Positions 1-64,000 of a stretch of DNA of 64,000 nucleotides are shown one piece after another. Each line of letters starts with the position of its first letter. Positions within the stretch are counted from its first letter, which is position 1. The DNA comes from Nautilus pompilius (taxonomy: Eukaryota > Mollusca > Cephalopoda > Nautilida > Nautilidae): positions 1-64,000 of the forward strand of contig JACATO010001045.1 in the NCBI GenBank assembly GCA_018389105.1. Reading direction: 5' to 3'. The translations under genes were made by a program, and so were the position numbers. The notes beneath the pieces are model-generated. The model did not search any database and was not told where the DNA came from. It worked only from the letters and a program-made list of their open reading frames with translations.

Positions 1-3000
1 TTTTGTGTTTGTTGTTTTTTATCTTCTAGTTTAGTTAAATTTCTAATAAGTGTCATTTCACTTTTCTGTCATAGTGACAGACTTTCCTTATTATACCAGT
101 TTAGTTATTATTTACTTCATTGGTGAATAGATATTTAATTTTGGATCAATACATCCGAATTGCTTTTCTAAAAGATCATTTTAATCAACTGGGAGTATAT
201 GATCTTCCTATTTGTTGTGGCCAACGCAGAGATCTTTTGAATTTAAAACTATCTGTGTTAAGTAAAAACTGATTTTTTTCTTTCTAAGAGTAATATGTTT
301 AGCTCTCATAGGTTTCGAGGTAGATGGTGCATACATTTTCTTATCATGTGTTTTCTGTCTTTATAGATGGATTTACTGATATCGTCTTCAATGGCCCGAA
401 AGTCCACTCTGCCATACTCTTTAAGTTGTTTTCATACACACGAGTAGGGACAGCTAAATTGCATATCATATCTTCATTACTTACGCCACGAGTGTTCGCT
501 CTGAAATCTTTTTGTTTTTTTTTTATTATTTCGCTCATTTGATGTTTGCTTCCATGTCTTTATTTACGTTCACGCTTTCATTAAAGAGAAAAAACAATTA
601 CATAATTCTAATTATGTAGCAGGTTGGGGACTGAAATACCGAAGCCATTTCCTTTCTGTTTCGGCAGTGACGGTTCGGTTCCCATTGTACCATTAGAATT
701 AAAATCTACAGTAGGTTATACAGTACTAAAGCAGTAAATTATTCGCAAAAAGATTACCATTAATTAATAAAAGCGGGTTCATGTACACCAAATGTTTAAA
801 AAACTAAGAAAAAGTTGAGTACTTTAGGAAATAGTCTTTCTTAAATCTGAATATTATAAAGGATAAATCCTACAAAGAACCATTCACGTGTATAATATAT
901 ATGTAAAGTAATTATTTCCTAAAAGATATAATTATTTGTGATTAACTGATTTATAAACCAATCGCAATGTTCATGCTGGCTGTAAAGATAATTTTGGCTG
1001 GTTGTAATACAGCTTTAGAAGAAATTGTAGTGGACCCTAAATATTGGGAGCTTGCAGTTACAAGTTTATTTTGTCAAATTTAAAGGAAAAGACGAAGAAC
1101 AGATTCTATCGATATATCTAAAATCGGAAATGAGAAACTCCTTAAAAGAACTATTAAATAGTGCTGTCTCTGACCTCACATGATCCACTTATAAATTAAG
1201 TTATGTGTATAAAGCATTTTGAAACGTCTACTCATCTATGGGAATAAAATGTGGTTACAATTTAGAAGCGACATTATCCTTGTTGTATAATTCAAAGTTG
1301 TTATCGCATATATTCCATGTAACCAGAAAATTGTTGCAACTTCCATATTCAAATCTTTGCTCTACACTACACATACTACATTCAGATTGGGCGAGGGTCG
1401 ATAACAGATATATATGCAGATGATCGATAGGAAGTACTCTGTAAAATAAGCTATATACTGTTTCACAAATGCGATAACGCTTTCTGGCTCTCACAGAAAC
1501 TGGAGAGCAAAGATAATTATGTGGAGTTGCATGTATCATGTAAGACTACGCGCCATACGTTGATCTCTTGTTCTCGTTGTCAGTGATTAGTTCAAATTAG
1601 CTGTGGTCTCATGCTTCCGTAATGAATAATTGCGTTTATAAAAAAGGTATATCAGTTTGTAAAACAGAAATTTTATTTCTTTAAATAAAAATCATTGAAT
1701 AAATATTGACTGATGCTAATGATACATTTCTTAATATTCTAAAAGCTGTAACTTAAGTTTAACTTTTTTCCATAAGAGCCTCATTGTAGACAATATTTTT
1801 TAGTTTTTCCTTGGAGTGTAACGCAAAACAGACTTTTGTTTACGCCAGCCAGCATCTCACGAGCATCAAACATACAGCTGTTCGTAGAAGCTTAGACTAT
1901 CCAAATAGAGACCAACAACTTTCAATGATTGGCCGGGTCCTGATGGACAATCTTGTGCCATTGCAGAGCTTGGGCGAATCTAAATTTCTTAGTATCATGA
2001 TTGGAACCCCAATTTAACAATTAGATCGTGAGATGAAACAGGAGGTAGTTGAAGAATGTTTTAAAATTCAATAGAATAATGAAACAAATTTTCTACATTA
2101 GTCGTATTATCCACAGATTTGTAGGATCTGGTATCTTTTAGAATTAACTCCAACAGCTCCTGATTCTTTTTGTCAACTGATTCATTTTAGGAGCCAGAAT
2201 AACTCTTTCTGTCAACATGTCTACATTCATAAAATAGTCTCTTGGATGAGAAAAACGTTTAAATAAGCTCCTTCAAAACCATGTGATTTTCCTACATGAC
2301 AGAATAATTTGCCTATCCTCTCCAGATTCACGTACAATACCAATATCAGTATTCAGCAGAACAAAGGAAAATTGTCCTGTTTATTCATTCTCACGGGGGT
2401 GAACAATCATGTTAGCTGTTAAATTTAAGGAACTAACATGTTCACACAGTGATGAATCTTTCCTGCAGACATATAATTCATCTGCATTAGTTTCTCTGGG
2501 AAAAACTGGCAAATTCTGGCGAAAATCTTATTCCATGAGCAATTTGACCCATCCTATCGGACTGTCATTCGTCCAAAGATTTTGCATCATACGATCAAAA
2601 GCTTTAAACGTATTTTTTTGGAATATGCTGCATTTATCCCATGCCAATTCTCTCTTGAAATGTCGCAAATTCCCTTTTCACTGGAGGAAAATGTATTAAA
2701 TAGCTTAAATGTTGCTTGAGCAGTTCTCATTCCAGTCAATAAAGTTGCTTCCATCGATGAAAATGCCACTCCGAGAACAATTCCATTTCTTCGGAGAATT
2801 TTTCATAGACAAAATTGGTTACGTAGATCTTCCCATTGAACCCTGGAGAATCAAATGTTTTCAAGTTCTTCAAAATCATAAAATGTCTCTCCTAATAACT
2901 TTTCAATAAGGAAAATGATCTTCTATATGGGGTGTTAGAAATCCAGAACCTACAAGGACTTTCTCTCCCAAAGACCAATCCTTTTCGTTAATTTTAGTCA

Positions 3001-3110
3001 GAGCTTTGTTATGAATGGAATCTGAAAGTTCAGTCTCTGAATTTACTGGATATCAAAAATTGACATTTATATATATATATATATATAAGCCTCCTGAAAA
3101 ACCTTTGAGA
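1..3110. other. Outer left arm: probable intron of lectin copy A, no gene seen
   Basis: No exon, RNA gene or transposon is recognisable here. By mirror symmetry with the right arm, where the corresponding stretch lies inside the intron between the two CTLD exons, this should be intronic sequence of a plus-strand lectin copy whose upstream exons lie left of the window. Short open frames (such as 324-542) are kept in the other arm only as far as the DNA is kept. A short AT microsatellite lies near 3069-3087. Confidence 0.5.
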
Positions 3111-3113
3111 AAA

Positions 3114-4222
3114 GAGAGCACTCTATATCTTGTAGCGTTCTAAATGATCCCACAAAGTGTTGAATTTTCATTTAGCCGTCCAAATAATCATAAAAGGCAT
3201 TGCACGTATACTTTAGGTTATTAAACTGTCGCACGAAGATTTATCTCTTTATGTAGGTTTCTAAGAAGTCGCACAAAGTGTTGTCTATTTATGTCGGCTT
3301 ATAAACATTCGTATAGCATTTTTTTCTATACGGTACATTGTACGTTTCTAAACAGTTGACCATAGTGTTTTCTATTAATTATAGGTTTGTAAACATTTGC
3401 ACAAAATATTTCCTATCCATTGTAGGTTTTTAAATAGTCGCACAATGTGTAGAATATAATATTCATTGTAAGTTTCTAAACTTCCACAAACGGCGTTGTC
3501 TATTCATTGTAGGTCTGTAAATAGTCGCACAAATTTTACAAAATGGTGTCATCTTATTGTAGCGCTATAAACAGTTGTTTCTTAAATCGTTCCTCACTGA
3601 ATTGGCATCATATTGAGGGTTTGTAAACAGTGTCACAAATGTTTATCTATTCATTGTAGGTTTTTAAGTGTAATCTATGTTTTGTATAGTTTTAGTCGAT
3701 CGCACAAAGTGTTGTTTCTACATTATGGGGTTCCAAAATTCGTAAAAGAACGTTGTCTATTTATTGTAGGTTTATATATATGAACACAAAGTCTTTTCTA
3801 TTCAATGTATGTTTGTAAATAACCACTTAAAGCGGTGTTCATTTATTGAAAGTTTGTAAACAGTCAAGAAACTATCTTTTTCTTCAAAGTTTCCAATCAT
3901 TCGCACAAAATTATCTCTATCCAATGTAGACTTTAAAAACGCACATCGTGTTATCTAGTGTTTGTAGATTTATTTGAATAGTCACAGAAAGGGTTGTCTA
4001 TCCATTGTAGCGTTCTAAATAATTTCACAAGAGTTGTCTGTTCATTGTATGTTTTCAAACAGTTTTAAATTGTGTTGTTTATTCAGCGTATGTTTTTTAA
4101 CAGTCGATCATTGCTTTCTATTAGTTATAGGTTTGTAAACAGTCGCACATAGAGAGGTCTACTCATTGTGTGATTTTAAAATGTCGATCGAAATGTTTTC
4201 TATTCATTGCAGTGGTCTAAAT
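3114..4222. repeat. Degenerate ~40 bp minisatellite, first part (left arm)
   Basis: A tandem array of about 40 bp units. Recurrent words are a gtcgcacaaag-like block, then tctattcattgtagg, then tttctaaac. Measured starts at 3228, 3268, 3308, 3355, 3396 and 3437 give periods of 40-47 bp. Units are strongly diverged from each other. The array is interrupted at 4223 by a hAT element and resumes after it. It lies in the large CTLD intron of the left lectin copy. Confidence 0.85.
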
Positions 4223-5828
4223 CAGTGTTTCTCAACCAGTTGGTTCGTAAAGTGTTTTCTGGGGTGGTCTCCGAACCCTGGAACTTTAAATTTTTGTCGT
4301 ATGACTGAGTCAAGAAACTGTTCATCAGTATGTATCTGTCTTGTTTATATGTACCGTATTTGATGGCTTATAAGACGCACTTTTTTCAGAACAAAGTATA
4401 CAAAAATTGCCCTGCGTCCAATACGTCGGTATCCATTCAGATGCCATCAAAGAAGAGTTCGTGTTTTGTAGTGCATTTGAAACCACTACAAAAGCCAATG
4501 ATATTATGGAGAACATAAGTACCTTTTATGTAACTCTGTGGAGTTTGTACAGATCGAGCACCAGTTATGTTTGGGTCAGAATCAGGCTTCCAGAAGAAAG
4601 TGAAAGGACTTGCTCCCCAAAATAAAGGGCATTCACTGCATGATTCGCCGATATGCTCTTGCCATTAAGGCTCATCCAGCCCCTTTGCAGGAGGTACATT
4701 GATTCTCTGATCAAAATTGTGAATTACATCAAAGCTAGGGCCCTCAACACCTGTCTGTTCAAAGAACTCTACAAAGACATGAATTCTGACCATGAGATTC
4801 TTCTCTTCTACACTGCTGCACGTTGGTTGTCAAAAGGAAATGTTGTCAATCGTGTCCTTGAGCTGAAAGATAAAATCAGATTGTTTCTGGAAGTGCAAGG
4901 TAAGCATGACCTAGTGGCTTGCTTTGATGATGAAGCTTGGATGAAAAGATTTGCTTATTTAGCAGACATTTTTGACCAGCTGAATAAGCTGAACTTCAGG
5001 GAAGGGAAACACACATTCAATTTCAAGACAATCTACAGGCATTTGTATCCGAACTACAAAACTGATGTCGGAAAGTAAACCTTGGTAACATTGCCATGTT
5101 TGAAAAACTCTGCAGTGTGGTAGGCGAATCTGAAGGTGAACTAGATGAGATCCTGTAGGTGAGATTACTGGGCACCTTGAATCCCTTGAAAAGGAATTTA
5201 AACAGTACTTCCCTGAGCTCACAGGAGAAGCTGGTAATCTGGTACGAAATCCATTCTCTGCTTCCCTGGATGTAACCAGTATTCCCGATGAAGTCCAGGA
5301 TGAATTCTTGGATCTGCGGAACCACCCAAGCACGTAACCTGTTTTATGATAAATCGCTGAGTGAGTTCTGGTGTGCTATGTATCAGTCATATCCCAATGT
5401 CACCATCCTTGCCTTCCGAGTTCTGCTTCCATTTGCCTCAATCTATCTCTGCGAGACTGGATTTTCAACTCTTGTTCACATAAAAACAAAGGCAAGGAAC
5501 AGGATGAATGTTGAGAATGACATGAGGTTGGCTTTACAAATACACGGCCGCGAATTTCCAAGCTGGCTGTCCAGACGCAACAACAAGCATCACATTAGGT
5601 CACTAAATTTTGAGAAAGAAAGATATGTTCAGGATGAGTGTAAAATGAATTTTCCTGGTGAATTTCACTCAAAACTGTCAATATATTAAAATAAAACTCT
5701 TATTTATATGATTTCTTTTGCTAAATTTATTCTTTGATTTTTTTCAATTATGGAATTGTAGCAGGGAGTCGCAGGTCTTTTGACTATTAGGAAAAGGTCC
5801 TCGAGTCCAAAAAGGTTAGCAACCACTG
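4223..5828 (+). mobile_element. hAT transposon, 1606 bp, ZBED5/FAM200-like lineage (left arm)
   Basis: The element begins cagtgtttctcaacc and ends in the imperfect inverse ggttagcaaccactg. It is flanked by a perfect 8 bp target-site duplication, gtctaaat, at 4215-4222 and 5829-5836. An 8 bp duplication and CAGTG termini are characteristic of hAT elements. It carries a degraded transposase on the plus strand and sits inside the minisatellite. The mirror copy in the right arm has the same length and the same target duplication, so insertion preceded the duplication of the locus. Confidence 0.93.
4407..5689 (+). pseudogene. hAT transposase remnant (ZBED5/SCAND3/FAM200-type)
   Basis: Three open blocks are separated by stops and frameshifts. 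Block 4407-4625 has the phrase KEEFVFC..FETTTKA, typical of the transposase core of this group. Block 4653-5078 (141 residues) has RWLSKGNVVNRVLELKDK and FAYLADIFDQLNKLN, hallmarks of the ZBED5/FAM200-like family. Block 5288-5689 holds the C-terminal dimerisation (hATC) region with LSEFWCAMYQSYP and LCETGFSTL. The N-terminal BED zinc finger is not visible, so the element is 5'-degraded and cannot make a full enzyme. Family placement rests on recalled motif patterns; inactivity is seen directly from the broken frame. Confidence 0.88.
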
Positions 5829-5936
5829 GTCTAAATAATCGCACAAGCCAATATATATTTATTCAAGTTTGTTATTAATCAGTCGCACAAAGAGTGGTCT
5901 ATTCACTGTAGCGTTCTAAACAGTCGCGCACATAAA
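5829..5936. repeat. Minisatellite, remainder after the hAT insertion (left arm)
   Basis: The same ~40 bp unit continues after the hAT element, with two or three further units containing gtcgcacaaag and gtagcgttctaaac words. The first eight bases (gtctaaat) are the second copy of the hAT target-site duplication. Confidence 0.8.
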
Positions 5937-6956
5937 CCTTTACAAGTAGTTTTGATAAGTAAGGTGGTGACTTTAGACATTTATCAGAAGTGTCCTCCTA
6001 CCAACCCTTATTTATCTGGTCACCTTTACATTCTCACGATCATGTTGGAGAGTAAAGCGTCGTACTCTACTTCAAACTACTATTAAATAGCCAATCTTCT
6101 ATATGAACATCTGAAACCTTTCAATATAAGCCTCTGGCGAAGCATCATACTTACGCCATTTTTCGTCATTTTAAAGTAGAAGTGACCAGTAACATTTGCT
6201 TAAAAGATCAAAATGTATATTAATGAATCATTTGACGACTGATAGAAGCATAAGTCCTGATGCGGCCACACTCAATATTGATTCTGCCAATCTCGTAAAA
6301 TTTTACTGGACATCGTGAATGCTTCCATTAAGAATTAGTAATAAATTAACAATGGGATAATTTCCGAAAGGATTAAATTGTTTTCTAAAACTGTTAATTG
6401 GTGTTGGTTTATCTTCTTTGTAGATTTTTGTTTAATTAATTCGAATATTGCAAGGTTGCACCATCTTTGTAAAATATTTAACAGTATAAAATGCATCTAC
6501 CATTTATTCTTGATCCCAGTAATATACATTTCACATTTTAGAAATAGACATGATCTCGTAAACAGACACTTCCATTGGAAATTAATTGAAACGAACTTAA
6601 TGAATAAATTTTTTGTGTTTTATTTCATTGTTTTGCATTTAGATTTTTTCAGACTTTTTCTTTTTTCTATTTTCGTGCATATTTCAAAATAACTTTGATA
6701 CAATATACAACTAACTTAAAATGGTTTAAAATATCATTATTCGATTAAATTGGAAGCATATTCTTTTATTCTATTGGTCCTTTGCATCAGATATTAAATA
6801 TATCATCAAGATTCTGTGGGTCGGTTACCGTGTAAAATTAAGAATAACCGACCAGAAAATTCGTTTTCATATTAGAAAATTTCTTTCCGGAAAAGTTTTG
6901 TTGAATGTCGTTTTAAATGATCTAAGAATTGAGTTGAACTTATTTATTTATTACAG

Positions 6957-7168
6957 ATGATGAGATTAGCATTGGGATAAACAGCAAGGAAGACCAGAGA
7001 TATGACGTAAACTGGAAAGGGGAGAGGATAAATACAAATCTGTGGAAGGGAAATTTTCTTGGATCCCTTCGATATAAATGCCTATATTTTGTTAAAAGAA
7101 GTTATGGGGTGCATTGGGTGAAGTCTTCATGCGATACAAAACTTTCTTATTACATTTGCTCTAACTAG
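6957..7168 (+). CDS. C-type lectin, final exon of copy A (second half of CTLD)
   Basis: A phase-1 terminal exon preceded by the acceptor tttattacag and ending at TAG (7166-7168). After two bases that complete a split codon it encodes 69 residues plus stop. Features include ISIGIN near the start, a Trp in DVNWKGER, then C, W, C and the closing YYIC. This is the usual pattern of the C-terminal half of a long-form CTLD. EPN/QPD and WND motifs are absent, so classical calcium-dependent sugar binding is not expected. Upstream exons are not in the window and should lie left of base 1. The first 119 bases differ at only two sites from the right-arm copy (39055-39266), but the last 93 differ at 23 sites, almost all replacement. 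Confidence 0.88.
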
Positions 7169-7430
7169 CTGCTTTCTATTTTTCGATATATATAAAGTGA
7201 TTTTTTTATTAAATCGGGCCTAAAAGACCTAACTACATTTGTACATAAGTAATGTGACAGCTGACATTCCCAGGTTAAAAAGAATATCATTGTGGTGAAA
7301 TAGCTATCGTTTACTCAAATATTGCAAGGACCTGATTGATGCTGGATTGATAAAGGTTTATTGCTACAAAAGGTTATGTTAATGAAGAAGGCACTGCTGT
7401 GTTGGACTCAACATGGTTGAACATGTGCTG

Positions 7431-7436
7431 AATAAA
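7431..7436 (+). terminator. Candidate polyadenylation signal for lectin copy A
   Basis: AATAAA about 263 bp after the stop codon, conserved in the other arm (38779-38784 on minus). An earlier ATTAAA lies at 7208-7213. Choice between them is not possible from sequence alone. Confidence 0.3.
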
Positions 7437-10235
7437 TCAGTTTTGATAGGTAGTTAGGGGCCAGTTATATACAGAGGGTTAAACAACAATCTGCTTAAGC
7501 AGGAAACAGCTCTCTGTATCTTATGGATTAACGACTGTCTGTCACGAATGTAATTTTATCTTTATAACTTATTTTCAAAGATACTAAGTATTACCCATTA
7601 ATGAAAAAATTGCTTAGTTATAAACTGCCACTCTTTCGAAGAACTCAGCGCCGAAGTATTTTGAAACAAGTCGATTTTATATATTATTGACAAACCATCA
7701 GTTACATTTACAATGTACACCAAGTGATTTGCTGTTATTGAATTGTATGGAGTAAAGTATAACTGTCATGAAAGGTAACCAAAAAATCTACAGTTATTAG
7801 TGTATAAATTAGGAGTGCAGCTTTATATATCAGAGGAATCTTATGACCAAATTATTAAAAAAATAAAAAAAATTCTGTTTTTAAAGAAGCAGATAATGAA
7901 ATTAAAATTGTAAAATTAATTCTAACTGATTAACAAAGGTAGGGTTCCAAGGGTAAAGATTTGAAAAAAGTGCATGTCATTACACTTCCTCGTGATTAAT
8001 GATAGTTGTTTCGCCATATTTAAGTATAATACTGAAGCAATTTTCGAGTAAAATATTTAAATCTTTTTTTTATATTTGAAATTCTAGGGTAGTTTAAGTA
8101 CACAATACAAAGATCGCATCAACTCTCACGAGCCCACAATTCGAAAAGACTTACCACTTATTATTTTAAATCAAAATATATTAATCCAGCCGGAAATCCA
8201 TTTTTAAAATTCAAAGAAACAGTGTATCAGAACAAGACGTTAATTTCGACTTTGTTATCAAGCTATTACATAAAATATGAATTTTCATTTGTATTAATGT
8301 TGCACATATTTTGGGCATCTATTTACGTAACGCGAAACAGCCTTAACTACTACTCATCCCTGTATTAAGTACGTGCATAACTTAATTACAACAGTTCGAC
8401 CAGTTTCCTTTGACTCTTCGATCTAGTTTGCCATTGACGTTTCTATGTGGACATGGAGTGTAAAATTCATGAAATAAAAAATCCATTCTAATTCTTTTAC
8501 TACTTGGTATTAAATACTAATCTTTACAATATTCTTGAGATCTTTATCTTGCTGCAATCTTTCGCATATCGATTATTGCCCCGACTGATTTCAATTGACC
8601 TTCAGTCTATTGTGATATTTCACTTTACTGCGAATCTCATCAAATTTCTATGAAGTCAGCAGCGAAATAACAAGAAAACTTGATCATCCTTTAAGATGAA
8701 CCTCACCATACCTAATTACAGAGCACACACAGCTCTTCCTATAGTTATGGCTTTTCTTTCTACTTTCATCAAACGTGTAAAATCGAACATTTCAAACACG
8801 CTCTCATTCCACCCCGATACATTGCTAGCTACAAACTATAGTTCTAATGTTTTTTTAAGCCTAAGAATATCGTGTTTTCGTTCAATCACCTCAATGCAAG
8901 ATTATAGTGACTACCTGGCCAATTAATTCAATCTTAAATTAACCATAGTCTTTACAATCAGCAATCTATTTTTCCGTTCAATGACTTTTCTCTTTATTTT
9001 CCGACCAGATAACTACATGGTTGAGTTACTTCAATTCAATGTACAAACAAAAGTTTGTTTGTATATCAACCACTAAATTTTATCTTTTCTACAATTTTCC
9101 ATAGCCATTAACCAACTTTATGCCTAGAAGTAATGATGGTCATGTTTCATATAACGGTATGTCCTTTAAATGCTATATTTTAGCCAGAAAATTAAGAGCA
9201 AGCATCAATAAAATTTTTAAAATAGGTGCATGGAATAGGCAACTGATTCAAAATAATCATAAGAAATAATATCTGAAGAACGCGATAAAAACGTCCTTGT
9301 GATTTGGTATAAATTTGGCATTGACAGATATCATTTACTAAGGCCATAATTATTCAAAATGTTTGAAACGATAACATCACAATGGTTCATATGTTTTGAT
9401 AAACAATTCATGGGATATTTAGTTATTTTCTATGATAAATCTTTTCCATAATGAAATTATAAAAAAGAAAATAAGTGTTTTCGTAAAGTAAACTCAAAAT
9501 TTCAAACGCAATATCCTGCAGTTTACATACACACAACATTAACTATAGTTTGAATTTTTCATGGTACTATACGGTATTTGGGAATCTTTATAATTGGTCT
9601 TGTAATTTGCTCTGAAATACTTTTGTTAAATCTACTATTGTTTTAATTATATGTAGTTATTGAATCATAGAAAGCAGAACCACAAAAAGTAAGATGGACA
9701 CTATATTGGGTGTATGCGCACGCAGCATAATTTTAATATTCATTGTTTTTTGTTCAAAATATATAATAATGTTATAATGTACTTATCTTATTTTTGTCAA
9801 ACATTTGATATTTTGAGAGTTTTAATAATATGTATAGCCTTTGTAATTTTTAATAATAAAAATAACTGCACCAAACACCTGTGTATCGTTTTTTCTTGTT
9901 CTGTTTATAAATGACCTTTTAACGTACGAGTCAAGTTATAATTTTATGCTAAATAAGTACGAAAAACCGAACTGAACACCACGGAGTTCGAGTCGACTCC
10001 CATTTTCATTTCAGAACTTTTCTTGTATTTATTTGATACAAAGAATTTCCGGACAATTATCATTTATAAAATTTCTTATTTTATTAATTCTACTTTTGAC
10101 GACTGCAAATTTTTATTTTGTATGCCATCATTAAACGACTTAGCTCATTTCCTAAAAAAAATATTATTTTTACATGGTAAACACAAACACACTGGCTGCT
10201 ATAATAGTGCATACATTATTAAAATATTGCAATAA

Positions 10236-10423
10236 TTATATACCACTCAAAATTTGTTTTGGATCAGCGGACACAACTTTGTTGTCGTAATGTTTATAAG
10301 TGCCGTAAGGAAAGCAAATTTGTAATGTGCATAAAGTATAATATAAGCAGTCATTATGATTTAAAATGTAACTATTATCTGGAAACCGAATTTGCACAGT
10401 TTGTGCTGTAACACTGAATCCCG
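10236..10423 (-). CDS. Possible phase-1 terminal exon, unknown protein (left arm)
   Basis: An open minus-strand frame follows an acceptor-like ccttacatttgcag. It starts in phase 1, as the lectin exons do, and runs 62 codons to TAA at 10236-10238. It contains QIRFPDNSY and three closely spaced cysteines (NDC, LC, IC). I do not recognise the domain. Between the two arms the putative exon shows only synonymous differences (two seen), while the residues just upstream of the acceptor change. That is weak support for constraint. The right-arm copy uses TAG instead of CAG at the acceptor, which is still a valid AG. No upstream exon was found, so this may be chance. Confidence 0.25.
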
Positions 10424-11140
10424 CTGCAAATGTAAGGTTAGATTTCAACTTTTCGTTGGTAAACGGTTTCTCCTACCTTCAAGAACAAAACGCCGACATC
10501 TTGGTGATACGTTTTTTACTCGAATCCGTCTTCAGCTTATTGTCTAACACTACCACCAAAAGTGTGATGCAAGTTCATGAGATTGAAGCATTAATTTACG
10601 CTAAGCACATCTGAAACATAACAACGTGTTGCTCCAGTGTCTAAGAAACTATTTCGTCTGGTAAGTTCTCTGTCCGTCAAATGTCGCTGTTGGGCCATTC
10701 TTTGCCATCCATCATAAAACAATGATCAGCTTAGTGATGAAGCAATTATTTACCAAAACTAAAGTGTGCAAATGAATGACATCTATCTGAAAATCAGGGG
10801 ACCGTATTGTCACGTGATACTCAAACCCTTTTCGCACTGGAAGTGGAAGTAATTTCGTCACAATGTCAAACGAGGTCTCAAAGCGGGACATGGTTTGTTA
10901 TCGACAGTAAATTGTACAAATATTAAATACAATATTGAAAAGGTGCTGATAATAATCTGAGCATAATAACAGATTGCGTGGCATGTTTAATAAATTTTAT
11001 AATTCATATATTTTTATTTACATTATTGTTACAATCATGACCACGGTCATAGTGTATTACATTAATTTTCGATAATATATATAGTTTGTAAAAGATTGCC
11101 TTCATTTATGGTTACCATTGTACCTATATATATATATATA

Positions 11141-12783
11141 TACACCGGTGTGCAAAAGTCTTGCATAAAAATAATTTTTCCTGTAAATTAGCTCGTATTT
11201 TGTCGAAAGCAGGTGTTATCAAATCTTGTTCATTAAAGAATTTCTATATTACTGTTGTGCATATATTCCAATAATATCAAGCATATTGTTTCATTGTAAG
11301 AAAAGTTATAATTTGAAGAAAATCATTTGCATAAAATCAAGGTGTGAAAAGAGGTGCATAAAATCTAGACAGCTATCTAATCAATACAGATTCAATTCCA
11401 ATTATGCAGAAAGTGATCAGATCTATCAATAATGAGTAGAATATCCGAAATTCTACGATACTTGTTCACAACGACGAGGCATGCTGGCTTTCAAACACTG
11501 ACAATTGTCACTACTGAACTGCAACCAGGCTTCCTCGATTTTCCGTTTCAAATCGGTTTTATTTTCGGATTTTTAACACTAACGCTGAGTTTAATTGGGT
11601 GCCAAATGTTTTCGATGTGATTGAGATCCGGGCATTGAACCGGCCATTGGAGGAGGCGGATTCGCAACTCTGCCATCAAAGCCTTGACATTCCTAGCTGT
11701 GTGGATGAGGGCGTTGTCCTGCTGATAGATGGCTGTCAGGAGCATGTGGTCACACACATACTGTTCGACAATGTCCGAGACGATCTTAGCATAGTTATGA
11801 GCATTCATTCGACCCTCCACGTGATGCAATGGACGGACACCGGACGATTGAAAACAGCCTTAAACCATGGCCGAATCTCCTCTGCTTGTAGAGTCGTTCG
11901 ACTGCATCTAGGATGGAATTTCTCCGACACCGATCGCCGAACGTACATCCAACCGCTGAGTGGACCCTCACAAATTTGCTTTCGTCGGAAAACATCACTC
12001 GGGACCACTGGGCCACGGTCCAGTGGAGATGGTCGGGAGCCCACTGCAGTCTTTTTCGACGATTGTTCAGACTGATAAACGGCTTCTTCTGTGCCGATCG
12101 CCCGAACAGTCCCTTGTGGATCAAGCGCCGTCTGAAGATGCACGAGGCCAACTGGATCCAATGGTGCCTTGGCAAGGCGCTCTGGATGTCGGTGGAAGTT
12201 CGAAATCGGTACGAGTTCGACATTCGGGCGATCAGACGATCCTGTCGAGCCATTGTTTTCCGCGATCTGCCGGCTTCTGCGTTTCGAAATTAGGCTCCCA
12301 CCGGGTTTCCAACGTTTAAGGATGCGAGATATCGTCGACTGATTGCAACCGATTCGATTCGAAATGACCAACTCAGTTTCACCATCTTCTTTAATGCAAA
12401 CGATTATGGTCCACTCTTCTGGAGTCAAATATAGGGCTGTCGGCATCACTATATTGAACAAAAAATGAATCAGAATAGTGGAAAATGACAGTTTTTTCAT
12501 ACTTATATTATACTGTCATAAACTATTATAGCACAAAATATATATTCTAATTTTTTTCTATTTTATACAACACTTTTGCACACGCCGATTTCATACATAT
12601 TGTTTTATTAATATTTAAATTTTGAATGTACAATTACAAAATGGATCCTAGTGTTATAAGTCGTTTAAAGAGACCGATTACTTTCAATTAAAACAGAAAA
12701 CATACAATAGTCACTAATTTCTACAAAATAACCCATTTTCTAAGTCTAGTAATATTTTTGCAAGACTTTTGCACACTGCTGTA
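11141..12783 (-). mobile_element. Tc1-like IR/DR element 1 (left arm)
   Basis: The outer termini are caccggtgtgcaaaagtc (11143) and the inverse of gacttttgcacactgctg (ending 12781), flanked by TA inside a (TA)n tract. A second, inner copy of the same word occurs within each end: a degraded one near 11339-11366 and another near 12564-12592. Paired direct repeats within long terminal inverted repeats define the IR/DR group of Tc1 elements, such as Sleeping Beauty or Minos. Length is about 1.64 kb. It encodes a broken DD34E transposase on the minus strand. The mirror copy is at 33424-35061. Confidence 0.93.
11548..12500 (-). pseudogene. Tc1-like DD34E transposase, frameshifted (left arm)
   Basis: Reading from 12500 downward, the N-terminal helix-turn-helix region has NRIGCNQSTISRILKRW. 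A frameshift follows, then a block with VMFSDESKFV holding the first catalytic Asp. After another frameshift a block has IYQQDNALIHTA (second Asp) and CPDLNHIENIWH (catalytic Glu), with 34 residues between second Asp and Glu. This DD34E spacing is diagnostic of Tc1. The frame is broken at least twice, so no active enzyme is expected. The middle section differs from the right-arm copy much more than its flanks do. Confidence 0.9.
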
Positions 12784-12855
12784 TATATAGCAAGAATAAG
12801 TAGGTTTGTATTTTAAATCCTATACCATTGGTACATCTTAGTTATTCCATAATAT

Positions 12856-15739
12856 GGGTACTGAAACTCCGCACTCAACTTATAAATTCCGAAAAACGTC
12901 TAACAGCCATCACTTAAGTTCATCACTGAAAATAACATCATATATAGCACAAAGTAAGTAGTGCAGTTTCAGGAGCATCAGAAATTGCCATGCCTTAAGT
13001 GCACGCACTCAATCCAAACTCAAATTACCTTTTCAAATTTTCTTACGGAAGAATTTATTCACATATCTGATGATTAGCTACTGCAATTTAAAATAAAAAA
13101 AATTACAGGTAGAAATTCAAAAGAAATGACCGACAATAAATTCTTTCTGACGATCTTAGACAAATGTCTTCCCGCTTCAAAACAAAGCCAAATTTGGGAT
13201 CTTTGAACTGTCGAAAATTGACGACAAAGGCATAAAATATACAATATTTCCCCTAAAACTTAACCAAAAGTGGGACCTTCTATCTTCCCTCCTAATTACA
13301 AAACAATATCTGCTACTTTTGACTGTTTAGAGTTAATGCTCTACGAAATTCATGTTAGAAAATGGTATAAAAATTTTTTATATAATTTTTGTTGCAACTT
13401 TTTCTGAATAACAATTTTAAAAAGTAAAATTTTATAGAATTAGGAAGCAATATATTTTGTGAATTATTAAATGTATTTAATGTATTGTTTCCTTTCGTAT
13501 TTAAAAAAATACTTTCTGTTGTTATACATTCAAGCGAACACCAAAGCGTTATTTTATTTTTAAAAAATCGAATATATAATTTTTTGAAAAGATCGTTTGA
13601 AACTTTTTGTATTATACGATTTCTTTTTAAACATCACACAAAACTTCAGAATTTTTCTATTGAGCACTTTTTTAAAAAGTACAATACTAACTTGATGACG
13701 TTTGTTTTCTATGCTCCATCAGCCATGAGCTAATTCAAGGTGGAAAGAATAAAAAGTGACGCCTTTCAGTGGATCGAACACGAAGTAACCATACAGGCAA
13801 GGCTGAGAATAAGAACCAAATGTACCATTGAGCTTCATTATTTCAGTAAAGCTCTTGATAAAATGCGTATTTTAAACAGTTCCGTTATAGATTAATAACT
13901 TATAAAATACATGAAGGACGTAGATTTGAATATTCCAATTTCTTATCAACAATCTGATGTTTTCGCCACAGAGTTCACATCAGCAAACTTTATTTTCGAT
14001 TTGTTTAATTCATCCTAAAGTAAGCTTGAGAACGTAAAATAGACACAAAATATATAAATGTTTCGAGTTATTTTGAAAATTTTGTGAGAATGAATAGCAT
14101 CAACAATAAGAAAAATGTTGGAGAAAACCTGAATATTTGATTAGATTCGCCGGCCAAGTGCAAGGCAGGTTAGGGCCGATCCAACTGCCTAAGACGAACG
14201 GTCGGCAGCATGGCCCTTGGGCACCAATCAGAGCCTATACCAAACCCTCACATGCGTATACACCAAAACACATTTACATACACACACCTCATCCCCCCAC
14301 CAACTGGAACAAAACTGTAGTTTATGTTGGAAATTCAAACATTTTATATGGAGGACACAAAACTGGAAAATTCTGTTTCAGAAAAAGATTTCGGTGTTCG
14401 TTATTGACACAAAAACAAAAGAATGTCTGTTTAGTTATATGCGTAAAAGGTCTTGATTAATGAGCATTGTCAACAGGTCGTGCCGGTTAGGAGCACATTT
14501 ATGGAAAATATATTTATTCCTTGAGATAAATTCAGAACAGATTTCTTGAAAGTTTTAATGATTTGTAGGATTTTTGCTATTAAAATATCATGAGATTTAA
14601 GCACTTTCGATTTTAAGGTATAGAACAATTTTACATTGGTTATCAAATCTCAAAATAGTTAAGGTTCCTGAGCACATAGGCACCAAGAAGTCTGATCTCT
14701 CAGATTTCACACTAAAGGTTATATTTAGAAATCACGACATTTTACATAAGTTAACCAAATTTTAAATTAAATAAATTTAAAGCAGCGATATTTTAAAATG
14801 GTAGCTTTATTAGGTTCTGTTTCTTTCAATGAATTTCTGTGTAAGCTTTGTAACAATTAATAATAAATTTATATCGTTAATATTTATTAGAAAAATACAT
14901 TTGTAAATTAAGAATATGAAGAAAAGTAATTTTCCTTTACCTTAATAGGAATTGAAACAAAATACTGGCTGAGGGCTTCAATGATATTTCGCCGAGATGC
15001 TAACATTAGAGTTTTGAACAGACGAAAACTGTTTGAGAATACCGAACTTTTTATTTTCAGTAGGTCTTCTGCTAATTTTTTCAATAATTAATTGTGAAAC
15101 TATAAAAAAAAAACAGTTTCATCTGAACGGTACTAACTTTAGCATAAGTTTTAGTATCAATTGAACACTTTTCTATATTAACGTCTTTTACATTGACATA
15201 ATTCAAGAAGAGAGAACCCAAAATTGAAGTCTGCCGCTCACTGTTGGAGACGTGGTGATATTTTGCCTGAAACTGCACAATGTTTGCTCTATTCTTTGAA
15301 AAGTTCGTTCGCTAAATCAAACGTGTACCAGCAGCAAAGATTTCATTTATACATCGGGTTCGTTAAGCGAAAATTGGAGAAAGATAGATTTTTTTTCAAA
15401 TAATGGTACGATTATTTACCTTCGAAGGTTTGAAATGATGAGCCACTTGAAAAGTTAAGATGGTCCAGTACATAACTGAGAGGTTTAATACCAATAGGTT
15501 ACCATTCTGGTGGTCTGTCCCTAAAAGGGAGCACTTCACACTTCTTATACCCGGAATTGCTGATGCAATATAGAAGACAAACTTCAGTGCATTCACATAC
15601 AGATCCAATGCTTATCATAATGGAAGATTCCCATGGTGTTGAAACAAATTATTATGATGTACTATATTAAGTTGTGAGTGGTATGTGCTTAATTATCGCG
15701 CTAGAGAATTTAATACATTTTTGTGGAGTTTCAGTACCC
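12856..15739. mobile_element. Possible 2.9 kb DNA element with short inverted termini (left arm)
   Basis: The word gggtactgaaactcc at 12856 recurs inverted as ggagtttcagtaccc ending at 15739. Looser similarity continues inward (a taaattc word in both). No target-site duplication is clear and no transposase is seen inside. It could be a non-autonomous element or a chance pair. Confidence 0.25.
14146..14235. other. GC-rich block followed by CA-rich tail (left arm)
   Basis: About 90 bp of CpG-containing, GC-rich sequence starting gattcgccggcc stands out sharply from the AT-rich surroundings. An ACACAC/CCCCC-rich stretch follows to about 14310. The pattern resembles a fragment of a dispersed repeat with its own base composition, but I cannot assign a family. 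It is present unchanged in the right arm at about 31975-32064. Confidence 0.35.
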
Positions 15740-16415
15740 ACTTTTTATTACTGAGTACCTGAACGTTATGCAATAGCTATAGAGTTTGGAATTCAAACCC
15801 ACTTATCCCTGTTATGTATACACACTGGTGGCCATATCGAACACATCTATCAAATATCACTATCTTGCTCAAACTTACTGCAACGTATTTTCTAACGATT
15901 ATATTCTAATGTTGATGAAAATGTTTGTATTATTAAGTGCATTAAATAAAATCGCGTTTGCGATTTGGTTTTACAAGAAAAATACCTTTCTAAACAGAAA
16001 TTCAGTTGAAATCTTACCTTGAATTTTTAAAATGCGCTATGGTTCAAACACAAACTGTACGATATGGACTTCGAGTTGAGATTGAAGAAAAGTCAATAAA
16101 ATTTATCTGCGTAATGGCCCTTAAATTTTAGTATATAAACATTCCAACTTTGCTTTTCTTATGGTACCTATCAACATTATCTTATCGACGTTGTGTCCTT
16201 CATTCGTTACAGTTTTTATCAGCATGTATTAAATTTATTATTTCAATAATGAATCCACAATTTTCCGCCAAGGTTTTATGCTTACTATATAGAAATAAGC
16301 GAAGAGATTTATTGATAATAAACAAATAAAATTCCGTTGAAGAAATTAAAATTTTATGCGTAAGAAAATTTCATCAATAATAATAGCTCAAAAATTGTTT
16401 GTAACGAAAAAAATA

Positions 16416-16519
16416 GGACGGCTCGGCAGTCCATCGGGAGGCGACCGTACTTTAAAGTCGAGGGCCTGAGTTGATTCACTTAGCAATCGGGTCGCTTCAT
16501 CGTACCTCCATGCCCTGGA
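16416..16519 (+). repeat. tRNA-derived SINE-like block (left arm)
   Basis: The block contains an A-box-like ggctcggcagtcc (16420) and, about 48 bp later, a B-box-like gagttgattca (16468) that lacks one base of the consensus GGTTCGANTCC. An anticodon-arm-like segment lies between them. Box order and spacing suit an RNA polymerase III promoter derived from a tRNA. The degraded B box and lack of a clean acceptor stem argue against a functional tRNA. The mirror copy is at 29690-29792. Confidence 0.4.
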
Positions 16520-19211
16520 GTTAAAAGTTTACAAAAACGTAAGGAAGCTAGTTATAAAATTAAGAATGAAAGAGCGTGTAATTATCCTTTATGATGAAAA
16601 TAAATACAAGTATAAATGTCTGAAAAGGTTAAGGTAAGTAAATTATGATATAATTACGTTTTTAACAATGCATATGAGAAAACAACAATAAAGGCTTATT
16701 GAAGCAAAATTTGAAATACAGTGATAAAGAAAAATTAAGGCAATTCTTAAGTTCAGTATGATTACACTTTTATAAATTATTCAAAAGAAGTTTAATATTA
16801 TGGGTCCATTATAGGAAAATAGTTATTTGCCTTCTTAATGTAAATTAAATATCATAGAAAATATCTAAATTCAGGTGAACCATGAATTTTGGTGTTACGT
16901 TTCAAACAAAATGCATAATTATAAACCAAGCAAATGATGTATGTCAATGTAGAATTTAGTTCATACCAAAAGCATTATCTTATAGCTTTCTTCAGAAATC
17001 GTTTGTTATTACTAATTTGAATCACTGTAGCTCCCCCAATGCATTTATACAAATGTTATTGGTAAGTACTCATATTTTTCTGGCAAGAAAACAGTACCCA
17101 GATTACCATCACCCTTTTAAGATCATAAACTATCAATAAAAGATCCTTCAAAAGGTAAGGCTTAAGGAGTGGTTTCCACACAACCGTTTGTTTATGGATC
17201 GAATTCAAGTAACTCACCCATGATATTAAAGGGTATAGAAAGGGAAATGCTTTTAAGCAGAAAAATTGGTTGTTTTTGGAAAAAAATACAGTTAAGCTTC
17301 AGATTTCATGGATTGCGAAAACAGCAGCCAGAAAACTCTTGTATTGACGTGGTTAAAAGAAAGCGATATAACTGGACTAAACAGTATCAGAACTACAGTT
17401 AGTATCCAGCAACGTATGAAGGTTTGAAACATTTGGTCTTACCGGAACAATTTGTAGAATGGCCTGCAAAAGTTATAGAGAGAGCTGCATTTGCTCTACA
17501 GTTAAGTAAGCTGATACTAAGCTAAAGTGCGGTATAGTTTTGCTAGTTATTTCTGCTTGTTAACGGTAGCATTTCATAAAGACTTAACGAGGAAAGAGAT
17601 GAGGGCTGTTCTAAAATAAACAAAACAACCCAAATCAACGCACGGCGCGTAATCCTACTTGATAAACTCGTCTTCAGTTTAATCCCAATAGAAGCAGTGG
17701 CCAACCAGTTTTAAGTTGTACGAGGCTGGATGCTAACCTACAACCAATCAGAAGGTAACGCGTATCGGCTAAATAAAAATCAAATATGGAATTATGCAGC
17801 AATTCCGTAGTCACAGAACATTTATGCGGCTAGCAAGTGTGATTGTCAATGCACAACTAATGTGGGTTTTATTGTGACGCAACTACATTTTATTGCCTTA
17901 AAAGTGTATACATTTCAAAAGGTGTTTACATACGTAATATACTTTAGATCAGTAGGTCGTGTGATATCATATTTTAACACCTGTCTGACTGATAGAAATG
18001 TATGGCCTTCGATCAATCTTTGATGATAGTTGATTTCATGCTTCCAAAACACTGGAACAGCAAAAATTCAAACACTCTGCTTTTGAGTTGTTTTGATCTT
18101 CTTAAAATTGTTCCACAGTGCCAACTTTCAGGTTAAAGTGTTAGCAATTTCATTTTCTCGTATGCTGATGCAGTTTTATATTTGTCTTTCAGAATTTTCA
18201 TAATACTACTAAGATCACATTTAGTCGATGATTTTATGACATCACATTTGCACCTGTAAATTCCCTACGTGTCATATCAAGTATTATGCAAACTTCTAAA
18301 GTAGTTGCTTCACTTGCCTTATCCTATTATATAACATTTACCCACAGCTTTCAAAGAAGAACCATCAAGTAGTTCAATGTTGATGCTAGATGGCCGTAGC
18401 AACATCAAGAGGTTCAAAATCTTCATCTCTGTAATTTCATCTTGGTATCTAATACCTGTAGGCTCAAAATTTTCATTTCATCTTGATCATGATTTTTAAG
18501 CTTCATGTGACACTGTGGGCATAGATTTTGCCCAGGAATTAAATTGTTTCTTTAGATATAAAGAAAATAAATTAAATTATTTTATCATAAGAGAAGTCAA
18601 CGGAGTTATAAAGAGAAACAGCTGAAAGTAAACATGCACCGGTAACATCAAAATAATATATTCTTGTATCTTAAATAATTGATTTATATATTTTTAGTAC
18701 TAAAATAAAAGTGTTTCCAGAAGAAATTCTAATTTTCCAATAGTTTAATAAATGTCACAGAAAGAAAATATCATTTAAGTTTGGATTGATGCAATATATT
18801 CCGAATGTTATTGTGACTATATAGGTAGGATGAAACTTTTTTCTAAAAGGTGGATTTCTTGTTCACAACATGTCAAGACAAAAGTCATCGCCATTATGCA
18901 ATATTTGCAAAGAATGGAAAACAAAATACACATGAATCAACTACAATTGAGCCATCTGCAATGTCTGTAGTGTCGTTGTATCACCGTAAAGATAGAGCAA
19001 GGAAATGAATGAAGATAGATATACATCTATTTTACTTCAACAAAAAAACATATCAAAGCTAATATCTAAGCCTATATCTCTAATGTTAAAGTTAATCCTA
19101 AACAACATACAGTTGTTCATCAAGGAGGGCAGTGACACCAGCAACAGATAAAAAATGCAGTTGCAACAACACTGAACCATCTCATTTCGTACAGGTATTT
19201 ACCAATGTTGA

Positions 19212-20713
19212 TACTACAGTTCCGGACAAGAGATGGGACACCTGCTATGAAATTGATATTTGAGCTCCCTCGTTTTAACAAACGCATTTAAATACCCATC
19301 ACATTGTTTATTATATGTACAAAGCAAGCTGTTACAATGTATAAAAGAAACAAATGCAATATGTTTACATATTCTCTGGAAAAAATATTTCAATCGGCAA
19401 TGTCCGATTTGTACCGCGACAAAAGAGTTGGGACAGTGAGCAAAATCATAAATATTTAAATATTTTTCAACATTCCCAATTACAATCGAACAAATGTATG
19501 GAAACGATCAATTGACTAGTAGTGGGTGATGTATCCGTGATTTTCGATAACTTCTCGACAACAACGGGGCATGGATTCGACCAAACGAAGGCAGACGGAA
19601 TTGGTCATTTCCTGCCAGCTTTTCTCGACAGCCTGCAAGAATTGGTCTTGATTGAGATTCTTGTGTTTGGCCATCTTGGCCATCATTTACTTCCAGGCAT
19701 TTTCTATTGGGTTGAGATCCAGACTTTGGGGCGGCCAGCGCAAGACATCCATTCCTAGTTGGGTGGTGAGGGAAGAGACGACTCTGGCGGTGTGGATCTG
19801 GGTTGTCGTGCTGAAAGATGGCGATGACTGCTCTCTTCTCGCCGGTCGGTTGAACTTTATATTGTATTTTTCGCCATGGTAACGTCGAACACATATTCGG
19901 TCAGGACTGTCAATGCGCATGATCATCGTTTCGTCGGAAAAGCGAACTCTAGCTCATTGAATTTTGGTCCCGTTTTTGTGCGTTTTAGCCCATGCTATGC
20001 AGATGCGCCTGTTCTTAATGCTGATCAATGGCTTTTACTGGGCGATTCGTCCAAAGAGATTCCCCTCGCATAGACGACGTTCAATAGTACGACTGGAGAC
20101 ATTCACTCTACTCATGGAGGCTCGAATGGCCGTCGATTGCAGGAAACGATTGGCCCTGGATTTGCGACAAATGAGTCGATCCATTTTGTTGTCACATTTT
20201 TGGGGTGTTCCGATTCGCATTTTTACTTTCGTCTTTCCAGTCTCCTTGTACTGCTTCAGAATGCGGTTTACAGTGATTTTCGGGCGATTGACTTGATCGG
20301 CTATCTCCCGACAAGACAGATTTTCTTGGTGGTGTTCAACTATCAAGTATCTGATTTCAGACGACGTTGACTTGCCAGGCATGGTGCAAAAAATTATCTT
20401 AAATGGTCTTAGCTGATGTGATTCTGTTCATTTGATCCTTTAAAATTGTATATATTGAGGGGAATAAATGTATGCCCTGAGTTTGTTAACTGTTCCAAGT
20501 CTTTTGAAGCGGTACAAATTTTACTCTGCTAATTCAAATATTTTTTCCAGACAATGGATATACATATTACATTCGTTGTTTTTACATATTGTAAAGGCAG
20601 GTTTTAGTCAACTTATGGACAATAGGATAGCTATCTCTATGCAAATGTAAAAACAAGAGAGCTCAAATATCAATTTCACAGCAAGTGTCTAAACTCTTTT
20701 GTCCAGCACAGTA
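19212..20713 (-). mobile_element. Tc1-like IR/DR element 2 (left arm)
   Basis: Long terminal inverted repeats of roughly 240-270 bp are bounded by TA. Each end has two direct-repeat motifs: outer tccggacaagagatggg (19221) with inner cgcgacaaaagagttggg (19415) on one side, and the inverses at 20489-20513 and 20681-20708 on the other. This is IR/DR architecture. Length is 1.5 kb. It encodes a broken minus-strand DD34E transposase. Its inner terminus lies 13 bp from the palindrome's inner breakpoint. Confidence 0.93.
19516..20382 (-). pseudogene. Tc1-like DD34E transposase 2, frameshifted (left arm)
   Basis: Starts with MPGKSTSSEIRYLIVEHH at 20382. The paired helix-turn-helix region (CREIADQVNRPKITVNRIL) and a second DNA-binding segment continue for 115 residues to 20035. 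Later frames carry the catalytic region: QHDN with IHTA (second Asp), then SLDLNPIENAWK (Glu). The ending ENHGYITHY at TAG 19516-19518 is a common Tc1 C-terminus. Frame changes near 20035 and in the catalytic region disable it. Its N-terminal half is better preserved than that of the right-arm copy. Confidence 0.9.
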
Positions 20714-20726
20714 GATATATGTCTAT

Positions 20727-23700
20727 GAAAATACTTTTGCCTATTGGTTTTTATTCATAGTTACTTCCCTTGGAACATTGCACCAGGAATTTCAAAATGA
20801 CAAATAGCATCAGTCCTGAACAGTTTTAGTTAACAGTTATTTTTCTTAGATCCTATCAAGTTTTAAGACTATTTTAAAAAATAAATCTCTTACTTTTGGA
20901 GAGGATTCAGGATTTGGTTGTGTGCAGCGAAGAAAAAACTTAAATGAATAAATGGTTTCTCTCTGAGGCCTTATCTTTAAATTTTTTGAGACATTCTGAA
21001 CAAATGCTTCAGATTAAAGAAATTTTGTGCTATTCTACTTGTATAGTAATCAAGGAAGATGTAACAAGGTTGCCAGTAAAATATAATTCAATAAATTTTA
21101 GACAGTTTTATAACTGGACGAGATTTGTCAAAAGCGTCTTTTTTAGGATATCTAAGCATAAATGTCAATGTCTACTTTAATATCTTCATAGAAATACATC
21201 AGGATATGTGAATTAAAGTGGTCATCTCCCATACAGCTTCAAAATAAGTTTTTGATTAGTTTCAGAGATGAATTTCCAGTATCAGCTGCACTTAATATGA
21301 GTGATATGAGATGAAGCAATTAAAGATTTTGTCATGTTTGGTACATCGTCAGACATGCCTTTCTATCTGCTAAAACCCCTGAGAGAGTACCAGGTTTGAG
21401 TTCTGGGCTTCTGTACTTATATTGCCAAAGTCTAATTTCTTTCAGCAATGAATGTATAGATGGCAAATGTCTTTTTATATTTTTCAGGATGACGCCACCA
21501 GTTGGTTGATCAGGCAAGGTACTGGATATGGGCACAAATAGCTTTGCTTGTGAGGTCCCCAAATCATGTGCTGAACTGTTAGATGAAAGAGCCAAAAAAC
21601 AGAATAAAGAAAGCACATTTGAAGTATTCTTTTGAAGTTTGTTCCGAAATAGTGTCTTTGTGTTTTCCTGCCACATTGTCTTTTAAATTCAAGATATGGA
21701 AGTTTTGATACTTCAGCCACATAATAATTTTTGTTTTACACTAAATTCATACTCAGCATCCCTGACAGTAGATAAAGATTGCCATTTTCAAACATTTAAC
21801 AACGTTCAGAGTGGATTTTTTTGCAATTTATTCTATGGAACATTTAGCTTAATCAGGATATAGCAACATTTATATATTCAGGGTTTCTTGCTAAACACAA
21901 TTCTTACTGGATCCTACAATATTACCTGATCCATCCATGATTATAACTTGGTAAAGTTAAATGTTCAACCCAGTGCTACTCAAGGATTTACTGATATTTT
22001 TGCATACTATTCCACATTAGATAAAGTGAAGAACTGGTTCAACTGGTTTCCAGTGAATGGTGTAAAGTATACGAAGATTTAACTGTTTCCATTTAATGCT
22101 GTCCCTCACTTCATAACACTGAAAGCCATAATAAGGTCATCGCCCAATGGCAGTTTTCAATTTATCCAGAATCATCCTTTGAGTCGTAACAGTTATTTTC
22201 TGATGCTGTAACTGCATCACTGATATTTCTATATTTCTTAAACAAACAAAGAATGGACTGCTGCAAATTTCCAAATGGATTATTTGTAGCTTGTGCTGTT
22301 GTAGAGGTATCATGTGGATTACTATCTTTCTTGTCTTTAATACCTAATGCTTTCTTTTCATCAGTAAAGATACATACAATTATTTCTTGTAATACATGCT
22401 ACATTAATTATCAAACCACGACTCTCTTTGGGTAATCCACAGATAAAATTTCATGCACCATAGCCATTGTTGGGCATTTTGTAGATGTATGTTTCAAATT
22501 ATTTTAGATGATCTGAAATGTGATCAGTTCATTTGGCATTTTTACACTTCTGACCAACAGCCAGCCATTTAGTCACTTTGATCAATGTTTTGATATAAAA
22601 TAATATAACCAAGATATTTTCCAAATACACCCGTGACCAATACTATGCTGGGTAGATATAATCATGCTCTTTTAATTATTATTATTATTATATTATGAAT
22701 CTTTGAATCCTTTTAAATCTGAAATCCTGCAATATGGCTAGAATTCCTTTTCTCTTGCTACGTTCTTCACCATGTTAACTGGCAATGAACATGTATCAAT
22801 ATAAACAGAATGAATTCAGTTTTAAACTCAATTTAGAAAGTTTAAAAAGGAAAAGCTGTTATGAAGCAGAATGATCAGGTTCTAACAATCAGAAGCCAGA
22901 TTGTAGAACGTGGTTGTTATTTCACCACTTTCCTCAGAAGACTATGGAAACAAAATCAACTAACTAAGCGTGTAGCTAAATACATTAACCACACTAAACA
23001 GCTTTTCCCTCATTCTTTATGAAAGAGGAAAAATAAATTTTGAGGACAGCTTTATTGTAATCTAATAGTCCTGATATAATTTACGAAAATGTTATTAAAG
23101 ATTTGTTTGGTCCAAACAATGTGTATTTTCTTCTTATGAGTAGTGCTAATAGCGAGCCATAGCTTGAACAAACTTTCTTTGATATTTTTTTCAAAAATAC
23201 TCAGTCACGTAATGAGTTCGAATTCAGAGCAAGCGGATGCCAGGTTTGCACCTATTTCTTTGAAATCCTACAATGATATCAATCATATATCACCATTCTC
23301 TTTCCCTTGTGCTTTACTTTTAAAAATAATTATTAGTCATTGAACTGAAAGCACTCTTTGAAGATAAAGCAAGCAAATTTTAAAACTTTGAACAGTTTTT
23401 GCATTGTTCAATTCAAACTATAGTCATCTGATTAAAATAAATTAAAAATTAAGCCTTACAATTTGGTAAAATATTTAATTCTTTTCTTACCACAATTATA
23501 TCTGTACATGCACATAATGTTCAAATGAAACTTGGCTTGATACCCTGACAGAGATGCTGTTATAGACAGATTTCGTTTGAATCTTACTGTTTTGCTTATA
23601 TACTGACCACAGGAACAATCTGCTAATACCCTGACACAAAATATTGTTATGCACGTCATAGCAATAGCTGTAGTTGAAGTAATATTATTGCTTTTAAAGT

Positions 23701-25492
23701 TTTCTTGCTGTTTTAAATTCAGAAATAATTTGCTAAAATAAAAAAGCCACCTTTACATTGCATACCATCATTAACCGTTCAGCTTTATCATTATAGAATA
23801 CTGAAAACCAGGTGTTTTAGGCTGTACATATGTATTCCTTAGGAATTATTATTATTGTAACAGTTTGGTCAATAATGAGAAATTTGTCATTAGCTTTTGA
23901 AAATCTTTTCCAAATTCGTAACCATATTTACATCATCCATTTTATATTTTTATAATTAAATTTACTGAAATTAATTCATCAAGAGTGGCAGTAGTCAATC
24001 TACATACAGTCAAATCTTTAATTTGGTTACCCAGAGTACCAGATGTGCAATATTAGAATAAATATATAGGTCTTGTAAAACATTTATTACCAACCAGCTT
24101 AATCGATTAGGATTATATGCTAACTTCAAGGTCTAGATATTATTTTTTCAATATTCTTCTTCAAAATAAAACTTGGCAGTGGTATAATTATTGCATATTT
24201 TATTATGTTACATATGACAAAATAAACTTTAATAAATAACACATTTCTGAGTATTTAAATCCAAATTTCAGATGCAGAGCTGGTTTTTATATTATATGTT
24301 TGTATTAAAAAATAGCAATCCAAAAGAGCCACATATGTATAACAATTAACCTTATAAGAGTATTCAAACAAGTGTTACATATGGCCCAAACATATGAAAT
24401 AAGAAAAAATATAAATTTAATTAAAATAAGCTAAAAATAATCTTAAGGAAATGCATTGCTCCACAGACCATACATTATTAATAATATAAGTTAAGATCAC
24501 TATATATATATATATTGATTCTTCTTTGCTGACAAGCAACAAATCTATCTACTTTTATTTAAAAAAGCACTGACTATAATTGATATATAATGATCTGTTA
24601 AATTGTTTAAAGACATTATTCTGTGCCTTCTTCTATGACCATAAATGTGAAACTTTTCTCACGTGGTCCATATGTAACAAAGCAAAGGATGTGTGTAAAA
24701 TCTTCCTTCTTTCGAAAATACTGAGCCAAAAAAGCTATGTATAATATACTCTGATAGTCCATCAAATCAATTCAAGATTTAATTTATAGTGAAGGGGTTG
24801 GCAATGTCCTCTGGTAAACTAGAAATTTACATCACCTGGAAATGTTCAAGAGCTTTCTATAGCAAGGTTGTGCTGCCTAGAATTAAAAGTAATGCCAAAG
24901 AAGAAATACCAACACATGTTTTGAGAAAAGTCAAAGTAGTAATTGTGATGCCACACATTGGAAAATAGCAAACTGGAGAAGTCGTGGGTTGGCCGCCAAC
25001 AAAATCAGAATGGCCATGTTAAGTCCTACAAGACAAACCCTGACAAAATCTACTTCACTGAGTTTCATTACAGCATTACTTCAAGTATCAGGCTGACTGA
25101 TTGTTTTTATTATAATGAAGAAGAAAAACTTTACCCAGAAGTAAAGGAAGTAAAGAATGACTGGTTCAAATTGTCAGTCATGCATTCATAAATAACATAT
25201 TGCAAATAGGCAGCAAAAAATGATTCCTGGCATATAAATGGGATGACATTATCCAAAGAATGTCCTCTACAAGACTTAGGTCCTGTGTAGTATTCCATGC
25301 TATTATATTCATAGACATTATGGATATAAATGCAATAAATCCACCAGATGAACCCTTTGGCATAGATAAAATGAGTTTGTTTACAAAACTTGTAGTCTAA
25401 ACAAACATTGATATCATTCGTGATACATTTCACTCAAATAAGTCAGTCAAGACAGTATTAATTATTAATCCTCAAGCACCAAGTCTAACAAG
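20727..25492. other. Unique spacer at the centre of the palindrome
   Basis: A 4766 bp AT-rich segment with no counterpart in either arm. I see no convincing gene. The longest open stretches (for example 21332-21676 on minus and 25131-25433 on minus) show no motif I recognise and no plausible splice partners. A short ATT tract lies near 22674-22693. The spacer ends are not inverted repeats of each other and I see no target-site duplication, so nothing shows that it is itself a transposon. It could be the original single-copy sequence between two inverted copies. Confidence 0.8.
22674..22693. repeat. Short ATT microsatellite in the spacer
   Basis: About six ATT/TTA units within the central spacer. 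No other feature is associated with it. Confidence 0.7.
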
Positions 25493-25505
25493 ATAGACAC
25501 ATATC

Positions 25506-26990
25506 TACTGTGCTGGACAAAAGAGTTTAGACACTTGCTGTGAAATTGATATTTGAGCTCTCTTGTTTTTACATTTGCATAGAGATAGCTATCCTATTGT
25601 CCATAAGTTGACTAAAACCTGCCTTTACAATATGTAAAAACAACGAATGTAATATGTATATCCATTGTCTGGAAAAAATATTTGAATTAGCAGAGTAAAA
25701 TTTGTACCGCTTCAAAAGACTTGGAACAGTTAACAAACTCAGGGCATACATTTATTCCCCTCAATATATACAATTTTAAAGGATCAAATGAACAGAATCA
25801 CATCAGCTAAGACCATTTAAGATAATTTTTTGCACCATGCCTGGCAAGTCACGTCGTCTGAAATCAGATACTTGATAGTTGAACACCACCAAGAAAATCT
25901 GTCTTGTCGGAGATACCGATCAAGTCAATCGCCCGAAAATCACTGTAAACCGCATTCTGAAGCAGTACAAGGAGACTGGAAAGACGAAAGTAAAAATGCG
26001 AATCGGAACACCCCAAAAATGTGACAACAAAATGGATCGACTCATTTGTCGCAAATCCAGGGCCAATCGTTTCCTGCAATCGACGGCCATTCGAGCCTCC
26101 ATGAGTAGAGTGAATGTCTCCAGTCGTACTATTGAACGTCGTCTATGCGAGGGGAATCTCTTTGGACGAATCGCCCAGTAAAAGCCATTGATCAGCATTA
26201 AGAACAGGCGCATCTGCATAGCATGGGCTAAAACGCACAAAAACGGGACCAAAATTCAATGAGCTAGAGTTCGCTTTTCCGACGAAACGATGATCATGCG
26301 CATTGACAGTCCTGACCGAATATGTGTTCGACGTTACCATGGCGAAAAATACAATATAAAGTTCAACCGACCGGCGAGAAGAGAGCAGTCATCGCCATCT
26401 TTCAGCACGACAACCCAGATCCACACCGCCAGAGTCGTCTCTTCCCTCACCACCCAACTAGGAATGGATGTCTTGCGCTGGCCGCCCCCAAGTCTGGATC
26501 TCAACCCAATAGAAAATGCCTGGAAGTAATGATGGCCAAGATGGCCAAACACAAAGAATCTCAATGACCATTCTTGCAGGCTGTCGAGAAAAGCTGGCAG
26601 GAAATGACCAATTCCGTCTGCCTTCGTTTGGTCGAATCCATGCCCCGTTGTTGTCGAGAATTATCGAAAATCACGGATACATCACCCACTACTAGTCAAT
26701 TGATCGTTTCCATACATTTGTTCGATTGTAATTGGGAATGTTGAAAAATATTTAAATATTTATGATTTTGCTCACTGTCCCAACTCTTTTGTCGCGGTAC
26801 AAATCGGACATTGCCGATTGAAATTTTTTCCAGAGAATATGTAAACATATTGCATTTGTTTCTTTATACATTGTAACAGCTTGCTTTGTACATATAATAA
26901 ACAATGTGATGGGTATTTAAATGCGTTTGTTAAAACGAGGGAGCTCAAATATCAATTTCATAGCAGGTTCTCTTGTCCGGAACTGTAGTA
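25506..26990 (+). mobile_element. Tc1-like IR/DR element 2 (right arm)
   Basis: Mirror copy of 19212-20713 with the same TA boundaries and IR/DR ends. It has lost about 8 bp inside the outer direct repeat at its 3' end (near 26968) and carries several one-base indels in the coding part. Its start at 25506 is 13 bp inside the right-arm boundary. Confidence 0.93.
25837..26694 (+). pseudogene. Tc1-like DD34E transposase 2, frameshifted (right arm)
   Basis: Same gene as in the left arm, starting MPGKS at 25837 and ending at TAG 26692-26694. One-base deletions near 25857 and around 25910-25917 shift the frame in the helix-turn-helix region, damage not seen in the left copy. Recognisable parts are VNRPKITVNRILKQYKETG, the HDN/IHTA catalytic segment and LDLNPIENAWK. 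The extra lesions are mostly single-base indels, which could be real decay or consensus errors. Confidence 0.88.
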
Positions 26991-29689
26991 TCAACATTGG
27001 TAAATACCTGTACGAAATGAGATGGTTCAGTGTTGTTGCAACTGCATTTTTTATCTGTTGCTGGTGTCACTGCCCTCCTTGATGAACAACTGTATGTTGT
27101 TTAGGATTAACTTTAACATTAGAGATATAGGCTTAGATATTAGCTTTGATGTTTTTTTTGTTGAAGTAAAATAGATGTATATCTATCTTCATTCATTTCC
27201 TTGCTCTATCTTTACGGTGATACAACGACACTACAGACATTGCAGATGGCTCAATTGTAGTTGATTCATGTGTATTTTGTTTTCCATTCTTTGCAAATAT
27301 TGCATAATGGCGATGACTTTTGTCTTGACATGTTGTGAACAAGAAATCCACCTTTTAGAAAAAAGTTTCATCCTACCATATAGTGTCACAATAACATTCG
27401 GAATATTTATTGCATCAATCCAAACTTAAATGATATTTTCTTTCTGTGACATTATTATTAAACTATTGGAAAATTAGAATTTCTTCTGGAAACACTTTTA
27501 TTTTAGTACTAAAAATATATAAATCAATTATTTAAGATACCAAGAATATATTATTTTGATGTTACCGGTGCATGTTTACTTTCAGCTGTTTCTCTTTATA
27601 ACTCCGTTGACTTCTCTTATGATAAAATAATTTAATTTATTTTCTTTATATCTAAAGAAACAATTTAATTCCTGGGCAAAATCTATGCCCACAGTGTCAC
27701 ATGAAGCTTAAAAATCATGATCAAGATGAAATGAAAATTTTGAGCCTACAGGTATTAGATACCAAGATGAAATTACAGAAGATGAAGATTTTGAACCTCT
27801 TGATGTTGCTACGGCCATCTAGCATCAACATTGAACTACTTGATGGTTCTTCTTTGAAAGCTGTGGGTAAATGTTATATAATAGGATAAGGCAAGTGAAG
27901 CAACTACTTTAGAAGTTTGCATAATACTTGATATGACACGTAGGGAATTTACAGGTGCAAATGTGATGTCATAAAATCATCGACTAAATGTGATCTTAGT
28001 AGTATTATGAAAATTCTGAAAGACAAATATAAAACTGCATCAGCATACGAGAAAATGAAATTGCTAACACTTTAACCTGAAAGTTGGCACTGTGGAACAA
28101 TTTTTAAGAAGATCAAAACAACTCAAAAGCAGAGTGTTTGAATTTTTGCTGTTCCAGTGTTTTGGAAGCATGAAATCAACTATCATCAAAGATTGATCGA
28201 AGGCCATACATTTCTATCAGTCAGACAGGTGTTAAAATATGATATCACACGACCTACTGATCTAAAGTATATTACGTATGTAAACACCTTTTGAAATGTA
28301 TACACTTTTAAGGCAATAAAATGTAGTTGCGTCACAATAAAACCCACATTAGTTGTGCATTGACAATCACACTTGCTAGCCGCATAAATGTTCTGTGACT
28401 ACGGAATTGCTGCATAATTCCATATTTGATTTTTATTTAGCCGATACGCGTTACCTTCTGATTGGTTGTAGGTTAGCATCCAGCCTCGTACAACTTAAAA
28501 CTGGTTGGCCACTGCTTCTATTGGGATTAAACTGAAGACGAGTTTATCAAGTAGGATTACGCGCCGTGCGTTGATTTGGGTTGTTTTGTTTATTTTAGAA
28601 CAGCCCTCATCTCTTTCCTCGTTAAGTCTTTATGAAATGCTACCGTTAACAAGCAGAAATAACTAGCAAAACTATACCGCACTTTAGCTTAGTATCAGCT
28701 TACTTAACTGTAGAGCAAATGCAGCTCTCTCTATAACTTTTGCAGGCCATTCTACAAATTGTTCCGGTAAGACCAAATGTTTCAAACCTTCATACGTTGC
28801 TGGATACTAACTGTAGTTCTGATACTGTTTAGTCCAGTTATATCGCTTTCTTTTAACCACGTCAATACAAGAGTTTTCTGGCTGCTGTTTTCGCAATCCA
28901 TGAAATCTGAAGCTTAACTGTATTTTTTTCCAAAAACAACCAATTTTTCTGCTTAAAAGCATTTCCCTTTCTATACCCTTTAATATCATGGGTGAGTTAC
29001 TTGAATTCGATCCATAAACAAACGGTTGTGTGGAAACCACTCCTTAAGCCTTACCTTTTGAAGGATCTTTTATTGATAGTTTATGATCTTAAAAGGGTGA
29101 TGGTAATCTGGGTACTGTTTTCTTGCCAGAAAAATATGAGTACTTACCAATAACATTTGTATAAATGCATTGGGGAGCTACAGTGATTCAAATTAGTAAT
29201 AACAAACGATTTCTGAAGAAAGCTATAAGATAATGCTTTTGGTATGAACTAAATTCTACATTGACATACATCATTTGCTTGGTTTATAATTATGCATTTT
29301 GTTTGAAACGTAACACCAAAATTCATGGTTCACCTGAATTTAGATATTTTCTATGATATTTAATTTACATTAAGAAGGCAAATAACTATTTTCCTATAAT
29401 GGACCCATAATATTAAACTTCTTTTGAATAATTTATAAAAGTGTAATCATACTGAACTTAAGAATTGCCTTAATTTTTCTTTATCACTGTATTTCAAATT
29501 TTGCTTCAATAAGCCTTTATTGTTGTTTTCTCATATGCATTGTTAAAAACGTAATTATATCATAATTTACTTACCTTAACCTTTTCAGACATTTATACTT
29601 GTATTTATTTTCATCATAAAGGATAATTACACGCTCTTTCATTCTTAATTTTATAACTAGCTTCCTTACGTTTTTGTAAACTTTTAACT

Positions 29690-29792
29690 CCAGGGCATGG
29701 AGGTACGATGAAGCGACCCGATTGCTAAGTGAATCAACTCAGGCCCTCGACTTTAAAGTACGGTCGCCTCCCGATGGACTGCCGAGCCGTCC
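29690..29792 (-). repeat. tRNA-derived SINE-like block (right arm)
   Basis: Mirror copy of 16416-16519, with the same A-box-like and degraded B-box-like motifs on the minus strand. Confidence 0.4.
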
Positions 29793-30469
29793 TATTTTTT
29801 TTCGTTACAAACAATTTTTGAGCTATTATTATTGATGAAATTTTCTTACGCATAAAATTTTAATTTCTTCAACGGAATTTTATTTGTTTATTATCAATAA
29901 ATCTCTTCGCTTATTTCTATATAGTAAGCATAAAACCTTGGCGGAAAATTGTGGATTCATTATTGAAATAATAAATTTAATACATGCTGATAAAAACTGT
30001 AACGAATGAAGGACACAACGTCGATAAGATAATGTTGATAGGTACCATAAGAAAAGCAAAGTTGGAATGTTTATATACTAAAATTTAAGGGCCATTACGC
30101 AGATAAATTTTATTGACTTTTCTTCAATCTCAACTCGAAGTCCATATCGTACAGTTTGTGTTTGAACCATAGCGCATTTTAAAAATTCAAGGTAAGATTT
30201 CAACTGAATTTCTGTTTAGAAAGGTATTTTTCTTGTAAAACCAAATCGCAAACGCGATTTTATTTAATGCACTTAATAATACAAACATTTTCATCAACAT
30301 TAGAATATAATCGTTAGAAAATACGTTGCAGTAAGTTTGAGCAAGATAGTGATATTTGATAGATGTGTTCGATATGGCCACCAGTGTGTATACATAACAG
30401 GGATAAGTGGGTTTGAATTCCAAACTCTATAGCTATTGCATAACGTTCAGGTACTCAGTAATAAAAAGT

Positions 30470-33351
30470 GGGTACTGAAACTCCACAAAAAATGTATTAA
30501 ATTCTCTAGCGCGATAATTAAGCACATACCACTCACAACTTAATATAGTACATCATAATAATTTGTTTCAACACCATGGGAATCTTCCATTATGATAAGC
30601 ATTGGATCTGTATGTGAATGCACTGAAGTTTGTCTTCTATATTGCATCAGCAATTCCGGGTATAAGAAGTGTGAAGTGCTCCCTTTTAGGGACAGACCAC
30701 CAGAATGGTAACCTATTGGTATTAAACCTCTCAGTTATGTACTGGACCATCTTAACTTTTCAAGTGGCTCATCATTTCAAACCTTCGAAGGTAAATAATC
30801 GTACCATTATTTGAAAAAAAATCTATCTTTCTCAATTTTCGCTTAACGAACCCGATGTATAAATGAAATCTTTGCTGCTGGTACACGTTTGATTTAGCGA
30901 ACGAACTTTTCAAAGAATAGAGCAAACATTGTGCAGTTTCAGGCAAAATATCACCACGTCTCCAACAGTGAGCGGCAGACTTCAATTTTGGGTTCTCTCT
31001 TCTTGAATTATGTCAATGTAAAAGACGTTAATATAGAAAAGTGTTCAATTGATACTAAAACTTATGCTAAAGTTAGTACCGTTCAGATGAAACTGTTTTT
31101 TTTTTATAGTTTCACAATTAATTATTGAAAAAATTAGCAGAAGACCTACTGAAAATAAAAAGTTCGGTATTCTCAAACAGTTTTCGTCTGTTCAAAACTC
31201 TAATGTTAGCATCTCGGCGAAATATCATTGAAGCCCTCAGCCAGTATTTTGTTTCAATTCCTATTAAGGTAAAGGAAAATTACTTTTCTTCATATTCTTA
31301 ATTTACAAATGTATTTTTCTAATAAATATTAACGATATAAATTTATTATTAATTGTTACAAAGCTTACACAGAAATTCATTGAAAGAAAAACAAACCTAA
31401 TAAAGCTACCATTTTAAAATATCGCTGCTTTAAATTTATTTAATTTAAAATTTGGTTAACTTATGTAAAATGTCGTGATTTCTAAATATAACCTTTAGTG
31501 TGAAATCTGAGAGATCAGACTTCTTGGTGCCTATGTGCTCAGGAACCTTAACTATTTTGAGATTTGATAACCAATGTAAAATTGTTCTATACCTTAAAAT
31601 CGAAAGTGCTTAAATCTCATGATATTTTAATAGCAAAAATCCTACAAATCATTAAAACTTTCAAGAAATCTGTTCTGAATTTATCTCAAGGAATAAATAT
31701 ATTTTCCATAAATGTGCTCCTAACCGGCACGACCTGTTGACAATGCTCATTAATCAAGACCTTTTACGCATATAACTAAACAGACATTCTTTTGTTTTTG
31801 TGTCAATAACGAACACCGAAATCTTTTTCTGAAACAGAATTTTCCAGTTTTGTGTCCTCCATATAAAATGTTTGAATTTCCAACATAAACTACAGTTTTG
31901 TTCCAGTTGGTGGGGGGATGAGGTGTGTGTATGTAAATGTGTTTTGGTGTATACGCATGTGAGGGTTTGGTATAGGCTCTGATTGGTGCCCAAGGGCCAT
32001 GCTGCCGACCGTTCGTCTTAGGCAGTTGGATCGGCCCTAACCTGCCTTGCACTTGGCCGGCGAATCTAATCAAATATTCAGGTTTTCTCCAACATTTTTC
32101 TTATTGTTGATGCTATTCATTCTCACAAAATTTTCAAAATAACTCGAAACATTTATATATTTTGTGTCTATTTTACGTTCTCAAGCTTACTTTAGGATGA
32201 ATTAAACAAATCGAAAATAAAGTTTGCTGATGTGAACTCTGTGGCGAAAACATCAGATTGTTGATAAGAAATTGGAATATTCAAATCTACGTCCTTCATG
32301 TATTTTATAAGTTATTAATCTATAACGGAACTGTTTTAAATACGCATTTTATCAAGAGCTTTACTGAAATAATGAAGCTCAATGGTACATTTGGTTCTTA
32401 TTCTCAGCCTTGCCTGTATGGTTACTTCGTGTTCGATCCACTGAAAGGCGTCACTTTTTATTCTTTCCACCTTGAATTAGCTCATGGCTGATGGAGCATA
32501 GAAAACAAACGTCATCAAGTTAGTATTGTACTTTTTAAAAAAGTGCTCAATAGAAAAATTCTGAAGTTTTGTGTGATGTTTAAAAAGAAATCGTATAATA
32601 CAAAAAGTTTCAAACGATCTTCAAAAAATTATATATTCGATTTTTTAAAAATAAAATAACGCTTTGGTGTTCGCTTGAATGTATAACAACAGAAAGTATT
32701 TTTTTAAATACGAAAGGAAACAATACATTAAATACATTTAATAATTCACAAAATATATTGCTTCCTAATTCTATAAAATTTTACTTTTTAAATTGTTATT
32801 CAGAAAAAGTTGCAACAAAAATTATATAAAAAATTTTTATACCATTTTCTAACATGAATTTCGTAGAGCATTAACTCTAAACAGTCAAAAGTAGCAGATA
32901 TTGTTTTGTAATTAGGAGGGAAGATAGAAGGTCCCACTTTTGGTTAAGAGTTTAGGGGAAATATTGTATATTTATGCCTTTGTCGTCAATTTTCGACAGT
33001 TCAAAGATCCCAAATTTGGCTTTGTTTTGAAGCGGGAAGACATTTGTCTAAGATCGTCAGAAAGAATTTATTGTCGGTCATTTCTTTTGAATTTCTGCCT
33101 GTAATTTTTTTTATTTTAAATTGCAGTAGCTAATCATCAGATATGTGAATAAATTCTTCCGTAAGAAAATTTGAAAAGGTAATTTGAGTTTGGATTGAGT
33201 GCGTGCACTTAAGGCATGGCAATTTCTGATGCTCCTGAAACTGCACTACTTACGTTGTGCTATATATGATGTTATTTTCAGTGATGAACTTAAGTGATGG
33301 CTGTTAGACGTTTATCGGAATTTATTAGTCGAGTGTGCAGTTTCAGTACCC
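30470..33351. mobile_element. Possible 2.9 kb DNA element with short inverted termini (right arm)
   Basis: Mirror copy of 12856-15739. gggtactgaaactcc starts at 30470 and its inverse ends at 33351, although the base before gtttcagtaccc here is c rather than a. No transposase and no clear target duplication are seen. Confidence 0.25.
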
Positions 33352-33423
33352 ATATTATGGAATAACTAAGATGTAGCAATGGTATAGGATTTAAAATACA
33401 AACCTACTTATTCTTGCTATATA

Positions 33424-35061
33424 TACAGCGGTGTGCAAAAGTCTTGCAAAAATATGACTAGACTTAGAAAATGGGTTATTTTGTAAAAATTAGTGACTAT
33501 TGTATGTTTCTCTTTTAATTGAAAGAATCGGTCTCTTTAAACGACTTATAACACTAGGATCCATTTTGTAATTGTGCAGTCAAAATTTAAATATTAATAA
33601 AACAATATGCATGAAATCGGCGTGTGCAAAAGTGTTGTATAAAATAGAAAAAAATTAGAATATATATTTTGTGCTATAATAGTTTATGACAGTATAATAT
33701 AAATATGAAAAAACTGTCATTTTCCACTATTCTGATTCATTTTGTGTTCAATATAGTGATGCCGACAGCCCTATATTTGACTCCAGAAGAGTGGACCACA
33801 ATCGTTCGCATGAAAGAAGATGGTGAAACTGAGTGGGTCATTGCGAATCGAATCGGTTGCAATCAGTCGACAATATCTCGCATCTTGAAACGTTGGAAAC
33901 CTGATGGGAGCCTAATTTCGAAGCGCGGAGCCGGCAGATCGCGGAAAACGATGGCTCGACAGGATCGTCTGATCGCCCGCATGTAGAACTCGAACCGATT
34001 TCGAACTTCCACCGACATCCAAACCGCCGTGCCAAGGCACCATCGGATCCAGTTGGCCTCGTGCACCTTCAGACGGCGCTTGATCCACATGGGAAATGTT
34101 CTGGCGATCAGGACAGAAGCCGTTCATCAGTCTGGACAATCGTCGAAAGCGACTGCAGTGGGCTCCCTACCATCTCCACTGGACCGTGGCCCAGTGGTCC
34201 CGAGTGATATTTTCCGACGAAAGCAAATTCGTGAAGGTCCACTCGGCGGTTGGTTGTTTGTTCGGCGATCGGTGTCCGCGAAATACCATCCTAGATGCAC
34301 TCGACCGACTCTGCAAGCACAGGAGATTCGGCCATGGTTTAAGGCTGTTTTCAATCGTCCGGTGTCCGTCCATTGCATCACGTGGAGGGTCGAATGAATG
34401 CTCATAACTATGCTAAGATCGTCTCGGACATTGTCGAACAGTATGTGTGTGACCACATGCTCCTGACAGCCATCTATCAGCAGGACAACGCCCTCATCCA
34501 CACAGCTAGGAATGTCAAGGCTTTGATGGCAGAGTTGCGAATCCACCTCCTCCACTGGCCGGCTCAATGCCCGGATCTCAATCACATCGAAAACATTTGG
34601 CACCCAATTAAACTCAGCGTTAGTGTTAAAAATCCGAAAATAAAACCGATTAGAAACGGAAAATCGAGGAAGCCTGGTTGCAGTTCAGTAGTGACAATTG
34701 TCAGTGTTTGAAAGCCAGCATGCCTCGTCGTTGTGAACAAGTATCGTAGAATTTCGGATATTCTACTCATTATTGATAGATCTGATCACTTTCTGCATAA
34801 TTGGAATTGAATCTGTATTGATTAGATAGCTGTCTAGATTTTATGCACCTCTTTTCACACCTTGATTTTATGCAAATGATTTTCTTTAAATTATAACTTT
34901 TCTTACAAAGAAACAATATGCTTGATATTATTGGAATATATGCACAACAGTAATATAGAAATTCTTTAATGAACAAGATTTGATAACACCTGCTTTCGAC
35001 AAAATACGAGCTAATTTACAGGAAAAATTATTTTTATGCAAGACTTTTGCACACCGGTGTA
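33424..35061 (+). mobile_element. Tc1-like IR/DR element 1 (right arm)
   Basis: Mirror copy of 11141-12783, bounded by TA and with gtgtgcaaaagtcttgca termini plus inner direct repeats (for example near 33617-33645). The interior, roughly 33960-34320, differs from the left copy more than the flanking arm DNA does. Confidence 0.93.
33705..34711 (+). pseudogene. Tc1-like DD34E transposase, frameshifted (right arm)
   Basis: Begins MKKLSFSTIL at 33705. It reads through the helix-turn-helix (IANRIGCNQSTISRILKRW) and keeps GAGRSRKT in frame, which the left copy has lost. It then meets an in-frame stop at 33984-33986. Later frames carry VIFSDESKFV, QQDNALIHTA and CPDLNHIENIWH, the DD34E catalytic triad. 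An indel cluster near 34095-34125 shifts the frame. It is inactive as it stands. The two arms carry different lesions in this gene. Confidence 0.9.
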
Positions 35062-38000
35062 TATATATATATATATAGGTACAATGGTAACCATAAATGA
35101 AGGCAATCTTTTACAAACTATATATATTATCGAAAATTAATGTAATACACTATGACCGTGGTCATGATTGTAACAATAATGTAAATAAAAATATATGAAT
35201 TATAAAATTTATTAAAATGCCACGCAATCTGTTATTATGCTCAGATTATTATCAGCACCTTTTCAATATTGTATTTAATATTTGTACAATTTACTGTCGA
35301 TAACAAACCATGTCCCGCTTTGAGACCTCGTTTGACATTGTGACGAAATTACTTCCACTTCCAGTGCGAAAAGGGTTTGAGTATCACGTGACAATACGGC
35401 CCCCTGATTTTCAGATAGATGTCATTCATTTGCACACTTTAGTTTTGGTAAATAATTGCTTCATCACTAAGCTGATCATTGTTTTATGATGGATGGCAAA
35501 GAATGGCCCAACAGCGACATTTGACGGACAGAGAACTTACCAGACGAAATAGTTTCTTAGACACTGGAGCAACACGTTGTTATGTTTCAGATGTGCTTAG
35601 CGTAAATTAATGCTTCAATCTCATGAACTTGCATCACACTTTTGGTGGTAGTGTTAGACGATAAGCTGAAGACGGATTCGAGTCAAAAACGTATCACCAA
35701 GATGTCGGCGTTTTGTTCTTGAAGGTAGGAGAAACCGTTTACCAACGAAAAGTAAGTTGAAATCTGACCTTACATTTGTAGCGGGATTCAGTGTTACAGC
35801 ACAAACTGTGCAAATTCGGTTTCCAGATAATAGTTACATTTTAAATCATAATGATTGCTTATATTATACTTTATGCACATTACAAATTTGCTTTCCTTAC
35901 GGCACTTATAAACATTACGACAACAAAGTTGTGTCTGCTGATCCAAAACAAATTTTGAGTGGTATATAATTATTGCAATATTTTAATAATGTATGCACTA
36001 TTATAGCAGGCAGTGTGTGTTTGTGTTTACCATGTAAAAATAATATTTTTTTTAGGAAATGAGCTAAGTCGTTTATTGATGGCATACAAAATAAAAATTT
36101 GCAGTCGTCAAAAGTAGAATTAATAAAATAAGAAATTTTATAAATGATAATTGTCCGGAAATTCTTTGTATCAAATAAATACAAGAAAAGTTCTGAAATG
36201 AAAATGGGAGTCGACTCGAACTCCGTGGTATTCAGTTCGGTTTTTCGTACTTATTTAGCATAAAATTATAACTTGACTCGTACGTTAAAAGGTCATTTAT
36301 AAACAGAACAAGGAAAAACGATACACAGGTGTTTGGTGCAGTTATTTTTATTATTAAAAATTACAAAGGCTATACATATTATTAAAACTCTCAAAATATC
36401 AAATGTTTGACAAAAATAAGATAAGTACATTATAACATTATATATATTTTGAACAAAAAACAATGAATATTAAAATTATGCTGCGTGCGCATACACCCAA
36501 TATAGTGTCCATCTTACTTTTTGTGGTTCTGCTTTCTATGATTCAATAACTACATATAATTAAAACAATAGTAGATTTAACAAAAGTATTTCAGAGCAAA
36601 TTACAAGACCAATTATAAAGATTCCCAAATACCGTATAGTACCATGAAATATTCAAACTATAGTTAATGTTGTGTGTATGTAAACTGCAGGATCATGCGT
36701 TTGAAATTTTGAGTTTACTTTACGAAAACACTTACTTTCTTTTTTATCATTTCATTATGGAAAAGATTTATCATAGAAAATAACTAAATATCCCATGAAT
36801 TGTTTACCAAAACATACGAACCATTAATTGTGATGTTATCGTTTCAAACATTTTGAATAATTATGGCCTTAGTAAATGATATCTGTCAATGCCAAATTTA
36901 TACCAAATCAAAAGGACGTTTTTATCGCGTTCTTCAGATATTATTTCTTATGATTATTTTGAATCAGTGGCCTATTCCATGCACCTATTTTAAAAATTTT
37001 ATTGATGCTTGCTCTTAATTTTCTGGCTAAAATATAGCATTTAAAGGACATACCGTTATATGAAACATGCCATCATTACTTCTAGGCATAAAGCTGGTTA
37101 ATGGCTATGGAAATTTGTAGAAAAGATAAAATTTAGTAGTTGATATACAAACAAACGTTTGTTTGTACATTGAAATGAAGTAACTCAACCATGTAGTTAT
37201 CTGGTCGGAAAATAAAGAGAAAAATCATTGAACGGAAAGATAGATTGCTGATTGTAGAGACTATGGTTAATTTAAGATTGAATTAATTGGCCAGGTAGTC
37301 ACTATAATCTTGCATTGAGGTGATTGAACGAAAACACGATATTCTTAGGCTTAAAAAAACATTAGAACTTCAGTTTGTATCTAGCAATGTATCGCGGTTG
37401 AATGAGAGCATGCTTGAAATGTTTGATTTTATGCGTTTGATGACAAGTAGAAAGAAAAGCCATAACTATAGGAAGAGCTGTGTGTGCTCTGTAATTAGGT
37501 ATGGTGAGGTTCATCTTAAAGGATGATCAAGTTTTGTTTGTTATTTCGCTGCTGACTTCATAGAAATTTGATGAGATTCGCAGTAAAGTGAAATATCACA
37601 ATAGTCTGAAGGTCAATTGAAATCAGTCGGGGCAATAATCGATATGCGAAAGATTGCAGCAAGATAAAGATATCAAGAATATTGTAAAGATTAGTATTTA
37701 ATACCAAGTAGTAAAAGAATTAGAATGGATTTTTTTATTTCATGAATTTTACACTCCATGTCCACATAGAAACGTCAATGGCAAACTAGATCGAAGAGTC
37801 AAAGGAAACTGGTCGAACTGTTGTAATTAAGTTATGCACGTACTTACAACAGGGATGAGAAGTAGTTAAAGGCTATGTTTTGCGTTACGTAAGTAGATGC
37901 CCAAAATATGTGCAACATTAATACAAATGAAAATTCATATTTTATGTAATAGCTTGATAACAAAGTCGAAATTAATGTCTTGTTCTGATACACTGTTTGT

Positions 38001-38778
38001 TTGACTTTTTAAAATGGATTTCCGGCTGGATTAATATATTTTGATTTAAAATAATAAGTGGTAAGTCTTTTCGAATTGTGGGCTCGTGAGAGTTGATGCG
38101 ATCTTTGTATTGTGTACTTAAACTACCCTAGAATTTCAAATATAAACAAAAAGATTTAAATATTTTACTCGAAAATTGCTTCAGTATTATACTTAAATAT
38201 GGCGAAACAACTATCATTAATCACGAGGAAGTGTAATGACATGCACTTTTTTCAAATCTTTACCCTTGGAACCCTACCTTTGTTAATCAGTTAGAATTAA
38301 TTTTACAATTTTAATTTCATTATCTGCTTCTTTAAAAACAGAATTTTTTTTATTTTTTAATAATTTGGTCATAAGATTCCTCTGATATAAAGCTGCACTC
38401 CTAATTTATACACTAATAACTGTAGATTTTTTGGTTACCTTTCATGACAGTTATACTTTACTCCATACAATTCAATAACAGCAAAGCACTTGGTGTACAT
38501 TGTAAATGTAACTGATGGTTTGTCAATAATATATAAAATCGACTTGTTTCAAAATACTTCGGCGCTGAGTTCTTCGAAAGAGTGGCAGTTTATAACTAAG
38601 AAATTTTTTCATTAATGGGTAATACTTAGTATCTTTGAAAATAAGTTATAAAGATAAAATTACATTCGTGACAGACTGTCGTAAATCGAGAAGATACAGA
38701 GAGCTGTCTCATACTTAAGCAGATGTGTGTTTTTAACCCTCTGTATATAACTGGTCCCTAACTACCAATCAAAACTGA
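35062..38778. other. Intergenic right-arm DNA before the lectin 3' end
   Basis: Mirror of 7437-11140. Nothing beyond the possible exon at 35782-35969 is supported. Confidence 0.5.
35782..35969 (+). CDS. Possible phase-1 terminal exon, unknown protein (right arm)
   Basis: Mirror copy of 10236-10423. The acceptor is ccttacatttgtag, the frame is phase 1, and it ends at TAA 35967-35969. The predicted residues inside the exon are the same as in the left arm, with two silent changes. I do not recognise the domain and found no upstream exon. Confidence 0.25.
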
Positions 38779-38784
38779 TTTATT
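38779..38784 (-). terminator. Candidate polyadenylation signal for lectin copy B
   Basis: AATAAA on the minus strand about 270 bp after the stop codon of the lectin gene. Position is conserved with 7431-7436 in the other arm. Confidence 0.3.
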
Positions 38785-39054
38785 CAGCACTTGTTCAACC
38801 ATGTTTAGTCCAACACGGCCATGCCTTCTTCATTAACATAACCCTTTGTAGCAATAAACCTTTATCAATCCAGCATCAATCAGGTCCTTGCAATATTTGA
38901 GTAAACGATAGCTATTTCACCACAATGATATTCTTTTTAACCTGGGGAATGTCAGCTGTCACATTACTTATGTGCAAATGTAGTTAGGTCTTTTAGCCCC
39001 GATTTTTACAAAAATTAATAATATATATATATATATATCGAAAAAAGAAAGCAG

Positions 39055-39266
39055 CTACTTAGAGCAAATGTAATAAGTAAGCACTATATGGCAATTAGAC
39101 TTCTCCCAAATAATGGTAGACCTTCTTTTAACAGAATAAAGGCATTGATATCGAAGGGATCCAAGAAAATTTCCCTTCCACAGATTTGTATTTATCCTCT
39201 CCCCTTTCCAGTTTACGTCATATCTCTGGTCTTCCTTACTGTTTATCCCAATGCTAATCTGATCAT
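39055..39266 (-). CDS. PAN-PAN-C-type lectin copy B, exon 5 (second half of CTLD)
   Basis: Terminal exon of the minus-strand lectin gene, with acceptor tttattacag and stop TAG at 39055-39057. Exon 4 ends with one base of a codon and this exon supplies the other two, so the frame joins to read ...DVY-DQISIGIN. It contains DVNWKGER, a Cys after SLRY, then a Trp, a Cys in KSNC, and YYIC. With exon 4 this gives a six-cysteine, long-form CTLD. No EPN/QPD or WND calcium and sugar motif is present. The preceding intron is about 7.6 kb and holds the minisatellite and the hAT element. The last 93 bases are the hypervariable block when compared with 6957-7168. Confidence 0.88.
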
Positions 39267-40291
39267 CTGTAATAAATAAATAAGTTCAACTCAATTCTTA
39301 GATCATTTAAAACGACATTCAACAAAACTTTTCCGGAAAGAAATTTTCTAATATGAAAACGAATTTTCTGATCGGTTATTCTAAATTTTACACGGTAACA
39401 GACCAACAAAATCTTTATGTTATATTTAATATCTGATGCAAAGGACCTAGAATATATAATAAAAGAATATGCTTCCACTTTAATCGAATAATGATATTTT
39501 AAACCATTTTAAGTTAGTTGTATATTGTATCAAAGTTATTTTGAAATATGCACGAAAATAGAAAAAAAGAAAAAGTCCGAAAAGATCTAAATGCAAAACA
39601 ATGAAATTAAACACAAAAAATTTATTCATTAAGTTCGTTTCAATTAATTTCCAATGGAAGTGTCTGTTTACGAGATCATGTCTATTTCTAAAATGTGAAA
39701 TATATATTACAGGGATCAAGAATAAATGGTGGATGCATTTTATACTGTTAAATATTTTACACAGATGGTGCAACCTTGCAATATTCGAATTAATTAAACA
39801 AAAATCTACAAAGAAGATAAACCAACACCAATTAACAGTTTTAGAAAACAATTTAATCCTTTCGGAAATTATCCCATTGTTAATTTATTACAAATTCTTA
39901 ATGGAAGCATTCACGATGTCCAGTAAAATTTTACGAGATTGGCAGAGTCAATATTGAGTGTGGCCGCATCAGGATTTATACATCTAGCAGTCTTCAAATG
40001 ATTCATTAAAATACGTTTTGATCTTTTAAGGAAATGTTACTGGTCACTTCTACTATAAAATTACGAAAAGATGGCGTAAGTAAGATGATGCATCAGAGGG
40101 TTATATTGAAAAGTTTCAGATGTTCAGATAGAAGATTGGCTATTCAATAGTAGTTTGAAGTAGAGTACGACGCTTTACTCTCCAACATGATCGTGAGAAT
40201 GTAATGGTGACCAGAAAAATAAGGGTTGGTAGGAGGACACTTCTGATAAATGTCTAAAGTCACCACCTTACTTATCAAAACTACTTGTAAA

Positions 40292-40393
40292 GGTTTATGT
40301 GCGCGACTGTTTAGAACGCTACAGTGAATAGACCACTCTTTGTGCGACTGATTAATAACAAACTTGAATAAATATATATTGGCTTGTGCGATT
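40292..40393. repeat. Minisatellite, short part (right arm)
   Basis: Mirror of 5829-5936: two or three ~40 bp units next to the hAT element. Confidence 0.8.
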
Positions 40394-40401
40394 ATTTAGA
40401 C

Positions 40402-42007
40402 CAGTGGTTGCCAACCTTTTTGGACTCGAGGACCTTTTCCTAATAGTCAAAAGACCTGCGACTCCCTGCTACAATTCCATAATTGAAAAAAATCAAAAAT
40501 AAATTTAGCAAAAGAAATCATATAAATAAGAGTTTTATTTTAATATATTGACAGTTTTGAGTGAAATTCACCAGGAAAATTCATTTTACACTCATCCTGA
40601 AACATATCTTTCTTTCTCAAAATTTAGTGACCTAATGTGATGCTTGTTGTTGCGTCTGGACAGCCAGCTTGGAAATTCGCGGCCGTGTATTTATAAAGCC
40701 AACCTCATGTCATTCTCAACATTCATCCTGTTCCTTGCCTTTGTTTTTATGTGAACAAGAGTTGAAAATCCAGTCTCGCAGAGATAGATTGAGGCAAATG
40801 GAAGCAGAACTCGGAAGGCAAGGATGGTGACATTGGGATATGACTGATACATAGCACACCAGAACTCACTCAGCGATTTATCATAAAACAGGTTACGTGC
40901 TTGGGTGGTTCCGCAGATCCAAGAATTCATCCTGGACTTCATCGGGAATACTGGTTACATCCAAGGAAGCAGAGAATGGATTTCGTACCAGATTACCAGC
41001 TTCTCCTGTGAGCTCAGGGAAGTACTGTTTAAATTCCTTTTCAAGGGATTCAAGGTGCCCAGTAATCTCACCTACAGGATCTCATCTAGTTCACCTTCAG
41101 ATTCGCCTACCACACTGCAGAGTTTTTCAAACATGGCAATGTTACCAAGGTTTACTTTCCGACATCAGTTTTGTAGTTCGGATACAAATGCCTGTAGATT
41201 GTCTTGAAATTGAATGTGTGTTTCCCTTCCCTGAAGTTCAGCTTATTCAGCTGGTCCAAAATGTCTGCTAAGTAAGCAAATCTTTTCATCCAAGCTTCAT
41301 CATCAAAGCAAGCCACTAGGTCATGCTTACCTTGCACTTCCAGAAACAATCTGATTTTATCTTTCAGCTCAAGGACACGATTGACAACATTTCCTTTTGA
41401 CAACCAACGTGCAGCAGTGTAGAAGAGAAGAATCTCATGGTCAGAATTCATGTCTTTGTAGAGTTCTTTGAACAGACAGGTGTTGAGGGCCCTAGCTTTG
41501 ATGTAATTCACAATTTTGATCAGAGAATCAATGTACCTCCTGCAAAGGGGCTGGAAGAGCCTTAATGGCAAGAGCATATCGGTGAATCATGCAGTGAATG
41601 CCCTTTATTTTGGGGAGCAAGTTCTTTCACTTTCTTCTGGAAGCCTGATTCTGACCCAAACATAGCTGGTGCTCGATCTGTACAAACCCCACAGAGTTAC
41701 ATAAAAGGTACTTATTTTCTCCATAATATCATTGGCTTTTGTAGTGGTTTCAAATGCACTACAAAACACGAACTCTTCTTTGATGTCATCTGAATGGATA
41801 CCGACGTATTGGACGCAGGGCAATTTTTGTATACTTTGTTCTGAAAAAAGTGCGTCTTATAAGCCATCAAATACGGTACATATAAACAAGACAGATACAA
41901 ACTCATGAACAGTTTCTTGACACAGTCATACGACAAAAATTTTAACTTCCAGGGTTCCGAGACCACCCCAGAAAACACTTTGCGAACCAACTGGTTGAGA
42001 AACACTG
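40402..42007 (-). mobile_element. hAT transposon, 1606 bp (right arm)
   Basis: Mirror copy of 4223-5828 with the same length. Its 8 bp target duplication atttagac lies at 40394-40401 and 42008-42015. It is located in the large CTLD intron of lectin copy B, in the same orientation as the gene. Confidence 0.93.
40691..41823 (-). pseudogene. hAT transposase remnant (right arm)
   Basis: Mirror of 4407-5689. Open blocks at 41605-41823, 41152-41577 and 40691-40942 carry the same ZBED5/FAM200-like motifs (RWLSKGNVVNRVLELKDK, LSEFWCAMYQSYP, LCETGFSTL). The C-terminal frame stops earlier than in the left copy because of a TAA after MRLAL. The blocks are in different frames, so the gene is dead. Confidence 0.87.
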
Positions 42008-42015
42008 ATTTAGAC

Positions 42016-43115
42016 CACTGCAATGAATAGAAAACATTTCGATCGACATTTTAAAATCACACAATGAGTAGACCTCTCTATGTGCGACTGTTTACAAACC
42101 TATAACTAATAGAAAGCAATGATCGACTGTTAAAAAACATACGCTGAATAAACAACACAATTTAAAACTGTTTGAAAACATACAATGAACAGACAACTCT
42201 TGTGAAATTATTTAGAACGATACAATGGATAGACAACCCTTTCTGTGACTATTCAAATAAATCTACAAACACTAGATAACACGATGTGCGTTTTTTAAAG
42301 TCTACATTGGATAGAGATAATTTTGTGCGACTGATTGGAAACTTTGAAGAAAAAAAGAGTTTCTCGACTGTTTACACTTTCAATAAATGAACACCGCTTT
42401 AAGTGGTTATTTACAAACATACATTGAATAGAAAAGACTTTGTGTTACTATATATAATAAAATAAACAATAAATAGACAACATTCTTTTACGAATTTGGA
42501 ACCCCATAATGTAGAAAACACATAAACAACACTTCGATGACAAATACAAAACTATAAAACATAGATTACACTTAAAAACCTACAATGAATAGATAAACAT
42601 TTGTGACACTGTTTACAAAACCTCAATATGATGCCAATTCAGTGAGGAACGATTTAAGAAACAACTGTTTATAGCGCTACAATAAGATGACACCATTTTG
42701 TAAAATTTGTGCGACTATTTACAGACCTACAATGAATAGAAAACACCGTTTGTGGAAGTTTAGAAACTTATAATGAATATTATATTCTACACATTGTGCG
42801 ACTATTTAAAAACCTACAATGGATAGGAAATATTTTATGCAAATGTTTACAAACCTATAATTAATAGAAAACACTATGGTCAACTGTTTAGAAACGTACA
42901 ATGTACCGTATAGAAAAAAATGCTATACGAATGTTTATAAGCCGACATAAATAGACAACACTTTGTGCGACTTCTTAGAAACCTACATAAAGAGATAAAT
43001 CTTCGTGCGACAGTTTAATAACCTAAAGTATATGTGCAATGCCTTTTACGATTATTTGGACGGCTAAATGAATATTCAACACTTTGTGGGATCATTTAGA
43101 ACGCTACAAAATATA
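42016..43115. repeat. Degenerate ~40 bp minisatellite, long part (right arm)
   Basis: Mirror of 3114-4222. Units with tgtgcgac, aacctacaatgaataga words repeat about every 40 bp. It lies within the lectin intron. Confidence 0.85.
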
Positions 43116-46100
43116 GAGTGCTCTCTTTTCTCAAAGGTTTTTCAGGAGGCTTATAGATATATATATAAATGTCAATTTTTGATATCCAGTAAATTCAGAG
43201 ACTGAATTTTCAGATTCCATTCATAACAAAGCTCTGACTAAAATTAACGAAAAGGATTGGTCTTTGGGAGAGAAAGTCCTTGTAGGTTCTGGATTTCCAA
43301 CACCCCATAGAGAAGATCATTTTCCTTATTGAAAAGTTATTAGGAGAGACATTTTATGATTTTGAAGAACTTGAAAACATTTGATTCTCCAGGGTTCAAT
43401 GGGAAGATCTACGTAACCAATTTGGTCTATGAAAAATTCTCCGTAGAAATGGAATTGTTCTCGGAGTGGCATTTTCATCGATGGAAGCGACTTTATTGAC
43501 TGGAATGAGAATTGCTCAAGCAACATTTAAGCTATTTAATACATTTTCCTCCAGTGAAAAGGGATTCTGCGACATTTCAAGAGAGAATTGGCATGGGATA
43601 AATGCAGCATATTCCAAAAAATTACGTTTAAAGCTTTTGATCGTATGATGCAAAATCTTTGGACGAATGACAGTCCGATAGGATGGGTCAAATTGCTCAT
43701 GGAATAAGATTTTCGCCAGAATTTGCCAGTTTTTCCCAGAGAAACTAATGCAGATGAATTAAATGCCTGCAGGAAAGATTCATCACTGTGTGAACATGTT
43801 AGTTCCTTAAATTTAACAGCTAACATGATTGTTCACCCCCGTGAGAATGAATAAACAGGACTATTTTCCTTTGTTCTGCTGAATACTGATATTGGTATGG
43901 TACGTGAACCTGGAGAGGATAGGCAAATTATTCTGTCATGTAGGAAAATCACATGGTTTTGAAGGAGCTTATAAAAAACGTTTTTCTCATCCAAGAGACT
44001 ATTTTATGAATGTAGACTTGTTGACAGAAAGAGTTATTCTGGCTCCTAAAATGAATCAGTTGACAAAAAGAATCAGGAGCTGTTGGAGTTAATTCTAAAA
44101 GATACCAGATCCTACAAATCTGTGTATAATACGACTAATGTAGAAAATTTGTTTCATTATTCTTTTGAATTTTAAAACATTCTTCAACTACCTCGTGTTC
44201 CATCTCACGATCTAATTGTTAAATTGGGGTTCCAATCATGATACTAAGAAATTTAGATTCGTCCAAGCTCTGCAATGGCACAAGATTGTCCATTAGGACC
44301 CGGCCAATCATTGAAAGTTGTTGGTCTCTATTTGGATAGTCTAAGCTTCTACGAACAGCTGTATGTTTGATGCTCGTGAGATGCTGGCTGGCGTAAACAA
44401 AAATCTGTTTTGCGTTACACTCCAAGGAAAAACTAAAAAATATTGTCTACAATGAGGCTCTTATGGAAAAAAGTTAAACTTAAGTTACAGCTTTTAGAAT
44501 ATCAAGAAATGTATCATTAGCATCAGTTCAATATTTACTCAATGATTTTTATTTAAAGAAATAAAATTTCTGTTTTACAAACTGATATACCTTTTTTATA
44601 AACGCAATTATTCATTACGGAAGCATGGGACCACAGCTAATTTGAACTAATCACTGACAACGAGAACAAGAGATCAACGTATGGCGCGTAGTCTTACATG
44701 ATACATGCAACTCCACATAATTATCTTTGCTCTCCAGTTTCTGTGAGAGCCAGAAAGCGTTATCGCATTTGTGAACCAGTATATAGCTTATTTTACAGAG
44801 TACTTCCTATCGATCATCTGCATAAATATCTGTTGTCGACCCTCGCCCAATCTGAATGTAGTAGGTGTAGTGTAGAGCAAAGATTTAAATATGGAAGTTG
44901 CAACAATTTTGTGGTTACATGGAATATATGCGAACAACAACTTTGAATTATACAGCAAGGATAATGTCGCTTCTAAATTGTAACCACATTTTATTCCCAT
45001 AGATGAGCAGACGTTTCAAAATGCTTTATACACATAACTTAATTTATAAGTGGATCATGTGACGTCAGAGACAGCACTATTTAATAGTTCTTTTAAGGAG
45101 TTTCTCATTTCCGATTTTAGATATATCGATAGAATCTGTTTTTCCTCTTTTCCTTTAAATTTGACAAAATAAACTTTTAACTGCAAGCTCCCTAGATTTA
45201 GGGTCCACTATATTTTATTCTATAGGTGTATTACATCCAACCAAAATTATCTTTACAGCCAGCATGAACATTGCGATGGGTTTATAAATCAGTTAATATA
45301 ATTGTATCTTTTAGGAAATAATTACTTTACATATATATTATACACGTGAATGGTTCTTTGTAGGATTTATCCTTTATAATATTCAGATTTAAGAAAGACT
45401 ATTTCCGAAAGTACTCAACTTTTCTTAGTTTTTTAAACATTTGGTGTACATGAACCCGCTTTTATTAATTAATGGTAATCTTTTTGCGAATAATTTACTG
45501 CTTTAGTTCTGTATAACCTACTGTAGATTTTAATACTAATGGTACAATGGGAACCGAACCGTCACTGCCGAAACAGAAAGGAAATGGCTTCGGTATTTCA
45601 GTCCCGAACCTGCTACATAATTAGAATTATGTAATTGTTTTTTCTCTTTAATGAAAGCGTGAACGTAAATAAAGACATGGAAGCAAACATCAAATGAGCA
45701 AAATAAAACAAACAAAAAGGTTTCAGAGCGAACACTCGTGGCGTAAGTAAGGAAGATATGATATGCAATTTAGCTGTCCCTACTCGTGTGCATGAAAACA
45801 ACTTAAAGAGTATGGCAGAGTGGACTTTCGGGCCATTGAAGACGATATCAGTAAATCCATCTATAAAGACAGAAAACACATGATAAGAAAATGTATGCAC
45901 CATCTACCTCGAAACCTATGAGAGCTAAACATATTACACTTAGAAAGAAAAAATCAGTTTTTACTTAACACAGATAGTTTTAAATTCAAAAGATCTCTGC
46001 GTTGGCCACAACAAATAGGAAGATCATATACTCCCAGTTGATTAAAATGATCTTTTAGAAAAGCAATTCGGATGTATTGATCCAAAATTAAATATCTATT

Positions 46101-46832
46101 CACCAATGAAGTAAATAATAACTAAACTGGTATAATAAGGAAAGTCTGTCACTATGACAGAAAAGTGAAATGACACTTATTAGAAATTTAACTAAACTAG
46201 AAGATAAAAAACAACAACACAAAATGTCTCTCAATGAGAAATATATAGATATAGTCTGTCTCTCTAAGCATGGCCGACGTTGTCATAGTTACCGTCGCAC
46301 AGATTTTCAAACGCCAGTACAAAAGTTCATGTTGACAATTGTACCCTGATATCCAAAGGATGATACATCGAATGTTTTCCCTAGTTTTTATAAGAAGCGA
46401 CTTAGCGAGTGGTTTAAATTGTAGCGCTCAGGATCACACGATTATTTACGCCAAATTTTTTTCAGCAGAAGCCCAGGATGCGGAATCAAACTGACTATTA
46501 ACTTAATGCGGAGAAAGTGGCCCACACTGACTCTGTCCATACTGGCTCATTTTCGTCTTTACGGCAAAAAGTACCGGACGGGATAGTTTGTTACGTCTCT
46601 TTATATTTATCGTAAATCCATTCCGTTAACGGCACCGTTAACAAAAATGTAGAAATACAAAACGGATCTCGTGTGCAATTTGCCAATAGGTGACCTCCCT
46701 TTGCTTAAAAAATACAAATACATGAAAAATAAATGTGATAATAGCGTTCGGATTTGACATGATCTCGTTTGATGAGAAGTTTTGTGTGACTTTTAACTTA
46801 AAATAACGATGAAGGGAAAATAGGGAACTTAC
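43116..46832. other. Intron 4 of lectin copy B, upstream part
   Basis: Between the minisatellite and exon 4. The portion up to 46224 mirrors the outer left arm. The portion 46225-46832 has no partner in the window. I see no exon, RNA gene or mobile element. Confidence 0.55.
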
Positions 46833-47021
46833 AAACATCCAGTTCTTTTGTAAAGGTTTCAACCATTTTTTTTACTTCTGCTGTGGGTATATCGATGAGA
46901 TGAGCACCTTCAGCTTTACAAGTTTTATCGGCTCGATCCCACGTCATTCTTTTATCACTAAACTTATAGCAAACTTTGGCTTTAAGATCCAACACATAAT
47001 CTTCGTCTTCATCACAAAAGC
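46833..47021 (-). CDS. PAN-PAN-C-type lectin copy B, exon 4 (first half of CTLD)
   Basis: A 189 bp symmetric phase-1 exon with acceptor atatttcag and strong donor GTAAGT. It encodes the N-terminal half of a long-form CTLD. FCDEDEDYVLD opens the domain, CYKFSDKRMTWDRADKTC holds the first strand and helix with the second and third cysteines, and GAHLIDIPTAEVKKMV is the typical end of the first half (compare the A.L..I....E pattern of CTLDs). The domain is completed by the exon at 39055-39266. Joining to exon 3 gives an AGC codon across the junction. It lies 609 bp outside the visible palindrome. Confidence 0.88.
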
Positions 47022-49383
<2,362 letters not shown>

Positions 49384-49620
49384 TTCTGCCCATCCGATAG
49401 TAAGCAATTCCATCGTATTTTTGTCGTTGAGTGATAAAATGCACTTTATCGAAGAGACTGCATTCATCTTTCACCCTGTTGTAAGACACGGCCATGCAGC
49501 TTGGAGATTCACGACATTTCGTCAGACAGAAGTTGGCGTCTTCAGCGTTCCTAATCGTTTCTTTGGCCTGGAATTGTTGACGGCTAAGTTTCTCAATTAG
49601 TTTCGCAGTAGTTCTAATAT
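49384..49620 (-). CDS. PAN-PAN-C-type lectin copy B, exon 3 (second PAN/apple-like domain)
   Basis: A 237 bp symmetric phase-1 exon (79 codons) with acceptor ttctgttttag and donor GTAAGC. The cysteine pattern FCLTKCRESPSCMAVSYN followed by DECSLF matches PAN/apple-like domains, which usually mediate protein or carbohydrate contacts in secreted proteins. Four cysteines are present. The domain ends with YDGIAYYRM, as many PAN modules end in a tyrosine-rich strand. Identification rests on the motif pattern and on its place between another PAN-like exon and the CTLD. Confidence 0.85.
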
Positions 49621-51105
49621 CTAAAACAGAATTCAATGGATGTAAAATAACTGCATATATTAGTCCCATTACATATTATTCAGAAAAGGTATTTACAGTT
49701 ATTAAATAAATTCATGAAAAAACAAAGTAAATTAAACAAATTCAGGAGTATGTTCATGAAATATCGATCTCTTAGACAAACACTTACAGTAAAATGTGTA
49801 GGTCTGCGATTAAAGCTTATTCAGTCCTTTTGCTGCAGTAAGGTGGCTGTGATGTCGGCCGACAACAGATACATTCAAAATACTATCCATAAGTCATTTG
49901 CTTTTTTTAAACTCATCCTCTGACTAAAAACGTTAAGCATGAAAATAGCACAGATGTAGAGCTGAATTGCCCCGTTGGAGACTGGAACCGTTTTCACAAA
50001 TGTGCCGGATGCACTCTGTCCCATTTCACCATCATATCTATTTTTTTTGGTAAAAATAGTAAACCACTCTAATTGGAAAAAAAAATCCAATGTTGAACGG
50101 GCAGGAAGACAATACGGAGAAATAAAGAAAAGTAGCACTAAAAATTATCGAGATTATCATAATTATCGTTATAAATAACGTCACTGATGCTTAATCTATA
50201 TAAATTAACTATTGAGAAACCCAACTAAATGTATGTGTATACTATGTAAAACTAACAGCCATGAGATTTCCTTCTTGAAACAATTAAAAATCTATCTTTA
50301 CAAACAAGTGAAAAGTTTCAAATACTTGCATTATCACTTTGATATACAATGCGTTTTGCCTAACTCATTGAAACAGTAAAATCGAAGAATGGTTGGCATA
50401 AGTTTATATCCGTACAAACAAGTATATGCAATGTATAAACAATAGGTTATCTTCCATCTCTTTTAATAATAAACTTTTGACTTTGTTAGTTTCGGCAACA
50501 GAATGTTATTTCTTGAAAAAATTTATTTATTTATATTAACTTGTATCAATAAAATACAAATTTTATCACTAATTAATTTTGACAGACTGAATAAATTCAG
50601 AAATTTATAAATTATTCTAAGTTTTCTTTTTATTAATCTACATGTAACGTTCTTTAACGAAGCAGTGTAGGTCTTTCAATAATGCATAGTATACAAATAT
50701 CTGCATATATTCACCCATACATCTAACTGGACATCCTGAAAACAACACCAACAACAAAAATAGGATTTATTATTAATTTTTTTTTTACTGGTGAAGCTAT
50801 TTTAACGTTTCATACATAATGCGTATTAATAAATAAGTTATCAATATTTGCACTTCCGGAAACAATTATTTGAATTGATAGTATATAATAATAGCATCAG
50901 GTTAAATTATTTATTTTCTATCCAACATTGCATTTGCAGAGTGTAACCTGGAGGAAGCCTTTTAGATTTAACCAACATAAAATTATATAAAATTTATATT
51001 GCTTAAAATGTTTCATTTAAAAACCTGTCTGTATCTTTGCATAGCCAACCACAAATAATTAATTTCAAGCTTAATATTCACTGTAGTTTAAAAAGATGCA
51101 CTTAC
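49621..51105. other. Intron 2 of lectin copy B
   Basis: AT-rich intron of 1.49 kb. The open frames at 49714-49923 and 49875-50138 lack splice or domain support. No mobile element was recognised. Confidence 0.7.
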
Positions 51106-51381
51106 TTCTTTTCTGGTACATTTTATAATACTTAGTACCTGGAGATTCGTCGACAGGAGTGTGGCTCTCAAAGACAGTGTTTTGTCCCTGGCACTCTCTA
51201 GTCTCCTTGTTATAGAAGAAAGACACACAGCTGTCATCTGTCTGACACCTCCCAGCACATTGGAGTAGACTTCGTACTTTGTTCTCTTTGAAGGAGGCAA
51301 ATTTTCCAATTTTATTTTCAAAATTCATTTCACGTTGTCCATATTTAGACAAAAGCTCTCCCTTCTTGGTATCCTGCAAAC
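51106..51381 (-). CDS. PAN-PAN-C-type lectin copy B, exon 2 (first PAN/apple-like domain)
   Basis: A 276 bp symmetric phase-1 exon (92 codons) with acceptor acatttttag and donor GTAAGT. The encoded segment has SLLQCAGRCQTDDSCVSFFYN followed within ten residues by ECQGQNTVF. This is a PAN/apple-like four-cysteine pattern. It ends KYYKMYQK, like the end of exon 3. The two PAN exons probably arose by exon duplication, but similarity between them is low beyond the cysteines. It joins exon 1 through a GGT codon, so the mature protein would start close to LQDTKKGEL. Confidence 0.85.
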
Positions 51382-51544
51382 CTAAAAATGTAAAGAACAT
51401 AAAAATAGAAAAGTAATTTAAAAACCAAATCAAAAATATTAATACTGCAAAGAGTCACTGAAAATTTGTTGAAAACCAAATATTTCTCTATATTTTTCTC
51501 GTGTAGAATTTTGATATACGAAACATTTGAATGATTTGCTTTAC
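51382..51544. other. Intron 1 of lectin copy B
   Basis: A 163 bp intron between the signal peptide exon and the first PAN exon, bounded by GTAAAG and a tttttag acceptor, both on the minus strand. Confidence 0.75.
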
Positions 51545-51617
51545 CTGTTATTACTCCTAACCACGTAAGCATTATTACAATCACACACAGTTGTTTGCCT
51601 CGTAAAAATAGATACAT
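51545..51617 (-). CDS. PAN-PAN-C-type lectin copy B, exon 1 (signal peptide)
   Basis: Starts MYLFLRGKQLCVIVIML and ends ITG at a phase-1 donor (ACA G, then GTAAAG). A short basic stretch (RGK) is followed by a long hydrophobic run (VIVIMLTWLGVI) and a small residue near the end, as in a classical signal peptide. The protein should enter the secretory pathway. The start at 51617 was chosen because it places the hydrophobic run at the N-terminus. The frame stays open upstream to 51752, but a good acceptor (catcatttcag, ending at 51627) just before this ATG suggests that those upstream codons are intronic or untranslated. Total coding length over the five exons is 987 bp, or 328 residues plus stop. 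Confidence 0.78.
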
Positions 51618-51728
51618 CTCAATGTTCTGAAATGATGATCTGTCACTCAACAATCGACTAATTCTCCAATGTTTAACTGTATATCTCTTCATTAACTTCC
51701 ATACGGTATATTTTACTTCTCTGTCGAA

Positions 51729-51740
51729 TATATATATATA
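51729..51740 (-). promoter_or_regulatory. Possible TATA box of the lectin gene
   Basis: A TATATATATATA tract on the minus strand about 115 bp before the chosen start codon. Its distance suits a core promoter if there is no upstream exon. A TA microsatellite is an equally simple explanation in such AT-rich DNA. Confidence 0.25.
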
Positions 51741-54700
51741 CAAAGAGCACAAAGCAGTTCATTGATGTGAAGGGTTCAACTAAGTACATAAATGATTAAA
51801 GGATTCACTGAATCAGCTATTTCTACTTCATCCTTCATGACTTCTATTAACACCATAAAATCCAATTTTTCTCTAAGCTTTATTTCTATAGCGATAAACA
51901 TGAAACAACATGAATATACTTTCTTCTTTTCAAACAAATTTAGCGTTCTGTAGCTCCTTCTAATTTTATTTATAAATCATAGTAACCTTTTACAAAATCA
52001 TTTTAAATGTTTTATATCAATTATTCAGATATTAATCAATTATATTTAAAGTCTACACAAATAAATAAAAAAACACTGTATTAGATGCGAATGGTAAATA
52101 TCATTTGGTATCAGCGTAAGATATCATACTTTATTTTGTAATTGACGATTTACTGAGATTATTAACAAATATCTGTAGTTTTGAGTGTGAATGGGAGCCT
52201 TTTATTCGTCTAGCTTTCCCCTTTTCGCAATTTTCATCACGTCATTAAATAAAAATTGTTCCTGTTTGTTTTCTCACTGAAAGTCTTATTTAAAAACACG
52301 ATAACCAAGAACCATCAATAAAAGTGTCATTTGTAGGTTTGCTTTTGATATTTCAGATATGTTAAAGAATTATTATTTGGAAAGAAGTTTTTATTTTCAA
52401 TACTTAACTTATTTAGTTTTCTTTTCTTTATGAACAATTATTTATAATTTTTCAATCAATTTCCGACCTCAATAAAACATTTTATCCAAGAATTCCTTAA
52501 TAAAAATGGCGGCCATAAAACCTAAATCATAAAGTAAGAGGTCAATTGTTTACTACTATGAAATATGAAATAACATAAATTTTATGCTTTCTGCGTTTTC
52601 TAAGTCTATATTGTTCTCTTTAGTTTAGTTCACATTTTTTTATCTTTAATGATAGTTGAAATTGGCGTTTTGTTTTTCCTAGACCAATCCACTTAATTTC
52701 TGTGGGTTATATGAAGGAAGCAGCTTAGAAAGTTGAAATTGATAATTACAATCCTTCAAAAAAATTTTATCGTAGACATTTCTAAATGTTTGTTTTCTTT
52801 TTCGAAAATCTGTTATTGTTGGTGTAAAGAATCTATATCACACGAAACAACCATTTTGAATTTATGTGAAAGTTAATTCTAATAATGATTAATGATTAAT
52901 GCAAAATTCTGAGAAAACAAAATATGGAGAGTTTCTTCGCATCTAATAAGTGAAATAAATTAAAGCTAAAAGTATCTTAATTTTTGGCAAAATAATCAAT
53001 TAAGGTTTTACTAAAATACTTTTTCCTTCAAAAATATTAAAACAAAAAAGCTAAATATTCAAACAAACAAAAATTATTGTAAGTCATAATTCAATGAACC
53101 AAATAATAAAATAGTTTTGTTTAATTTTTATGTTTATCCTTATAATGCCACTCATATTAACACAACTTAACATAAGCCATTTAACCTTTGTTTTCAATAT
53201 TTCTTGCGCTTCTGCATACTTAATGTAGTAATTTCTTGTACAGATTCAAAAGCAAAATGATATAGTGAATTATTTAAGAATTATAAACCTTGTAGTAATA
53301 CAAAATTTATACTTTATAAAATTTACGTGAAATTTTTGTGCCCACCATTTATAGCAAGTGTTTTTAAACTGTTGTTTGTCGACAAAAATATTTGGCGTTT
53401 TCTTTGTGTAGCATGAATAATAACTTGTGCAAGACAATCGACAAGTTAGGCATCTACTAACTTATAAACGTTAGTCTATTTAAGCATACCGTTCTAGCAT
53501 TGTAACGATATGAGGTATAGAATTCAGCTCGCAGTCACTTTTTTCTTATCTGTTCGACCGCTAGAGTTTACCATTCAGATCAATCATATGTGCACTTTTA
53601 ACAAAGCAAGAGCTCATTTTCCTGGTCTTTACGTTAGTACCATAAATATAATGGAGTTTTTGGTCAGAGAATGAACTATACTGATTTGTGCGCTTCATAG
53701 GGTGGTGTCTAGAGTAAAAGGAAATCAGAAGTGCTGCTCGATATCGCTGCTTTGGAAAATGCATTTCTGAAAAACGAAAAGTTCTTGTTAGAAGTAGCGT
53801 TTATTTTAGACAAAGGAGTTACAAACAAACTGTATATTTTAAAGCAGTTAGTCTTCCTTAAATATTGCCATAATTTTTATTTCTGAAAAGAAATTATAGA
53901 ACAACTCATATATAAGATTAATGGACAAATATGGTAGATTATGTAGATTTGAATGAAGGTGTTAAGGTAACCAATAAATTGTTCTCCATCATAATGTTAA
54001 TGACCAACGGAAAACTTTTCTCTCAGTATAAACTAAAAAGTGCCATCGACTAGGAATTATTAAATCTCTATCATTTATTATTTAAAACCGTAATTTTACA
54101 AAAAGAAATTACTGTATTTTACTATAGTTTTTAAAATGTAAATAGTCGTAGTTTTATATAAAATTGCATATTTCTTTATTTTTATGTTTCTTGTTATGCT
54201 CGTCATATTTGAAAATTTTGGTATTTGTTTTTTGATGCTGAATACAGGTATTTCTTTTTCCATTGTTTCCTTAATTTTCTAAATAAATCTTCCACCATTA
54301 CATCATGAAATGAAATGATTTCATTGTATGTTGCGTCTATATATCGCAGCCTTTCTTTTATTGTTGAAAAAACTGATCATGTATAAAATATGAATTTCCT
54401 TACTATATACTTTATATGTCACAATCTTAAATATAATCATGAAAATAAAAGAAACTTATCAGACATGCTATAGGGTTTACATTCTTAAAAAATTATGTTA
54501 CAATATAAAAACTATAGTGTGGAAGACATTTATTAAGAAACAAAACGATGTGGTTAGAGATCCTACCTTTCGTTCTCAAATACTGAAGTTAAAATCAAAT
54601 AAACGGGTCGCTGGTGTATGCACATGATTCTATTATGGAAAACATTAGTTTTAGGTATAACTATGTCCCCTCACAAAACTAGGGTTTTATGCTAGAATGA

Positions 54701-55806
54701 TGGACATAATTTGGCTTTTCTGAAATTTGAAGAAACTGGAGACAATCGATCGAATCCGAAACGATTAGCCATATTTTTTTTCATCTGAGAAAACAATTCT
54801 TTTGATCTAGTTACACCTGAGATAATAAACATTTCAGCACGTACTCAGATTTAAAAGGCTTTTGATGTTATGGTGGCGACCTGTTTTTATTTTAAACGAA
54901 TAGATATAGATTAAAACGATATCAGTAAATAAGAAAAAAGTAGGCTGCCTAAAATATTTTGTTACAATGATAAAGTTAAAATTAATTCATGTGTACAATA
55001 AATGCAAGCGTTTTGTTTTACGCTTAAGTCAGAAATAATTTCGATTTAGTATTTTAATGAGAAAGAGAAATATAAAATTACAACAAGTAATATCCTTTAA
55101 ACTCAGCTGGATTTGCATTCCAATTATCACATTAACATCTTTTATCAAAACATTCAAATTCTATATTATTATAGAAATTAAATCTTCAAAACAAGTTAAT
55201 ATTTTCCAATGGAATTTACCAAAAGTTTCTCAATGTCACCGTCAACAATTACTTGTTTTGTAAAACCTATCTGGACAGAAATGTGTTTGTGAAGTCAATC
55301 AGCTGTGCTATATAGAAAGATTAGAGGACAATTTTATTTCAGAGCTGAAGAGATAGCATACATGATGAGAAATTATGTAAAAGTACTGCTGTGACAATCA
55401 AATATAAAACAATGAATTGCAAGAGTTTTCTCTCATCTATAGGCAGTAAAATAATACACATATTGCGCAGTTTTAACCAAAACCTTTTCTTAATGTAACA
55501 ATTGTCAAACCAACTGAGATCATTATTTCAATCTATAGCACACAAAAATTTAATCTTAAAAATTGAGGAATTATTTATTTAGCCCAGTTTTATCAGATAA
55601 ACGCCAAAATTTATGTATATACAAATAGAGGATAATAGTGAAACAAATGAAACCTATTCTGTTAAAATAAGACATTAGTATGTTAAATCTGTAATTTCAA
55701 TTATATAGTATATAAAATGTAGCGGAAACACTAGAAAAAACAAAACGTTTCATCAGTTAAACCAATATACACCAATTGTTATCACATGTTTTCTTTACAA
55801 CAATAA

Positions 55807-55820
55807 TATATATATATATA
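55807..55820. repeat. Short (AT)n tract
   Basis: About seven AT dinucleotides in AT-rich intergenic DNA. Confidence 0.7.
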
Positions 55821-57696
55821 ACTATAAATATTAATAAAGGTAACCTTCTCTTCTTGTTGTATTTGTATTACATACACGTTTCGACAGTAATACTAAACCA
55901 TGTTTGACTAACAAATTTTTTCCCGAAATTTAAATTTATCAGGTTAGAGATTGTAATTTTATACATACTCTAATATTGTCCGAAATACAGTTTTCTTTTA
56001 GAAATAAAAATATTCATGATAAATAATACATTTTCAAATAACACTTTGGCGTTTCAAGTTGTAATGGCGGTCAGTTTGCTTGTCTCAGCTGGGAAAATTT
56101 AACTTCGACAGTTTCATAAATATTAGTTAGGTCTTTAAAAATGTCTTTCCTTTAAACTTTTGTTTCCAAGTGATAAAATTAGGTAATGTGCAGATTTCCT
56201 TTACAGCTTTTATGTATTATATACAAATATCGGGAATGTATCTGCAATAAACTGTTGCAAAATTCCTCGATTTGGTAATAAAACTCATATCTAAAAATAT
56301 TTGTCACTGGTATTCATGATAGTAATAAACTGTAAAATTTGGAATTTTTGAACATTAAAACTCAGAAAATATTACATTGTTTTATCTATTCATTTTAAAT
56401 TAACTGACTGATTGGAAAGTTTGCGGTTTTTGCAGTTGTATGTTAGCACAAATATTGAGCTAAATATTTAAGCATTGAATTCACTTTAAACTGTAAGTTA
56501 TTTGATATAAAGACAACTTCTACACTTTAAATTTCAAAATATGAAGGAATTAGCTACATAAGAGAAAGAAAATAATAAACTATATTACAAAAGTTTTTTG
56601 TTTAAAGAAGTATTGCTTTATTTTCGATAAATATGTTGTACTACTTAATGGCGTCCTGAGAAAAGAAATTTAATGAGTCTGATGGCTTGCTGAACTGAAG
56701 CCGGTCTCTGCACTGAGACGATAGTTTAAGACGAGAATCTACCATTTGACAAAGGTACTAGTGTCTGAATAAAGAGATGTAAAGATGATAGAAGATTATC
56801 TGATATATCAATAAAGGAACTATTAGAGGCATCAAATAAACCAGAAATAGTTGTCTCTTCAAGAAGACGGTCGAAATTTGACTTTCATTATCTCAACAAC
56901 TAAATCAATCACATCACAGCCCAAAATATAATGAGTGTGATCAAGACTTTTCAAACAAGATAGAAAAATTAATAAATAACATTGGCGACATGTCAACATT
57001 TCATGTGCTTTCCCTATTTAAATCAACACCATTGATCATGCAGCTTTTAAATACAATTTATTATTTTTTTAGATCTCATATTGTAGCAACATGGTTCCTT
57101 GTTATCAGTTGCTCCCAGTTCTTTTCATTTCCAACTTATGTATAACCGTTATCAAAGGAAAACTAAAAATATTTGTCAAGCAACCAGTCATGGAGCAGAG
57201 ATTATAAGAAAAGAAGTATACAACAATTTTTAAATTATTTTTAATCAAACCACTACCTGTTGTAATTTACAATTCGTTTTTTTAATTAAAACAATAAAAT
57301 AGAAATTCTTTTCAGTGAATCTTAATACAAAACTCATATTCAAGCACATCGTTAATTAACTTTAACCATGTCATTGTTATCCTATTTAAAAAAATATTCT
57401 TCCTTTTTATCTATAGTTTCTAAACAATTTAAACAGACTGTCACCTTGGCTACAAAGGCTATTATATATTTTGTACTTGCTGACTGACACTTTCATCATT
57501 TCAGGTGTAAATAAATTAATGGGATTGTTCAGTCAGTTGAAAACAAGAGACAAATTTAGCTCTTTCGGTTTCGTTTGTATTTGTTTTCTGTTTCTCCGTA
57601 AATCAGAAAAACCAACTAGGCAATGGACAATCTAGTAGAGAAGAATTTGTTTCATCATGACTGTATGGTTAATGAAACATCAACAAAAAAAAAAAT

Positions 57697-57840
<144 letters not shown>

Positions 57841-60800
57841 ATAAATAAGAGAAGAAGAAAAAACTATCAATAAAAACCAAAAGAAAAACAAGATTTCTTT
57901 CACTTTACTTACTTTAATAACGATGTTTGAACTCAAAGAAATCCAATATTTGACCGACTTTCACAGAATAGTTTCTCTGACTGATGATATAAAAATTTTA
58001 AAAAATCAAATAACAAACTTAAAATGTATAAAGCGAAATCAAAAGAAATTATTGACTAAGGAGAAATAAAAGTACAAATGAAGTTAGGTAAAAACGATTT
58101 GCAAATAAAATATATCAGGAAATTAATTAATTAATAAAATCTAAAAGCTGTTCGAGAGGAAATCAAACAACATCAGCATTTATAAAATTAGTATCGGTGC
58201 CACTGTAAATTTCGATGCTTGTAAAACAGAACATTCAACTGGATATTAACTGAAGGGTGATGTCAACTAATAATTAAGGAATCTTTATGCTTCCATAATT
58301 TAAAACTGTTACGAATCAATGTTATTATAATCTATTTATTCATTTTAATGATAATATTTTAACATTAACATATATTTGCATATTTATACTTCTGTATGTA
58401 TTTGCGTTTTACCCATTACAATTACGAAGTTTTGTTTTTTTATGTTGAATAAGGAGAGTTCGAAATATAAATGCCGGTTTGTTTGAATTAGTGATTTCTG
58501 AGATCAGTTCGCTTCCCACAACTGTTTTCACTGACTTAACCTGCCTACTTTGCAGCTGTTTTCATGTTTAATTGAGACTTTTTCTGTGAATAATATTAAA
58601 AGCAATTCCGTAAATTGAGTAAAGTGTATTAAATAAGCATTGTTTAGTATCCTAGGGAAGCTGCTTCATTAGTGCCAAAATACTATTGGATACAGAGCTG
58701 AAACAAGTGTGAATCAAAACGGAGAAATAATTTTGTTTCAAAAGAAGCTAATGGTAATTTACATGTACATTACGTCATACTAAAGGACAAACGATCTAAG
58801 AAAAAAAAGGTCTTTTATGTTTATATCTATTTCACAGAGACAGTGTTTTAAATTATTATTTTAAAATCATAGTATTAGATTTAAAGTTAATGCAATGCCA
58901 TCTTATCACTTTCAGAAATTAGGAATCACTAAAGTCTTATTTACATCGATTGACATAAAGACTCCACCCTGTGCACACACGCTATACCACTGTAATTTTA
59001 ATTATTTATTTATTTTAAATAAAAGCTTGGAACGGGCAGAACAATACATTCTCTGTTAGTAAATTGATGAAAATCTTTCAAAGACAGTATCTAATTTCCT
59101 TTTACTAAACTTTTCAGGTTTAGCCATCTATCTAATTTCATTTCTTGGTAGAGTTACGGTTCAGCTGATCAGATAATAGGAATATAGTTTACGTAGGAGA
59201 ACAAACTTAAGGATGAGAATAATTATGGAACTAACAGCATACTTTCAAGGCCACCTACTTCTACTACAAGCGTTAACTTTTAATAATTTTATTAAAAGTC
59301 TAGACGTTAATCTAAAGAAAGCCGATTAAATTATCACTGGTTGTTTAATTTTAGTATTTAATTATTAATTAATTTATAAACCATAAAAACAAAATCTAAG
59401 TATACAAAGTATCTCTATAATTATTTAAAATTTCTGAAAAATCTTTTAAATAAAAGCGACATTTTTTAAAGTATAATAAATGAGGCCAAAAAATTGTTGA
59501 GCTCTATTTAAGTTAGAATCCACATTTTGTTTCATTTTATCACAATTTCAATATTATCAACTTGACTGAACGCAAATTTTAATTGCTTGTTTATTAATAA
59601 AGGATTTTGCAAATAAAACCAATAATAAAGTGAGCAGAGTGTCATCGAAGGACAGGATAACGTCTCGCTTTGCCTGCCGATTCAGTTTGTGATTTGGTTT
59701 CCAGCCAGTGATATAATTTCATTGTACCAACCCTTTTCTGCATACGTTTGTTTTGCATATTCGGATTTCTTTCTAAAAAACACTAATTTAACATAATATT
59801 CCGTTATATTCTTTTTTGCAAAATTTTACTTTTCCTTTGCATAGATTTAAACCTTGCATACGTTTCGGTTGTTGCAATTCTAAACTGGCGAAATAAATGC
59901 TACACCTGGAGTGTGACAAGAAATGTATATTCTACAGGTCTGAAATAATTACTTCGTCAAAAATAGAAATTATTTTGAGAAGTGGAAAGAAACTTACTAT
60001 AAACTACATATAGGACTCATTATCTACTATCGGAACTGCTTCTATCTTTCTACTCACCTGATCTGCCGTTAGTAGGTCATGCAAGTCATTTCGATACTGA
60101 TTGCCTTCGTCGCTACAAATCACGATCATTGATGAATACATAACAGTATTTAACAAGCAAGCGTTCAACAGAAACTATTACATTTTATGAAATATGATCC
60201 ATTCATCATATTATTCAGTTGGTTAATTTAAAGTAACTATGAACACTTACTAAATCTAAAATTATTCTTTTACTTGTTTTTTTTTTTTTGGAAATTATAT
60301 GTACAGGATTTTGAAAGTTTTTCTAAACTTTAATTAAACTTTTGATAAATTTATGTAACATAATTAATATTTTTGGGGTTTTATCATTTCGTAGAGATAA
60401 TACGTTTAAAACATACGTTGGGCTATCAACGTTATATAAAAGATACTTTTACTTTTGTATTGAAATTATAACATTTAGTCATTTTCTCTATCACTTGTTA
60501 GTAGTAACAACCCTCCCTGTAATGTTGGCGGCGATAGTGTAAGGACAACATTACTTTACTTTTTTCCGATTCACATTGCTCAGTGGTACGAGGTAAAATC
60601 GAGCAAAAAATAACTTCCGCACCTGGCCGAAGGCCAAAAGGTCAAAAGTCGAGAGGAGTAGCAACATAGGAAAATGGCAGAGCGTATGTATATAGATAAA
60701 TCATCTGCCATCTAATTTATAGTTTGGGGAAACAAGCTGATAACTTATTAAAGAAATGAATCAGTTGTCTATTCGATAGTGATATTAGTCAATGAGCCTA

Positions 60801-61924
60801 GCAACGTTTCTAATTGGTTAATCAAACTAAGCGCCAGGAGTCACTTTCTGATCCCACAAAACTATAAAAATTGGCAAACAAATCCCCATACAATAACAAA
60901 ATGACACAGTGAAATCAAGCATGATTTACATTTGTATTTGTATTAGATATTTTGCTACCCCTCATTTTTCGAAAATATATATCAGAAAGTTTTTAGCAAA
61001 GCAGAAATTAAAATCACCAGAGAAGGAAGCAGAGAGGAAGGCAAGAATATGCAAACAAAACTGCACTATCTCCGGTCCAGATTCGACAACAGCAATTACA
61101 TGCAATCAACCAAATCATTCTGGTGTTAAACCTGATGATATTGGAGTGCACGTTAATTTGTTTACAAAAATAACAGAAAATCATTAACAAAACCTTCCTT
61201 TAAAACTGACTCGTCTCCTCAGAATTATGATTTCAAAAAGATGAAAAAGTGCACCGAATTTCTATCGTCTGTGGCTAAATCAATATTCACAATGGCTTAG
61301 TTAATCCTCACCCACAAAAGGAGCAATCTGTGAATATAATACAGTATTTCTATAGCCACTTCATCGTGCAACACAGGGAGTCTTTACCACGGCATCCTTT
61401 ACAAGGTATAATAAACCTGTATGATTGTGTAGGAAGTAATATTTTTACTTTTTGGCACTAAAACCTGTAGGTGTGAGCAACTAACATTTTCACCATCAGG
61501 AAAAAAAATATAAATGAGCATTATGTGTCAACTGCACAGTGTTTTGAAGTGAGATGTTCAATAGAATCGGAAGGTATTTTATCCAATATTTTCAACCATT
61601 CTATTTTGTTGTAAACATGACATTGCTTTACGTTGTAAGAGCATAAAACTGAAAATATTCTAATCCTGTTTGATTTTTGTATTCAATCAGGAAGCGCTAT
61701 GAAACTATTTGGAAAATATTCCATGTAATGCTTGTTGCACATCTGTCGGTGTAGCAAATGCACTATTCAGCGAAAAAATAGTTTGTTCACCAAATAATTC
61801 CACTTGATTTTCAATAATTGTTGATGAAAATGTTGACATATCTAGAAAGAAGCGATTGTCACTTGTACATTTCGTCGACACAACAACTGAATATATTATT
61901 CAGCAGGAATTTCTAGAAATCACA

Positions 61925-62270
61925 TTGTATTGCAAAACTATGCTTGAATCTTTAAAAACTGAATGGTCAAGGATACTAGAGTGCTCTACGATGACAGGAA
62001 AGGAAACGGGTCGTACAAGTTTCAATCATATATATGTTTCCAAAAGCTGTTTTTCCATTGTATTGCTTATAAAATCAATCTTGTTGTGAAGGAATTGATT
62101 TGCGTACCTGAGTTTAGCAATAAAATTGGCACAAGCAAATCTATCCTTAAGACACCAAAGTGATATCTTTTTCCAAATGTGCCACTGCTATCTCAAATAC
62201 GTTGGACAGCATAACACAAATGTATAAAAAAAATTTCCAACAAATTTTAATGCATTTTTGTTCAATTATC
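61925..62270 (+). repeat. Partial tandem duplication inside the hAT remnant, copy 1
   Basis: This segment is similar to about 62340-62690 at an offset of roughly 415-425 bp. Shared words include tttttccaaatgtgccact (62166) and aggaaa-gaaa-ggg. Copies are clearly diverged, so the duplication is old. Confidence 0.75.
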
Positions 62271-62339
62271 CAAGAGTAATTTTTGATTGACAATAATATA
62301 TAAACTGGATACTACTTCCATTGACAATACTACCATTGG

Positions 62340-62690
62340 TTAGTGTGCAAAGTTTGACTTGAATCTAGGAAAACCACATAGCCAAGGATATGATGCGTGC
62401 TATACTATAGCAGGAAAAGAAAGGGATGGGCAAGTTACAATAAAATGTAAATATCCAAAGCTGTTTTGGTCCATTATGCTGCTAATAAACTTATTCTGGG
62501 TGTGAATGACTTGAATTGTGTACCTGAGATATTCAATATTATTGGTAAATAAAAACTATCCAAAAAATGTTCTATGACAAAAAGTGATGTCTTTTTCCAA
62601 ATGTGCCACTACTATCTTAAATACGTTACACTGAAAAACAAAAGTAGAAGAATTTTTCTCAAACTTTCAATGCATTTTTTATCAGTTAAA
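62340..62690 (+). repeat. Partial tandem duplication inside the hAT remnant, copy 2
   Basis: Second copy of the transposase-core segment. It retains SQGYDACYTIAGKE, VHYAANKL and CVPEIFNIIG phrases that correspond to the core of this hAT group. The SQGYD phrase is better preserved here than in copy 1. Similarity continues to a tcaatgcatttttt word near 62680. Confidence 0.75.
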
Positions 62691-63296
62691 CATATTGGCC
62701 ACTCTAGGTTCCGGTAAATCACGACAAGATGCCCACTAATAAGAATCTGCTTCAATGACAATGATATTTACTTCTCAATTCACCAAACTTTTACCAAAAG
62801 AACAAAATTTGTCGAAGAAGTTCAATATTAAATTTTTCCCAGACAATGCAAACGGAACACATTTCGATCTATTGTTGGTGACTCAATCGTAAAGCAATAT
62901 TTTCGTCAAGCATTGTTTAATCCATATTTGGACTCAATCATTTCGTCACCAGAGAGCTGGTTTGCTACAGAAATTAACCAGTATCTCTCTTTTTGCCTTC
63001 CTCCTGCACAAATGGTGCACATTGAAGGTGAGGAATTCAAGAACCAAGTTGTAAAACTTAATGAATTGTACGAAATTTAAAAGATAGGAGCTGAAACTAT
63101 CACCTCGTATGAAATGAAGTCGGTAAAGAGAGAACAGTGTTGGCATTTTTTTTTGAAAATGGACTCATTGAGTTATTAGAGTACACTGATCTATTCCCTT
63201 CCATTTATTAAACAATTCATTTTGCTCTCACATTACCAGTGACAACCTGCATATCAGAAAGGTACTTTAGCACAATTAGAAGGGTGAAAACGTGGC

Positions 63297-64000
63297 TGAT
63301 TATCTAGATCACCTAGAACATTCCTCAACAAACACCATAATATGCATGCAAGAATTACATCTGCAAAATAACACAGAGATAGATAGTTACTTCTCCCGCT
63401 GGTCAGGCCCCAAACTCGCGAGTCTAGACCCTTTAGGTAGGAAAAAAGGCGTAGCTATTTTATTTCATCGAAGTTTAAATGCAAAAATAGAACACTCTTA
63501 CAGTGATAAAAACGGAAGAATCATCATAGCTAGTTTCCAAAATGAGCTCCAAAGAAAAGTAATGATTGCATCGGTGTACGCTCCTACCATTGCGAAGGAA
63601 CGAACAGCTTTCTTTCAAAACTTTAACGACATATTAGACCAGGAACTTAGGTCTTACCCTGCAATCGACATTTATGTACTAGATGATTTTAATTGTGTCC
63701 CCTCCCATGACCTAGATAGGCAGGGACCGGACATTAAAAGTAGGACGCATCTGATCGGAAAAGTGCAGCTGTAAACCATGTGTTCGCGTTTTGGCTTGAT
63801 CGATACGTTTAGATTTAAACACCCAGATAGTAAATCATACACTCATTACAGTAAAAAATACGAAGTAGCCACTAGAATAGACAGAGTGTATGCTTCTAAA
63901 CACGCCGCTAGAACACTCCTAGACGTTAAGCACGACGTTTTCGCGTGGAGTGACCACTGCCAGGTTAAGGCCAGCTTTCTTGTTCAGGAGAACACCAGAG
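63297..64000 (+). mobile_element. LINE (non-LTR retrotransposon) endonuclease fragment, runs off window end
   Basis: A plus-strand frame encodes an apurinic-like endonuclease of a non-LTR retrotransposon. IICMQELHLQ supplies the catalytic Glu. GRIIIASF and ASVYAP are core strands. LDDFNCVPSHDLDR replaces the usual GDFN motif, with Asp in place of Gly. After one in-frame TAA (63772-63774) the same frame continues with LIDTFRFKHP, RIDRVYAS and the SDHC histidine motif. The reverse transcriptase would lie beyond base 64000. The 5' end directly abuts the hATC motif of the preceding element, so this copy is probably 5'-truncated. L1/Tx1-like affiliation is a guess. The stop makes this copy defective as sequenced. 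Confidence 0.88.

Follow-up and report, generated by a model that had tools for sequence, protein, structure and literature searches.

Invertebrates diversify their recognition proteins without antibodies. In Biomphalaria sudanica, hyperdiverse C-type lectin genes are reported, and in the accessible part of that source the diversity is spread over regions and over several lines (PMC10875847), whereas the PAN-PAN-CTLD gene of the Nautilus locus analyzed here, compared between two haplotypes, has one divergent tract of about 145 bp; palindromes do not feature in that part of the B. sudanica source. Another related system is the amphioxus VCBP2/5 cluster, where, according to the available text, polymorphic immune-type genes likewise occur with large palindromes and gene conversion acts alongside rapid allelic divergence; however, these genes encode immunoglobulin V-type and chitin-binding domains rather than a CTLD, and the same text mentions no last exon mirrored in the palindrome arms (PMC2632668). 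The long inverted repeats of Caenorhabditis resemble the present locus in that their arms are kept similar by an active mechanism, but they contain homologous gene pairs, and a divergent immune-type exon patch does not feature in the accessible part of their description (PMC1803023). Finally, exon 2 of the grey partridge MHC class IIB genes is a binding-site exon subject to selection, recombination, and gene conversion, although it belongs to a different family and, as far as the available text indicates, was characterized with population data (PMC3720538) rather than with two haplotypes as here. Among the papers that the literature searches listed, no locus of this kind was noted.

The window, i.e., the whole stretch of 64,000 nucleotides of Nautilus pompilius DNA that was analyzed, forms the beginning of contig C1000 (130,063 bases) in an assembly of 728 Mb and 2558 contigs. 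It contains a palindrome with arms of approximately 20.7 kb each and a gene on the minus strand whose exons 1 to 4 are situated outside the right arm and whose last exon is within it (Table 1). Since the contig begins at base 1, the true outer edge of the left arm is not seen. Joined at AG/GT edges, with introns in phase 1, the five exons encode 328 residues in one open frame. The last exon encodes the C-terminal half of the CTLD and is present in both arms, in two versions referred to as A and B. The two copies are not equivalent, since in the assembly the minus-strand copy alone is joined to a complete gene. No upstream exons of the left copy were found among the listed frames of at least 40 residues that hold C and W; the contig edge is nearby, and a full gene beyond it is possible. 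In line with this, the DNA at 46225-48224 occurs once per haplotype in the assembly. Inverted low-complexity repeats are located at 49229-49349, beside exon 3, and at 57682-57848, and frames labeled by eye as transposase-like are found within the arms at 4644-5689, 11518-12515, and 19508-20427.

Table 1. Features of the palindrome and of the PAN-PAN-CTLD gene (window positions)
Feature	Positions	Strand	Remark
Left palindrome arm	1..20726	+	Mirrors right arm; contig begins at base 1
Final exon, mirror copy, version A	6957..7168	+	Without upstream exons in the assembly
Counterpart of divergent tract	7076..7219	+	Four-copy alignment
Right palindrome arm	25493..46224	-	Mirrors left arm
Divergent tract (93 coding and ~58 bases of 3' flank)	38997..39147	-	Outer edge set by hand from alignment
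Final exon (exon 5), CTLD C-terminal half, divergent version B, complete gene	39055..39266	-	Direct comparison
Exon 4, CTLD N-terminal half	46833..47021	-	
Exon 3, PAN domain	49384..49620	-	
Exon 2, PAN domain	51106..51381	-	
Exon 1, with the start codon and, by eye, a likely signal peptide	51545..51617	-	

Base-by-base comparison of the two exon copies revealed 25 differences over 212 positions, distributed as the original prediction had stated: 2 of the first 119 bases and 23 of the last 93 differ, and within this 93-base block 15 of the 31 codons are changed, 14 of them with replacement of the residue. Two further statements of that prediction were reproduced, namely that the 100 bp upstream of the exon are identical and that the framework (Cys, Trp, Cys, and YYIC) is unchanged between the versions. 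Contig C2546 (4.9 Mb) carries the same palindrome at its start and, over the compared stretches, is collinear with the window and past it, and because of this collinearity C1000 and C2546 are read as likely alleles. Four exon copies can be compared, those of the left and right arms of the window (W_L and W_R) and those of the C2546 arms (C_L and C_R). Version A is common to W_L, C_L, and C_R, with few changes and with C_L and C_R identical to each other, and the odd version B is private to one of the four copies, W_R. The C2546 allele is also open, and its splice edges are identical.

The encoded protein is probably secreted. Pfam identified PAN_1 in two stretches and Lectin_C at 38.5 bits for the B-carrying allele versus 34.1 bits for the other, both above the curated cut-off of 22.6, and the top PDB match of the CTLD, with the C2546 allele as query, was the secretory phospholipase A2 receptor. 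The conserved CTLD cysteines were found present by eye; those of the C-terminal block are kept in A and B, and the divergent segment covers the second to the fourth of them. C-type lectins that bind sugars in a calcium-dependent manner carry EPN or QPD plus WND. None of these three motifs was seen by eye in version A or B, and neither version thus has this combination. Given in addition that the EPN/QPD loop, presumably located just before the divergent segment, is almost the same in both versions, the data do not point to classical sugar recognition, and a variation in ligand is possible.

The divergent tract is not limited to coding DNA. Its size is about 145 bp, and it passes the stop codon (7168) by some 50 bases. 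A total of 68 sites private to W_R were identified in the local alignment, 35 of which are inside 7076-7219, as compared to one each in the adjoining stretches 6853-7075 and 7220-7370. From the stop codon to approximately position 7219, the 3' flank shows 14 private mismatches over 51 positions in the MAFFT alignment, whereas an affine-gap alignment gives 8 mismatches, a 1-bp gap, and an 8-bp gap (counted by eye in the printed alignment); this flank is partly TA-rich, and its mismatch count varies with the alignment. The divergence level of the noncoding part is similar to that of the coding part, which differs from what protein-level selection predicts, and the extension into noncoding DNA weakens a purely protein-level cause. 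The original prediction had considered the change to be confined to the 93 coding bases, which did not hold, and had named a block reaching into the 3' flank, in a generally divergent region, as evidence against itself; such an extension exists for about 50 bp but is not region-wide. What is observed is a bounded run of linked differences across coding and noncoding DNA, as expected of gene conversion.

The uniqueness of this tract was assessed by a scan for private islands over 17,861 columns present in all four copies. The exon block is the strongest, with 23 private sites per 100 four-way columns, as compared to a permuted maximum of 7 (500 shuffles). Among the best eight windows per copy, four other islands reached at least 12 per 100 columns, at 3674, 4528, 11882, and 20426. 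The last two are within dispersed repeats that each have at least 36 places outside the palindromes, and the island at 4528 has 3 such places among the matches listed. The island at 3674-3776 is private to W_R, with 14 per 100 columns, and has no copies outside the four arms among the matches listed; a degenerate 41-bp tandem repeat (3336-3445) is found about 230 bp away. In consequence, the exon block ranks first among the private islands outside dispersed repeats without being the sole one. The exon, used as query against the assembly, matched the four copies and none beyond.

Signs of exchange between the arms emerged from the comparison of the four sequences. Of 384 sites whose pattern takes more than one private change to explain, 338 place the two arms of a haplotype together and 5 the orthologous arms; of the remainder, 26 are crossed and 15 have more than two states. 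Substitution differences amount to 1.64% between the arms of the window, 1.46% between those of C2546, and 3.1-3.6% between haplotypes. A stretch of 974 bp that includes the exon (6611-7569) shows no difference between C_L and C_R, as compared to a permuted maximum of 780; of the 7 such C_L/C_R tracts of at least 500 bp, it ranks fourth in length. A crossed patch was also noted, in that W_L equals C_R over 647 bp (5698-6345; permuted maximum, 434). Provided that the duplication is older than the split of the haplotypes, the grouping of arms within a haplotype is what inter-arm conversion predicts, and such conversion appears to have made the arms alike. The existence of two exon versions and of exchange between the arms is thus supported by these alignments.

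The insertion of a variant by conversion from a paralogue, as proposed originally, was sustained in part: the narrow edges of the tract, its noncoding extension, and the signs of conversion in the arms agree with it, but a paralogous donor was not found. The assembly, from which the palindrome's left flank is missing, perhaps along with other parts, was searched with the B tract as DNA and with B as a 30-residue block, and in both cases the four known places alone were retrieved. The A exon as protein matched 18 places, 4 of which are the known copies, and the best of the others had 47% identity over 32 residues. In tblastn comparisons, A had the better E-value at 12 of 14 paralogue loci and B at 2, but since several of these loci are near-identical, the 14 comparisons are not independent. 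The polarity of A and B is uncertain, as tblastn favors A and the Lectin_C score favors the B-carrying allele, in which other residues differ too.

Taking these data together, we consider it moderately probable that a divergent version which existed beforehand is now present as a short tract in one of the two alleles, having arrived, or been trimmed, by short-tract gene conversion or recombination. A divergent C-terminal CTLD segment with the start of its 3' flank would have entered one allele, and the tract would have arrived by short-tract conversion or recombination or been cut by it to its present size, within 20.7-kb arms that seem to exchange sequence; in the other haplotype, the exon copies are identical. 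The tract seems to have come in as a unit, and its source may be a paralogue missing from the assembly or else an old allele that recombination has narrowed, two options that are hard to separate with two chromosomes. Points against this reading are that no donor was found in the assembly, that there is the second W_R-private island at 3674-3776, that the polarity of A and B is uncertain, and that part of the 3' flank is TA-rich and depends on the alignment. Lesser clusters of W_R-private sites flank the exon block, with near-clean gaps in between, comprising 9 sites in 6771-6852 and 11 sites in 7371-7523; they fit an older divergent allele of greater length better than a single clean insertion.

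These clusters, located to either side of the core, also speak for a rather unlikely alternative, an ancient allelic polymorphism under balancing selection at the gene itself, in which B would be an old allele whose flanks were eroded by recombination with A chromosomes and with the other arm, so that a narrow divergent core was left. That both alleles are open, with the framework of the block kept, is in line with it, and so is the conservation of the last exon of a neighboring paralogue between the same haplotypes. This head-to-head relative, with a similar PAN-PAN-CTLD order, is located outside the window (C1000:90068-94648, plus strand). Between the haplotypes, its exons 2, 4, and 5 are 99.6%, 99.4%, and 99.1% identical (edges set by hand), so that no comparable patch was detected in its last exon; its exon 3, at 94.2% (13 mismatches and 2 gaps of 260), is more divergent than its neighbors. 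However, the sample consists of two chromosomes from one assembly, and in 7220-7370 the two arms of the window share 7 haplotype-specific sites, which makes that flank as young as the remainder.

An artefact of assembly or sampling, by which one locus, sampled as four haplotypes from a pool or a polyploid, would have been falsely joined into palindromes at contig ends, appears improbable. It would be in keeping with the fact that both contigs start at or within the left arm, but the palindromes of the two contigs have different centers, each of the four arms has a sequence of its own, and the exon differences are coherent, with the frame kept.

The original prediction had also suggested diversifying selection. 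According to Nei-Gojobori counts and a one-sided Fisher test, the dN/dS of the block is 1.29 (p 0.49) for W_L versus W_R and 1.67 (p 0.30) for C_R versus W_R, thus not significantly above 1, although with few sites and low power. When the 23 changes were placed randomly and uniformly, at least 14 of 15 changed codons were replacements in 26% of trials (p 0.26), i.e., the observed replacement share fits random change, and the suggestion was not borne out. In the same uniform placement, all Cys, Trp, and the stop were kept, along with an open frame, in 0.5% of trials (p 0.005), which indicates that version B diverged as coding sequence; divergence under coding constraint is therefore supported. 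Exons 1-4 have a dN/dS of 0.44 between haplotypes (14 changes, 9 replacement and 5 silent). Identity to the head-to-head paralogue is 62% for PAN 1, 37% for PAN 2, 46% for CTLD-N, and 36% for CTLD-C before the block, as compared to 24% (A) and 21% (B) for the block itself, which is the least conserved of the five segments, making a fast long-term evolution of this segment plausible. Point substitutions accumulating in place in the ligand face under diversifying selection are nevertheless very unlikely as the explanation, since the 14 replacements among 15 changed codons, the low conservation of the segment, and the 5 replacement and 0 silent changes between the A exons of W_L and C_R (p 0.34) are outweighed by the lack of significance of the dN/dS values and of the 5:0 ratio, by a replacement share that random change would give, by the entry of the tract into noncoding DNA, and by the large local excess that 23 in-place changes over 93 bases would require in arms that differ by 1.64% overall.

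A binding-face exon within palindrome arms, with two open versions at one gene, would be a place to measure how conversion erases and spreads variants. A function in recognizing varied ligands is plausible, and so is a diversification of immune genes, which falls short of proof for an arms race. A further and doubtful possibility is that the palindrome serves as a two-slot cassette store, in which arm conversion or inversion would swap the expressed ligand-face exon: exons 1 to 4 would be anchored outside one arm, with the expressed last exon inside it and the gene-less mirror copy opposite. If true, this would allow a heritable, perhaps somatic, switching of the lectin binding surface.

Another CTLD last exon also occurs as inverted copies, at C1776:81294 (minus) and 102784 (plus) and at C2165:6383 (minus) and 19911 (plus). 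These copies are 13-21 kb apart, point away from the center, and have flanks mirrored at the sampled points. A genome-wide theme of lectin exon palindromes was considered and dropped, the orientation at C1776 and C2165 being unlike that of the present locus; as 14 of the 48 matches listed were sampled, no rate for such palindromes follows. Near-identical CTLD exons were also observed on the minus strand of C789, at 5006 and 14802; their alignment over 598 positions has 4 mismatches and 2 gap positions, and they show an SSSY/RIIL difference directly after a Cys, which perhaps corresponds to paired indels.
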